64,000 bases of DNA from Ilyonectria destructans (taxonomy: Eukaryota > Ascomycota > Sordariomycetes > Hypocreales > Nectriaceae). The position numbers were made by a program, and so were the translations under genes. The notes under the pieces are model-generated. The model saw only the letters and a list, made by a program, of their open reading frames with translations. It was not told the DNA's origin and did not search any database. The stretch is from assembly GCA_020740775.1 (NCBI GenBank), contig JAHEWK010000010.1:1364001-1428000 (forward strand). Reading direction: 5' to 3'. Each line of letters begins with the position of its first letter. Positions within the stretch are counted from its first letter, which is position 1. Below, one piece after another: positions 1 to 64,000 of this stretch.

Positions 1-1091
1 CTTTCATTCATTGGGCAACAAATCATTTAGTCCACTCGTCTTAGTGCTTCCACCACAAGTAATCTGCCCAAAGAGAGTTCAAAAGCAACCTACGCTTAAA
101 ATCTAGCAGTGATTGAGTCTCCGAGTAAACAGCAGAAATAATTGCCCCACAACTAAGAACTATGGTTTCTGTTCAAGTGTGCCAGATCAGGTTCAGATGA
201 GTTAGCTCCAAGCTATGCCTAAGCCCCTTAATGAACCACGTCATCCATCAGGCCAAGCAATGGAAGGCAGAATGATGTAACCATATTTAAAATCCAAGAC
301 ACCATGGTAAAAAATACTTTGTGATACAGTGTCTGGATTTTCACGAGACATTGCTGCCGTTTGCCGCGAGGTTCATCCCGGGAACGATAACCAGTGTCTT
401 GACGCTCGGAAACTACGGCTTAATTGACTGAGACAGCATAAACGAAATGACACTCACACAAAAGAAGAAAAACACACCAATGCATGTGCTATGTCATAAA
501 TTTCATGGCGCCTTCGTTCCTGGCCTTTGCCGGATAGACGGCTTCTCCGTCATTGGGTTCTCCGTTCTAGCGACGCCATGTGAGCGGTTCTTTGCTTCGG
601 CAAACACTTCTGACTCCGACGGATTGGCCGCCGGGTAAAACAGTCAACGTCAGTGGCCGTTGCATTTGGATGGTCAGACATCCAACGGCCCACAGTACTG
701 GACTGCGGATCGAAAGACACTCCTCTCAGTCCCGCTGCCGCCCACGTTTGCCGTTGAGCCTGACCCGAGCCAACGCTCCATCACAAGACTACTGGCTCCG
801 GGAGCATGTCGGCGCTTTTGCGACCCAGCTCAGCGGAATAAAATCCCAATCGAGTCTTAAACAGGTCGCAGTCCAGGTGGCTCGTTCCGCGAATGTCTCC
901 ACAAAGCCGGGGTCGTCTCCCCCGCACCCCGGACGATCATGTCAAAATGGTTATAGTAACCTGTGGGGTTTGCAATGCCGCGTACTGAGGGCGGAGAAAT
1001 AGATCGACGCAATGGGTGAGGTTTCCCCGAGGGTGTTGATGCCAGGCGAGGAGGATCAGCCGTGAGAGGGGTCGCACATTTCGCTGACTTG
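1..1091. other. intergenic, no supported gene
   Basis: No reading frame here has family resemblance, sensible codon use or a believable intron pattern. The last part is the upstream region of the carboxylesterase gene. Confidence 0.6.
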
Positions 1092-1099
1092 TATAAAAG
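1092..1099 (+). promoter_or_regulatory. TATA box of the carboxylesterase gene
   Basis: TATAAAAG lies 77 bases before the chosen ATG at 1176. This is a normal spacing for a fungal TATA promoter with a short leader, and it supports the downstream ATG rather than the in-frame one at 1113. Confidence 0.6.
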
Positions 1100-1175
1100 C
1101 CACTGTCATTAAATGCGGAGGCCCTGTTCTCATGTCCACTCCCGTCTAACTAACGGTGTGGCTCTTACTTCCATC

Positions 1176-2837
1176 ATGAAAGGCCTACGGTATTTTTCTC
1201 TGGCTGTTCTCCCACTGCTCCGTTCAGTCAATGCGGTAAAGCCCCTTGTCGACTTGGGCTACAGCAAATATGAAGGAAAGGAACTCAGCAATGGTGTCAC
1301 GCAATGGCTAGGTGTGCGATACGCCGCGCCTCCTCTTGGTGACCTTAGGTTCAGTCTTCCTCAAGATCCTACCAGGAACGATACCATCCAGGACGCAAGT
1401 AATGTAAGCCACTGCAACTCAGAATTGCTGAATCCTTGCTAACATGAAAGGCAGTGGGGTTTCATATGTATCGCAACCGGCAGTGCCTCGAGTAATATCG
1501 GCACGACACAATCTGAGGACTGTCTCTTTGTCAACATTTTCGCCCCAAGCGACGCATCTAAAAAATCAAAATTGCCTGTGTTTGTATTTATCCAGGGCGG
1601 TGGTTTCAATTCCAACTCTAACGCGTACGCGGACGGATCTGGCCTCATCAACGCGGGAGACATGGATATGGTTGTCGTGACTATGAACTACCGTGTCGGT
1701 CCCTATGGCTTCCTTGAAGATGGCGACCAGGTAACACCAAACATCGGTCTACATGACCAGCGCAAGGCCCTCAAGTGGGTGCAAAAATACATCTCCAACT
1801 TTGGAGGAGACCCTGACCATGTTACGATTGGCGGAGCTTCTGCCGGCGCCGCAAGCGTCGCTCACCATCTCAGTGCATATGGTGGGAAAGATGAGGGCCT
1901 CTTCCATGCAGCGGCGGCCGAGTCGGTCTCTTTTGCCAACATGCTGGCGGTAAAAGACTCCGTCTACTGGTATGACAATCTCGCCATCCGCTTGGGTTGT
2001 GTCGGCAAGAATGCCCTGGCTTGTTTGCGATCCAAGTCGGCATTGGAGATTCAGAAGGCAAACTATAACATTCCCTACCCCGGGGCTCCAGCTGCACCTA
2101 TTTACATGTGGACTCCAGTAGTAGATGGAGATCTTGTGCCAGACCTCACCTACAAGCTGTTTGAGGAGGGCAAGTTCATCGAGGTGCCGGCCATCATGGG
2201 CGACGATACTAACGGCGGTACCGTATTCACCCCCAAGAACACGTCGACCTTGGCCGAGAGCGATGCGTTTCTCAAGACACAGTTTAGTTCCTTGACACTG
2301 GAACAATTGGACACAATCAACAACCTTTATCCAAACAAGAATGACACTTGTCCAAACTCGGGCTGCTACTGGCGGCAGGTCAGTGATGCGTATGGCCAGT
2401 TGAGATACATGTGTCCTGGCATTTACATCTCAAACGCCTTCACCAAATACGGCGTTTTAGATTCGTGGAACTACCTCTACGACGTCGAGGATCCGGACCA
2501 AATGGCACAGGGTCTTGGGGTCCCCCATACAGTGGAAGTCAACGCCATCTTCGGTCCGAAGTACGCAGGTGGTGATCCACCCGCTAGCTATGTCGAAGGC
2601 GGAGTAAACGCAGATGTGACGCCGGTGGTTCAAGGATACTGGTCGAGCTTCATCCGTTCATACAACCCCAACACTTACCGTGATTCTGCATCCGTTAAAT
2701 GGCAGACTTGGACGGAAAAGCGTAAGCAGCGCATCGTGTTTAAGACAGGCGGTGCGACGAAGGTGGAGAAGATTAGCAGAGACTTGCAGAAGAAGTGTGA
2801 TTACTTTGCAACTATTGGGCCTAGCATTCGGCAATGA
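1176..2837 (+). CDS. secreted type-B carboxylesterase/lipase
   Basis: An alpha/beta-hydrolase of the cholinesterase/type-B lipase family, about 536 aa, predicted to be secreted and to hydrolyse carboxyl esters. Exon 1 is 1176-1403 and exon 2 is 1455-2837. The 51-bp phase-0 intron has donor GTAAGC, branch GCTAAC and acceptor GGCAG. Residues 1-20 (MKGLRYFSLAVLPLLRSVNA) form a signal peptide, which fixes the start at 1176. Family marks in order are GVRYAAPPLGDLRF, SEDCLFVNIFAP, the oxyanion QGGGF, the nucleophile elbow GGASAGAAS (Ser near 204) and GVPHTVEVNAIFGP with the catalytic His near 433. The site that normally supplies the acidic residue (EGT in the family) reads TNGGTVFTP, so the usual Glu is Gly. 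The fold and secretion are secure; the activity is uncertain. Substrate cannot be told. Confidence 0.9.
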
Positions 2838-3269
2838 GCGGGGGTTCATGAGACTGACGGTGGGAAATGCATACGGGAAATTTGAAAGCAACGTTCTGCA
2901 TGGTTAGGTTTATTCACGTACAATACTTTCGGGACTTGTGTCACTGAGTTACAAGCGCTTTCAGTATTCAATGAGAAGAAAATCAAGTCTGAAATACAAC
3001 TCTGGAAAAGGTGACTGAATTCAGATACGAAACGCCCGGTCTCTTCTCGGTCCAGTCCCTTATCATAGCTAGTACCTAAGTCCTCTAACTATCTTCCAGT
3101 CACCAAGTCGGTGTATCCTAGGCCATCTGTCCAATACCCTCAACCATGTACCTCAATCAAATCCTCGCCATTGTGGACCCTGGCAAAGCTTCCTGGTGCG
3201 AGGCTTGCCTGATAAGGACTATTGTCCTCTGGGGCCAACTGTCATCACCTGTTCGTGTTCCGACGTTAG
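2838..3269. other. intergenic
   Basis: This spacer lies between the two convergent 3' ends of the esterase and the unknown minus-strand gene. Nothing recognisable is seen in it. Confidence 0.6.
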
Positions 3270-3857
3270 TTACTCAATTCTGAGGTCGGTGAACTGCTGT
3301 CCAACTTGCTCCACGCAGTCTCCGAGAGCCTCTCTCTGTTGCTGAGTTGATCTGATGAGACCGTTGAGAGCATCCTGAGCAAAATCATCGAGGTGTAGAG
3401 CGTCGCTCTCTACGAGAAAGCCCGGGACCATGATCGCTCGCATCGCCAAAATGTTGATGCTGCAGACCACCGTGCTGTCCGGAATTTCCAACGGATCATG
3501 TTCAACCAAGTAGTGGAGACGACCAACATACAGGCATTGAACAAGGAGGGAAGTGACGCCGACTGTGATGTCCGCCCCGCACATGTCTGATATATGTGTT
3601 GCAATCACTCCCCAGAATTCGGCCTGACCAGCAGGGGAAGTATCCATTGTCGCGAGTTCATACTCGCAGGCCCCCAAGAGATAGTTGATAAAAGAATCGA
3701 GATACTCTCGGTCGTGTGGAAGCTCCGTAGATACCGTCACATTGTTCAGTCGATTGTAAACATCACTGGGAAGCCTATGGAGGCTAAGCCCGTTGAAGGA
3801 GTTCAGGTATCCGAGAAGGTAAGTGGTATGGGAGTACTGGGTGTTGTCAGACGACAT
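3270..3857 (-). CDS. hypothetical protein
   Basis: An open frame of about 195 aa starting MSSDNTQYSH. The same frame stays open upstream to 3989, but that extension is basic and low in complexity, so the internal ATG is preferred. The body is mixed hydrophobic and acidic, probably helical (for example YLDSFINYLLGACEYELA), with no signal peptide, no clear membrane segment and no motif I recognise. It could be a lineage-specific gene. Codon use looks coding, but homology would be needed to be sure. Confidence 0.45.
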   Translation of the reverse strand: MSSDNTQYSHTTYLLGYLNSFNGLSLHRLPSDVYNRLNNVTVSTELPHDREYLDSFINYLLGACEYELATMDTSPAGQAEFWGVIATHISDMCGADITVGVTSLLVQCLYVGRLHYLVEHDPLEIPDSTVVCSINILAMRAIMVPGFLVESDALHLDDFAQDALNGLIRSTQQQREALGDCVEQVGQQFTDLRIE

Positions 3858-4657
3858 GTCGGCGACGGTGATTCTCAGTTGTCGGTGGTCAGATGCGAGA
3901 TATTTTCGAGGTGTGATGCGAAATTGGCGAATGTGCCAAGGTGATGGTGTGGATGTCGGAAAGAGTTGTCGAGAGCATTGCAGTAGCAAGAGATGTCCTA
4001 TTTATCTTCAATCGAATGGTATGATTATTTGTTCTATTGTCCAACTGTAGCTCACAAACGCAGGAACAGCGATTTATGTGATTCTGTTCGATGTTTGTTT
4101 TACCCTGTTCTGGAGAAGTTTACCCTATTCTGGGCAACGCGAAATCTCACGCAGCCCAGTGGCGTCTGTTCTGAGAGTGAAGTGCAAGACATGGATTAGA
4201 CAAAGATCTTGATGCAATAACTTAGAGAGATGTTCTGGGTGCATATCATAACATGGCAGATTCTTGGGACGGAAACGATTTGGAAGGAACCCGTGTTCAT
4301 GAGACGCACAAATATCTGCCAAGTCTTTTTGTTTTCCGCCTAGGTACGAATTCGGGGTGAAGCTCGGATGGTCTAACTAGCTTTCAGTGTTCAACGACTC
4401 ATATAGCTAGCGGCATTGCTAACGGGATGAATCAGTCACGAGTGCTAGACAGATGAGTGTTGATGGCAACCAGTGGAAGATAGATAAGCCGATACCACAT
4501 AAGCATTCTGGTGTGGTTGCAGTTAGGCAGCATGGATGTTCAAAGGTGACTCATGTAGCCGGCAACCCTTCCGCTCCCTCATCGAGGATAAATGAACCTT
4601 TTCATTTGCCTCCAGTGGATGAGACCAATATTTATTGCATTGAAATCATATCATAAA
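3858..4657. other. intergenic
   Basis: This is shared upstream sequence between the divergently transcribed unknown gene and the ELO-like gene. No further feature is supported. Confidence 0.5.
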
Positions 4658-5335
4658 ATGCTCAGTTTCCGCGATGAGGGGATTCCCCAGGGCACAAGCT
4701 TCATGGTCGGCCAGACATTCATCTTCGTTATCATTTGGATAGCGATCGATCGCTATGTGTCGAGGTATGGCCCGATTGCTCAAGCCAGGAGTTTTACCCT
4801 AATCAACAGCTGGGCTTACTCCTCGGCGTCTTTTATCTTGCTATTTCTCATTCTCTCGCCATCTCATGACGATACAGCTCGCCGTCTCTACCATGCATCC
4901 AAATTCTATGAGTACGTGGACGTGCTGGGCGTGCGGGCCGGCGGCGGTACCATCGACCTACACTTTGGCTTCCATCACCTGACGACGCCGTATCTTAGCT
5001 ACGTGCGTGTCGTGCTACACAGCGACGGGTGGTGGGTGCTGGCGAGCCTCAACACGTTGCACCACGGGCTTATGTATGCCTACTTTGGCGGGGCAGGGTT
5101 CCTGCGGCGGGCTCTGGAAGCGACGGGGACGATGCAGCTAGCCGTGGGTATTGGAGGCGAGGTTTGGATGCTGTGGGAAAGATGGGGAAAAGAAGATGCA
5201 GCGATGTGGCCGCATGCGGTGGGATTAGGATTGCTGAGCGTGTATCTGGTGTTGTGGGTTCGGGATGTGAGGATGAGGCGCCGAGAGCAAGTTGAAGATG
5301 TCGACCGAAATCGTCCATCAGCGAAGGAAGAGTAA
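4658..5335 (+). CDS. ELO/GNS1-like integral membrane protein (elongase family)
   Basis: A polytopic membrane protein of about 225 aa with the order of motifs of very-long-chain fatty acid elongases. These are SKFYEYVDVL (the family KxxExxDT region), FGFHHLTTPYL (HxxHH region), LNTLHHGLMYAYFGG (NxxxHxxMYxYY region) and TGTMQL (TxxQ region). True elongases catalyse the malonyl-CoA condensation step in the ER. Here the first His of HxxHH is shifted (H-FGF-HH), so the spacing is HxxxHH, and the protein is shorter than most elongases (250-350 aa). It is therefore called ELO-like rather than a specific elongase. An in-frame ATG at 4592 would add 22 residues; the ATG at 4658 (MLSFRDEG) is preferred because the conserved-looking sequence starts there. 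The C-terminus is charged and cytosolic in character (RMRRREQVEDVDR). Confidence 0.75.
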   Translation: MLSFRDEGIPQGTSFMVGQTFIFVIIWIAIDRYVSRYGPIAQARSFTLINSWAYSSASFILLFLILSPSHDDTARRLYHASKFYEYVDVLGVRAGGGTIDLHFGFHHLTTPYLSYVRVVLHSDGWWVLASLNTLHHGLMYAYFGGAGFLRRALEATGTMQLAVGIGGEVWMLWERWGKEDAAMWPHAVGLGLLSVYLVLWVRDVRMRRREQVEDVDRNRPSAKEE

Positions 5336-6754
5336 CGGGAGCGTGTCTGAAACGTGCATGCAAAGACTGGAGCTTCCCTCCTGGCTGCAGCTTGAAGCGT
5401 GGGACCGTGTCCAATGATGCTGATGGCTCTGGTGGCGCATGTAACAAGATGGAGACGTTTGGTTCGGCGGCTTGATTGGCGCCAACAATACAACTAGAAC
5501 AGTACAATTAAGCGATATATCCAGTATTACTACTGACTGTGCATCGTTTCATCTGATCTCATCCCATGTCGACCTTTCTAAAGAGAATGTGCTAAACGAA
5601 CAGCGATTCAGCGCCTTGAACACGCCAACAAGCGTCGTATGTTTCCGATTGGCTGAACCTCGGCTCTTCGGAACGGACGAGCACAAGGTGGGGGGCTTGC
5701 AGGAGCTTGGGCGCCGGGAGGACAATGACGAAACAGGCCCGGGCGTAAATTAGTAAGAAGCGGCGCTTACAGAAGCTTCCGAAGAGGGGAGGGGTCTTGA
5801 GCTTGCTTTTTCCGAGTCAAAAGGAATTGATTTGAGTCGGTGGGCAGAGAAGTGGGCAGACACAGACGCAGCTAGGATGAGTCGGTTGCATCATTTCAAG
5901 ATTCTCTTTTTTATTTATTTTAGTTCTAGTCTTGGGGTCATATTCAGCTCGTGTGTTCTTTTAACATGTGGGTGTGCGGGTGTCGTCATCGAGGTCATCG
6001 TCATCGCCGCAACCGGTTTGCCTAGGTACCCGGGTAGGTTGCGGTTGTGGTACAGGGCGCTATCCTTTGCCACTAAGTGCTATAGCATTCAGCTCAGCGC
6101 ACCAGCTCTCCATGCCGGATTGTCTACGAAGTCGGAACTCGATTCCATTCGGACTGAATAATACTTAGCCATGGTCCCTAAACCTCCATTTATTCCTTTA
6201 TACTTGGCACAATGTTTCTAAGATCTTAGGGTCCTAAGTCCCGGATCCGTTTCCTCCCTTCTCCCCAGCCTCCTCTCATCCATCGTGTTCCATCCAGCCA
6301 CCTCCGCCCGCAGCCCCCACATTGGAAACCCTGCCAGGCTGAAGCCCCTGTAGCGATTAGCTTAGGCGCCGCCTGATACCAGCGCAGTGGCGGGGATCTC
6401 CAGTGGACGAACCCGCTGGAACACTCACCTGAACCTCGCTGAAGCAATGCCATGGCCGCCCATCCCGACGTAGGCCCACCAGAACCCGCCCCGGAGAAAA
6501 GACCTACCTACCCAGTCGGAGCTAGGTCTGGCCACATCACCTAACATTCCGTCAATTCCTCGCTCCACAGGCACATTCACAGCCTCTCCTCTTCTTCGCA
6601 TCATCATCATCACCACCACCTTCAAATCCGCACAACCCGCCGCCCTCGACGCTGTGCGCGCGCTCCTTTATTTCCCTCTCGTCCTCTTCCCTCAGCTGCG
6701 CTATCCATCGCCCGCTTTCAACCAGCACCTTCGCTCTCGCATTTGTCGCCTACC
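5336..6754. other. intergenic and promoter of Pom33 gene
   Basis: About 1.4 kb without a convincing gene. The last 250 bases are C/T-rich, typical of a fungal promoter and leader before the ATG at 6755. Confidence 0.55.
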
Positions 6755-7921
6755 ATGGCTCCGCCGCCGAACCCCAACCTGCCTCTCCAGGAGAGGCTAC
6801 TTGCCCTCGCCAAGACCCTGCAGTGTGCGTGCCCTTTCCTCCCTTCCAGCGCATTCAAAAGCTCCTCTGCTAACGGTTGCTTGTCCACATCACAGTCGCT
6901 TGGTTCGCTGGGTACGTAATGTCTTTATCGCAGCTTCTCTGAGGCCTCCACCACTTCCACCATTCCCCTCCATCCGGGCCACTTGACGGCGCAGTCCGAT
7001 GGCGCCGACAGCGCGGGCCTCAACCCGATACCCTGCAACCAGCACACAATCGGATGCGAACAGTCACTAACCTCTGTCCCCGATAGTCACCTCACACTGA
7101 TCCTCACCACCATCCGATATGGCTTCTCATGGGTGCGCATGAACTACTACGGCGGCATGGCCCAGTTCTCCTACCGAACTTCCTTTGTCGCCGCTGCCCT
7201 TACCTATGGCATCGTCGTCTACAAGACCCAGCGCGCCCGCGCAAAGAGTGGCACCCGCGCGCCCGGTGGTTACATTGGTCTCCTCGCTGATGAGAATGTC
7301 CAGTACCTCGGTACGGCCCTGCCCTGCGCCTCTAAACTCTGCCCCGGCCGTCGCTAACATCGTGCTCCAGCCATGGCCTTGATCTGGCTCTTCTGTCCCC
7401 AGTACCCGCTCGCCCTCCTGCCCTACTGCATCTACTCGGTCTTCCACGTCGCCACCTACTCCCGCGCCAACCTCATCCCCACCCTGCTTGCTCCCAAGCC
7501 CGCCCCCGAGGCTGACGGCGCCTCGCCCGGTCGCAAGCCCACCACCACGAGCCCTCTGGCCGACCAGATCGGAGCCTTTGTCAAGGAATACTATGACGCC
7601 TCCATGTCCGTCGTCTCCAGCCTCGAGATCCTCCTCTGGTTCCGCATTCTCCTCTCCGTCATCTTCTTCCAGCGCCGATCCTGGATCCTTATCGCCCTAT
7701 ACACTGCCTTCCTCCGTGCTCGCTACAGCCAGAGCAGCCACGTCCAGACTTCATTCTCTCAGCTCGGTGCCCGTGTCGACTCCCTTGTCGGTGCTCAGGG
7801 AACTCCCCCCGCCGCCCGTCAGATCTGGGGAACGCTCAAGGATACGGCCAAGCAGTTCCACGATGCGACCGACCTCAGCAAGTACATTAGCACTGGTGCC
7901 CCGGCCAAGAAGACCTCATAA
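6755..7921 (+). CDS. nuclear pore/ER membrane protein, Pom33/TMEM33 family
   Basis: A four-exon gene encoding about 286 aa: 6755-6824, 6896-6911 (only 16 nt), 7087-7310 and 7371-7921. All junctions are GT-AG and phases close. The start MAPPPNPNLPLQERLLALAKTLQ runs into FAWFAGH across the micro-exon and then LTLILTTIRYGFSWVRMNYYGG. The product has several hydrophobic segments (LTYGIVVY, ALIWLFCPQYPLALLPYCIY, ILLWFRILLSVIFF, SWILIALYTAFLRARY) and matches the TMEM33 family, which in yeast includes Pom33/Per33 at nuclear pores and in the ER. YSQSSHVQTSF after the last membrane segment is typical of the family. The C-terminal part is a soluble helix. The family call is strong; the exact nuclear pore role is inferred from homologues. 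Confidence 0.88.
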
Positions 7922-8812
7922 AGGCATCGTGCCCCCATGCAATTTGGAAACTCTTTTAGTGCGCCGAACCGCATGCATGCCCCGCAAGTTTTCGACTTGA
8001 ACGAGATACGACAAGACATGTACCATGACACTACGAGTTGGATCCAGGCTGCCATTCCAGCCAAAACTCATTTACGGAGAAGGATGGAGTTGAGGATCAA
8101 AGATTGATGGTTGGGGAGACGCAGACCCGACAAGTGACGACAAGTGATGTGCTCGAGTGTCAAGAGTGAGGGGACGACCTGGAGGAGAGTGGCTGTGTTT
8201 TTTTTATGTTTGGGAGAGCTCTTGTACTGCTGTTCTCATCATCGCTGGAGGGTGTTTGGTGGGTTGGACAGAGGTTCGGCTTTACGCATTTGGGATTGGG
8301 GAAATGGGATATGCCTTGTGCGAATGGATGCCCAGGTGTTAGGGACAATGCTGTATCACTCTGGTTTTAATCCAGCCACCTATTTGCTTTCCAATTGAGC
8401 CCATGTTCCCCAGCCGCCGTGTGACGCCATGAACAAAGCATGTGAGATGTTACGCAGTGAAGTCTATCTCAACGGCTCTCAAGTGGGCAGCCGGTGTGCT
8501 TAAAGGCCAGGTGTCCCCAGGTCCCAGAGTGCTTGTCCATTTCTGTAATAAAAAGCAATCCTGAACTAGGTTCTCAAAGTGGCTGCCTATCTATCTTGAT
8601 TCAACTCGTCATGTCAAGCTTATGGTGGGGCACTACCAAGCCATGACGCATGACGTCGTCCCGCCACCACTGACCACTGACCACTCTCGTCCTTCTTCAA
8701 CTCTCTCCCAACAACGTCCGCACATTCTCCGCAACAGCATTTCACTTTGAGCTGTCGCAGGGAACCATTTCGTAACCTCAGGCGTACCTCAAGGCATCAA
8801 CGTCTAACGGCC
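7922..8812. other. intergenic
   Basis: This holds the 3' region of the Pom33 gene and the upstream region of the PTEN gene, with a C/T-rich leader just before 8813. No extra gene is supported. Confidence 0.55.
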
Positions 8813-10761
8813 ATGGCATCGCTGCTGAGACAAATTATCGCAGGTCCCAGAGCTCGTCATCCCGAGGCGGGGCTGGATCTCTGCTACGTGACGGACAATA
8901 TCATTGCCACGTACGTCTATATCTGATTCTGCCCCTTTGTTTGAACCCTTGGAGTTCTCTCGACTTCAAGCTTTTATTCAATTGCTAACGCGACTCGCTG
9001 CCTCGTTACAGATCCGGACCCTCGCAGACGTACCCGCAACTGGCATACCGAAATCCGCTCGACCAGCTCGTTACCTTCCTCGACTCGAAGCACGGCGACG
9101 ACTGGGCAATATGGGAGTTCCGTGCAGAAGGCACTGGATATCCCGATGATGCTGTCTACAATCGCATAAGGCACTACCCGTTCCCTGACCACCACCCACC
9201 GCCGTTCCGGTTAATGCCCATGATCATGGCGAGCATGCGCAACTGGCTACACGGAGGCGACCTGGGGGACGGCGGGGCCTTACATGAGGGACATGTTTCA
9301 ACCTCTCCAAACATCACAACTGGAAATTCTACAAGCGATGCGACAACAGGAGAGAAGCGAAAGAAGCGTGTTGTCGTTGTCCACTGCAAGGCTGGGAAAG
9401 GGAGAAGCGGCACCGCCAGCTGCAGCTACCTAATCGCCGAAGAGGGCTGGAAAGCCGAAGACGCCCTCGCGCGCTTCACGGAGCGGCGTATGCGACCCCG
9501 GTTTGGTGCGGGCGTGTCCATCCCATCTCAGCTCCGCTGGATCAGTTATGTCGACCGCTGGACCCAGGGTGGCAAAAAATACTTGGAACGACCCATTGAG
9601 ATTGTGGAAATCCATGTCTGGGGTTTGCGCAACGGAGTGAGGGTCGACGTGGAGGGCTTCGCGGACGAGGGGAAGCGGATAGAAGTGCTCCACACCTTCA
9701 AGAAGGAGGAGAGAGTGGTGGTGGATGCAACAAGGCCGGAAGAGGGCAGCATCAGTGACGTGATATGGGAGATGGCTGGATACGCAGCCAACAGACCGAA
9801 GGAAGAGGCGCCCGGCGAGGCGGATTTTGCAGGTTCCACAAATCCCAGCAAAGAAGAGACGAAGACAGTGGAAGACAGCAAGGACCAAGACAAGACGAAG
9901 GCGAAGGCTCTCACACACGCAAAATCGATCAAGCGGAAAGGCACAGCACTGCTCCATAAGGTCACTCCACCGGACACGAAACAACTCGCCGACAAGAACA
10001 AGAGCAGACTTGACGCCGTTGCCAGCACTTCTTCTTCCCGGACAGACGTCACTGAGTCAGCAGATCCTGAGCCTGGAGGCATGGCCGTCATCTTGAAGCC
10101 CATCCAACCCATTCGAATCCCCTACAGCGATGTCAACATCTCTGTCGAGCGGCGAAATAAGACACCCAAGAGCATGGGCTTAACTATGGTGACAGCGGTG
10201 GCACACGTCTGGTTCAACGCCTTCTTTGAAGGGCAAGGCCCGGAGCAGGATGGTCGACCATCGAACAGCGGTGTGTTTGGTATCGAGTGGGAAGCCATGG
10301 ATGGCATCAAGGGTTCCAGTAGAAAGGGTTCTCGCGCAATGGATCGCATTGCAGTTGTCTGGAGAGTCCCAGGCACCGGCAGTGCGGAAGAGGAACAGGG
10401 TGAGGTTGTCATGGAGCCGGCTGAAGGCCAGCCCGTGCCGCAGATGAAGGCAGCGGATTGGGGCGGCGCGAACAAAGACGATCTTGACAAGAATTTGGGT
10501 TTGCGCGTACAAAGTAATCATAGTGTTGATGTGAGCAAGGCCAGCAGTATGAAGAGCGAGGATGGGGACGAAACTGCGAAACAACCCCAGGATGAGGATA
10601 CAGGGTCGATAGAAGGTGTCAAGTCGAGCGGACCAATGGGAGAGGATCTAAGATCGGATGATGAAGGAAGCAAGGGCTTGGAGAAGGACGGGACAGAGAC
10701 GAAAGAGGATTCAGAACTCAAGGTTGGAGAAAAGGGGCCGGGAACAGAGGACAAGTCATAG
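8813..10761 (+). CDS. PTEN-type phosphoinositide 3-phosphatase
   Basis: A homologue of PTEN/TEP1, about 615 aa, expected to dephosphorylate PtdIns(3,4,5)P3. Exon 1 (8813-8910) encodes the PTEN N-terminus, MASLLRQIIAGPRARH then DLCYVTDNIIA. The intron 8911-9011 is GTACGT to ACAG, and exon 2 is 9012-10761. Exon 2 continues with YRNPLDQLVTFLDSKH and HYPFPDHHPPP. The P-loop HCKAGKGRSG lies near residues 155-164; animal PTEN has GRTG. A C2-like segment follows (IEIVEIHVWGLRNGVRVDVE). Two things are unusual: a polar insertion of roughly 35 residues just before the P-loop (GGDLGDGGALHEGH to EKRKKR), and a long acidic, Lys-rich disordered tail over roughly the last 300 residues interrupted by a piece returning to C2-like sequence. 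Cys, Arg and both P-loop Lys residues are present, so it should be active. Confidence 0.92.
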
Positions 10762-11819
10762 AAGTGTGGATGGCGAGAGGGCTTTCTTTAGCATGTATGA
10801 TGTACAGTTGGAAGGAATTGCATACTATATAATTTAGTAGTAATATCATTGAATACATTATGGCATCGATGGTACTATTGCTGATCTTGAAGGCTGCGCA
10901 GGGAGAGTTACGATGTCATCGCGTCATCTTTTTGCTCAACATAATGCGAGGTATTTGCATGATGACACCCCGCAACACAAACTATCGAATAGGCGTAGAA
11001 CACATAAACTAAACATTAAATATCTAGAGCTAAGCACTTTAGGAGTTAACATAGTATTACCTCAGTGGAGTGTTGGTTGTCGTCCGTCACCGGGCGAAGC
11101 ATGACTGTGCCTGTTTAACAACTGCACTACACGAGGGACCCTGGCCGAGCGAACGTCCACGAGCCCCTGCCGACATATTGTTGTTTCATCGCACTCGTCA
11201 CCCCGCACGTCCATGATTCCGGAGAAGATCATTAGGGCGTTAGTCAGCGTGGGGTGGAATGTGCAGAGACAACACGGTGGAGATGCAGAACGGGAATCGG
11301 GTTTCTATTGCTTCGACCGACGCCCGACGAACGAGTCTTTGAGTAGGACTTGGGTCACCGAAATGAGAGCCTCATGAGAAACTTATACGTGCCCAGAGCT
11401 TTCTTCAGCTATACTTCAACACCTGTTGATGAGGTTGCTACGACGGGGCCCACGTGGGGGACGTTGTGGGCGCGAAGCGACGTCCCGATGCCCTGCCCCT
11501 CAACACCAAGCACCGACATCCGCGTAGGTCTGAGCGTCATCTTGATGCATCAGGAAGCGGACTTCTTATTCCCGGTGAATCCTTGGCCTACCCGATGGCC
11601 GGATCCCTGGACCGCGGCGACAGCCGGACAACTAAGCCATATGGCAGAGTTTAATTCGTATCAATCAGTTCAGTTGCGACGGCTGGGATTCATGTGGATA
11701 GTCCCATGCATATCGTGAGATTCAGCATCGAAGATCGTCATCATGCCAGCATATAGACAAGGGTTTTCCTTGTTCAAGAGAATAGACGTTGAGCAGTGTT
11801 GGTGATGTATAAAAGCAGG
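10762..11819. other. intergenic
   Basis: About 1 kb with no coding evidence. The lost 5' part of the sulfotransferase-like pseudogene should lie here, but no nucleotide-binding P-loop of that family was found. Confidence 0.5.
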
Positions 11820-12362
11820 ATAGAGGCCTTCAAGGCCAAGTACGAGCCTCAGCCCGGTCAACAGCCCTTCGGTCGCGAGCAGTTCGATCACCTCCTCGGT
11901 CACTGCGGGGCCATATGCGATTATCCAGCCAACGTATTCAGCCCGTAGCTCGTCGAAGCGTACCCGGACTCCAAGGTCGTTCTCGCAGAGCGCGACGTGG
12001 ATGCCTGGTACAAGAGCTTCAACGAGAGCGTCATCGACGTGCTGCACAACCCCGACTGGTGCTTCCTTGCCACCATTGGTGCCCGGTACGTCACTGAGGT
12101 GAATGCCCTGGCCACAATGTGGGTGAAGCACGTCTTCCGCACGAAAAGCAAAGAGGGGCTGCAGGCGAATGCGCGGGACGGCTATCGCAGACATTACCAG
12201 ACGATTCGGGATACCACGCCGTCAGATGGGTTGCTCGAGCACAATTTGAAGGATGGGTGGGAGCCGCTGTGCAAGTTCCTGGACAAGCCGGTTCCCAACA
12301 TGCCATTTTCTCATATCAATGACAAGGATTCGTTCCATGAGACGTTAACGATCATCATGTAG
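11820..12362 (+). pseudogene. 5'-truncated sulfotransferase-like (P-loop) gene with internal stop
   Basis: One frame (codons at positions divisible by 3) reads IEAFKAKYEPQPGQQPFGRE, then FDHLLGHCGAICDYPANVFSP and a TAG at 11946-11948. It continues in the same frame as LVEAYPDSKVVLAERDVDAW and on to the stop at 12360. This order (FGREqFDxLLG, CDYPA, ELxxAYPDxKVvLxeRdxdaW) is what I know from a fungal P-loop sulfotransferase-like family. The N-terminal third with the nucleotide-binding loop is missing and the TAG interrupts the core, so the gene is judged dead. The open piece from 11997 (about 121 aa) could still be translated. The family name is from memory of its motifs and is moderately sure. 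Confidence 0.7.
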
Positions 12363-12623
12363 AGAGGTGCAAAGGTGCTTGCGAAGAGGTTATCGTATGT
12401 CGCTATTCCCGGGGTCGTTACAACGACTGCGTATTTCTTGATGAGAGACGGTTCGGCAATGGGGTTGTTTTCTCCATCAGGCATGTCTAGGCTGTGAATG
12501 TTGAGTCGCAGTAACTGAACGTGTTAGATCAAGGACTATTGGGATTGGTCGAGGCATTAAATGGGTATCAGGATAGAATAAATAGATAGTTTGGCAGACA
12601 GATGGCCAGGACGTATGTGTGCA

Positions 12624-14041
12624 TCAATAATGTCTCCCTCTTCCTCTGTAGTGGCGTTCTCCTCGATACCCTCCATATGGGGCGCCACGCCGGTGATCTC
12701 CTCGGTCCCTGTGGTTGTGGCCGTGATATCCACCTCCCCTGTGGCCGCCTTCACGCTGAGGAGCCGGAGGAATCGGCTCCTCAACCTCGATCTCGTACTC
12801 CTCAAACTCTTCGTGGAAATGCTCCCGAACAGTTTCTTGCTCCCTTCGTGCGCTCTCGGGATCAAACACAAACCGCATGGTCCCGTCCTGCCCACGCGCC
12901 GTCCGCCTTCCTGATGCGTCTCCAATCATATTTGATGTCGTGACAGGTGAGGTTGCCGAGGCGGGGGTGGAAGGCTGTGGATCTTCTGCTTCGCATCGGG
13001 AACAGTGGAACAAGTATCGTGGCTCAAAGGCCTTCTCAAGATCGTTGTTAAGTCGGATCTTGATGTCGATAATCTTGTTGAGGTCGAACTGTGCCCCTAG
13101 CTTCGTTGACTTGTAATGCTGAGCGTATAGGTCCAGGATGTCAAGCATCGTTTCCATGACGGCGCCGCGGTGGTATTGGGGCTGTTTAGCTGCGAATTCG
13201 TGGACCTTTTCTACAGGCTCCTCTCGCATCAAGGCTGTGAGCTCCACAATGGCCATGACCATGGAGAAAGTCGTTCGCTTTATGGGCACAAAGGTCTTAT
13301 ACATGTCGATGCACATATCGTAGGCGGTCGCGAAGAACTCTTTGCCATCTTCCTTGCCCAGGATATTCCGGACAACTTTGACGAGCAACTTCTGAGGGTA
13401 CCGCGTTCGGAAATCAAACCCGATTGTTTCGAGAATGAGGCGTTCGAGACAGATGATGATTTTGCCCGGCGAGTCGAAGATCTATGCTGGTCAGCGGCTA
13501 GTAACAGCAGGCCGTTCCGGAATGCGTACCTTATCATCGGGTGTCGTCGCCTTCTCTGGGTTTTTGACATTGTATGCAGCCGCAAGAATCTCCTTAGATT
13601 TCTTGATGGTATCTTCCACCTTGCATGCCACAAAAAGAGAAGCCAGAGCGGCATCCTGGTAGTTGTACTCGGCGTCGCGGAAGTTGAGTCGAAACTTGTG
13701 GAAGTACGTGCACGCTGTATCGAAGGACCGGACAGGCCTGGCTTTCGTCAGTACTGGTCGCCAAAGGGCTTTGGGAACGTCTTGTCCGAGAAAAGTCCTC
13801 TCCGACAGCTGGGAACTCACAGTTGTAGGTACTCCCTCACATTCTCAATCAGCTGCACACCCTGAAGACGGTAGCTATCCTGTCGCGCCGGGTCGCAGCC
13901 GTTGTCCTTGAGCATGCGCCGGAGCTTTAGCTCAGTGGTGTATTGGTTGGAGCTGGAGATGAAGCCCGGATGAGGCCCGACCTTGGGGACGCTGTCGCCA
14001 TTGGTCGCGCTTGGAGGTTGATCTGGGTTTGAAGGCGCCAT
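12624..14041 (-). CDS. ctk2: CTD kinase subunit beta (cyclin Ctk2)
   Basis: A cyclin of the CTDK-I complex, which phosphorylates the RNA polymerase II C-terminal repeat in the nucleus, about 428 aa. Read on the minus strand, exon 1 is 14041-13821, exon 2 is 13737-13530 and exon 3 is 13481-12624. The introns (13738-13820 and 13482-13529) are GT-AG with a TACTGAC branch in the first, and phases close. The cyclin box includes ENVREYLQLPVRSFDTACTY, NYQDAALASLFVACKVEDT, IFDSPGKIIICLERLILETI and FDFRTRYPQKLLVKVVRNI. A long C-terminal tail ends in a Gly/Arg/His-rich stretch (HRGGGYHGHNHRDRGDHRRG), typical of an RNA- or CTD-associated factor. The start MAPSNPDQPP is the first ATG in frame after the CT-rich leader. 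Confidence 0.85.
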
Positions 14042-15076
14042 GATCGTTTTTTTGCTGACGAAGTTTTGGACGTTCGGGCGGCCGAGAGTTGCCCGACTCG
14101 GTCTGTCGGCTGCCTTTCTGATGGCTGTCAATTTCCCAAACTGATCTTCTCGAGTGTATTGGCAATCGGATCTGGTTTTCTGGGCGTGCCAGCGCAGTGC
14201 GGTCGAGATCGATCGTGATCGTGAGGGCGCTAGAGAGGCGCGGGAAGGCTGCGGCGGTCGGAGCTCGGGGAGTCGTTCGTTCGGGGTATTTGTTGCGCTG
14301 CAAGCACTCCGGACAATTGAGGCAGCTGGTTTTCAGCGCTGAGCAAGCTCTCGTCGTCGTACAGGTTTCGTGGCGGGTTGTGTGTCTGGGTTCAAAGCTG
14401 GTTGAGGTTTGGAGAAGCTCACGTTGCGACAAGGCTGAGGCGCTAGCTGTGGCGTTCTTTCACCAGCCACACTTTGCGGAACCAATCCCTTGACCAATGC
14501 GAACCATGCTGGTCAGATATTAGAACCTATTAAACATGGCCAGTTTCGTCGAAGAAGGAAAAAAGTACATCTTCTGAACAGCCTGAAAAATGGCAAACTC
14601 ATTTTACATTAAACAAACATCGCAGCTGCAATGGTTTTTGTGGCGAAGGATATAGGGTAGGCTTGGACCAACTGACGGACGTTCTTAGAGAGGATGGACA
14701 CCTGATACAGAACATTCGGCGTCCTTAAGGATGATGCCCACATTAATTATGAAAATATATTATTCAAACTATAATGTTTTCTGTTTCCAACTCGATTCAG
14801 ATGGTCCAAAACAGCCCCTAACCAAAGGCTTTTTATGCTCCTCGACTGAAACGAGCCCATCTGAAATCGTTCTTGCCGCCATTATAAACCGGACGCGACT
14901 TGGCCTATATAGCGAGGAGACTCACTCATAATGCTGTAAATATTTTTAACTAACCCATTCGAAATTGCGGTAGAGATACAAGTCTAAAGCAAATCCTATT
15001 CCAGCTTAACCCACTGGGAGCCCGGCTTGAGATCCAGTCACTCCAAATGAGGAGGATAGGTACGGACAGCCAAGAT
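14042..15076. other. intergenic
   Basis: This is the upstream region of ctk2 followed by the 3' flank of the glycosyltransferase gene. The right half is visibly A+T-rich. No gene is supported. Confidence 0.5.
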
Positions 15077-16801
15077 TTAGTGGAAGCGATTATTTAAAGC
15101 CTGTCCGAGAAAGCCAGCGGTGGAGCGGAAGAGCTGAGGAAGAGTTTCCCTGAGCGATGTGAACTGCTGGCCGTGCATCAACATTCGGATACTAAACACA
15201 GCGGCCGCTGGCAGCCCCACGAAATTCACAAGGGAGAACAACAACAGATCCAAGTTCTGAGCCTTCCACCATGGCATGCGCATATCAGCTGTTTGCAGGT
15301 GCATTGGTCGGGCGACTCGTAGCTCCGAGTCATACATGACCTCCTCGATCAGACCGGCGGCGAGGTGCTTCCTTCGAGATGCGGTACGGGCGATATTCTT
15401 CATACGTTCGACATTGCGCATGAAGGATTCGTTCGTTTCTTCGTTCAACAAAGTAGATATGTGAGCGGCAACCTCTTCAGCCGTAAATGTGTTCTTCTCA
15501 AGCTGCAAGCCCACACCTGCTTGCTCCATTCGTACACCGTTAGCAAGCTGGTCGAAAACAAAGCCTAGTACTATCACGGGTATGCCGTGGTACACCGCTT
15601 CGTTTGCTGAGGAGCCGCCAGCGTGAGTGATGAAGACCCTAGTGTGAGGGTGGTCTAGTATGGCGCGCTGCGGTGCGAATCTGGGGACCAGGAACTCTGG
15701 TACAGCCCCGTCAACCAATTCGCCCAAGGTGAAAGACTTTCCTTTGGCTCTGGAAACGGTTTGCCCGCGATCCAATCTATCAACATTGGCCTTGTTCAAA
15801 GCCCACACTACGCCGTTTACAGAACCAACATTAAGTGCCCGGACCAACCCAGCGAGTAACTTTTTAAAAGCTGGCTTCGGCAGCACAATGTTGGTGCCGA
15901 GGGCGACGTAAACAGTCCGGTTGTGAGTCTCAAGAAAACTGGCATGTCGCTCATCAAGGCCTGGATACTCATCTGCCAAGATAGGTCCCACGGCGGCCAC
16001 GAGCGGTGGCAGGTCCTTGGGAGTCTCGAGGCCAAAGAATGAGTTGACGAGCACAAGATGGTGTGGCCTAGGACCGCCAGGTAACATGGGGTACTTGGCA
16101 CCATTCTTCCAGCGGAGATTGGTAAACCAGCCAATCCAGGTAACAAAGTGAGGCACCGCCCAAACCACAGCCAGTTCGTTGCGCAGTCGTGACCACAGCG
16201 AAGCATGCTCTGAGGTCAGAGTCACATCAACCTGGAAGCCAGGTTGGCCGGGAATGTATGGTGCCGGCGCAAGCAGGTATGGCATCTGTGGCCAGACGAG
16301 TGCGATGGGGATATCGAGCTCGAGCATCATATCTTTGGTAAGGGCCTCGGCGAAGAAGTCGGCGAGGATAAAGTCGGGCCGTGTCTTAGGGTCGATGCAG
16401 AGTTCCTTCATACGCTTGTACGTCGCAGGCCAGAAAGAGTCCCAGAGGTACTTGGACTTCCACATACGGAAACTTCCAAGCGCGTCCTCTACTTTCAGAT
16501 CAACCATGCGCTCCCAATGCTCACGGAACTGCTCTTCCGTTGGACCGGGCCCGAGGTTGTAGACGGTCTTGATGAAGCCATAATTCTTGGTCCAGACCTC
16601 CTGTCCGTCGTGGGTAGCAAACTGGATTGTATGTCCCCGATCGGCGAGGACTCGACAGATGTCCAAGACAGGTGCTATGAGCAACTCAAGTCAGTGGTCT
16701 ATTTGGGGTTGCACTCGATGATGGTCCATACCCGCGTGCGTAAAACCGCCCGATGTCACTAGGGCCAAAATTGTCCTTTTGGGGGTATCTGGACTCATCA
16801 T
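15077..16801 (-). CDS. UDP-glycosyltransferase (GT1 family)
   Basis: A fungal GT1 glycosyltransferase of about 555 aa that should move a sugar from a UDP-sugar to a small lipophilic acceptor. Exon 1 (16801-16732) gives MMSPDTPKRTILALVTSGGF then THA. The 57-bp intron (16675-16731, GTATGG to CATAG) is followed by exon 2 (16674-15077), which continues APVLDICRVLADRGHTIQFA. The THA of exon 1 holds the likely catalytic His. The donor-binding signature is FITHAGGSSANEAVYHGIPV, followed by VIVLGFVFDQLANGVRMEQ. A C-terminal hydrophobic segment (NLDLLLFSLVNFVGLPAAAV) suggests membrane anchoring. It lies beside the relics of an acyltransferase and a reducing PKS, so it may once have glycosylated their product; that is inference from position. 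A second ATG at 16798 is an equally good start. Confidence 0.88.
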
Positions 16802-17589
16802 GCGTCTGGGGTAAGAGATATGTTCAAGCTTGGGAAATTAATTGTTTGCATTGCGAGGGTTATGTGGTATAATGTAAGACTACGCTTCGGGCTTTACCGG
16901 CTGCGACACTTTGGTCGTACGAGACCTCGCAGTCTCATGATCGAGGACGCAGGGGGGATTACCGCGCCGCAAACGAATAATTACGTATCATGTAGGCTGT
17001 ATCCACCTCGAAGGATTCTTGTTGGGATTTAAAAGCCCATAGATGGTGCGAGGCGGGTTCCGCAAAGCCCGCGCAGCCGAAGCAGCAAATCGGAACTATT
17101 TTGGATCAACCAGGTTTTAAGTTAGAGAGTGGCTACACCACAAATTGGGCTGACATGGCAGATAGCTGAGTCTGTCTCTAGATATATCTTGAAAGTGTAA
17201 GGGATTGCTCGCTAGGGATTCAGTCAACTCTCGGATGATTTCCCAGTCAAATGGATTACCCTGGACAATTCCCCCAGGTAGCAAGTTTAGTCTATAAATG
17301 CTACGGCGCGGAGAACTCCCAGGCTGTTCCGTTCTAATAAGATCGTCTTTCAAGAATTTACCAACAAGCATAAGCTCCAGGGTGATATACATGCAATGGC
17401 TTCGAGAGCATCGAAATTTGGCCATGCTAGTGTCAACTACGGCTATAATTGGCTACATAACTAATTTGAATGTTTGATTGCGTCTATAGCTGGTCACTGC
17501 TCTGGTATTTTGAATGATTTACTGATTCCCGGAGGAGATCACGAAAGAATCATGGCATACCTTCCAAACTATTCGTCTTCCAACAGCTG
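16802..17589. other. intergenic
   Basis: This is upstream of the glycosyltransferase gene. A minus-strand open stretch at 17117-17425 was seen, but it has no family resemblance and its start is arbitrary. Confidence 0.5.
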
Positions 17590-18055
17590 CTTGAGCTTTC
17601 ATCAGGCCCCGCCAGAGAAAGCCGCATATTATGTCATTTCCCAATACTCGGTCAGTTCCCGGCTGGTACACGTACTCCTTCTTGAGATCCGTGAAGCGTG
17701 AGGACAGGATATAGAAGATGCTAGTTTCATCACGCTCTTTCCATTCTCGACGCTATTTGGTTGGGAACCGTGTTCTTGGGGGGACCTCACACCAGTTCCT
17801 GGGGGTGGCAAGCTAAGTAATTGCCAAGTCGCGGGGTCTACTTCAGATGGTGACTTGTGAAGTGCCTCTTTGGCCCAGATTCGATCAAGAATCTCTCGAT
17901 CAGAGCTTTCCGATGGCAGAGTCAGACTATCTGAAGCGGCAATGTTGCGGCAGTTGTTGGCCCACAAGTTAAAGATGGTAAGAACTGCCACACCGTCACA
18001 GGTTGAATGCAATGTGGCACAAGCCAGAAGACAGGCACCTGGGATGAAAATTGCA
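17590..18055 (-). pseudogene. remnant of HXXXD acyltransferase (PF02458-type transferase)
   Basis: Read on the minus strand from about 18055, the translation gives IFIPGACLLACATLHSTCDG, then VAVLTIFNLWANNCRN. This carries the HxxxD motif (HSTCD) in the setting expected for BAHD/trichothecene acetyltransferase-like proteins. The frame then degenerates, and a different frame near 17740-17600 gives TSIFYILSSRFTDLKKEYVY, then GNDIICGFLWRGLMKAQ, the matching later part of the same family. A frameshift around 17750 therefore separates two parts of one gene. The N-terminal third is missing because the PKS remnant begins within tens of bases of the break. The fragment is non-functional as it stands. 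Confidence 0.75.
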
Positions 18056-18064
18056 GCTCAACAG

Positions 18065-19497
18065 ATACGAGGGCAACGTCGTGCATCGGGCGCTCACTGC
18101 CTCGGTGAAACTGTGCGCCGAGAAAGTCACACATCCTATCTATCCTCGGATCGTCTACCCGATGTCAGATATGGAGGCTGCATTGCGACAGATGCAGGCC
18201 GGAACCCATATTGGACGACTCATCCTCGTCCCACAACCCGGAGATCAGGTCAAAGTCATTTCTCGCCTCCAGGTTGTGAACTTGGCGAGCAATTCCAGCA
18301 CGTACCTAATCACTGGTGGTCTCGGTGGTCTTGGTCGCGCCATCGCACCCTGGATGGTCCAGAAGGGAGCCAAGAATATTGTCCTCGTTTCTCGAAACGC
18401 CCAGTCGCATCCTGGTGCTGCTTCTCTCATGCAGCAGGCCAAGGCCAATGGCTGTAATCTGCAAGTTCAAAATTGCGACGTGTCGGAGGAAAATAGTCTG
18501 CTGGAGCTTTTAGGGGACTGCGCTCACACAATGCCGCCGATTCGAGGAGTCGTCGCCGGAGCCATAGTCTTAAACGCAAGTTTCCACCCTTGTCTCTCAC
18601 ATCTCATCCCATGGTGTCACTATCTATACCCAATGTTGCTAACTTCCTGTTGTAGGACGCCATCCTGGAGCGAATGACATACGCCCAGTGGCGCCAGACC
18701 ACCCTTCCCAAGGTCGCGGGCACGATGAATCTACATAAACACCTCCCCAACCAGTCTTTATTATGCTCTCGTACTTTGCTGGCGCCTTCGGTCATTTATC
18801 TCAGGCCAACTACAATGCTGGAAACACATTACAGGATGCCCTTGCTCGACACCGGACCTCACTCGGCATGCCCGCCGTATCGATCGACCTAGCTGCAGTT
18901 AAGTCAGCTGGGTTTGTAGCTGAGGCAGATGACGCAGAGTGCGAGCGCATTCTGAAGAGCCTAGGCGAGGACGTCCTCGAAATTGACCACGTCCTGCGGA
19001 TCATCGAGACTGCCATCCGAGAGCCGTCGCGGGCCTCCCCTGATGATTGTCAGATCATCACCTGCCTAGCTCGTTACGGATCCATCATTGAAGGTTCAGC
19101 AAGTAAGCGATATCGCCGGTTTGCAACGGTGAGGATGGCGGACCGGACTGCCGTCTCCGATGGGCTGGCTGCAGGAAACACGGCGGATGCCACCACTGTG
19201 CTGATCCACACGTTTTCAAGTAGTGGTATTTCGCTGGTGGATGCGGCGAAGGCAATCGCTCAGGCGATCATTAGCAAGCTAGCAGACATCTTCAATATTG
19301 CGATGGCCGAGGTCGACGCCAGCTTGCCAATGTCGCACTACGGCGTAGACTCGTTGGTCGCGGTAGAGTTGAGAAACTGGCTGGGAAGTGCCGCAAAGGC
19401 CAAAGTATCCATCTTCACCATTCTCCAAACCCCCTCACTCACCGAATTTACCCCATTGGTAGCCTCAAGCAGTGAGTTTTTGAAGACAGAGGTATAA
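18065..19497 (+). pseudogene. 3' remnant of a highly reducing polyketide synthase (KR-ACP)
   Basis: The plus strand encodes the tail of an enoylreductase-type segment (PRIVYPMSDMEAALRQMQAG), then a ketoreductase Rossmann motif (TYLITGGLGGLGRAIAPWM). This is followed by DAILERMTYAQWRQTTLPKV, FAGAFGHLSQANYNAGNTLQ and an acyl carrier domain with the phosphopantetheine serine in HYGVDSLVAVELRNW. KS, AT, DH and most of the ER are absent. An apparent intron at 18576-18655 has a GC donor (GCAAGT) and a TGTAG acceptor with a GCTAAC branch, and joins phase 0. Near 18755-18770 the frame shifts (NQSL versus FIMLSYFAG), consistent with loss of a few bases. The stop is at 19495. It is a dead fragment of a metabolite gene. 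Confidence 0.85.
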
Positions 19498-20360
19498 GGA
19501 GCCCATGGAGTCAATTTGTATATTTAGCTAGGAAAATATCTCAGCGGAATAGCACAGTACGCAATCCCGCTTTGATGCACGGCAAAGTGACTGTGGTCAC
19601 TGGACTAATGCAAACCAGTATAATGACCATACTGGGGAGGTTCGGGATAGCAGCTTGCCAAATTGCGAGGGTGTATGGCTAGACACGCAATAGAAAAAGC
19701 AACAGGGCTGGAGGGTTTTGTAGTGGTTTGTATTGCTATTGCTCGAAAGACTTCTGGAGAGACTTCTCTGTATACGTTGGATGTTCCTTATCCCCTTCTC
19801 TCAGGTGGAGCTGTCTCAATTCGGGCCTTTGGCGTGCCTCTAGTGGTGGATCCTGCCCCTTGCAAAAACAAGCATCCCCAGGGAAGATCCAAACAACGGT
19901 CATTTGCCACCAACGCGACCGGGCTGACGAAGAAACAGGAGATCGGACAAGGAATGGTTTCATTTTTGTTATTGATTTCTATCTAATTTAACACCTTCTA
20001 ACGCCTGTTCTAATGTGATCCGTTCACAATGAAACATCGAGGCCAAGCTTTTTGTTCACGGGGCTTGACCCACGGGTTTCATCGCTGTTCGAATGAAACG
20101 ACGCCATGCAAAGACTAATCGAGATGTTAGCTAGTGATCGCATTTGATTGGAAATCTCAAGCTCGAGATGGCAGTGGAGGGAGTCAAGAGCGTACCTGAA
20201 TGAATCATGTTGTCGTCCGAGGCCGTTGCCACCAATTTCGATTCCAGTTCTTCGACGCTGACGCTTGAGCTTTGGGTATATGAAAATGATTGTTCGAGTC
20301 GTCTATGAATCGTGGTCGAAGGACTTGGTATTGGTTTGGCCGGCCCGGTTCCGAGTTTCT
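19498..20360. other. intergenic
   Basis: No supported gene. Short open frames on both strands show no family resemblance. Confidence 0.5.
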
Positions 20361-20486
20361 TTATTCCAGGTCGATTCCGGAGACGGTGGGGACGTGAGAG
20401 TCACCGGCGCGAGGCTGGAAAGAAGGGAAAGGATGAGCGGCAGCCAGAGTGGCGCAAGCGATGGCGATGATGGCGGAGGCGTTCAT
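20361..20486 (-). CDS. small secreted peptide, 41 aa, unknown
   Basis: On the minus strand an ATG at 20486 in good context (CATCAAAATG) follows a long C/T-rich leader with no large competing start. It encodes a signal-peptide-like N-terminus MNASAIIAIACATLAAAHPF and then 21 polar residues ending VSGIDLE and TAA. The predicted cleavage would be near AAAH. The mature part has no cysteines and a single Arg, so it is not a typical disulphide-rich effector. It could be the first exon of a longer gene, but no good donor-acceptor pair was found that extends it. Function is unknown. Confidence 0.45.
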   Translation of the reverse strand: MNASAIIAIACATLAAAHPFPSFQPRAGDSHVPTVSGIDLE

Positions 20487-22007
20487 TTTGATGTTGTTGC
20501 GAGGAAACGTCGGTAATGGATTGAGTTGTGGGTGTGAGAAAGACTGGGTTTTCGTGTCTGAAATGGTAGAGTATCGAAGAGATGAAATGAAAGATGGAAA
20601 GACTGTTTGACCTTGCTCGCGGAGCTTGGGAAGGAATGTTATTTGAGTGATTGTGTGTGAAAGTGAGTGGGTTGGATTGGAATGTTTTCGAGTTCGATAG
20701 GTGGCCGGAACCTCGCTTTTGACCGCAACGGGCCATCGGATGAAAGCCACTGTCTCGAACCACTCGTCGTCACCGAAAGGGGCGTCGTCACCAGCTTCGT
20801 GTCGTGGGGTAGAAACAGGGGGGATCAGCCATACGTCTCCATCCCCACTTGGGCCGAACGCCTCTAACAGGCCCACAACCCCCTACGCATGCGGGTTTAT
20901 TGAGGGTCACAGCTGGTGATGTTTGACAGAGACTGAAAGATGTGGGCACCCGTGGGCCGTCGATTACACGCCAATGGGATCAATTGGGACCTGGCCAGCC
21001 CGACGAATGGAAGTGCCGTCTCACCCGCTCGTGGAAGACTTTGCATTGTTTGTGGTTTGGTCGATCTCGCTGCGTTCGCAAATTCTGAAACGCCTCCCCG
21101 GACCAGATGATATGCGGCAGCGGCTACGGCTCTGTGGGCGGGTCGACCCCGGGAGTCGTCCGTCCTAGGAGCAGTCCGTTCTGGCTGTGCTACGCGTACC
21201 GACCAGCTTGCCATGCAATCGTAGTGATCATCGCGGCGGGAATTAACCCAACAGTAGGCCTCCCGAAGACGCAGGGACCCGCCTCGACGGCCCTGCGCTA
21301 GATTGCCGGGTCGTCGCCGGGGCCAGAGACGTAGGTACCACGCGGCAGAGCGGCGCGGTCGAAGATGATGCAGTGGCGTAGACAGAGGGATGCGTAAGAG
21401 GTGAAAGAAGAGAGCTCATGGCAGGAATTGGATGAGGCGTCTGGCTGACGATGGTTGTTAGAGTCTGTCCAAGTCGAATGGCATCCTGGGAATGGGGAAG
21501 CTTACACGGAAACTCTCGCGTACAGAAGAGCACGGTTCCACAGAATGAAGCGCAGTCGCCCATATCCCTGCCCAGTCGCTCGTTCTTCGTATTTTCCGTA
21601 TCCACATTGCCATCCGTTCATCGTCTCGCTTATCGTTATCGTATTCAGTCACGAAGTAAGAAGGCTTTACGCGGATGTGATCCAGCCCTGCACCATCGAG
21701 TTGTGGAGTTGGCTCGCAGACGTCTATCGTGATTTAATACTATATAACTTTCGACTATACACCTGGAAATAAATACAACAGTAGTAAAATTGATGCGCAA
21801 CGATCGTTTAAGATCAGATGACCTTTCTAAGGATGACTCTTGCAGGAAAACCCCCTGTTGGTTGGGTGATTCGGGATGACTCAAAGGCTCAGACGGCAGG
21901 AGGCCGCAGTATAATACCCTACAACCGAGTGTTGAGAACTGCCCAAATTCACAACCACGGACCTCAGGGCTAAGCAGTGTTCTTGGTTCCATCGCCATTG
22001 CTATACG
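20487..22007. other. intergenic
   Basis: This 1.5-kb region holds the leader of the small peptide gene, unassigned sequence, and the promoter of the arginyl-tRNA synthetase gene. Confidence 0.5.
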
Positions 22008-24016
22008 ATGTCAACATTAAAAAAGGAACGCCTCGAGTCTTTGCTCGCCGAGCTTGGCGCAGATGCGATCCCAGCTGCCGCAGATCTCCCTGCTGTCCAC
22101 ATCCAAAGTCGACCAACCGACATCTATCGTGCTTATGTCGTCGACATCCTGGCAAAGGCAACCGATTGCGAAGCCTCGCTCATCTGCGACGCTGTACAAT
22201 CGTCGAATACGCTTCCACACGGTGACTTTTTATTACCGGTACCCCGTCTGCGAATCAAGGGAAAGAAGCCAGACAAACTGAGCGCCGAGCTTGCAGCAAG
22301 CTTTGATGGACATCCGCTACTCCAAAAGCCAGTGCCTAGCGGGATCCATCTACCGATCTTTTTTGCTCCACGACCTCTCCCACGACTCCTCCTCCCGTAT
22401 ATTTTCCAGCGAGGGAGTTATTACGGACACGACTCGGTCGTTGGCCTCCGTGACCCATCCGCGCCCCACCTCGGCCGCAAGAAGGTCATCGTCGAGTTCT
22501 CATCGCCTAACATCGCCAAGGAGTTCCATGCGGGGCATCTGCGTAGCACCATCATTGGTGCCTACATCGCGAACCTGTACAAGAGCATGGGCTGGGATGT
22601 GGTCAAGGTAAACTATCTCGGCGACTGGGGCAAGCAGTTTGGCCTTCTGGCCGTCGGCTGGGAGCGTTTCGGATCCGAGGCAGAGCTGGCTCGCGCGCCC
22701 CTCAAGCACCTGCTCAGTGTGTACGCTCGCATCAGTGCCCTCTTCAAGCCGGAGCAAGACGCCAGCAAGCGCGCGCGTGACCAAGGTCTTGATACAGCCG
22801 AGGTTGAGTCGCAAGGGCTGTTCGCCGAGCGCAACGCCTTCTTCTCCCGTATGGAAAATGGAGACCTGGAGGCAGTCGCGTTGTGGGAGCGCTTTCGCCG
22901 CATCAGCGTCCAACAGTATGAGTTGATGTATGCCCGTCTCAACATCGAATTTGATGTGTATTCTGGAGAGTCACAGGTTCAAACTGCCTCTATGGAAGCA
23001 GTTGAGAATCTCCTCTGGGAGAAGGGTGTGTACGAAGAGAAAAATGGGTCGTGGGTAATCGATTTCGAGAAGCACGGCTCTAAAGGTCTTGGCTTTGCCG
23101 TCGTGCGTGGACGCACAGGAACCACTACCTACCTCTTGCGAGATGTTGCTGCCGCGATTGAACGAGAGCAACTGTACAACTTTGACAAGATGATCTATGT
23201 CGTCTCCACGGAGCAGGACCTATACTTCAAGCGTCTCTTCAAAACCCTTGAACTCATCGGGCGCGCAGATCTGGCTTCCCGCTTGCAGCACATTAACTTT
23301 GGCAAGGTGGAGGGCATGTCTTCGCGACTCGGTAATGCCAAGTTGCTCGGTGACATCCTCGACCAATCCAATGAAGCAATGCATGAAGTGATGCGCCGCA
23401 ATACCAAGAAATACGCCCAGGTTGTCAATCCGGGGGCGGTTGCTGAAGCCGTGGGCATCTCCGCAGTCATGGTGCAGGACATGTCGGGCAAACGTATCCA
23501 CAACTACGAGTTCGACATGGCCCGGATGACGTCCTTTGAGGGTGACACTGGACCTTACTTGCAGTATTGTCACGCCCGTCTAAATTCCATTTTGCGCAGG
23601 GCAGAACTCACCAGCGCGGATCTTGCTGCATACCTGGCTGACAACCCAGTCGCGCTGGAAACAGATCTCGCCGAGAAACAGCACTGTGTCGACCTTTTGC
23701 GTCTGATGGCCCAGTACCCCGACGTTACCGCTACGGCTCTGGGGAACCTTGAACCATCTACGATATTAACCTACTTGTTTCGTTTGGCACACCAGCTCTC
23801 GTCCTGCTACGACGTGTTGCAGGTTGTAGGAGCTGAGGGAGGTCGAAACGTGATGCTTGCCCGTGCGGCCCTGTACGAGGCAGCTCGCCAAGTGTTGGAG
23901 AATGGGATGAAGTTGCTTGGGTTGAGCCCTGTCGAGAGGTATGACCCTGTTGCTCTTACTAGTCGCTCCCGTTCTTGGCATGGCGATCTTGCGCTAACCG
24001 TTGATCTAGGATGTAA
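22008..24016 (+). CDS. arginyl-tRNA synthetase
   Basis: A class I aminoacyl-tRNA synthetase of about 645 aa that charges tRNA-Arg. Exon 1 is 22008-23938. A 71-bp intron (23939-24009, GTATGA to ATCTAG, branch GCTAAC) splits the codon before the last residue, and the terminal exon is only 7 nt (24010-24016). It restores the C-terminus PVERM that ArgRS enzymes normally have. Visible parts are an N-terminal Arg-S additional domain (DIYRAYVVDILA), the HIGH motif as EFHAGHLRSTIIG (near residue 172), VNYLGDWGKQFGLL, the KMSKS-equivalent GMSSRLGN (near 434), DTGPYLQYCHARL, and an anticodon-binding DALR domain (RNVMLARAALYEAARQVL). No transit peptide is obvious, so the cytosol is likely. It may be a second ArgRS copy in an accessory setting; that needs the rest of the genome. 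Confidence 0.93.
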
Positions 24017-24751
24017 TGCTGAACTTCAGCCATGGTAGAGCAATGGTGCGTGGTAGTTCGGCTTATTATGGAGAAGTGCGGGCTAGACATGGGGTTTTTA
24101 GCGTCTTACATGATGTTCTCCTTCGTGGGCCAATAATCATGGCCATTGAGACATTGAATACTAATTATTTGCGACATTCGTTGTGTCAGGAGATGGAGAA
24201 ACGCTGGAGGATTTTTGATCTGAAGGACTCGGCCACAGGTCTACCGCCGTTGAACGCTCAATCCACTCTGTTTCGACCAGTTTCAGCGAAACATTAGCGG
24301 GCCAATCACCCAAAAATAAGGAGCATATTCCTCTATGCTCCATCACCTCCACGTAGTGCTGAGGGCGGTGCTTAATGCAAATTCTCAGTGGGCTCTAAAT
24401 ATGCATGCGTATTGCCTTGGCTGAAAGCAAGTTTACTACCGGTTTTATTCATGTCTTAGACATCTATCTGCTAATTGTAGGTACACACGCAGTAAGCACA
24501 GAGCACGGCATGAAGCTCGGCGCAGATGCAGCCACAGCCAAGCCAAATGCGGAACATCTCCACGCCGGGCTGGCCAATGGGGAGCTCCAAAGCTCGGGCT
24601 GGTGCCTTGCCACTGGCTCCCGTCGCATTTACCAGCGCCGGACGCGGGATGAATGCTGACGCCTAGATTCATCCTCAACCACTTCCCCGAGGGCTCTTCA
24701 GTTGCACACGAAGCTTCTGTTGCGACTCACATCCCATTTTAACACATCGCC
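24017..24751. other. intergenic
   Basis: This separates the ArgRS 3' end from the thioesterase promoter. Nothing else is supported. Confidence 0.55.
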
Positions 24752-25738
24752 ATGTATTCTTCCTCGCTGCTCCCGCTGGCCACGGCTGCTCTCGCGCTCG
24801 CCGCTCACTCGCATGCGGCTCGCACGGCTGACGACGATTTCGACGACACTCCCCTGCCGCTCGTCATCTGGCACGGCCTCGGCGATGCCTTCAACGCCGA
24901 CGGCATCAAGCAGGTAGGCGCCCTGGCCGACGCGATCCACCCGGGCACTTTTGTGTACACAATCGCCCTCGGCGCCGACGCCAACGCGGACCGCCAGGCC
25001 ACCTTCTTCGGCAACGTGACCGCCCAGCTCGACTCGGTCTGCGAAGCGCTGGCCGCCCACCCCATCCTCTCCACGGCCCCCGCCGTCGACGCCATCGGCT
25101 TCTCCCAGGGCGGCCAGTTCCTGCGCGGCTACGTCGAGCGCTGCAACTTCCCTCCCATCCGGAGCCTGGTCACCTTCGGCAGCCAGCACAACGGCATCAC
25201 TAAGTTCCGCGACTGCGGCGGCACCGACTGGCTGTGCAAGGGCGCCATGGCCCTGCTGCGCTTCAACACCTGGAGCAACATGGTCCAGTCGCGCCTCGTC
25301 CCTGCCCAGTACTACCGCGACCCGCAAGACTACGACTCCTACTTGGAGAACTCCAACTTCCTTGCTGACATCAACAACGAGCGCGAGCTCAAGAACGCCC
25401 AGTACAAGGAAAACATTGCCAAGTTGACCAACTTTGTCATGTACATGTTTGAGGACGACACCACTGCCATCCCCAAGGAGTCGTCCTGGTTCGAAGAGGT
25501 CAATGGCACCGAGATCACCCCTCTGCGTGCCCGCAAGATGTACCAGGAGGACTGGATCGGCCTCCGCGAGCTCGACCGCAAGGGAGGTCTCAAGTTCCGG
25601 TCTGTCACCGGCGAGCACATGCAGATTACTGAGCAGGTCCTCAACGACACCATGATCGACTTCTTTGGCCCTTACAAGAGAAGCTTTGATTCTGATGCCA
25701 CTGCCCCTGATGCCGTCTTCGAGTCTGAGGAGCTGTAG
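24752..25738 (+). CDS. palmitoyl-protein thioesterase
   Basis: A single-exon gene of 328 aa for a PPT1-type alpha/beta hydrolase that removes palmitate from S-acylated proteins in the vacuole or lysosome-like lumen. It begins with a signal peptide (MYSSSLLPLATAALALAAHS). The fold markers are PLPLVIWHGLGD, the nucleophile elbow GFSQGGQFLRGY (Ser near 117), VTFGSQHNGI, the Asp in DDTTAIPKESSWF (near 235) and the His in GEHMQITEQVL (near 288), so the triad is complete. The GGTDWLCKGA segment with paired cysteines is typical of PPT1. Potential N-glycosylation sites (NVT, NGT, NDT) fit a secretory protein. Confidence 0.93.
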   Translation: MYSSSLLPLATAALALAAHSHAARTADDDFDDTPLPLVIWHGLGDAFNADGIKQVGALADAIHPGTFVYTIALGADANADRQATFFGNVTAQLDSVCEALAAHPILSTAPAVDAIGFSQGGQFLRGYVERCNFPPIRSLVTFGSQHNGITKFRDCGGTDWLCKGAMALLRFNTWSNMVQSRLVPAQYYRDPQDYDSYLENSNFLADINNERELKNAQYKENIAKLTNFVMYMFEDDTTAIPKESSWFEEVNGTEITPLRARKMYQEDWIGLRELDRKGGLKFRSVTGEHMQITEQVLNDTMIDFFGPYKRSFDSDATAPDAVFESEEL

Positions 25739-25928
25739 GTTTGTTACTGTATTCATTGTGATTTATGTTGGGAATATGCTTTGGAATCGAATTAGAGTGT
25801 ACATGGGAATCATGGGTCAGGCTAGCGTGTAAACACATCATCAATAACAATCTGCAACGCAAAGTCTGCAATTCTATGTATTTTCCACCCTTTCAACGCC
25901 CAACACCAGTGCCTGATTATGCGAGGTA

Positions 25929-27115
25929 TCAATCCATAGCCTTCTTTGCCACCACCTTCTGCTTTCGAAGCCTGCTCTTGCGGTCCGAAATCTGCTTGTC
26001 CAGCTTGTTGTCATCGCCCTCGGGCAGCGGCAGCTGCTTCTTGGCCTTCTTCTTGGGCGCGGGCGACTCAGCCTCCGAGGTGCCGTCAAGCGACTTCCTC
26101 TTCTTGCCAATGTTGGCCTTCTCGGCCGCCTTGATGGCCTTGGTCTCCTCGTCCTCAGCGATGACGTCCTTGTCGTCCAACCAGAGCTCATCGGTCAGCC
26201 AGATGGGCAGGGCGGTGGACTCGGGGCCCTTGATGTAGATGCTCTTCATGTTCCGCCACTTCTGGGGAACCCACTTCTCGACTAGGGCGGTGGCCACGGC
26301 CTCGACGTTGGCGGCGACTTGCTCGGGTGTCCAATTGGAGTAACCGACGCGGACGGCGGTGTTGGTTGTGGGGGCTAGGCTGACGAGGGCTGAGCCGAGA
26401 GCCTTCTCAACCTCCTTGGCAATGTCGGCGGGTGTGCCGGCGTTGACGGTTCCCTCCGTCTTCGTTCGCTTCGCCCGCTTGCCGTCCACCTTGGGGGCCT
26501 TGGCCTGCAGCACCACGGGGATGGGTCGCTTCTGTGTAGTCTTGAAGAAAGTCTTGCCGAGTACCTTGGGTAACCGGTTGATGATGCGGTCGTCGCCGAG
26601 GAAGATATCGTGCTCCGCAAAGAGCTTCCTCTGTGCCTCGTACTGACCGTACTTGGCCTTGAGCTTGCCAAAGTCGATGACTCGGGTGATGCGCTTGGAG
26701 AGCTCAGCGGGGAACTCCTCCGAGGCGACAATTTCCTTGTAGGCACGCTGGGGCTCGGCAGTGATGAGGCAGATGGTGGTCGACTCGTCGGTGTTGAGAG
26801 AGTGCGGCAGCGCAATCTTGCCGGGCTGGAGGCGGGCCTTGTCGGCGATGTGGCGCTTGGTGGTCAAGGTCAACCAGATGGGGGTCTCGAGCGGCTCATC
26901 GTCATCCTCGAGGAGGTTGCGCTTGGTGGCTTCCTCCTGCTTCTGCTTGGACGCCTTCTTGATGTGTGCCAAGAGAGCCTTGGAGGCTTTCAAGGTCTGC
27001 GGGTTGGTCAGCGACACGATCGACGAGCTATCAAGGCGACAACACAAACCTGGTCGGGATTAATTGAGGCCAGGGCAGAGGAGCCAGCGGCAACAACATC
27101 TTTTGAGGGCGCCAT
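25929..27115 (-). CDS. ribosomal L1-domain ribosome-biogenesis protein (Cic1/Utp30-like)
   Basis: A nucleolar-type protein of about 377 aa with a ribosomal L1 fold. Exon 1 (27115-27050) encodes MAPSKDVVAAGSSALASINP plus DQ. The intron 26997-27049 (GTTTGT to CCGCAG, branch GCTGAC) is phase 0, and exon 2 (26996-25929) continues TLKASKALLAHIKKASKQKQ. L1-like sequence includes TPIWLTLTTKRHI, GKIALPHSL, TRVIDFGKLKAKY and RIINRLPKVLGKTFF. The tail is rich in Lys/Ser with nuclear-localisation-like runs (KKRKSL, PKKKAKKQ). The L1 family in fungi includes Cic1/Nsa3 (60S assembly) and Utp30 (90S); the sequence alone does not decide between them. Confidence 0.82.
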
Positions 27116-27446
27116 TGTCGCGATCGCAAAATGTCTGTTTGATGGAGAATCTCGAGATCTTTTGATAGTGGGGGCTCTTATCAGTGCTGGAAAATCCAAA
27201 TTTTTTCTACGGTCGGTGGTTGGGCGACCGGAATATGCAAGCGCCGAGCTCCGGTCTTGGCATTTGGCGCCACTCGGCTGGAGACTTTCGGCCCACTTGT
27301 CTCACTGACGGCATCACAAAGGCACCACCTCCGGAGACAAAATATACACAGCATCGTGCGAGTTCAACATCCCTGCAACTTGGTGACTGATTTTCTGTGT
27401 CAAGTTGTACCTGGAACCCAAATTTTGTAATACTTGCATTTCGGTG
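27116..27446. promoter_or_regulatory. bidirectional promoter region
   Basis: About 330 bases between the divergent start codons of the L1-family gene and the Zn2Cys6 regulator. No specific site can be called. Confidence 0.5.
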
Positions 27447-28601
27447 ATGGCTCCGACAGCACAGGACAAACAGGACACCCATAGGCGGGCCTCTTGTGAG
27501 CAATGCAGTGGGTCCCAACCCCCAAACCAACTTGACTACCTACTTTCACTGCTGACTGTAAAAGGACAAAAGAAGTTGAAATGTGACGGAGGGTATCCAG
27601 AATGTGGAAGGTGTGTTAATGCCGATGAATCTTGCAAATACTCTGCGCGTCGGCCCATGGGCCGGCCCAAGAAACGAAAGGTCCAGGAGGAGGAGGATCA
27701 GGCCAGTGCCACGACAAGTAATGACACCCCTCCGTCATCGGGCGAAAGAGAAACTGTCAATGATTTGAGTGCGGGGATGGACTTTAGCGGGCTTGAGTTG
27801 TCACCTCAAGCCGCGTTTGATTCGGGCATCGGTTCAACTGATTGGGGGTATGTCGATTCTCGCCCTCACTTCTCCGCAGCGACTGTTGTCTAACTGTATT
27901 CCAGATGCGACACTAGTGTCTCTGTAGGCACAGATCCAGCACTCCTAGGTATGGGCAACTCATCTGGGAAGCCGTCCTGCTCTTGTCTCGCAAGTCTCTA
28001 TCTGTCCTTAGAGGAGATGCGGTCCGCAGACATCACCCCGTTTACGTCCGGGCTAGCCCAGCTTCGGACAGTTACTGGGAGAGCGGCAACCATTCTTGAG
28101 TGCCAAATCTGTCCAGGCGAGTTCGTTTGGGCCATGCAGAACTCCCAGTTGCTGAATACCCTACTTGTCTCGATTGCGGAGACTTATCGGAGACTTGTTA
28201 AGTTCATCGAGGAGGAGGCCCAACGGGCAATCAACAACAACGAATCCAAGACATTTTTCATCAGCGAAACTCGGCCGGGAAATCCAGAGATGGAGATGAG
28301 AGATGGAAGCTACATTCCTCCGAGTTTTCCTCTCAGTCTCAGTCCCGAGAAGTGGGAGTTGCTCGCAAAAGAAGTCGTGAAGGCGGACGTTTTTGGCTCG
28401 TCCCATTCGACTTTCACTTCTTTCGCGACTTTACTGCAGTTGATGGAAGACAGACAATTAGGGTGGCACTCGGGTGCCTTGCCATCGTGCATCAGTGTGG
28501 GACATCACCTCCGTCACCATGCACCCGACAAGGAACCTATGTGTGTGAGGGTCGTTAGGCACACAAAAAGTCTCATCAACCAGCTTTCACTTGACAGTTG
28601 A
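27447..28601 (+). CDS. Zn2Cys6 transcription factor, AflR type
   Basis: A cluster-type regulator of about 346 aa. Exon 1 is 27447-27507, exon 2 is 27565-27847 and exon 3 is 27905-28601. Both introns are 57 bp, GT-AG with CTGAC/CTAAC branches, and phases close. The first intron lies inside the zinc cluster; splicing gives ASCEQCRTKKLKCDGGYPEC then GRCVNADESC, a complete C-x2-C-x6-C-x6-C-x2-C-x6-C. A basic linker follows (RRPMGRPKKRKV). The C-terminal part resembles the AflR regulatory domain: CSCLASLYLSLEEM, ILECQICPGEF, NTLLVSIAETYRRLVKFIEE, and RQLGWHSG near the end. Proteins of this type usually control secondary-metabolite clusters. No biosynthetic enzyme lies alongside, only an MFS transporter at 30.2-31.6 kb, so its targets are unknown. 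Confidence 0.85.
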
Positions 28602-29049
28602 GAGTCTCTGCCATAAATCGTCGAGTCAGACCGACGGAAATTTTCCAAGATATGGGCGCAGTTAACACTTCGAAGACGCTCTACCCCTGAAATATTGGGT
28701 GCTGTGGGCTGTGGGCTGTTCTTTGTCAATTTTTGCAGTGCCTTGATTCAGAAAATTCGAGAGCCTCCGAAACGATAGTCTAACAAGTCTTCGTGAATTG
28801 TCCTCATTCTCGATCTACAGACCTGACCAGGGGTGCACCACAACTGCCGAGCTGTATTTGAGCAACATGTAGAAGGATTGAGATGCTCACGCACCACCGG
28901 AGAGGTTTATTGTTAATTTAAGCGAAACGGTAATGAACTGGGCTTATTATCCTTATCATCTTATTTTCATGGAAAAATAATAGCTGAAGGGATTTATTGT
29001 TCTTAGTTTAATTCAATAGGTGTGTGTGCGAATAGCAATACTCCCTTTT
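28602..29049. other. intergenic
   Basis: A+T-richer spacer between the regulator and the zinc-knuckle pseudogene. No gene is seen. Confidence 0.5.
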
Positions 29050-29560
29050 TTACAGACATACTGGCCTTAGGCCCAGGTCGACACACCATCCATTGCGGTA
29101 TCGGCGGGAGGAGCACCACTGCTCCCCCTCCCCCCCCCCCCCCCGGCCCAAGTCCTTCTCCTGGCACCCGCCCCCGGTGCCCTCCTCCTTCTGGCTCCTT
29201 TTCTTCTTGGGACGCCGGGGCTTTTTCACCCGGTTACTGGCCTGGGCCCCACCACCCTAGCATCGAACTGTTAGTATGGCAAATCATAAATACAAGAGGA
29301 GGCTGAGTACTTACCATCACGAGGGTGGTGCCCAGAGGGAGGAGGGCCGAGCCCCCGACCAGGATGGTCATTGTGTTGGCTATAGAGGATTAGTATGACA
29401 ATGTTGTCAATACAGGTAGGGAGGCTACTTACGTTGGTGCCGGCACACCTCTGGCCGGTGGCCCACCCGCCCGCAAAAGCGGCAGGTGCCTTCTGGCTTG
29501 CCTCTTCCATTGTCCTAGGACTGGCTGGCGCCGCCTCCGGGGCTGGCGCCGAGGGAGTAA
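29050..29560 (-). pseudogene. diverged copy of small CCHC zinc-knuckle gene
   Basis: The minus strand repeats the exon plan of the gene at 37458-38061. A zinc-knuckle exon (29514-29433) reads GTCRFCGRVGHRPEVCRHQ, a C-x2-C-x4-H-x4-C motif. A 65-nt exon (29379-29315) reads PNTMTILVGGSALLPLGTTL. A last exon from 29256 reads RPKKKRSQKEEGTGGGCQEK. Both introns in this part keep GTAAGT donors. A run of 15 C on the plus strand (29130-29144) shifts the last exon out of register: with 14 it would read on to GAPP-type sequence matching the paralogue. Upstream, the Ala/Pro-rich region is in another frame than the knuckle, and no start codon is convincing. It is probably dead, though homopolymer length can be an assembly error. 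Confidence 0.6.
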
Positions 29561-30161
29561 CACTCCCTCGTAAGGCTGGCTGGTGTGGCCAGATTGGGTG
29601 GAATTGAGTTGTTCGCGGGGATGTAAGAAGGAAAAAGAAGTCAGCCGCAGCGGGGACAGCGAGAATTAAATACCCTAGTGGCCGTGAGTCAAGGCCGGAA
29701 GCCGAACACGCCGGACCCGGGGACGGCAGTGATTCATGGCCGGGGGTAAGGACGGGCCGAGCGCGGATGGTGAGGTTCTAAGGCCAGCATCGCGATGAGG
29801 TGTCTCGAGACGAAGCGTTCTCGAACTAAGATACGCGCATAGAAAGAGCAGGCGCGAGTTAGCTGTGGCGAGGAGGGACTATGTAGCTTCTGATGAGGAA
29901 GAGCGATGGTGGTCCTCCCCCTTGGTAGTCAAATGGAGGGTTTGGTGGAGAGTTGAAGTTTCTATAACTTTGTACAAGTCAGAATAATAGAATAACAGAC
30001 CTCCTTAGCCATTGTCATTCCCCTAAACAATAAAAAAGAACCATAAGCCTCATTAGGCATTATTCTTCACTAAAAATAAGGAAAATAAGTCTCAACTATC
30101 AGTATTCCCTTTAAAATTCAAGTTTCATCGTCTCATCATTTCCAAGATATATTACTGTTGG
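29561..30161. other. intergenic
   Basis: Sequence upstream of the zinc-knuckle pseudogene and 3' of the MFS gene, ending in an A+T-rich stretch near 30010-30130. No gene is seen. Confidence 0.5.
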
Positions 30162-31640
30162 TTAACTGCCTCTCGCTTGACGCCATTTCTCTCCATGAAT
30201 CGTTAATAACCATATCATGAACCCAGTCACCGAAATAAACAGACCAGAAATCGTACTGAACCAGCCGACCCCAATAGTCTGAATCGCCGGCAAACACACA
30301 GCAGTTCCCGCAGCAGCGAACAGGAATCTTGACAAATAATTCCCAGCCACAACCACAGAGCTCTGCCCCTTGTCTTGCATCACATCGATACAATACGTGT
30401 TAAGACTCGGCATACAAAAGAGCTGCGCAAAACCTTGCAGAAACATGACGATGACCACAAAGGGGATACCCCCAAACCTTTTCTCCACGCTCCATCCATA
30501 CAGAATCATGCATGCCGGCACTACCACGATCATGACCAGTATTGACGCCTTGAGACGATCCTCAGGAACTCTGCGTCCTCGCTTTTCAATGTTCCGGGCA
30601 ACCGTATAATCCGACCAGCGGCCGCCGAAAAAGCTGCCAACGAGGTATCCTCCTCCTGGGGCTAAGTAGAAGAGAGCACCCTCGAGTGGTGATGTGAGGT
30701 CGAATCGTGGGTTCAAAACGTGTCGAATCGGTGTGAGTAATGAATACTGATTCCAGATAAGGGCGGAGACTGCCAAAGCGGTGATCCAGAGGTTCGGGTA
30801 AATAACCAAGGGTCGAATTACCATCATCGGGTTGACGATGATCCCCAGCTCGATAACAAAGTTCCAGACTCCTCCTTCGGTGCTTATCGGCTTCAGTTCG
30901 TGGATCGTCTCAGGTAGAAGAAATACCACCAGTACTGTGGCCAAGCATGAGAGTCCAGTCAGAATCCAAAAAATGACCCTCCACGATGTGAACGTAATGA
31001 CAACTCCACCGAGTAAAGGCGCCATGGTTGGGCCAACCAAGATACCCGATAGAAACCAGCTCAGAGCCCGTCCACGTTCAGTCGGAGGATAAATATCTCC
31101 GATGACAACTGAACCCACGACTAGATACGCCGTCCCTTGGAAGGCGGTGAGCATACGGAAGGCGAAAAAGGCAGCCAAGTTGGGTGCCGCCGCTGTCCCG
31201 ATGCTGCAGAATATGAGCATCACACTGCAGATGAGAAAGATCCAGCGGCGGCCGAAATAGTTGGAGAGTGGGCCCCAGAAGATGGGGCTGATAGCCATGA
31301 AGACGAAGAACATGGCATTCGAAATGTTGATGATGACACTGGTGGTTTCAAAAGCCAAGGCAATCTCGGGAATGGCTACGAGGAGGGCTGTCGAGCTAAT
31401 GGGGGTAACGAACCCGCAAAAGCAAAGAGTGACGACTATCCCAAGCTTTCGCATTGGGCTAAATCGACTGTAAACATCGACTGTCTGGTCTTCCATGACT
31501 GTCTGCCCCTCCTCTCGGGCGTCGTTGTTCTGGGGTTGGCTTGAGCCTATCGGACCCTCCAACTCTGTCGCTTCAAGTCGGGTTGAAGATCGAGCCTCAA
31601 CTCTCTCACCGCTTCCTTCATGAGCCGATTCTTCGGGCAT
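30162..31640 (-). CDS. MFS transporter, DHA1-like drug:H+ antiporter
   Basis: A single-exon major facilitator of 492 aa. A polar N-terminus of about 65 residues precedes twelve hydrophobic segments, starting LGIVVTLCFCGFVTPISSTA. Family marks are the loop 2-3 motif as GPLSNYFGRRWIF (canonical GxLaDrxGrr), RMLTAFQGTAYLVVGSVVIG and IYPPTERGRALSW. These are followed by GPTMAPLLGGV (motif C-like, GPxxgPllGG), SWRVIFWILTGLS and FLLPET. The second half has a long charged loop around RNIEKRGRRVPEDRLKAS. DHA1 members export drugs and metabolites at the plasma membrane; the substrate is not deducible. It lies near the AflR-type regulator, transcribed towards it. Confidence 0.9.
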   Translation of the reverse strand: MPEESAHEGSGERVEARSSTRLEATELEGPIGSSQPQNNDAREEGQTVMEDQTVDVYSRFSPMRKLGIVVTLCFCGFVTPISSTALLVAIPEIALAFETTSVIINISNAMFFVFMAISPIFWGPLSNYFGRRWIFLICSVMLIFCSIGTAAAPNLAAFFAFRMLTAFQGTAYLVVGSVVIGDIYPPTERGRALSWFLSGILVGPTMAPLLGGVVITFTSWRVIFWILTGLSCLATVLVVFLLPETIHELKPISTEGGVWNFVIELGIIVNPMMVIRPLVIYPNLWITALAVSALIWNQYSLLTPIRHVLNPRFDLTSPLEGALFYLAPGGGYLVGSFFGGRWSDYTVARNIEKRGRRVPEDRLKASILVMIVVVPACMILYGWSVEKRFGGIPFVVIVMFLQGFAQLFCMPSLNTYCIDVMQDKGQSSVVVAGNYLSRFLFAAAGTAVCLPAIQTIGVGWFSTISGLFISVTGFMIWLLTIHGEKWRQARGS

Positions 31641-32726
31641 GGTTGATTAGTCGGTGGTTCAATCAAGTGGCTTCTCTGATGTTTCGAATAGTCCCTATCC
31701 GAGTGTTCAGGCCACCTTGGGTGTGATCAAATCTCGGCGGTGGCAATTGCTCAGGTACTTTGAAATTCCCCTGTCGCTGTTGACCATCACAAAGATTCAG
31801 TAGGATGGAAAGGAGAGTTCGATAACGCACAGTCAGAATGGAACTGTGACAGGTGCTCCATCCTAATAAAGAAGGATCTGCTCCGCAAATCGCTTAACAT
31901 CTTCCATTCTGATTTGTTCTTCGGCAAAGCAACGCGATATCGGCGGATTGTGACTATTCCCGTCGGCGAAGATGAAAAAAACTACCGAGACTCCACTCAA
32001 GTGCTACTCAAGTGGGTAAACTACTACGCCCTTGTCCGGAAACAAGTCCGGGGATATGTGGGTTCTGATGTCAACTGATTTAATGTCACTCTCATTGGGT
32101 CTTATCACCTTCCATAGAAATGGGAGTCCTTTCTCACAACTCGTCCGCATCTTGCTATGATTGTTATTTTAATAGTGCATCCCGCTGCCGAATTCTTGAT
32201 GCATGTCACCCGCTGGCTAATTAGGGCTGCCGTCAATTCCTAATCAGACGTACGGGGACTTTCTTTGGGATTAAATTTTATTTATACTTCATAGAGAAAT
32301 ATTTCCTACGACGTGGCACTTAGATAGAGCTAGTTCTGGGTAGTGAAGGAGATAAAAGTGATTGAAAGAATGGTCGAGAGTGCCACATCCCTCCAGACGC
32401 CTAAAATGCCTCATGGGAAGGAATACTACATATCTTGACACGGGTGGGCTAAAGTATTCATCTCGATCATACGTTCCCTCGCCACGATAAAAATTCGGTT
32501 CCCCAGCATGCAACAGTTTAAAATTGAGCATTTCACGCGTAGGGTTCAAAACCCAGCACCTCGGAATCCAAAGAAGCCACGATAACTTGTAAGATCGTTT
32601 CAAGTAGATTATTTATTGCGTATGCTCCAAGCATCAACCCCGGACGTCAAACTTCATTGATGTGCTTGCATAGGTTCCCTAGTTGATATTACACCAAAAG
32701 CTTCATCACAGCCTACATTAAGCCAT
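31641..32726. other. intergenic
   Basis: Promoter side of the MFS gene and the 3' flank of the membrane-protein gene, including a T/A-rich stretch near 32270-32300. No gene is supported. Confidence 0.5.
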
Positions 32727-33870
32727 CTAAGGTAACAAATCGTTAATACACTGCCTCGGTGTATTGTATTCCGTCTCATCAGTCTCAGCCAAGCATTTTT
32801 GTGATGTTGGCATCTCTTGGGCAGGTACTTCGTTCGGCGTCATTTCCCCAACAGTTGGGCTTTGACTGGACAGCGGCGGGACTGAGCCTTCCAACTCGCA
32901 TCGTGGGTCCCGAGGAATACAGTCGGAGTGGAGTTGAGCCTTTTCGTATTTCGGCTCTTCTTGGGGTGGATCCTCTAGAGCGCTGATGTTCTTCTTCGGT
33001 CGTTGACGACGCCAGAAAAATAAGGCAGCGAGGAGGACTATAATCACTACAACCACTGCAACGACTGGCCCAACTATCACAGCTTCTAGGAGAGTTAGCG
33101 GGTGGTCTATGAGAGGTTGCAGTTGTTCTACCTTTATTGGAATTGGAACCCGAGGATTTGGGTTGGTCTGCCGAGCTTGTTTGCGAAGGGGCTGCTACTA
33201 TATGTCAGACACATGATTTAAATGTTACGTGTTGATGCGACCCTACACTGAGCTTTAGGTAGATCTTTGAGACCAGGCTGAACCATCACAGTGTGGACTT
33301 TGCCAGTAGGGTCGGTATAAATAAGTGGCGTACAGATTGCGCAAGGGGTTGTTGATGTTGCTTCGTCGGTCGTTATGGTGGTCACGATCACGGTCGATGG
33401 TTGTTCTTTGCCCGATGAGTTGACCACTGTTATCACTGTAGATATGAAGATATCTGAATTGATTATCGTTGTCGTTGGTGTAGAATCGTCGCCGTTGCAA
33501 TAGTCGACAAATTGCTGAAACTCTGGACCAGCGTAGTCCCTGTGAGGGGTGTTACTGGCGTCGGAGTTGGCTTCTATACAAGAAGTACAAGTGTGAAAGT
33601 ATGCCATGAATGCAGAGCCATCAACACAAAGTTCTGAGGTCTTGCCTTGCGACAGCGCGATTTTGTATGCATTGTCTTTTGGGGTTTAGCATGATACCCG
33701 GACGAAAATACACAGCAAGGGAGAAAGTAGGGGCCAGTCTTACTGCAATCGTGATAGCATATTGCTGGAGTTATGTCTCGAGGAGAAAGAAGCAAATTGC
33801 GAAGCGATGAGGCGGCCTCGCCAAGGGAATCGATATCCCGAAATCGGAGGGCATGGCGAACGAAACTCAT
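32727..33870 (-). CDS. single-pass Cys-rich membrane protein, unknown function
   Basis: Reconstructed from four minus-strand exons: 33870-33744, 33675-33247, 33197-33132 and 33085-32727. The introns are 68, 49 and 46 bp, all GT-AG with CTAAA/CTGAC/CTAAC branches, and phases close to about 326 aa. The ectodomain has spaced cysteines (ICYHDCNNAYKIALSQGK, SELCVDGSAFMAYFHTC, TSCIEANSDA, VDYCNGDD) and a Thr/Ser-rich stalk (TTIINSDIFISTVITVVNS). A membrane helix follows (IVGPVVAVVVVIIVLLAALF) with a WRRQRPKK stop-transfer and a Pro/Glu-rich cytosolic tail. This architecture is common in fungal surface proteins resembling cell-wall sensors. The N-terminus MSFVRHALRFRD is not a good signal peptide, so the true start may be elsewhere. 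Confidence 0.65.
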
Positions 33871-36800
33871 GATTACACACACTCAGGCCTCTGACCTGGA
33901 CGAAATACTGAAAGAGAAATGGGAATCTGTGGGCTGGTTCAACCCCGCTGAATTTATAATGCCTGACCGCTGATCAGGCTCTGTGTCTCGGTTTGGACCC
34001 CAACTTGTGGCTGCCTTTGCAGATTGAAAACCAGTAAGGTTGGTGAAAGTGGTATGACTGCATGCTGCAGTATTCCAGCTGAAACGCCCATACCCACCCA
34101 TTTTTTCCAAATTTAGTTCATCCCTATGCCGTGAATCCAACCTGAATAACCTTTTCGTACTCTTAAGTTGTATTTCAAGCATAAACTAACCACCTATTCC
34201 ACACGATTCGTCTCGTAGCGAACACATATTTCATTTATCGCCATCGCTTGCACCAAATCTCACTTCATTTGTGATTTCCCAGCCTTCTTTGAGAGCAAAC
34301 TCCACAATGTTTCCTTTCCCCAGTAAGAACATCATCTGCAGCCAAGAAAAAGCCACGTCTCGTATTCGCTACATCAGCCCCCATCTCTGCGTTCTGGTTG
34401 TGATTGCCGGTTGACTTGGCAATACTTATGCCCTTTGATCCACGCCCTGTTTTAGACGGACTGTCTGGCACATTGATACCTCAGCATAATCTAAACTGTG
34501 ACTCGACGTTTCAACGCTCTGGAAATTTCCAATAATGGCCTAACTGTCGATATTATTACACTACGACAATATCCGTAAGTATTCTTTGTATCTGGCCTAT
34601 GTATCTCAGAACGATGGCCACCTGGATTATGCACCGATGTTAAACCTCCATCCCTTATGGGGAAAATTTCCCATAGCAAACAGCATTGCACACACTGAGA
34701 TGTCTTGAACGCGAGGGTTTCTCATGCACCATCCTTCGTCAAGTTGTCGTGTCAAAGTATCTCTGCTCTCCGGGAGTTGGCCCGGAATGGAAGTTTCGTT
34801 TGGGCAGGCGTGTTGTGTGCGTCTGCCGTGGCAAAGACAACGACTGTATGGGGGGATCGGGAGCCTATCCTCGAGTTAGTAGACACCTAGTCCAAGTTGA
34901 GAGCAGGAAAATTATTTTCTTGTTCATCAACCAGCCCATGTGTTCAATTCAGCGGCAGATTCAGCACGCACATGCATTGTATTATGCCATGGTATGAGGA
35001 CGTAAGATGACGAAGGCGTGTCGTGCCCCTTCTTCATTACACAGGTCGGCTCAGGCGAACACGATCTCGATCATATGGGGACCTCAACAAGTTGCCATGG
35101 CATATTTGGACTGTTGCAGCTGAAACTCCACCGTACTCAACTTGCTGGGCGTCTCCCGATCTTGGCCAACCGGAGCCCTCGACTAACGATCGGTAAAGTG
35201 TGCAAGGTTCGCGCCTGGAGTATGGAGAAAGGCCCCAACCCAGGTAGGTAGGTAGGTAGTCAACGTGAAGTGGGAGGTGGAGGCGCGCGAGCTTGCGCAA
35301 CACTTGGTGCCCAGGTAAGAAGTGCTCCGTAGCATTTCCCTTGATATTCACTCTCTCTTCATCCGTACCAAAATCAAGTACATGGATTTATTTCCTTTCT
35401 CAATGGATCACCACCACATGGACATTGTTCAAGTTCCAGATTCTCCCCTAATTTACACTCAATTCTGATATACGCTCTTAATTCTGCGCAGCCACAACAT
35501 TCCACCAACTCCTTCTCCCCGAGCATCACTTCACATGATCCATCCAGCTTGATCTCACCACAACATCCTCTCTCCTTCCAACTCCACTAAATGACCTCAT
35601 GTGCCCAACTTCCAGGCCCTTTGCCGCCAATCAACTTATCCCTACCCGTTCCCTTCTATCCATATACTCACTGCCTTCACAATGAGCATGTATCAGATAA
35701 GACAATTGATTACTTCAACCTCCTTTGTAGAAATGGAGGATCTCAGCTATGGAAGGAAATTGCCGAGAGTGCACTTCGCTTCCCATCTCCATGAGATGCG
35801 CGCTGGCAGGAACTGTAATTTTGATATTCTTCAAGTGGCTGCAGCTAATACCACTACACTGACCGTGGCAGTCACCTCCTCCTCCTCCTCCTCCTCTTCC
35901 TCTTCGCCATCAATCGCCGCTGTCGTTACTGTTTCAACCACCAACACTGCCAACGGGAAAATAGCCAACAAAATGTGATGCTTGTGGCTTATGGGAGCAC
36001 AAGCCAACAGCCTGGTGGATGCACCAGTACCAAAGCATCGGCCAACACGGCCGCAGTGGTAAGTGCAGTGACACCTGTCTCGAAAATGCAAGTGAGCTCA
36101 TGTGTAAGCAGCACAGTCAACGAAGCCCTCCGGCTCCACATCCGACCTCGCAATACCCTTCCTAGGGTCACCAGATATTTTACTCGCTACGAAACGCCCG
36201 GCATCCCTATCATTCGAACCCTAAGAGATTGCATCACGGCCTTTATCAAACGCGCTTTGGCATCTTACGGATCACTCTTCAAAGGGGACCTTGACATCTT
36301 TGACGAGGATGTGGGTCGAAAAAACAAAGTCAAGAAGAATTTACGGTTTAGCCTACCTGCCAATGCCTGGAGATACAGCAGCCGGTCACCCAGCGTCCCG
36401 GCGACTTCCCAGGGGAACCAAGTCTGGGGTGTGCATGTGTGAATTTCTTTGGCTCCCAGTCCATGACACAGACAGCCCTGCCCTGATGCTTGTGAAGAAT
36501 GGCGAGCCCAGACATAAATGTCGCCTTACTTTAGTAACAACTCAAACCCCTTAATACGGCCAAACAATGGACTTTCTCCTACAAGCCTAAGTAGTCAATG
36601 AATACGTCGAATTATCCCACTTGAGGATGCGGAGTGTGTCATCTTGGACTCATACCTGCGATGTCAGCTTTAAAGTGCAACCAACGTGTCGCACGGCATA
36701 GGGGCCCAAGAGTCACATCTTCGTCACTAGCATAGTTGAACTCGGCCAGCTACGATGGAGTTTCCTCTGAGGTGCTAAAAAAAAGGGACATCGTATTCAT

Positions 36801-36968
36801 GGTATATAGGTGTGTAGAGTAGACTGGCTTACGAAACCGGTGGCCAGCGTTCCTGCGTTCCCTTGGAAGAGTCCAACATGAGGCTGGGTATCGAGAGCCT
36901 GTGGCTGAACTTCGATCCAAAATGCATCCGGTGATCGGACGGTCCATGGCAGTGATCGCAGAGGCATG
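33871..36968. other. intergenic, possible orphan reading frames near 35.6-36.4 kb
   Basis: About 3 kb without a supported gene. Plus-strand open stretches around 35588-35978 (containing a CTC-repeat Ser run at about 35876-35908) and 35975-36442 overlap by a few bases and might be exons of an unrecognised gene. They show no family resemblance, and no clean splice pattern joins them. Confidence 0.4.
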
Positions 36969-37085
36969 GATTACTCCTGATTAAATGCTGTCACTCCCGA
37001 TTAGGTGGGCAATGAATCACTGCCGATTAAATTCAGTCACTGCCAATTAGATGAAATCACTCAGAGGCAATCACTCCCGATCAGA
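36969..37085. promoter_or_regulatory. cluster of TCACTCCCGATTA-like repeats
   Basis: Five imperfect copies of TCACTSCCGATTA occur in about 120 bases (ATTACTCCTGATTA, TCACTCCCGATTA, TCACTGCCGATTA, TCACTGCCAATTA, TCACTCCCGATCA), at irregular spacing. They are all in the same direction and lie about 370-490 bases before the zinc-knuckle gene start. Irregular spacing with a conserved core suggests protein-binding sites rather than a tandem repeat. A related ATCACTGCCG occurs upstream of the inverted pseudogene copy (around 29730). Confidence 0.45.
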
Positions 37086-37457
37086 GAGATTGATGCCGTG
37101 AATCAAATCACTTCATAAATCCCCCCCGCCACCTTTCCCCTTTTCTTCTTTTCTTCAGCCAACCCAAGTGTAGGTGATCGAACCATTTCTTTTCCTCCTT
37201 GCACTGTTGCACCACCCTTTCACCTTCACCTCCCCTGCATCATCCATCCACTTCTCTTTCCTCTTCTTTCCTTATCAACTGGCCACTCCCCGAAACTTCA
37301 TTTCGAAGCTCAGAACTCCCTAGCCCAGCCCTTCAACTTCACCTTCGTTGTTCCTTCTTCCTTCTTCACTTCACTACCCTTCTCTTGCCTGTCATGAACT
37401 GCACTAACATTGGACTTTTGCAGACGTTTTCTTTTTTCATTCAAATATTTTTTAAAC

Positions 37458-38061
37458 ATGGTATGCTTCCCTCCAACTCCTTCTTCACCTTGACACACAT
37501 ACTAACCTTTACGTCAAGGCTTCCGATCCTGCTCCCGCCACAGTCCCACCCGCGCCCGTTCCAGTTCCCGCACCCATCCCCGCGCCGGCTGCTGCTGCTG
37601 CTGCCACCACGACCACTGCCGCTACAACTCGGGGGCGAGCCAGTAGGCCCACCTGCCGCTATTGCGGGCGGCGGGGCCATCGTTCGGAAGTATGCCGACA
37701 CCAGCGTAAGTAGCCTCCTCTATTGGCAACAATATCATACTAATCCTCTATATAGCGAACACTATGACTGTGCTCGCGGGGGGCTCCGCCAGGTACCCCC
37801 CGGGAACGACAATTCTGGTGGTAAGTACTCGGGCTCTTATGTTTATGATTTGCCATACTGACAGTTCGATACTAGAGCCCTGGGGCTCCAGCCAGTGACC
37901 CCGTTGTCTTGATCCAGGGGTCGCCGAAGAAGAACAAGAAGAAGGGCACTGGGGGCGGAGGGTGCCAGGAGAGGGACTTGGGTCGGGGGCCTGAGCCAGG
38001 AGGTGGTGGGGGTAATGGTGCTCCTCCCACCGGCGCTCCAATGGAGGGCGTGAGGGCATGA
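37458..38061 (+). CDS. small CCHC zinc-knuckle protein
   Basis: A four-exon model of about 132 aa: 37458-37460 (the ATG alone), 37519-37705, 37756-37820 and 37918-38061. The introns are GT-AG (58, 50 and 97 bp; CTAAC branch in the first), and phases close to a TGA. The N-terminal part is Ala/Pro/Thr-rich (PAPVPVPAPIPAPAAAAAAT). A zinc knuckle follows (CRYCGRRGHRSEVC, C-x2-C-x4-H-x4-C), then NTMTVLAGGSARYPPGTTI and a Lys/Gly-rich tail (SPKKNKKKGTGGGGCQERD, ending APMEGVRA). The same order survives in the inverted copy at 29.0-29.5 kb, which supports the exon choice. CCHC knuckles bind single-stranded nucleic acid. No reverse transcriptase or integrase lies nearby, so it is not evidently a retroelement gag. 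A one-codon first exon is unusual but fits the donor GTATGC right after ATG. Confidence 0.6.
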
Positions 38062-38560
38062 GGCCAGTATGTTATTGTAAAAGAAATTCAACTGCAGTTC
38101 TCCGGCCGGTCATCTTGACGTCTCTAGAATTTACGAGGCCGGGGAAACCCCATTGCATGCCGCATTGAAATGATCAAGCAATGTCTTTATGTGCTCCACA
38201 TCCAGCAAGCTTGACCAAGACAGCAAAGATTGTCAGTTAATAAACACCAGTGCTTCCTCTTAGCCGCAGTCCCTCTAGTTCGGTTGGTTTTGAGGTCATG
38301 CTTAGGCCTCGAACGAAAACCGGGCTTCACCCTCTACATTCTACGAATGTATCTCCAACTTGATGTTCACAAACGGGGTGGTTGGGATATTTATATCTAT
38401 TATTTTATGTTTGCTGGTACACGTGTCTTTATTCTCGGGGTCAGAGTTCACTGCGGAAACTCCCAGGAGTCGTCATTCTGACGGGCGGATGGTATACGTA
38501 TGTTAACAACTTACCACAAACTCAACCAATCGGAAGTAGATTCATCTGATCAATTGATCA
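38062..38560. other. intergenic
   Basis: No gene is seen between the zinc-knuckle gene and the first tRNA-Asn gene. Confidence 0.5.
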
Positions 38561-38699
38561 TCCCCGATGGCGCAATTGGCTGTAAGTACATATCTGAATG
38601 ACCCACACTAAGAAGCGTACTAACGAGAAGAAAAGAGCGCGTCTGACTGTTACATCAGAGTTAATCAGGAGGTTGATGGTTCGAGCCCATCTCGGGGAG
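38561..38699 (+). tRNA. tRNA-Asn(GUU), copy A, with D-loop and anticodon-loop introns
   Basis: After removal of two insertions this folds as a perfect tRNA-Asn. The acceptor stem is TCCCCGA/TCGGGGA with discriminator G73 at 38699. The D-stem is GCGC/GCGC with D-loop AATTGGCTA, the anticodon stem TCTGA/TCAGG with loop CTGTTAA (anticodon GTT), the variable loop AGGTT and the T-stem GATGG/CCATC. Insertion 1 (38582-38635, 54 nt) sits between positions 20a and 21; it starts GTAAGT, contains TACTAAC and ends AAAAG. Insertion 2 (38653-38663, 11 nt) is at the normal nuclear intron site 37/38. The A box (TGGCGCAATTGG) and B box (GGTTCGAGCCC) are intact, and a T-run follows near 38720. The D-loop intron is not a known tRNA intron class to me. 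Confidence 0.85.
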
Positions 38700-39514
38700 T
38701 TGGAAGATCTTTGAGTGCTTTCTTTTTGACGGTGTTTCGGTGGGCATTTCGCCCCTCGTCAAAGGAGGGCTCAAACCCGAGATCTCCACCACGATGCGCC
38801 AAGTCACGTGTCGCTTGCTTTTTGATCAAGTTAAGAATTGAATGGATTCGGTACCCAAATGTACAATGAATGGAATTTCGGTCTTTGTGTTGTGAATGGT
38901 TGCTTGATGTTGGGGTTTAGTGACTGGATGTAGATTCGCCCACAGACATAACCTGGACAGGCAGTAGGGTTAGAAAAAATACATGCATGTAGTTATTTGA
39001 TAACACCTATCGAGGTAGGCCTAACCAACACTCAGTCTATTGAATCTCCCTGGCCGCTGGCGCATCACCAGCACGTGGCCGCATACTAAGAAACTGGAAA
39101 TCCGGGCCAGGAAGGGAAGTGGGAGAACTCCGATTAGCATGGAGGCCATCTTGTTACCGGTGTTTGTATTCTCGCCACAAATGAGGAATCCGGCGATAGA
39201 CATTAACCCTGCGTTCCAAGGTCGTCTCTCGGTCGGTGGTAGGTGCAGGTGGTGTCGGAGGTCCGATTTCCTTACTGGGCAATCTCGGACAGAATTGGGT
39301 TAGCGGCCGGGATGCGGTGGGGCCGGGCCGGACCGGACCCATGTTATCGAGGCAAAAAGGAAGGAAGGAGGAACCGGCTGGGTTGACCACGACGCCGCCC
39401 GCATCTTGACAACCGCACATCCACATATAGATCTATATATCCACGCACGACGGGTTCCTCGTCAACCAACGCCAAGAACTTGGTGGAAACATGCCGGGTT
39501 AGGGCAAAAATGAA
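38700..39514. other. intergenic
   Basis: No gene is seen. T-arm-like sequence around 38770 has no matching acceptor stem. Confidence 0.5.
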
Positions 39515-39605
39515 GGGTCTGGCCGGGGATTGAACCCGGGACCTCTCGCAAGCTAAGCTATAGGGTTTACCCTAAGCGAGAATCATACCGCTAGACCACC
39601 AGACC
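39515..39605 (-). tRNA. tRNA-Pro(AGG) with 19-nt intron
   Basis: On the minus strand the acceptor stem is GGTCTGG/CCAGACC with C73. The anticodon stem is CTCGC/GCGAG with loop TTAGGG-T (anticodon AGG), and the T-stem is CCGGG/CCCGG with loop TTCAATC. A 19-nt intron lies between 37 and 38 and contains ACCCT, able to pair with the anticodon, as nuclear tRNA introns do. A T5 terminator follows (A-run at 39506-39510 on the plus strand). Confidence 0.92.
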
Positions 39606-39944
39606 GGATCAACTCAGAGGAGCTGTTGTGGTTGAATCACGTGATGGTAGACGCTTCAGGATTGTCGTATACAGAGCTTTCTGATGATTATCTCTAGCCT
39701 TTAAGATGGTGTTGTGAAGGAATCTAGCGACGTTCTAGTATTCAAGAGAGGTACATTGGCACTGGAAATCGGATATGACAACCGTGGTTAATTAAATGAG
39801 ACAGTCTACGGCTTTTTTTTTTCCCTCCCTAAGATGTATGGATATGTCCGTTTGTTGGTTGCCTCAGCGAAAACTCTCCAGCCTGCGCCCATTCCAACTT
39901 GGTGCGATCTTTCACCCACATCCCTCATCAACAGCCAATCACAA
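39606..39944. other. intergenic
   Basis: Short spacer between two divergently oriented tRNA genes. Nothing else is seen. Confidence 0.5.
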
Positions 39945-40035
39945 TCCGGTATGGTGTAATGGCTAACATTTCGCGCTCTCATAACTTGAGAGAAATTGTT
40001 CCGCGGAGCTCAGGGTTCGATTCCCTGTACCGGAG
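39945..40035 (+). tRNA. tRNA-Glu(CUC) with 19-nt intron
   Basis: The acceptor stem is TCCGGTA/TACCGGA with G73. The D-stem is GTGT/ACAT, the anticodon stem TCGCG/CGCGG with loop CTCTCA-C (anticodon CTC), and the T-loop TTCGATT. The 19-nt intron at 37/38 contains TTGAGAG, complementary to the anticodon. The intron position is standard, unlike that in the neighbouring tRNA-Asn genes. Confidence 0.92.
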
Positions 40036-40774
40036 TGCAACTTTATAATTGTCAATTCGCCCTCTTGTTAAGAGCGACCGACTTCTTTTTGCTTGTAGAC
40101 GATCCTTACTTGGGCTGAGGCGATGTCGACGAAGCACAGAGAGAATGGTGACAAATACTCGTTGAGACAATTTCTGGTATCAATTGTTGACCTCTTTTAT
40201 CTTGCGTGAGTGAATTGGTAATTGGCTGACTACGTTGGGGGTGAAGTGAGAATTGCCGATTCTTGAGTTTTTGTGGTCATGAAGTTGCGCCGGGATGTGG
40301 AGGGAGGTGAGTGAACTGCGTGGGGTAGCAAAAGACATCGTTCCTTGAAAGAAGGTCGAACGGATATTGTCAAGTCGCTAATTTCCTGGAGCCATCGCCA
40401 ATCGCTTTTAGGAGAGGGTGGGAAACCGGGGGTAACGTGGAAAGAGAACAGTCTACATCGAAAAGTGTTCTAGGCGGGGGAGAGCGTAGGTGCTCGTATG
40501 GAAGAGAACGAGTCTCAAAAGAAGCCCGGCCGGGCAGACAGACATTCGAGTCGTACATACGTAACTTATCATGTGTGCAGTATGGCCGCCCCAAGAAGTG
40601 ATGGGAAAAGAAGAGTGTCTTATCTGATCAAGGTAAGTGTTTAGTTGGTGTGCCAGTGTCAATTGGGAAGGAGGTCACACGTGACATCACACCTCCAGCA
40701 AAAAGAAAGGCCGGATGCAACCAAAACCTCTCTACCAAGACGTTCAAAGAAAAAAAAGTAAATCGTAACATCTT
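40036..40774. other. intergenic
   Basis: No supported gene. An A8 run at about 40750-40757 is the Pol III terminator of the minus-strand tRNA-Asn that follows. Confidence 0.5.
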
Positions 40775-40901
40775 CTCCCCGAGATGGGCTCGAACCATCA
40801 ACCTCCTGATTAACAGTCAGACGCGCTCTGCCTTCTTGTTAGTACGCTTCTTAGCGTGGGTCATTTACACATGTACTTACAGCCAATTGCGCCATCGGGG
40901 A
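40775..40901 (-). tRNA. tRNA-Asn(GUU), copy B, with D-loop intron
   Basis: The mature sequence is identical to copy A: acceptor TCCCCGA/TCGGGGA, G73 at 40775, D-stem GCGC/GCGC, uninterrupted anticodon loop CTGTTAA and T-stem GATGG/CCATC. The 53-nt insertion (40828-40880) in the D-loop after 20a begins GTAAGT, has TACTAAC (40838-40844 on the complement) and ends GGCAG. There is no intron at 37/38. Downstream on this strand is a T8 run, a strong Pol III terminator. Confidence 0.88.
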
Positions 40902-41659
40902 CACGTTTTTAGTTGTGAGTGTGAATTTAAATTGCTACTATAAGGACCCGACCAACTATGCCGCACTAAGATCATAAGGCCCAATGATCATAGCATCAAA
41001 ATAAGTTAAAACCGACACATAATATCCTTCTAGGAAGACTGTCCTGCTTCAACTAGATGTTTACGACTTTGCCACAGGGGGCGGTGAAACAGTAAACAAG
41101 GTCCTCGTTTGTGCAAGGTATTAAAGCTGGGCCTTGTTGCACCCCGTGGTACAATTGGTACCCAGCACACTGGGTGGCAGAAACTGGATCTTAGAATGGA
41201 ATGCGCTCTTTCTAGACCCAAGTATATACGCAAGCGAGCACTGTTGAAGTTTTGCCCGCATAGTCGCGATGGAGACCAGTCCATGGACACGTGAAGGGGT
41301 GCGAGAGACAAATAGTAGTTGGATTGCATTCGGACACGGTCGCGATGTGAGCGGCTCTGTAAACGCTTGAAATGTAAGAGGTGAGTGAGTGTAGGGATGC
41401 TGAAAAGTATGTGTTCAAGAAAGTTGGCGCCGGGAATGAGAAAAGAGTGAGGAGGACATAGGGGAAAGACTGACTGGCTCATGTTGGAGAAGAGGCACCC
41501 AACAGGTTCCTAATCCAATCAGAGAAGGGGAGTGGTGAGGTTTATTAATGGAAGATGGAGACGTCAAGTAGTGGTGTGAATCGAGCATTGTGCACAGAAG
41601 AAATGAACCGTTGATTCAATTTACGAAAAGACTCATCCCGGGTGGGTGGCTGGAGCCTG
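40902..41659. other. intergenic
   Basis: No gene. A tRNA-like 5' string near 41152 (GTGGTACAATTGGTACC) lacks partner stems. Confidence 0.5.
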
Positions 41660-41940
41660 GTGTTCATTGTGGCTGTTGGAGGTAGGGACTATTATTCTAT
41701 ATCATGTCTCTTCTCTAGCCTTGGCACGAAAGGACCACTCAGTCATAGGCGTTAGGTGACCAAGAGAAGGCAGCAGCCAGTCAAACGGGAAGGATTATCA
41801 GATGTCTGCCAGTACCGCTAATCCCCAAGAGTCACCTGTTGACCACTCCATTGTCCGAACTCTTGTGATAATCTTACCTGCCGTTGGCGGCGTGGCTGTG
41901 AGTGTGCTTTGCACACGTTCGAGTTTGAGTTATTGAATGA
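41660..41940 (+). repeat. degenerate direct repeat, unit 1 (with 44100-44340)
   Basis: The sequence from TGGAGGTAGGGACTATTATT onwards is echoed at 44110 (TGGAGGTGGGGATTGTTATT). Both then share GCCAGTA and AGTACYGC-type blocks and CCAAGAG, and both continue to a GGCGGYGTSGTGGCT-like segment. Identity is low and patchy, as in an old duplication. No coding capacity is seen. Confidence 0.4.
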
Positions 41941-42199
41941 ACCGCGCTCCGAATATTTGGATTCGATACATCAACTGCTAATAGAACGCATAAACTGTAA
42001 CCCGTCTAAGTTTTGATACAAGTTGGACAAGTTAATGTTGTCGAGATGCCGACCAACGCACAAATGGTTAGAATAATAGCTGCTCAGACACATGGCCGAA
42101 TAGTTCATAAAAGAAGATTAGATTATGGAGTATAATTTGTGATACAGGTCAAGATGCACGCTTGCAACGCTTTGAGCGCCATGGAAATAATGGGGATGT

Positions 42200-42600
42200 T
42201 GGAAACAGGCCAGGCTGACAACATCAATGTTAACAGACAGAGCAGAAGTCTCAATGGCGTCCTTGTAAAGCTAGTCTTGCTCAGTGTAATGAACCTCCCC
42301 CAATGCTTATTTTCTTGCGGTAGTCATTGGCAGCAATCTGACGGAAGAAGATCAAGTCGTGCTTCTCAAGGCGAGCAGCGAGCTCAAAGGTCGTGGTGGG
42401 TGCTGTGGTTCGGGCCAGAGTCGCGCAGGGCTTTGTAGTCCTCCTCTTCAAGAACCGGGTCGTGCTTCTTGAGTCAAACAGCGAGCTCCACAGACACGTA
42501 CTCGAAGGCAAGATTGGGTCGCTGACCTTCGACATCAATGAAGCCGAGGTCGGAGTGGGAAACATCAAGAAGTTCTCGCTGCAGTACTCCACCTCGGTGA
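42200..42600 (-). pseudogene. clathrin heavy chain fragment 1
   Basis: The minus strand encodes FELAARLEKHDLIFFRQIAA then NDYRKK. In another frame further on it reads LYKDAIETSALSVNIDVV, the order found in the C-terminal clathrin repeats (LEKHxL-F-RxIAA, then SKQDKLYKDAIETAA). Frame changes and lost segments between these blocks show it is decayed. A second, independent fragment of the same region lies 0.8 kb away. Confidence 0.75.
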
Positions 42601-43074
42601 CAGCCTCCTTAGCATCTTCCTACATAAACGTGAATACAATTAGGCTATTATTACTCAGGTCCGCCTTCATTGTAGTGCAGTTGTCATTGTCTGGGTTGAA
42701 CTTCGTCCACCCCCACATGCGGTCATAGGACACACTGAGAGCTACATAGGTCACGAAAGGCGTGGGCTTGGTGCAATTGAGCTGACCACCACGTCATCAA
42801 GATAACGCTTCCGTAAGGTCTCTAAGAGCCGAACTGCAATGGCGCTGAAAGGTGCAGGTACTGTTAAATCAGTAGACGTGGATACGGTGCCTGAAGCGCA
42901 CCGGGATGCTGACGCGGAGACGTACCTCTTAGTCCGAGACGATCTTAAACCACCTGCACAGCACAGTCTCTATTATGGTCGTTGAGATCGCAATGTCTGC
43001 AATCAAGCTAGATGTCAAATTTAAAGTGAGATTTCAGGCCAGCAATCCACACCCTCGCTGACAACAACAACAAT

Positions 43075-43310
43075 ATTAGCAGACAGAGCGGAAGTGTCAA
43101 TGGCCTTCTTGTGAAGCTTGTCCGGCTTGGATATGGCAATTAACTTCTCCCAGCATTTATCATTGCGGTAGATGTTGGCAGCAATCTGGCTGAAGGAGAT
43201 TAGGTCGCGCTTTGCAAGACGAGCGGCGAGATCAACGGTATCGTAGCTGTCGTGGTTCTAGGCAGAGTCTCATAAGGTCTTGTTGTTATTCTCCTCATAA
43301 GTAGGTTCTG
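43075..43310 (-). pseudogene. clathrin heavy chain fragment 2
   Basis: One minus-strand frame reads VDLAARLAKRDLISFSQIAA, NIYRNDKCWEKLIAISK, then PDKLHKKAIDTSALSANI, clearly the same clathrin heavy chain stretch as fragment 1. Upstream in frame it has TGA and TAG stops (NKTL*DSA*NHDSYD, matching EEDYKxLRDS). It is a dead duplicate in direct orientation to fragment 1. Confidence 0.8.
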
Positions 43311-44099
43311 GCATCCTCGTTGGTAACATGCGTGTTCTACAACTAGACGTTGACAAGAAAGAGCTTGATGAGTATCAAGTCATCATTCTCCCAAACCATC
43401 TTTACGATACGGATGGCGTCGATGCAGGCGGTGAATATCGCAACCAGGTCATTGCGGGACGTGCCTCAGGTTCAGTCCCCATATCGTTGGCACCCGAGTT
43501 AACGTCATAGTGAGAATCGTATGGAATTTCGTCGGTGTTCCAAACCTGCGAGGGCTAATGAGCGGTCGCGTGACATGGTCACCCCATGTACGATACCGTA
43601 GGTGTGCAAGTGAATTGATGGAGGCATCTATATAAAGAAGGAATTTGATCTGGGTAGGGATTGCAGTAGTCCGTCCGGCGGCCAATATTAACGACCAGGT
43701 GATGCTCAAAAGCCTTTCGCTGACGCAGTAGCCGTTCAGTCTGAGGGTATCTAAAAATACCGGAATAATAGAGGAACTCCTCTATGAAGCGGTGGTAGTG
43801 TTCCGGGTGTTGTTGGTTAGGCCCCAGCTTGGGGGCGACTGTGAAACGATGCTGAGAGAGTACCGCCAGATTTCACTGCCTTCACCTCCCCCTTCACGTC
43901 GATCTCAGACACGCATCTTGCAGACATGAAAATGATATGAAGAAACTCCCCCCAGTCCCCATCCCCTCGAAAAAAAAGAAAGAAAAAGAGCAGTCAACCC
44001 GGGAACCTGGATCGAGGCCAGACACCGTATTGCGTCACTGGGGAAACGAGCAATAGCCAGTACAAGTTAATCCAGTCATACCATTATGCCAGTCGACCT

Positions 44100-44340
44100 C
44101 GTTCTTTTTGGAGGTGGGGATTGTTATTCTTCACTGTTACGTTCTTCTAACGTTGGCCCTGTAAAGCTGAATGGCCACTCGGCCACGGCCGTCGGGCAAC
44201 AAGGCACAGGCAGCGGCCAGTAATGATAGAACAACTTGAAGACTTCGGCAAGTACTGCAAATTTCCAAGAGATCCCTTCAGCAGCGGTTAGGAATTTCGC
44301 GACACGCTTACTTTCGGGCGGTGTCGTGGCTTTGAGCAGT
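44100..44340 (+). repeat. degenerate direct repeat, unit 2
   Basis: Second copy of the element described at 41660-41940, in the same orientation, with the clathrin fragments lying between the two units. Confidence 0.4.
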
Positions 44341-45191
44341 CTTTACCTTGGGAAGTGCTGGATCAGACAAACTCGCATGTATTGGATGCTGAGTTGTGCC
44401 TCAATGACTGAGAGTGGAAATATGGTTAGCAAGGGTCTGATCAACTGCTACGAGTTCGAAAGTTTGAGACTTTGAGTGGGTCAGAAAGAGTCTTGACACA
44501 TTTTCCTTATGCTGAGTCTTTTGGAGCAACGCTTAGCCAATGCTGCATCAATTGATTTCCTTTGTTGCACCTAGCTCTTTGAAAATCTTGACGACTTACT
44601 GTATGATCTTATGGCTCTTGCTCATTTAGTGTCGATTGCTAATCTAGTGATGGTAGGCGCCCGTATTGAAGCTGGTCTCAAGTGGTAAACACACGATCTC
44701 TACAGACCAAACAGAGATGATGTAGGTATGTGCGATTGTTTGAGCTAAAATATACCCTTTCCTGTTACAATGTCTACCTAAAGATGAGCTGTGCCTTCAT
44801 TTTGATGTAAAGTTGGAAACACAATATCGACGACTGGACGGAACACTAAAGGGCACTGTCCCAATAGTAATGCAGGTAGGTCTAGTGGTATTTATATCCA
44901 GATATAGGATTTTGAATGATAGCGTTTCTTTTTCTGTCTCATAAGAGTCTAAGGGTCAGTCGTTCGGATGACGGTGGCTGCCGGAGCCGGTCGGTAGTGG
45001 GGCCGGGTCTCCGACTTCTCGGGTTGACCGCTTCTGGTTTCTCAAAGGTCTACAGACAACCCTCGGACTGTGACGAATGCTCTTTCTCTTATGGTGTAAA
45101 TTTAGTTGTCCAATCGGTGTCGTAACCGCAATCAAAACATTTATACACAGATTTGAAATCGATGCAAAACACCTAAGAAAGTGGCAATTGA
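44341..45191. other. intergenic
   Basis: A+T-richer sequence without a gene. Confidence 0.5.
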
Positions 45192-45320
45192 TCCCCGATG
45201 GCGCAATTGGCTGTAAGTTACATCGATACTATTTCATGCAGGTCCACGTACTAACAAGAAGGTGAAGAGCGCGTCTGACTGTTAATCAGGAGGTTGATGG
45301 TTCGAGCCCATCTCGGGGAG
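45192..45320 (+). tRNA. tRNA-Asn(GUU), copy C, with D-loop intron
   Basis: The mature sequence is identical to copies A and B. The 55-nt D-loop insertion (45213-45267) begins GTAAGT, has TACTAAC at 45249-45255 and ends TGAAG; inside, it differs from the insertions in A and B. Joining 45212 to 45268 gives the D-loop AATTGGCTA and the D-stem GCGC/GCGC. No 37/38 intron is present. T-runs follow near 45340. The internal A and B promoter boxes are intact. Confidence 0.88.
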
Positions 45321-45682
45321 ACAGTGGAAGTCTCAACATTTTCCTTTTTGCGTTATTTAATGCTCTTTTTTTTTCTCGCGTAACATTCCTGGTTAGACAT
45401 CCTCCTCCCATGTACCTACTTCCTGTTAGATTTGATGAAGAGTACAAAGAAATAGCCGGGATAATGGTTGGAACCTCTGACTGCTGTTCTTCATCCCTGA
45501 TCCGGCTGGTTCTGTTGGCTCTGCTGTACCACACACCAATTCTTTTGGTGGTGGGCTCGAGCAGGGTGGTTGGTGCTACTAGCCCTCCTTGTCCTGAGCT
45601 GATATAATTCCCGTCAGGGCATGGGAGTAATTGACTCGTTGGTACGTTTCTATTTGTTGCCGACATGATATAAAACTGAAAA
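45321..45682. other. intergenic
   Basis: No gene. Opposite-strand open frames here simply read through the tRNA gene. Confidence 0.5.
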
Positions 45683-45701
45683 CCAATTGCGCCATTGGGG
45701 A
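45683..45701 (-). other. 5' fragment of a tRNA-Asn gene
   Basis: On the minus strand TCCCCAATGGCGCAATTGG repeats the first 19 bases of the tRNA-Asn genes with one change. The rest of the tRNA is missing. Flanking sequence (a GGAYAC-GTTTA motif, then AAGGACC and CCAAC) resembles that beside copy B, so it is a truncated duplicate. Confidence 0.6.
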
Positions 45702-46400
45702 TACATGTTTACTGCAAAATTCCTTCCAAACTACAACCACAAGGACCAGCCAACCAAGTTCCCTACCCTAGGTCGAGAGCTATATCCTGCCTCGGGGTCA
45801 TCGCAATTCTAACTTCCAGCTGATTCAGTACTCACTCACAATGCTGTTCCCAAGGCCCCTGATGGAGGTGGAGAATGGATCTTGCAGAAGTCACGTTGAA
45901 TATATATATGCCACTAGTTCCCTTGACTAATCATTAGGTCTTCAAGGCCATCATAGCTTCTAATAACTACTTTGTGAAGGAGGCACTATAATGCCGTAGC
46001 AGCTCTTGTCACTATGGTTCCCATATTGCCAACAGCCCTTATCAAGAACACTGTATTAAATTTTACCAGATGACTCTATACCCTCCCATCTCTCGGCATA
46101 GCCTACTTTACTTATTGTTCCTTACCCTGCTGTTGGTGGTAACATTTGCTGTCCATTGAGTGAGGTTTGCACCAAGTGTGTCTCCCACCAACAAAGAATG
46201 CAGAACCCGTGCACCTAGGGCTCCCAATCGTCAAACTTTGAATCCTCAGTCATGGCCAAACCTGACTCATTGTCTTGGAAGCTGGGGGTGACTTGATCTG
46301 CCACTTGGGTGCTGTAAAGTGCATCTTCTGACGTCTCTGGAGATGGAGGGTATATATGCTACAAATTCTTTGCCCAACTCCAACCAATTGGAACCGTTCC
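45702..46400. other. intergenic
   Basis: No gene is seen. Confidence 0.5.
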
Positions 46401-46536
46401 TCCCCTGTGGCTTAGTTGGCTGTGAGTTACATCAACATTCCATGCAGGTCCAAGTACTGACAAGAAAAACAGAAAGCGTCCGACTGTTATTCAATAGACA
46501 ATCGGGAGATCGGAAGTTCGACCCTTCCCGGGGGAG
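46401..46536 (+). tRNA. tRNA-Asn(GUU), copy D, divergent body, two introns
   Basis: A different isodecoder whose stems are changed but still pair. The acceptor stem is TCCCCTG/CGGGGGA with G73, and the D-stem GCTT/AAGC. The anticodon stem is TCCGA/TCGGG with loop CTGTTA-A (anticodon GTT), and the T-stem GGAAG/CTTCC with loop TTCGACC. The D-loop insertion (46422-46472, 51 nt) has donor GTGAGT, branch TACTGAC at 46455-46461 and end AACAG. A second, 11-nt intron (46490-46500) lies at 37/38 and contains CAAT, able to pair with the anticodon. A T5 run follows near 46550. Covarying stems argue that this gene is, or recently was, functional. Confidence 0.8.
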
Positions 46537-47326
46537 CAGTTTATTTCCTTTTTGTGGAATTTTCAGTTTCATTTTTGGTGGGTGAAACTAGCAGCATTTT
46601 GACCTACAACCCCTGCAATAGAAAGCGGGGAGCTCAAGACTATAAACAAGAGTACCAGTTATTCTAGGAATCATTGGTCTTTGGGGATTATTGGTCTTTA
46701 GGGATCCAAGGCCAAGGCGGGTTCTTTGGCTTTTGCCGAGGATGGAGCTACCAGATGCAGGCCAATATCGGCAAATTAAAGGGACTAACAGCATTGTTAG
46801 TAGTACTTGCTGACGCTGCAAATGAGTTATCTTCTTGCCAAGTTGAGTAGACTGAACAAACGCGTCTTGGTTGCTGTTCGGTTGCAAAGGCGCTGCGAAG
46901 GTGCTGCGAGAGGCTAGTTGAACAGAAGAAGAGAGGAAGAGACTCTGCAGAAGTCCTGTTGAACTCGAGTGGTTCCGAATAGAGTCTGCTTTCTAACTTG
47001 AGAAAAATACAAATTATTTTTATTTAAGGTGATTTTATTAAACGGATATTTGAGGTGCGTTGTTGATGATTATCTTAGGATTGGGGGCATGTGGTTGTGT
47101 GCAGATCAGCTGGTATTCGGGGATCTAAGTGATGGGAATACCAGAACATGATGACCTTGACTCAATTGTGTGATGTTTCCTTGATTATGTATCCGCTGGT
47201 TACGGATGGATCTATTTGAAGAAATATTCTAGCTCCTCCCAGTTCCTCGGCGCAGTGTCTATCTCCAAAGCACAGCGCGTCTAATATCATCATCTTATCG
47301 GGTATCCAGGTCCAAAGTAACGCCCT
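46537..47326. other. intergenic
   Basis: Spacer before the 3' end of dim-2, A+T-rich around 46990-47040. No gene is seen. Confidence 0.5.
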
Positions 47327-50300
47327 TCAATCTTCATCGAGCACAATCACCGATTGTCCCAGAGGGCTTGGGTCAACAAGGCCGCCATTCAAGGCGGATA
47401 GCCTCGTCGCAGCCAAACTAGGGGAGTCGCCACCTTTGCTCTTGGTCGCCTTGGGTGCCCGAATCTCGACGGCGATGGAACTGGAGCGCGACCGTTTGGA
47501 GCCTCTGATAGAAAGAGACGGGTGAAATGTCGGAGGGGGCGTGAGGCCAGGGGTCATGCTGGAGGCAGGTGTTTGACTAGGGGAGGTTCGGAGGCGGGAG
47601 AGCTCGTCGGGGCAAGTGTCAAGGCTCGAGTCGGAGGATACGTCTTCGATTATCGGGTTGGTTGAGAGTTCGATATCGGAGAGGGTTAGGAAGGGGATGT
47701 CTATAGGGACAACGACAGGAGACACGGGCATAGTGTTGGCGACAGTAGCACCGACTTCCCGGCCACGACGCTCCTCGGTCAAACTGCAAGCCCACGCCTC
47801 GCGGAACACAGCGCCCAAGGCAACAGCAACCTCACGCGCGACACTGTTGCCCACGATGCGGTACTGGTCCGCTGGCGATCCCAGCAGAACCTCGTCGTCG
47901 CGGAACCCCTGCGCGCGGCGGGCCTCCATGATGGTCAGCACGCGGCCCTCGTGCCAGTGCAGCGTACGGCCATTTTTAGCGTCGCTGGGGCTCTGGCTCG
48001 TCACGACGGTTTCGATGAGGCGCGCGGGAAACTGGCGGCCGTAGGCGTTGGAGTTAGGACGGGACCGGCCAAGGGAGCCTCCCGTGTCTGGCGGGAAGAC
48101 GAGACGCTCGACGGGAGTGATGACCCCGGAGCCTGCAAGCTTGCGGTCGGGGCCAAACCAGGCTTGGGCGAAGTTCATGCCCCATGGTTGGATGGGAATT
48201 AAGTTGACTTTGAGGCGTAGCTGCTTCGTAAAGCCGAGGGAGATGCGGTGATCAGGGAAGGGCACGCAGATGTCCGGCTTGGAGTCGTACACCGGCGGGA
48301 GGTCGGCCGTTGCGGCGCGGGCGGAGACGAAGTCGAAGGGGGTAGCGTCTGGCATGGCGCGCTCAGCCATGGGTTCACCTGTGGGTAAGTTGCCCAGACT
48401 GAGCGATTTGGTGAGAGGAGGGTGTGCGTGTGTCGGGCCGGGACGCCGTGGGAGTTGGAGGCCAGGGGCGGCAAATGCGAGGAAGACGCGAGAGCGACGC
48501 TGCGGGGAGCCGCAGGATGAGGCGTCGAGGAAGAAGAAGTGAGTCTGGTAGCCCAGGCCGACGATGGCGCAGATGAGTTGGCTAAAGACGTCTTGATCCC
48601 GGTTGGCCTTTTTCTGAACGATGCCCGGGACGTTCTCGAGGAGGCCATACCGGGGGCGATAGAGGTCGATGAAGGAACCAAAGGCCGCAACAAGAGACTG
48701 GTTCTTGCGCTGGGCGAGCGTCGTTTTGTCGTTGGTCAAGTGTGAGAAACCGGGGCATGGACTGCCTCCGGAAATGAAGTCGACGTCCCCAATGCGCGGG
48801 ACGTTACGACTGAAGCGGCCCTTAATCGCCAGCCGCTGAAGGTCGTCGATAGATCCGAGAAAGGGCGAGACGGCCTCGGGTGCCGAGACGTTGGCCATGT
48901 ATGTATGCATAGCCTTGGTGTCGTAGTCGTTGGCCCAGCGCATCTCGATGCCGCCTCCGTCTTCGAGGCCACGTCCAAAGTTACCACCGCCACAGAATAG
49001 ATCCAAGCCGCGAAGTCGGGTGATCTCCTCTGTCGGGTCGTAGCCCTGTCGGAGAGAGAGGGGGGATGATGTCAATGGGGTGTATAGGACATCATTGGAA
49101 TATTGGTCAACAGTTTCCTCGTGGGTGATGTAGAAGAAATTACCAACTCCGTCCCGGTCGTATGGAGTTGGGATCGGTTTTCCAGTTTCGAAGAAGCGTA
49201 CAAAGCACGGCTGTCGAATACGCCGCTTCTTGACTTCGACAAGCTGCTGACTGTAGACAAGCTCATTTCGTCGAGCAGCCTTTGCCTTGGGGTCAACTTG
49301 GACGCGCCGCAATAGTCGCCGGAACCTAAATATCTCCGCGCCTTCTTCCCTATATGAGGACACGAACTCGCATGGCTCCGACCGACCTGTTGATTTATCC
49401 AGAATGACTAGGAGCGTCTCGCCCGTTTGGTACTTTGGTGTGCGGCTCGCCTTCTTAGTATGCGCGCAACACATGTGGTCCTTCTTCAGCGTGATCCATT
49501 TGCGCTCGGCGTGGATGTACGTCTGGCGACAGAATAACTCGGCGCTCGTGGCCGAAGTGCCACCAAATTCGACATCGTGGACGCCGAGGACCTCTTTCGC
49601 GGTAATCTTGGAAGATTCGCCGCACGAGCAGTGATCCGAGAGGAAGAGTTCGTTGTTCCACGGGTATTTCATAATGCCGCAGAGGGTGTCAACGGCGCGG
49701 TAGTACCAGATGACATCGAAGGAGCGTTGGCCGCGGCGGTCGACGTGAACATGTTGCACAAGGGCAAACCACCGGTCGACGTCGTTGAAGCCGTGCGACA
49801 CGTCGCGTCGCCATCGCGTGCCAGAATCAGCTCCGTCGCGCTGTGTAGAGATGGTATCGCCGGGCTTGATATCTCGGATCTGTTGCGTCGCCGCGATGGA
49901 TAGGCACTTAGCCGTGTCGTGGATTGGTGATGGCAGTTCAAGGTTGCGCTGCTGGATTAGTTCATTGCGCAGCGTCTGGGTCTCCTTGCTCAACGGGACA
50001 GCCTCGAGGCGATCGCCGAAGGGTAGGTGCGCGAAGCAGTCATAAATATACTTGGTGACAACCGTAGAAGGGTTTTCCGTCTTATTCTCTGCCTTGTTCT
50101 CGTAGGGCTTGTAGTAGCAGCCATGATTCAAGATCTCCAACCAGAGAGTGTGGGTATACGTCTTCCCGTAGCCCAGCACACCAATAGCCTCCTTGTGCAG
50201 AAAGTCACGGTTGGCGATGACGGAGGCGCGGAAGTCGTCACGGGGAAACTGCTTGCGCCAAGCGACAAATTCAGGGGCCTTCTTGTGCACCTTGTTCATC

Positions 50301-51274
50301 CACGTACCGAAGGTGGAGCGGAAGTGGAAAATGGTCACCTTGCGACGATTCTCACCCATGACCTTGAGAAAGTCGACAAAGTGCTTGGCCAGGTCGGCCA
50401 CCCACAGGAACGGGTTGAAGAATCGGCGGTATTCAAGGGCAGGCGTGCGAAGGCGATAGTAGATCTCACTATCACTGTTCAAGTCAGAACGGAGCCAGAT
50501 CTTGTCGCGGACGGTGTGTTTGGACAGGGCCCCGTAGTTGCCGATGGGAATCGCCGAGATGGGGACTCGTCTAACAAAGTAGGCCGTGTTGCCGACGCTG
50601 AGCTGACCGTCGAAGAAGAAATCCCTATGGCCAGTCTTGGTGTCGAGTTGATGGAGAGATCGCATCTCCTCTGGGAATTGCGGGTGGTCTCGGTAAATGG
50701 CAAACTTGTCGAGCTGGAACTCGATGGATTCGACATCCTGGCCGGCCTTCTTGGCGGCCCAGCAGAGAAGGCGGACAGCCTCTCGCTCGGATTTGAGAGG
50801 GACGCCTGGTTCGAAGGGTTCGTAACACGAGCGGGGGCTGATCAAGGTGCTTTCCGGGAGTTGTACGCTCAGAGAGCCGCTCACGGGGAAGTCCGGAGTG
50901 TCGTCCACGACGAGGGGTTCGGAGTCGTTGGGAGTTTCCAGGCGATCAAGTCCCGGCTCGACGCTCTTACTGTGGCACAACTGCAGGACGTCAAGGGAAT
51001 AATCGTTGATTTCCGGGGGCAGCTCATCTATGCAGGAGGTCGGACAGGTAGGCGGGCTGAGGGAGGGAGCAGCCGTCAGGAGGCCGCTCTCGTGTGCCAT
51101 GATGTGGTTGACGTCGAGTACCCGGGCATCATTGTCCATGAACCCGATTGACAGGGACTCGATTGCAAAGAGGTCCTGCTCACTTTGAGTGACCGTTTGA
51201 AACTCCTTTTCGAAGATGCTCTCATCTCCTTCCACCGAGTGGAAAGGATCGTCGTCTGTGACCAGCCAGTCCAT
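47327..51274 (-). CDS. dim-2: DIM-2-type cytosine-5 DNA methyltransferase
   Basis: One uninterrupted 1315-aa frame for the fungal maintenance/de novo DNA methyltransferase, which in Neurospora methylates repeats through HP1 and H3K9me3. A disordered N-terminus of about 150 residues is followed by a conserved region (YFVRRVPISAIPIGNYGALS, TYTHTLWLEILNHGCYY). BAH-like sequence comes next (IKPGDTI, DVIWYYRAVDT, LFLSDHCSCGES). The methyltransferase motifs are I RGLDLFCGGGNFGRGLEDGG (near 755), IV GGSPCPGFSHL (near 838, catalytic Cys in PC), VI LLENVPGIV (near 880), VIII QRRSRVFLAF (near 925) and X IVGNSVAREVAVALG (near 1144). All catalytic motifs are intact. The tail is Ser/Pro-rich. It is somewhat shorter than N. 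crassa DIM-2, about 1454 aa from memory. It faces the gene-poor block with its 3' end. Confidence 0.95.
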   Translation of the reverse strand: MDWLVTDDDPFHSVEGDESIFEKEFQTVTQSEQDLFAIESLSIGFMDNDARVLDVNHIMAHESGLLTAAPSLSPPTCPTSCIDELPPEINDYSLDVLQLCHSKSVEPGLDRLETPNDSEPLVVDDTPDFPVSGSLSVQLPESTLISPRSCYEPFEPGVPLKSEREAVRLLCWAAKKAGQDVESIEFQLDKFAIYRDHPQFPEEMRSLHQLDTKTGHRDFFFDGQLSVGNTAYFVRRVPISAIPIGNYGALSKHTVRDKIWLRSDLNSDSEIYYRLRTPALEYRRFFNPFLWVADLAKHFVDFLKVMGENRRKVTIFHFRSTFGTWMNKVHKKAPEFVAWRKQFPRDDFRASVIANRDFLHKEAIGVLGYGKTYTHTLWLEILNHGCYYKPYENKAENKTENPSTVVTKYIYDCFAHLPFGDRLEAVPLSKETQTLRNELIQQRNLELPSPIHDTAKCLSIAATQQIRDIKPGDTISTQRDGADSGTRWRRDVSHGFNDVDRWFALVQHVHVDRRGQRSFDVIWYYRAVDTLCGIMKYPWNNELFLSDHCSCGESSKITAKEVLGVHDVEFGGTSATSAELFCRQTYIHAERKWITLKKDHMCCAHTKKASRTPKYQTGETLLVILDKSTGRSEPCEFVSSYREEGAEIFRFRRLLRRVQVDPKAKAARRNELVYSQQLVEVKKRRIRQPCFVRFFETGKPIPTPYDRDGVGNFFYITHEETVDQYSNDVLYTPLTSSPLSLRQGYDPTEEITRLRGLDLFCGGGNFGRGLEDGGGIEMRWANDYDTKAMHTYMANVSAPEAVSPFLGSIDDLQRLAIKGRFSRNVPRIGDVDFISGGSPCPGFSHLTNDKTTLAQRKNQSLVAAFGSFIDLYRPRYGLLENVPGIVQKKANRDQDVFSQLICAIVGLGYQTHFFFLDASSCGSPQRRSRVFLAFAAPGLQLPRRPGPTHAHPPLTKSLSLGNLPTGEPMAERAMPDATPFDFVSARAATADLPPVYDSKPDICVPFPDHRISLGFTKQLRLKVNLIPIQPWGMNFAQAWFGPDRKLAGSGVITPVERLVFPPDTGGSLGRSRPNSNAYGRQFPARLIETVVTSQSPSDAKNGRTLHWHEGRVLTIMEARRAQGFRDDEVLLGSPADQYRIVGNSVAREVAVALGAVFREAWACSLTEERRGREVGATVANTMPVSPVVVPIDIPFLTLSDIELSTNPIIEDVSSDSSLDTCPDELSRLRTSPSQTPASSMTPGLTPPPTFHPSLSIRGSKRSRSSSIAVEIRAPKATKSKGGDSPSLAATRLSALNGGLVDPSPLGQSVIVLDED

Positions 51275-52365
51275 GATCTTTGAGAGGTCAGATGAATAGA
51301 TGCTCAGTACAGGTCCATGTCACATACGACGATTTGTTGCGATTAAACTCATGCTATCGCCAATGCATGTTCCTTATAAGAAAATGCGCAATCCAGGTGA
51401 TGATGATGAGGTGAGGTGAGGTGAGGTAAGGTGAGATGAGAATGATATTGGTCCGCAAACAAACGCGCCTCCAAAAACGAAGTCCAAAAAAAAGGGTGCG
51501 TACACAGCGGCTACCACGCGCCGCACTGCAGGGAACAGGGTGTGCCGTTTCCTTGTCCAACAAGTCTATGCGGCCTGCTTAAAGAATGAAGAACCAAAAG
51601 CGGACCAAAAATAGAGGGACTCAAAGAGAAGATTGAACCACTGGGCCAAGAACCGCCTTTGAGAAGCCTGGTGGAATGGCTGTGTCCCACGACACACACG
51701 CGCCCACTTTAGGGATAACGACGCCAGGAACAGGAACAAACAAGACGAGGCTGGGGCATGTCCCGTTCAGGTAAGACGGCGGCGCCGGAAACCCAGCAAA
51801 AAAAATGAACAACAATGCACACCCGGTTACTCAAGCAAAGTAGCTCAAAGGGTAGCCGCTCTCTAGACGAAGGCTTGATAAAAGAAGGTGCTTCCAACGA
51901 GGGCACGCGCCGCGCGACGCTTCCTTTGTCGCTGGCGATGTGATGCGATGCAATGCGACGCGGCAGACGCCCTCGAATGAGGTTGGTCGAGTGATGAAAG
52001 GGAACGAGTGGTAATTTGATGGACTCGAAGCACTGGCTCAGGACGCACGTCACTAAAACACTAAAAACACCACATGGCGCTAATCCGCTTGGGGCAAGTC
52101 TTGAACCCCTGTACTTTACAACGTTGATTACCACGATCGCTCACCTTCAACTACAGCTTGGTGTATCTCTCACTCCATTTAGATGTCATCTCCAGTATGT
52201 ATTCTTCTATCACAAGGTTCAACATCGAAGAAACGCTACCAAAGACTGATGGTCATAACCTTCTATCTGTATATTCCACCACAACGCCTTGAATGCATCT
52301 TGTCATAAGCCGTAGCCCAGCACAAGGCCGGGTCTTCCCAATCAGATTCCCCCTCTTCACCTCCT
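51275..52365. promoter_or_regulatory. dim-2 upstream region
   Basis: About 1.1 kb between the dim-2 start and the SLD2 stop. It contains a short GGTGA-type repeat at 51409-51440 and no gene. Confidence 0.5.
51409..51440. repeat. short GAGGT/GGTGA repeat
   Basis: Five to six imperfect GGTGA units lie in the dim-2 upstream region, following a TGATGATGA run. Confidence 0.6.
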
Positions 52366-53830
52366 TCATCTTCGCCGACGGAACCTGCTACCAAACCCTG
52401 GCCCTCCCTTGGATCCATTATTCTTCAACTTGAGCCGCTGGAAGTTTGCATGGGCCAGCTCATTGACCTTTCTTGCCGCCTTCTTCACCGGTCCTGGCTT
52501 GCTCGCGGCCTTCTTAGACTTTTTAGTCTTCTTTGCCTTGACATTCTCAAAGTCCGATCCATCCTCCTCGCCAGCCTCTCCCTGCGTCTCGGGGATCGGA
52601 TCCTCGTTCTCATCGCCGACCTCCTCGCCCTCTCCCATGTTTTCTGGGCGCCTCATTCGTATAGGCTTCATGTTGGAGCGCTTCGTTGTCCGCTTCTGTC
52701 CCTTCTTCTTGAATACCCTCAACGAATTTGAGTTTCCATCTCGGCCCATGACTCCCTCATCTAGGCTGTCGTACAGACCCTCATCGTCAAACCCACCAAG
52801 CGGAAGCTGTCTGACTTGACTATCCTCCTCCAACACGTCGTCCTTGGGTTGCGGTAGAGTCGGTGGCTTCGGTCTCGATATGCCATTTTCCTCATCCTCA
52901 ATTTCTCGTAGAGCATCTAGCTCGTCGTCCAGATGATCCTCCTCAACTTTTCGTAGACTAGCAACAATCTCACTCAGTCCTCTTACCATCGGCTTGCGTG
53001 GTAATCTCAACGGTGCTGGTGCATCAAACTCGCTATTCTCATCCGGAGCTGGGAGAGAATGACGTTTGAGAAAAGCGGGCGTGTCGAACTGAAGTTTTGA
53101 GACTGAGCTGGGTGTGACGGCGTCAAAGTTCCCGTCTCGATTCTTCTGTGGTGTCATGAAACTGTTCAACCTCTGCCGCTTGCTCGACGACATGGGCGTC
53201 CGGCCCAATCTGGCCGTCAACTCGTCGTCCATGGCGGCGGATCGCTTGCTTGGTGTTGCGTCGATTCTGCGTTGGGCACCCCCTTTTCTGGGAGAATCCC
53301 TTCTCGATGGTGTTCCCAACTCCTTTTCCACCAGCAAATCGAACAATCCCAGAACACGTCCATCGCGCTGGGGGGTCGGGCCAAGAGATGTCACGGAAGC
53401 TGGGCTGAAAAGCTTTCTTGAGATGGCCGGCGAATTCATCAGGCCCTCGTCATGGTCGACATTGCGGTTCTTGGAAGGAGTCTCGAATTGTTTGGTACGC
53501 TTGGTGGGTGTCTGGGCCAGGTGGATGTCGGACCTGCGTTTCCTGGGCTTGGGATCCTCTTTCGCGGACGGTGGTACCTTGCCAGAGAGGATATCGCGGA
53601 CCTTGTTGTACTGCTTGTACTTTTGGGCTGTTCATCGACGAGTCAGCGCAAGGCGTCTTGTGTGGAGTCTCTAGACCATGCCACCTACCGATTTCCGGGT
53701 TGGCCTTGATGTCTTCCCTTCCAGGCTTCTGGCCCTTGTGTGTCTTGGCCCAGTCGCTTTCCCACGACTTCAAGTCGGCGCGTAGTTGTTGTGATTGGGC
53801 GTCGTACTCGGCTTTGGTTGCGTCGTCCAT
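52366..53830 (-). CDS. sld2: DNA replication regulator Sld2
   Basis: Sld2/Drc1 is phosphorylated by CDK and bridges to Dpb11 to start replication. Exon 1 (53830-53689) encodes MDDATKAEYDAQSQQLRADL and KSWESDWAKTHKGQKPGRED. The 61-bp intron (53628-53688, GTAGGT to AACAG, branch GCTGAC) is followed by exon 2 (53627-52366), for about 467 aa. The N-terminal LKxWExxWAxxHxGxKPxRxDIKxNPEIAxKYKxYNKxRDIL pattern is diagnostic. Many SP/TP sites follow (QTPTKRTK, ETPSKNR, PATP-like and TPQR segments), consistent with CDK regulation. The basic tail NELAHANFQRLKLKNN, then FGSRFRRRR, is also typical of fungal Sld2. It is divergent from the RING gene, sharing the 53831-54307 promoter. Confidence 0.9.
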
Positions 53831-54307
53831 TGCGGTATGCGGTCAAGGGGGTCGACGGAGAGGTTATGGAGAGAATATGGAGAAGGACCAGGAAAAGGCA
53901 AAGTTTGGAAGTCGACGTCAAAAGAGGAGCTTCAATGACGGGGTTGTGGGATTGACATATGACAAGAGGGAGATTCGAGTGGGGAATGTCGCGATTTCAA
54001 CACGAAGAGCAGACTAAACAGTCGGACGCGGGAGCTTTGGACGCGTTAAGTGCAGGGTGTCTGCAGCGGGAACGTTATGGCGCTTGCAGGGGTGGCGCGG
54101 CACTCCCGCCACAGGTACGTACCGCTACGCCACTGGTCTTCAAAGACTCATCCAAAGGCCCCGCGTTCGACTGTTAAATCGTGTCTGCGACTGAAGCCCA
54201 GGCTTCAAGTCTTCCATCTTCCACCTCGTCTGCTCCTCATTCTTCTCCCCCCACTCTCGCGGTCGCAGCCCATGCATGCCACGTGCACAGCCGGCTGCGT
54301 CACGACC
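53831..54307. promoter_or_regulatory. bidirectional promoter of sld2 and RING gene
   Basis: The region between the divergent start codons. The last 120 bases before 54308 are C/T-rich and look like a leader. Confidence 0.5.
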
Positions 54308-55402
54308 ATGGACCCCGACCATTCCACCGACGATCTCCAGCGCCGAGTCCTCCAGAGCACCCTCGACGAGATCTCGACCCGACAAAAAGACTCGGCCGAT
54401 TGCTGCGTAATCTGCCTCGAGGCCGTCAGCGAAGCTTGCGAGGCCCTTCCGTGCCGTCACCACAACTTCGACTATCTCTGTCTCCTCAGCTGGCTCGAGC
54501 AATCGCCTAAGTGTCCCCTGTGCAAGGCGACTGTCGCCCAAGTCCGCCATGCCCTCGACGAGCCAGTCGCAAAAGTCTACGACGTTCCTCAGCCTGCGCC
54601 TAGCCCCTCTCCGCAAAATTCAAGAACATACACGTCTTCAAGGAACCACCCCCATAGGCCTCACTGGCGACGCCCTTACCGCGACCGACCTCACGACACC
54701 ACACACGAGGGCGTCTCTCGCGCAGTTACCCAGCGTCGCGATGTATACCGCCACAACCGCTACTCCAAGCATGTAGGCTCAAACCGAGTCTCCCGATACC
54801 GAGAATTGACTCCCGCGCTCTTTCACGCAGACGAGGAGCTAGTTTCACGCGCCCGGATGTGGATTCGCCGAGAACTACAAGTCTTTTCATTCCTCAGCAT
54901 AGACGAAGCGCCTTCCACGACGGCCCACCCCGAGGACACGAATGCAAGAACCGCCCAAGTGCGGAGAAGAGCCAACAGCGCCGAGTTTCTCCTCGAGTAC
55001 ATCATTGCCGTCTTAAAGTCTGTCGACATCATGGGGAGTGGGGGCCAGGCCGAAAATATGCTGGCGGATTTCCTAGGGAGAGATAACACACGATTATTTC
55101 TGCATGAGTTGCGCGCATGGCTGCGAAGCCCATACACCAAGCTTGAGGATTGGGATCGGGCAGTGCAGTACGACGATTCTGAGACCGCAAGGAGCAGCAG
55201 GCCCGAGATAGAAAGAGACGCAGCCACTGAGACAGGGTCTGTGGAGAGCGGACGTCATGACACACACTCTGGAGATCGCCAGAAGATAAAAGGAGATTTC
55301 TATCGTCCCAGAAATAGCCGGTCAGAGAGGGAGGGGCCTTCGTCTAGACATGAACCATATGGTCGGGGACGTAGAAGACTAGCGCGGGACAAACATGATT
55401 AA
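54308..55402 (+). CDS. RING-finger protein, probable E3 ubiquitin ligase
   Basis: A protein of about 364 aa starting MDPDHSTDDLQRRVLQSTLD. The RING lies near residues 33-75: CCVICLEAVSEACEALPC, RHHNFDYLCLLSWL, KCPLCKATV. The fifth ligand position appears to be Asp (NFD) instead of Cys or His, as in some RING domains. Downstream is an Arg/His-rich low-complexity stretch, then a conserved-looking helical part (ELTPALFHADEELVSRARMW, IRRELQVFSFL, NSAEFLLEYIIAVLKSVDIM, DFLGRDNTRLFLHELRAWLR, SPYTKLEDWDRAVQY). The tail is charged. The same frame is open from 54050, and an ATG at 54272 is an alternative start, but the sequence before 54308 looks non-coding. Substrates are unknown. Confidence 0.82.
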   Translation: MDPDHSTDDLQRRVLQSTLDEISTRQKDSADCCVICLEAVSEACEALPCRHHNFDYLCLLSWLEQSPKCPLCKATVAQVRHALDEPVAKVYDVPQPAPSPSPQNSRTYTSSRNHPHRPHWRRPYRDRPHDTTHEGVSRAVTQRRDVYRHNRYSKHVGSNRVSRYRELTPALFHADEELVSRARMWIRRELQVFSFLSIDEAPSTTAHPEDTNARTAQVRRRANSAEFLLEYIIAVLKSVDIMGSGGQAENMLADFLGRDNTRLFLHELRAWLRSPYTKLEDWDRAVQYDDSETARSSRPEIERDAATETGSVESGRHDTHSGDRQKIKGDFYRPRNSRSEREGPSSRHEPYGRGRRRLARDKHD

Positions 55403-55961
55403 CGACACTTAAAGAGTTGGAATATTAGAATTGGATTTTATAGAAATGATACCCGGAGAGCAATCTCCATAGACGACGGATACGCCAAATACAACAACAA
55501 TTAATTCATTCCCGTCTCCGCTAACCATGCCAGTTATTGTCAGCCGTATGGCCCCTGTCATGAGGGGGGATCGCCAACAGCAACTCCCACAAGACACCCT
55601 GGATTACGGAACGGACACCATCGTCAACAATCGGCGATTCCGGCATATTGAGTTCATCCGTGTCCGCACCTTCGCCGTCTGTGGGGCATCATGTGGAGTA
55701 TCGCCCGGACCCGGGACGGGGGTGATTTCTCAGCAACTTGCGGAGTTCCGCCCACTATCACGGGATGGCCTAGAACGGTGTCAATCGCCGCGTGTTGTTT
55801 GCCTTTAAATGAAGAATTTTCCTGGAGTCAATTCATGCTCAGAATTAACTCAAAGGTCGAAGAAACATCATTCCTTCTTTTGTTGCCCTGCTGTCACCGA
55901 TCGGCTACTCGCACCTAAAACTCTGCCAGACATCACCAACACACTCACCCACCCCTTCACA
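55403..55961. other. intergenic
   Basis: 3' flank of the RING gene and promoter of the FrnE-like gene. The frame upstream of 55962 is open from 55809 but has a poor coding character. Confidence 0.5.
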
Positions 55962-56645
55962 ATGGCCTCCCTCGCCATAACCGCCATCTCCGACCCCGTC
56001 TGCCCCTTCTGCTACCTCGGCCTCATACGCCTTAACCGCGCCATCGAGCTCTACCGCAAAACCGTGCCCGGCGCCTCCGCCACCCCCATCACCATCGCCT
56101 GGCACGCCTTCCAGCTGGACCCCGCCGCGCCACGCCGCGTCTCGCAGCCCCTGGCGGCCAAGATGGCATCCCGCTGGGGTGCGGACCGCGTGCCCGAGAT
56201 CCAGGGCAAGCTGCGGGACGCGGGCTTGCGCGGGGGCGTGCAGTTCAACTTCAACTCACGCATCGGCAACACGATTGAGGCGCATCGGCTGGCGGCGCTC
56301 GCGAGGCGGATGGATCCGCGCGGCGAGGAGGGCCTCCAGCACAAGGTCTCGCAGGAGACGATGCAGATGTACTTTGAAGGTGGCGGCGATATTACGAGCA
56401 CGGATGACCTCGTGGGTGCGGCGTCACGGGCGGGTATCGATGCGGAGGAGGCGAGGGCGTGGCTGGAGAGCGACCAAGGGCTCGAGGAGGTTCAGCTGGA
56501 GGTTGATGAGGCGGTCAGCATGGGCATCAGGGGAGTGCCGCGGTTTATTGTCAACGATAAATTTGTCGTCGAGGGGGCGGATGATGTAGGCGTATTTCTG
56601 GAGCAGCTTGTTCTTGCCAGCCAGGATGCATTGGGAGGGAATTAG
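55962..56645 (+). CDS. FrnE/DsbA-like thioredoxin-fold oxidoreductase
   Basis: A single-exon gene of 227 aa with a DSBA-like thioredoxin fold of the FrnE group. The N-terminal strand and active site read ITAISDPVCPFCYLGLIRLN, with a CPFC dithiol motif (Cys near residues 13 and 16). WHAFQLDP follows and the helical insert contains NTIEAHRLAALARR. The cis-proline loop is IRGVPRFIVNDKFVVEGA near the end. Such proteins act in thiol-disulphide exchange or as isomerases in polyketide-related chemistry; no signal peptide is present, so it is probably cytosolic. The ATG at 55962 is in good context (CACAATGGCC). Confidence 0.88.
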   Translation: MASLAITAISDPVCPFCYLGLIRLNRAIELYRKTVPGASATPITIAWHAFQLDPAAPRRVSQPLAAKMASRWGADRVPEIQGKLRDAGLRGGVQFNFNSRIGNTIEAHRLAALARRMDPRGEEGLQHKVSQETMQMYFEGGGDITSTDDLVGAASRAGIDAEEARAWLESDQGLEEVQLEVDEAVSMGIRGVPRFIVNDKFVVEGADDVGVFLEQLVLASQDALGGN

Positions 56646-56948
56646 AGGGATAGGGGTTGGTATAAGAGGGTGAGTTGACAAGACTTAGCGATATACATTA
56701 GAATTGTATGTAGAATTGGCGGTTTAGCTCAGTTGGTTTGGTTTTGGTTAATGAGAGAGTTCATTCGCTCATAACCCTCATTCTCTCCGTCGTATAACCA
56801 TCTCGTCGCATAACCATCTCGTCGCATAACCATCTCGTCGCCTAACCATCTCGTCGCCTAACCATCTCGTCGCCTAACCATCTCGTCGCATAACCATCTC
56901 GTCGCCGTTCAGGGGTATATCCTCACATCATTCATCCTCCTCAGCAAC
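56646..56948. other. intergenic between convergent genes
   Basis: The 3' ends of the FrnE-like and SPC34 genes face each other here. The spacer is largely occupied by the minisatellite at 56795-56906. Confidence 0.6.
56795..56906. repeat. 16-bp minisatellite, 7 copies
   Basis: Seven head-to-tail copies of TAACCATCTCGTCGCM, where M is A or C, total 112 bases in perfect 16-base register; the only variation is the last base. Such regularity implies recent slippage or expansion. Confidence 0.95.
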
Positions 56949-57768
56949 TCACATATTCATAAGCCCCCCCAAATCCTTCTCCATTGCCCTCAGCCTCGTC
57001 TGCAGCTCCCTCTTCTTCAGCTCCATCTGCCTCGCCTCCTCCTCCTCCCTCCTCAGGTCCTCCTCCGTCCACGTCCCAGCCTCCTCCTCTTCATCCTCCT
57101 CATCCTCCTCGTCTTCCATCCAATCCCGATTCATGCTCGCCAGCTGCTCCGCCTGCTCAGACACACGCGCTTCGTAGTATGCCATGGTGTTTTTCCCGTG
57201 CGCATACTTGCTCCGCAGCGCATTGATGCGTTCTCGTGCTCCCGGGAGCTCGTAGACCCCGCAGAGCTTCTCGGCGCCGCGCAGCAGCACGCTTACGTCC
57301 ACATCACCCTTGCGGTCCTGCTCTCCGCGGCGGAGCTGGTCGTGCATCTGGCCTCCTAGGACTGCGGACACAGCGGTGTGGCGCCGAGGGTTGTGCGGGG
57401 CGCCGGTGCGGGTAGGAGGGCCAGTTGTGACCTCTCCCGAGGCGACGTTGAAGACGGTTTGACGTCGGTGGGATGACTTCTTCTTCTCAGGCTCTGTAGG
57501 TTTCAGGGTCGTAGATGGTGGTGGGGGAGGAGGCACAGAGAAGAGAGCGCGCTCGTGGGGTTCGGTGTCGCGGATGAGGGAGGTGATGTCGTGGTTGGAG
57601 AGGAGGGCGTTCGTGAAGATTTTGGGTTGAGGGAAGCTATTGCGGCGCAAGTTAAGGTTAGCCAGGGAATATCTTCTTTAAAGCAACATCTTGAATTACA
57701 TACGGGAGGGAGTCAATCCCTTGGCATGAGAAGCCAATTTGCTCGAGGTGTGCTGAGATGAGAGACAT
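56949..57768 (-). CDS. spc34: DASH complex subunit Spc34
   Basis: Part of the DASH/Dam1 kinetochore ring that couples chromosomes to microtubules. Exon 1 (57768-57704) encodes MSLISAHLEQIGFSCQGIDS and LP. The 67-bp intron (57637-57703, GTATGT to CAATAG) is followed by exon 2 (57636-56949), for about 250 aa. The joined N-terminus continues FPQPKIFTNALLSNHDITSL then IRDTEPHERALFS, which is diagnostic of Spc34. A Pro-rich segment, a basic segment (KKKSSHRRQTVFNV) and a C-terminal coiled coil follow (RREEEEARQMELKKRELQ, TRLRAMEKDLGGLMNM) after an acidic run. Confidence 0.9.
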
Positions 57769-59339
57769 GGTGAGAGTTGGATTTGGCGGGGTCGCTCAGC
57801 GCGTCGTGGCACAACTGGCTTGGGGTTTGTTGATGACGTCGTCTAGCTGAATAGAGTATTGGAGTCTCTTTTTGCGGCTCTCAAAAGCCTGGAGATTGAA
57901 GTACCAGTTCAATCACCGAAAACTGGTTGTCGCAAGAGTCGGTGGTTGTGGGTGATGATTGTTGTGCTCGAGTGTCGATTCCAGCAACCAACCAAAACAA
58001 TCGACACGCGATCGCCAAGACGTTATCGATAAGCTGTGTAGCGGGGTCAGACCGCCACTTCCCCCAAGCAGATAACAAGCTCTTATCGGAAACTGACCTA
58101 CCCTAGACCATTAGCCTATATTTTGCATCACGTCATGTCATGCTACCGCGAGTCTCACCCGACCCGAAGACATCCCCATCAGCGCTAACTAACCTCCCAT
58201 CCATGGATACCCATGGTTCCTTCATGGCCCTCCCTAATCTCGAACAACACCTGAGAATCTCCCCTTCGCCCTAGCCCGCGCACAAACCACTTCCCCCTCT
58301 CTCTCCTCCCCGTATTGTGCTCTCATCCCCAATACCCACTTCCCGAAGCAGAAGGTGCTGCTGAAGCATGAGAGTGCACCCATCTATGCAACTATCATCA
58401 CGGCATCCAATATTCCATCCCACCTATACGCCTAGACTCGATAGTTTCCCCATCACAATACAAGCTATGCAACGTGGTCATTGCCGGATCCTTTCCCCGG
58501 CCTCCCTAATGCCAATGACGCACACGCACATGATGCATGTCTGTCATCCCCTTAGCCAGGTCACCCACCCCCATCCCACCCCCGTCCAACCCACCGGTGT
58601 CACCGCCTCACTTTTGGCAAACTACTGGACAATCGCCTGTGGGCCACAAAGCCTCAGTGGACCAGGTCATGCAACTTCTGTCGAACCGGGTACATTGTTG
58701 AAATCTCCTGGAATCAATTCCAGTCAGGTCTGGCCCAGCAGAACTGGACACGAGACCCAAGTCTATCCTAGTCTAAGCTTCAATCGACAGATCATCAACA
58801 ATCAAACCAAATACAACAACAATCAAAGTCCTTCAATGCATACTTTCCCCACTATGCGCATATTCCTGTGTCCTCCAACGATGCCATCGCTCGTAAAAGC
58901 ATCCGACTGACATATAAAGAAACGGTCTATAAGGTATCGAACGAAAATGCAGGGTCGGCGGTTATCCAATTGTTGCCTGTGCCCCTGATGCTGTGCCCTC
59001 CGTCTATGCAAATGCCAAACATCAATCTCCCAAATCAAATGCTCATTCTCATCCGGCTGGCCCGTCAATGTCCTCGTCAGGGGCGAGTGTCAATGCCGGA
59101 CCAGGCCCGCAATGCCACGGATCATCGTCAGATCCCTTGAAGCGTGATTGACCAGTCGAATAGCCCGGTAAAGGCAGCGTCGGGCTCGTAGGTTTTTCAG
59201 GTAAAACGTCATCATCATCAGAGGGACCCCGGGTCTCCTCTCATTCTCGTAATTTAGTCATTATTCATGTCTGTCGCGGCTCGTGGACAGCGTATCCGGG
59301 TCGTCTAGCCTCGCGGCCGACCTTGGCATCATTTCGGCT
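57769..59339. other. intergenic
   Basis: About 1.6 kb. The left part is the SPC34 promoter. The middle is C-rich, then A+C-rich, with no gene. The right part is the 3' region of the acidic protein gene. Confidence 0.5.
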
Positions 59340-60431
59340 TCAACTCGAGTCCATCTCCATGATTTCCATATCCCAGTAAGGCAATTCACGAGCCAGATCT
59401 CGTCCCGCAAGAAACTCGTCCTCGCTCGAGTCGGGCTCGTCGAGCTCCTCGATTCGAGCGGGGGGCGGGTCATGGAACAGGAGGCTAGTGCGTTGCATCT
59501 TTCTTCGCAAGCGGCGGGCGCTAGACCCGACATCGTTGACGTCCAATGCTTCGCCATCGTCGTCAGAATCGCTCAGCTCGCTGTGAGTGCGCTTTCCGAA
59601 GCTGCTTCCCATGCTCATCCGACGGAACTTCCTGAGCTGCTCCCGGCGCCTAAGGAAGGCCTCCTCGTCAAAGTCGTAGTCAGCATCGCCTCCAACAACT
59701 TCGTTGTCTGAGGTCTCGTTGCTGCAGTTGAGGTTTTTAAGATCCTGCATCATGTCCTTGTCGAGTTCCTTGGGCACTTCTTTGTGCCTTGATCTGGACC
59801 GGCTGCAATTCGACTCAATTTCGGTAGGTTGCAAGATATCGAGGCCTTCACATTCGCTGTCCATGGGATCAACGTCTTCGAGAGTGAAGTTGCAGATGAC
59901 CGTTGTTGTGGCGGCAGTCAAGTGAGAGGTCTCAGCCTCGTCAGATACATCAGAGTCATCTTCTGAGTCCTCAGAGTCGTCGGAGTCGTCGGAGTCTTCG
60001 GAGCTTTCCGAGTCTGCCATCTCGTCTTCGGAATCAACAATGTCCGGTACCAGACCCGGTCCTGGAGCGTCGGGCACGCTGCCGATGCTTGCACTCTCCG
60101 AGGAGTCGTCATCAGAGTCGTCGAGGTCGTCAGACGAGGACGACGAGGAGCGAGGGCTCAATTGCTCAGGGCCGAGGGTGGGCTGGTAGCTGAACTGGTG
60201 ACCATTTCCGACGGGTTTAATATTAGGGTCCTCGTTGAGTGGCTTGAAAATGTCACGAAAGTCGGGCTGGCGGCGAGGCTTGAGACTGTGCTTGCGAGAG
60301 GCGGGCGGCGAGGTGGTGGGGGTTTCGGGTGGCGAGGTTGGGTCGGCGGTGAGATGCTGATCTTGCTGGGCCTGGGCATGATGGAGGTCTGGCGTCGACG
60401 GCCGACGCCGTAAAGTTCTACTCCTAGGCAT
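59340..60431 (-). CDS. acidic, disordered protein of unknown function
   Basis: A single-exon frame of 363 aa starting MPRSRTLRRRPSTPDLHHAQ. Most of it is low complexity: Ser/Asp/Glu runs (SSSSSSDDLDDSDDDSSES, EDSDDSDDSEDSEDDSD) that look like CK2-site clusters. The C-terminal third seems more conserved in character: DFDEEAFLRRREQLRKFRRM, SSARRLRRKMQRTSLLF and LDEPDSSEDEFLAG. This suggests a nuclear or nucleolar protein, but I recognise no family. Length and the absence of stops on a GC-balanced strand support it being coding. Confidence 0.7.
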   Translation of the reverse strand: MPRSRTLRRRPSTPDLHHAQAQQDQHLTADPTSPPETPTTSPPASRKHSLKPRRQPDFRDIFKPLNEDPNIKPVGNGHQFSYQPTLGPEQLSPRSSSSSSDDLDDSDDDSSESASIGSVPDAPGPGLVPDIVDSEDEMADSESSEDSDDSDDSEDSEDDSDVSDEAETSHLTAATTTVICNFTLEDVDPMDSECEGLDILQPTEIESNCSRSRSRHKEVPKELDKDMMQDLKNLNCSNETSDNEVVGGDADYDFDEEAFLRRREQLRKFRRMSMGSSFGKRTHSELSDSDDDGEALDVNDVGSSARRLRRKMQRTSLLFHDPPPARIEELDEPDSSEDEFLAGRDLARELPYWDMEIMEMDSS

Positions 60432-63400
60432 AGTGGAGGTAATGCTTGTCGTGCTGTTTATATTTTACCCGTCGAGAGTGAAACAACAAAAAACGTATAT
60501 ATCGTGGGAACTCCCGGTGGTGGTCCTGGATGGTTCCGGCCAAGTATCGGAGTCGTAGGTCAAGGGCGGGCGGCTTAGACAAGACAAAGACGGGAGCGGG
60601 ATCTTATCAATCGAGCTCCTATGGTTGGCGTGGGTGTGGGGTAATGGAGGGAGGATCAACCAGCGGTAGGTAAGTACAGAGGGTACAGAGGGTACAGAGG
60701 GCCGCGGTGAGGGCGAAGGGTCGGCGGATTGCGAGGTACTGGGCAGTACAGTACCACGAGTAGAGAAGGGGAAGAGGAGAGGGAGACACAAAAAGCCGAT
60801 CGAAAAAAAAATCGGTGCAGTTTTCGGTGCAGCCGTTAGGTTGCTGCTGGTTGCTGCTGGCTACTGCGGTTCTGCTAGGATTCTGCGCGGGGCTGCCAGC
60901 AGAGCATCGCAGGATGCAACGCACCCAGGTAGGAGGGGAGGGTGATTGGGTCTTGGGCGAGTCTGGGTCCTCTGCTGGGTCCCTTGGGTCCTTTGGGTCT
61001 TCTGGGTCGGGCGGCTTTGGCTCTGGTGTCAGGGCTGGACTGGGCCAAAGGCAGGCGGCCGGCTTGGGCTTGGGCTGGGCTGGACGAGCGCCGAGCGGGC
61101 GGAGGAGGGGGCGCGGAAAAGAAACGGGGGACCCAGAAAAAAAGGTGGAGGGTGTGAGGGATGGAGGAGGGATGGCGGAGGGAGGAAGGGATGAGGGAGG
61201 CTTTTTGGCGTGCAACGTCAGCTTCCTTTCAGCTTTCGATTGCGGCAACGGCCTAAGCTGCGATGGGGGGGTGAGACGGCGAGTTGCAACAGCAGTGAGA
61301 GCGTCAATGGCGGTCGTGGCGGCTGTTGCAGCGTTGGTGATGCGTTGCTGTTGCGCGGGTGTTACTGTAGTGGTAGTGGTGATAGTCAGGGAGTCAAGCC
61401 CCAAAGAAGGAACCTCCAGCACGGAGAGGATGATATGCGACGGGTGTTTGGGATCATGATAATGTGTCTCGTGGCTGAGAGACGTCGATTGCTGCGCGGA
61501 CGCTTGGCGGGGAACCAGGGAGCCCGACAAAAAAAAGGCTGAGGATGAGCTTCTTAGTTGCGGATCGGCTTTTGCTTTTCGTGGCTCGTGGCTCGTGGCT
61601 CGTGGCTCACTCGCTTGTTGCTGCTGCAGCTGTTGCCGTTATTCGGTGGTTGGCGGGAATTCCCCTTCTACAACCCAACGGGACGCTGATCTCGTCGTCG
61701 TCGGGGAAGTGGGGGACGGGGATTGGACGTCGGTTCCGTATCGTTGTCGTCGTTCACTTGAGAGGGGATCAAGTGAAGATGACAAGAGAAGAGAGAACGA
61801 GGAGAGGATGGAGGGAGGAAAAAAAGTTGTGACGAAGTGGAGGAGGCGAGATGGTGTACCTACCCAGGCAGGCACGGCGATTGAGAAAGGTAGGAGGGAG
61901 GGATGGTGGCTGATAGGTGCAGCAGTAGTAGGCCCGCACAGCTCAACGGGCAGCAAGGACCGGTACGGCACGGTACGATAGAGAGAAGAGTACTGGAGTA
62001 CTAGAGCACTGTATGTAGGCGGGCGCCTCAGCTAAGGTCTGGGATGCGATGCGATGGTACGGTATTAGCGCGACCTCTGTGATAACGACCGACCGACAAA
62101 GGCGGAAGGAAAGGCAAACGGCCAGGGTGAAGTTCACACTAAGCGAAGCGTTTAGTTATGGCTTTATGCCACTCTCCTTCTGTCAAAGGGCCAAAGTCTC
62201 ACACTCTGGCGGCCTGGTCCTGGTCCTGGCGGGGGGGCACTTGACGGCGCCGAGTCCGCACTGCTTGCTCTGGTCACTGGAACGCGACAGCGCTGTAAGG
62301 AGAAGCAAGGAGAGGCCCTGTCTCTGGCGGACAGCACGGTTCTGATTCTGGCTCTGGTCTAGCCAATGCCGGGTCCAAAAAGACGACGACGGGGACACGA
62401 GCAGTGTGTCTCTGACTGTCTGCGGGTGCCTCTGCGGAGGGTAGCGCCGGGGCCGGGGCCGGTCTTCGGGTCCAGCAGGGGGGCGAGGGGACGCCGCTGG
62501 GTGGAGACTGTGGGTTGGTGGTTTTCGGCGGGCTCGTTGCAGTGCAGAAGCAAGAAGCAAATAAATAAATAAATAAAAAGTGCTCCTGTGAGACAAGATG
62601 CACGCTGAGACGGACGTGGGGAGAGAGACACAGCAGCTGAGCTGAGGAGAGACTAGGGGGGGTTGGAGCTTGGGCTATCTTCTTGGCCTGAGACAGAAAT
62701 GGTCAATCGGGGAAAGTCGACAGTGACCCCCACGGCTAGGAACTGAAGATGCTTCCGATGTCTCGGGTCGGCAATTTTTCGGTGGACAGGTGAGATGAGA
62801 GAGGGGGGGAACTTGACTCGGGAGTTTGAGGGTGACGAGTCTGTGTCTGTCTGGAGGACGGGGATGGTCTGTCTAAGGTACAGTAGCTAAAGGTGCGTGG
62901 TGTTGTGGGTGTGGGTGGGTGTTTTGTGTGTTGCAATCTTGTGGGAAGACGCAACGGCGGGTGAGAAATGAGGTAAGATGAGATGAGACTAGTAGATCTC
63001 GGTCTCGGTCGCAAATCTAAGATAGAAAGATAAAGAAAAGCAGTCCTAGTCCTATACTGACTGACTGACTGAGCTGAGCCGCGGCTAAAAGGGCAAGCCT
63101 GAGCAACCCTTGGAAACCTGTTAGTCTGATTCTCCGCAAACTACCTAAGAAGCACGAAAACAAAAAGTCCTCCGCAGTAGGTGGCAACAGCTCCGCCATT
63201 TATAGTCGGGCCCCGTCCAGTTTACGTTACTCAACGTCTCTCTCTCTCCATCTCAGCCTGACCGCACTCGCCGTGAAGTGCAAGACTAATTATGGACCGG
63301 CCCGCTCCCATCCCCAACCGACTCCCCACGGCCGCGGCTCTCGATTGTCCACGTCGATGTCTTTGTGTCCGCCTGTCTCACCTGGCTGGGCCTGTCTCAC

Positions 63401-64000
63401 CTGGGGAGCCTGCTAGCTCAACGCAAGCCAATGCACGAATACCAGCCGGTGGATGAGAAGCTCTAGTTGGTCCCAGCACAATGGGCCACCGCCACTGCCA
63501 ACGTCAACAAAAAAAATTGTCACAAACCAGTGGAGGACAGACAGGAGCGTGCAGCAAAATAACTGGAGCCCATTTTTGAGCGAAACATAGAAAAAAAATT
63601 ATCCAAGGCACAAGCACAGAAATACTACGGCGGCCGTTAAAAAGAAAAGGCCTCTCAAGCCCCGGCCGGGCCTTGGGCGGATCCATCCGGTGTCCGCCAA
63701 AGCCAGACCGGGGAGGGGCATGGAGCGTCAACACCAAATCGACCGAGTCGCCTCCTGCGGGCTTGGGCAGCAATGCTCCTCGCTTGTTTGTATTTACCCT
63801 TCGCTTCCCGCACAGCCCGAGTACGCACACGAGGCAAAAGCACGGCGAGGCGGGTACAAGAAAAAATTTGAACAGTAACCCGGAGCCGCGATTGGGAATC
63901 TGGTCGCCCGGGGCCTGGCTTATCAGAGCCGTGCCTGGGGCTTATGACTCCTTTCCCGCGTGGGTACTGCAGCTGTGCTGTGCGTTGGGCTCGGCGCTCT
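60432..64000. other. 3.6 kb without a supported gene
   Basis: G/C-rich and rich in simple repeats: TACAGAGGG units at 60674-60702, CGTGGCT x4 at 61580-61607 and AAAT x4-5 near 62559-62577. Long open frames (for example the minus strand at 60619-61530) are Pro/Thr/Ser low-complexity translations of biased sequence. It may be the long upstream region of the 59.3-kb gene or of a gene beyond the window. Confidence 0.55.
61580..61607. repeat. CGTGGCT repeat, four units
   Basis: Four perfect 7-base units in tandem. Confidence 0.8.

Follow-up and report, generated by a model that had tools for sequence, protein, structure and literature searches.

Of six tRNA-Asn(GUU) genes located in the genome of an Ilyonectria-like filamentous fungus, five are interrupted between positions 20a and 21 of the D-loop by an mRNA-type intron of 51–56 nt, which, with a probability of roughly 0.8 as judged from sequence, is removed by the spliceosome from a predicted Pol III precursor. 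Textbook tRNA splicing is carried out by protein enzymes, apart from the spliceosome; five inserts with mRNA-type splice signals in the D-loop imply that the spliceosome likely must cut introns from tRNAs. We consider it probable that the inserts constitute a further class of tRNA intron, in which the spliceosome would mature Pol III tRNA precursors, most genes of one isotype would depend on it, two of them would need the tRNA endonuclease as well, and the translation of asparagine codons would be coupled to the spliceosome. If this is true, the spliceosome is able to work on a short, tightly folded, and uncapped Pol III RNA, finishing before or despite tRNA folding, and an essential tRNA of a fungus is tied to mRNA splicing. 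Removal of the intron by the spliceosome from Pol III tRNA precursors had been proposed in an earlier note on this DNA, and the sequence tests lend support to it; its author knew of no such tRNA class, and no earlier report of spliceosomal introns in tRNA was found among titles and abstract starts of the openly licensed literature.

Interrupted genes and their uninterrupted counterpart

Four of the interrupted genes are located in the 64,000-nt window, the whole stretch of DNA that was analysed. Gene A (38561..38698, plus strand) consists of exons 38561-38581, 38636-38652, and 38664-38698; its mRNA-type intron (38582..38635, plus strand, 54 nt) reads GTAAGT ... GTACTAAC ... AAG with 12 nt from the branch A to the 3′ end, a 37/38 intron of 11 nt lies at 38653-38663, and a Pol III-type terminator, a T5 run, at 38723..38727 (plus strand). 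Gene B (40776..40901), on the minus strand and thus opposite to A, C, and D, has exons 40901-40881 and 40827-40776, a 53-nt mRNA-type intron (40828..40880, minus strand; GTAAGT ... GTACTAAC ... CAG, 11 nt from branch A to the end), and a T8 run at 40757-40750. In gene C (45192..45319, plus strand), exons 45192-45212 and 45268-45319 flank a mRNA-type intron of 55 nt (45213..45267, plus strand; GTAAGT ... GTACTAAC ... AAG, 13 nt from branch A to the end), with a T5 run at 45345-45349. The diverged isodecoder, gene D (46401..46535, plus strand), is composed of exons 46401-46421, 46473-46489, and 46501-46535, a 51-nt mRNA-type intron (46422..46472, plus strand; GTGAGT ... GTACTGAC ... CAG, 12 nt from branch A to the end), an 11-nt 37/38 intron (46490-46500), and a T5 run at 46549-46553. 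Excision of the D-loop insert leaves the D-loop AATTGGCTA, or AGTTGGCTA in D, and restores a 4-bp D-stem in all four genes. The D-loop sequences and the stem had been described in the earlier note and were reproduced for A–D, as were its coordinates, the position and lengths of the inserts, the GTAAGT or GTGAGT starts, TACTAAC or TACTGAC 10–12 nt before the end, and the AG ends. A covariance model of the mature tRNA matched genes A–D at 72.8–86.2 bits with a long D-loop insertion in each; the model was derived from F (described below) and spliced D, so the score is a check of placement and no independent proof.

Outside the window, a fifth interrupted gene, E (C2:1534892-1535020), carries a 56-nt insert with the 5′ site GTAAGC, and the sole uninterrupted tRNA-Asn(GUU) gene found, F (C2:1538544-1538616), is called tRNA-Asn by ARAGORN. 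Copies E and F, like the canonical 37/38 introns of A and D, had been overlooked in the earlier note. After splicing, B, C, and E are identical to F over 73/73 bases, and the same holds for A if the 37/38 intron is taken out too. The A box, the B box, and the T runs are intact in 6/6 genes, a run of T5 or longer being found 13–26 nt downstream in each, and all five spliced forms have 21/21 stem pairs; with a cloverleaf and a GUU anticodon after excision, these are predicted to be functional tRNA-Asn(GUU) genes. Although 20/73 positions of gene D deviate from the main isodecoder, it retains 21/21 stem pairs, eight of them changed on both sides, a number compared with 0–1 for slid controls and reached by 2/500 shuffles. 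All interrupted genes are located on one contig and reflect shared ancestry, not five independent gains; the intron probably spread through local gene duplication, and F represents either a precise intron loss or a gene in which the intron was never present. The question raised in the earlier note, whether every tRNA-Asn(GUU) gene is interrupted, can be answered with yes for five of the six found in the genome and with no for F.

The gene count comes from several searches of limited reach. The rows of two Asn-gene pattern searches (75 vs. 72 in the control, and 25 vs. 48), inspected by eye, contained no Asn genes other than A, B, C, E, and F; the B box of D falls outside both patterns, and interrupted genes with quite different exons escape them as well. 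Four doubtful rows of the 75-row search gave no tRNA by ARAGORN and none for Asn by eye. A search with an 18-base junction, allowing at most two mismatches, gave six matches against one in the control, namely A, B, C, E, and two others. ARAGORN (bacterial code) misses all four window genes and E, and the Rfam tRNA model detects two of the four window genes, as fragments; tRNA finders overlook such interrupted genes.

Splice signals and the predicted route of removal

The 5′ site is GTAAGT in three inserts, GTGAGT in one, and GTAAGC in one, so that all five fit GTRAG[TC] and are close to the U2-type GTRWGT. The branch site is ACTAAC in 4/5 and ACTGAC in 1/5, and the distance between branch A and 3′ end is 11–13 nt in 5/5; the branch consensus given in PMC5832005 is RCTRAY, 6–36 nt before the acceptor. 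All five inserts end in AG, preceded by C in B and D and by A in A, C, and E, and in A, B, and C an AG that comes earlier, 7 nt past the branch A, could compete as acceptor. An origin of these signals by chance was rejected, the probability from base composition being about 1e-6 per insert and shuffling having produced one match in 1,000,000 (5 × 200,000). Assembly error was also rejected, as five diverged inserts occupy one site on both strands. The observation in the earlier note that the bases between the signals differ was borne out by pairwise comparison: in the six pairs without D, 0/12 core positions differ, while differences in the remainder range from 7/41 to 14/40. Each of the four pairs that include D has 2/12 core differences, both A/G changes within the consensus; in C versus D the core is conserved no better than the remainder (2/12 vs. 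4/38), and in B versus D the two are level (2/12 vs. 6/33). A dead partial copy (45635..45701, minus strand), in which the 5′ exon is followed by a decayed A-type intron and no 3′ exon was detected, has lost the signals, GTAAGT having become TTCAGT and CTAAC having become CCAAC.

It is proposed that Pol III reads through the insert, since the A box (positions 8–19) lies upstream of it, the B box and the downstream T runs are intact, and none of the five inserts contains a run of at least four T. U1 and U6 would then recognize GTRAGY by base pairing, and the branch A within CTRAC would make the attack on the 5′ splice site; cleavage at the AG 11–13 nt past that A would join GGCT to A(G/A), giving the D-loop AATTGGCTA or AGTTGGCTA. 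The 11-nt 37/38 introns of A and D would be taken out by the tRNA endonuclease, so that these two precursors likely need two unrelated splicing machines. There are points against spliceosomal removal. Introns A, C, and E end in AAG, whereas the three homologue-defined coding introns of the window that form the comparison set all have YAG; F is uninterrupted; and folding of the tRNA core could get in the way of spliceosome assembly. The preference of fungal acceptors for YAG is also seen in U3 introns, all but one of which have it (PMC5832005). The coding introns belong to a CTK2-like cyclin gene (12627..14041, minus strand), with introns of 83 nt (GTGAGT/TACTGAC/CAG) and 48 nt (GTACGC/GCTGAC/TAG) and branch-to-end distances of 10 and 9 nt, and to a PTEN-like phosphatase gene (8813..10758, plus strand), with one intron of 101 nt (GTACGT/GCTAAC/CAG) and a branch-to-end distance of 23 nt. 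The occurrence of GTGAGT/TACTGAC/CAG in one of these introns counts in favour of spliceosomal removal.

Weighing other explanations

The earlier note had named, as a case against its reading, uninterrupted genes that supply all mature tRNA while the interrupted ones are silent. An uninterrupted gene exists as the single copy F, intact and with a terminator. We think it improbable that A–E are silent or yield no tRNA, that F alone supplies tRNA-Asn, and that the inserts are fossil introns. According to a review, D-arm insertions in eukaryotic tRNA genes mostly affect a single copy out of many and are regarded as pseudogenes (PMC4090602), but here five of six genes are interrupted rather than one among many. 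Compared with F, the exons of A, B, C, and E have no mutations, gene D has kept its pairs through two-sided changes, and the splice signals are kept in 5/5 inserts and lost in the dead copy. A single Asn gene would also be few against the 12 Lys-like, 9 Val-like, and 8 Leu-like loci, the largest groups recognized by eye in the 75-row search, although this is a soft comparison, the search being no census and other types having 1–4 rows. Removal of the insert by the tRNA splicing endonuclease, a route used for tRNAs of Cyanidioschyzon and perhaps of nucleomorphs, is very unlikely. That A and D have canonical 37/38 introns for this enzyme would fit it, as would the linking of red algal D-loop introns to the same enzyme (PMC3978253; PMC4090602), and cloverleaf-constrained folds contain short D-stem extensions across the insert in A, B, C, and E; these extensions are not shared by D. 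Folds of the whole precursors, with z values of −0.48 to −1.90, were uninformative. The insert sits at 20a/21 and not at 37/38, and no bulge-helix-bulge was found at the junctions, where the best central helix has 3/4 pairs and is equalled by 90–96% of shuffled inserts. Endonuclease cleavage moreover predicts neither GTRAG, CTRAC, and AG nor a fixed distance from branch to end. The identity of spliced exons with F, the signals kept in all five inserts and lost in the dead copy, the lack of a bulge-helix-bulge, and the intron in U6 together favour a spliceosomal intron over an endonuclease intron or dead genes.

Splicing might instead act on Pol II read-through transcripts and not on Pol III precursors, which we judge to have little chance of being correct. 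The spliceosome normally works on Pol II transcripts, and the polymerase of the spliced precursor is not readable from sequence. Against this stand the intact A box, B box, and T runs in 6/6 genes, the orientation of B opposite to A, C, and D, the presence of the same intron style in U6, another gene of Pol III kind, and the lack of a run of four T in the inserts, compared with 2/3 coding introns having one, though the numbers are small. Two further candidates were rejected. A group I or II self-splicing intron would not fit into 51–56 nt, and an Rfam gathering search of the window, A–D included, gave two tRNA matches only. An introner-like element was dismissed because in the genome the query with intron A matches only A, B, and E and that with intron C only C; the 78% intron of D was not returned, so the search rules out only near-identical copies elsewhere.

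Related introns in this genome and in known systems

Canonical nuclear tRNA introns, removed by the Sen endonuclease, also split the pre-tRNA, and A and D carry one too, but they sit at 37/38 without conserved splice signals, unlike the inserts at 20a/21 with GT...CTRAC...AG. The earlier note held that known nuclear tRNA introns sit at 37/38 and lack these signals; nuclear introns at other positions do exist, in Cyanidioschyzon and nucleomorphs, where PMC4090602 and PMC3978253 link them to the splicing endonuclease or leave the enzyme open and do not tie them to the spliceosome. These D-loop introns resemble the present ones in interrupting the D-arm of a nuclear-type tRNA gene. However, the ectopic introns of Cyanidioschyzon are linked to a bulge-helix-bulge-type structure and the splicing endonuclease, and those of nucleomorphs, with an unclear enzyme, measure 3–24 nt; the present inserts have 51–56 nt, no bulge-helix-bulge, and spliceosomal signals. 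Fungal U3 snoRNA introns, present in Fusarium and Nectria species, are likewise mRNA-type; they interrupt a structured RNA close to its 5′ end, and intron-bearing and intronless copies occur in one genome (PMC5832005). U3 differs in that it is a snoRNA that carries a cap and has a TATA/Homol D promoter, with introns averaging 92 nt; the abstract of the same paper nevertheless labels it polymerase III-transcribed (PMC5832005).

Searches for other interrupted genes were made in the genome and in contigs of other origin. An A box followed by GTRNGT matched 34 times against 82 in the control; four matches are A–D, and eight of the other 30 belong to one repeat. None of these 30, examined over about 150–180 nt behind each, has GTTCRA downstream or fits the tRNA-Asn model, and the 20 run against Rfam gave no match; the pattern misses GTAAGC sites, by which E escaped, and other insert positions, so that other interrupted isotypes could escape likewise. 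All 47/47 scored 5S rRNA matches, from 3874 candidates, are uninterrupted at 120 nt, although interrupted ones could be unscored. In collections with few fungi, viral contigs gave 0 matches to the exon–intron junction and nine stretches for the whole intron frame, and prokaryote contigs 31 stretches for the 18-base junction; none of these 40 is a tRNA by eye, and the five with a loose B-box flag are all coding-like. Spacing between GTRAGY and CTRAC in 152,870 bases of own-genome DNA gave a weak signal: at 30–39 nt there were 13 cases and the reversed control had 4, and over a wider range the counts were 29 and 24.

A U6 gene in this genome is interrupted at ACAGAGAAGAT|TAGC by an mRNA-type intron of 66 nt that reads GTAAGC ... 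TACTAAC ... CACAG and has a branch-to-end distance of 11 nt; its signals and spacing are of the kind seen in the tRNA inserts. A parallel is known from fungal U6 snRNA, in S. pombe and others, which is a small structured RNA made by Pol III and carries a spliceosomal intron; the intron of S. pombe is mRNA-type and contains the B box, and U6 introns were reportedly the subject of a study by Canzler in 2016. U6 differs in not being a tRNA, and its intron in this genome contains the B-box-like GGTTCGAACCC, whereas the tRNA introns have none. Two further U6 matches in the genome are without the intron, their sequence being continuous across the joined junction.

Interrupted tRNA-Asn(GUU) genes and their splice signals

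The four interrupted tRNA-Asn(GUU) genes, A–D, that the earlier note had claimed for the window are present where it placed them. Removal of the D-loop insert at 20a/21, together with canonical 37/38 introns of 11 nt in gene A (38653-38663) and gene D (46490-46500) that the note had passed over, leaves in each case a cloverleaf with 21/21 stem pairs. The fungal assembly (71.67 Mb, 74 contigs; the window is C2:1364001-1428000) was searched with the spliced 73-nt tRNA sequence, which returned A, B, C and two genes outside the window: E (C2:1534892-1535020), a fifth interrupted copy with a 56-nt insert (GTAAGC ... AACTAAC ... AAG), and the uninterrupted F (C2:1538544-1538616), identical to the spliced sequence at 73/73 bases. 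Gene D was recovered with its own sequence as the query, and that search found no second copy of it. Two genome pattern searches, with patterns that do not cover the D-type B box, found no further Asn genes. As to whether every Asn(GUU) gene is interrupted, this holds for five of the six found, all on C2, where they form two clusters separated by about 125 kb, and fails for F. The genome pattern of an A box followed by GTRNGT gave 30 matches besides A–D, none of them a tRNA gene. A repeat with TAGYCCAGTCGGAAGTAAGT, present in at least 8 genomic copies (L125, L126, L132, L134, L136, L137, L138, L143), resembles an A box combined with a 5' splice site but lacks a B box downstream.

The inserts of A–E measure 54, 53, 55, 51 and 56 nt. 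The GT start, branch motif and AG end described for A–D were confirmed and extended to E: all five begin GTRAG[TC], terminate in AG and contain CTRAC, whose branch A lies at a distance of 12, 11, 13, 12 and 12 nt, respectively, from the 3' end. The joint chance of these signals is about 1e-6 per insert from base composition, and 1 in 1,000,000 by shuffling. Identity is 72-85% within an A/B/E group, 78% between C and D, and 45-60% between the groups. All ten insert pairs were compared, with gaps set aside, at 12 core splice-signal positions and over the remainder. In the six pairs that lack D, the core shows 0/12 differences and the remainder 7/41 to 14/40. Each of the four pairs that include D shows 2/12 differences in the core (GTGAG, CTGAC), with 4/38 for C, 6/33 for B, 8/34 for A and 14/37 for E in the remainder. 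By raw counts (2/12 against 4/38 and 6/33), the core is thus not better kept than the remainder in the C–D and B–D pairs. GTGAG and CTGAC are within the fungal consensus, and one coding intron of the window has both. Three homologue-defined coding introns are available there, of 83 nt (GTGAGT/TACTGAC/CAG, branch A 10 nt from the end), 48 nt (GTACGC/GCTGAC/TAG, 9 nt) and 101 nt (GTACGT/GCTAAC/CAG, 23 nt). Some features count against a spliceosomal reading: three inserts have AAG acceptors, whereas 3/3 of these coding introns have YAG, and inserts A, B and C carry an extra AG 7 nt past the branch A. The fungal U3 introns described in one paper have YAG in all but one (PMC5832005).

Predicted transcription and selection on the spliced form

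Upstream of the insert, the A box is complete as TGGCGCAATTGG (D: TGGCTTAGTTGG), and the B box, which reads GGTTCGAGCCC (D: AGTTCGACCCT), is likewise intact. A run of T5 or longer starts 13-26 nt downstream in 6/6 genes; a run of four T occurs in 0/5 inserts vs 2/3 coding introns. These features make transcription of the tRNA-Asn genes by Pol III likely.

The diverged isodecoder D differs from the main isodecoder (spliced A, B, C, E and F) at 20/73 positions, and both keep 21/21 stem pairs, 8 of them via two-sided changes. Slid controls gave 0-1 such changes and shuffles a mean of 4.1, with 2/500 reaching 8, a rough figure as only two sequences are compared. Judged from this sequence pattern, selection acts on the mature, spliced tRNA. 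A dead partial tRNA-Asn copy (45701-45635, minus strand) retains the 5' exon as well as remnants of an intron of the A type; an equal alignment to intron A arose in 4/2,000 shuffles, compared with 118 (B), 613 (E), 682 (C) and 1,306 (D) of 2,000 for the other introns. No 3' exon is detectable in it (425/1,000 shuffles score equally). Its splice signals have decayed (GTAAGT to TTCAGT, CTAAC to CCAAC), which points the expected way, as an anecdote from a single case.

Removal of the insert and rival readings

The reading we favour is that the spliceosome would remove the inserts from Pol III tRNA precursors. If the tRNA splicing endonuclease did so instead, a bulge-helix-bulge (BHB) would be expected at the junctions, and D-loop introns of red algae have been linked to such structures (PMC3978253, PMC4090602). 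Cloverleaf-constrained folds do show a short D-stem extension across the insert in A, B, C and E, but it is absent from D, and the best central helix at the junctions has 3/4 pairs, which 90-96% of shuffled inserts equal; such a structure is not supported. In principle, F alone could supply the main isodecoder. However, F cannot supply the D isodecoder, and the three largest tRNA groups in a pattern-search listing number 8-12 loci, although that listing is no census and other tRNA types in it show 1-4.

Spliceosomal removal would have a parallel in the same genome. A U6 search (47 scored of 4022 candidates) gave 3 matches, one of which (L057, C1:6743874-6744043, minus strand) has a 66-nt insert, GTAAGC ... 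TTTACTAAC ... CACAG, flanked by ACAGAGAAGAT and TAGCATGG, with the branch A 11 nt from the end and a B-box-like GGTTCGAACCC inside. The S. pombe U6 intron contains a B box. The other two matches (L114, L115) are uninterrupted across the insert junction and differ at the 5' end. Hence a second RNA, made by Pol III in other fungi, has an mRNA-type intron here; among 5S rRNA genes an insert was found in 0/47 scored.

The 2017 U3 paper names U3 and U6 as the only small structured RNAs so far known to be often intron-interrupted (PMC5832005), and according to the tRNAscan-SE 2.0 paper, eukaryotic tRNA genes carry no more than one intron (PMC8450103). Searches of a collection of openly licensed papers brought up none on a spliceosomal intron in a tRNA, and viral and prokaryote sequence collections searched for relatives gave no tRNA among the matches. 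Since this type of intron was already known, as was its use in an RNA made by Pol III (U6), what is new is confined to the tRNA as substrate.

Other features of the window

By its closest named protein matches the genome belongs near Ilyonectria (Nectriaceae). In protein comparison, the PTEN-like protein is 97% identical to that of I. robusta, and the CTK2-like cyclin 87% to Neonectria punicea, ranked below another match at 96%. The arginyl-tRNA synthetase-like gene (22008-24023, plus strand) has named matches in Cylindrodendrum (82%) and a Chaetomium (74%); with polyketide synthase fragments (KR, ACP; 18048-19497) about 2.5 kb away and a glycosyltransferase (15080-16690, minus strand) nearby, it is possibly a cluster-borne copy. 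Amid the tRNA genes, 42218-42391 and 43064-43239, about 850 nt apart and 81-83% identical, are apparently a decayed duplicated coding sequence. ARAGORN labelled 39945-40035 (plus strand) tRNA-SeC; by eye it is a tRNA-Glu(CUC) interrupted by a 37/38 intron. Near 39531-39607 (minus strand), a tRNA-Pro(AGG) that also has a 37/38 intron was recognized by eye; neither ARAGORN nor Rfam reported it.
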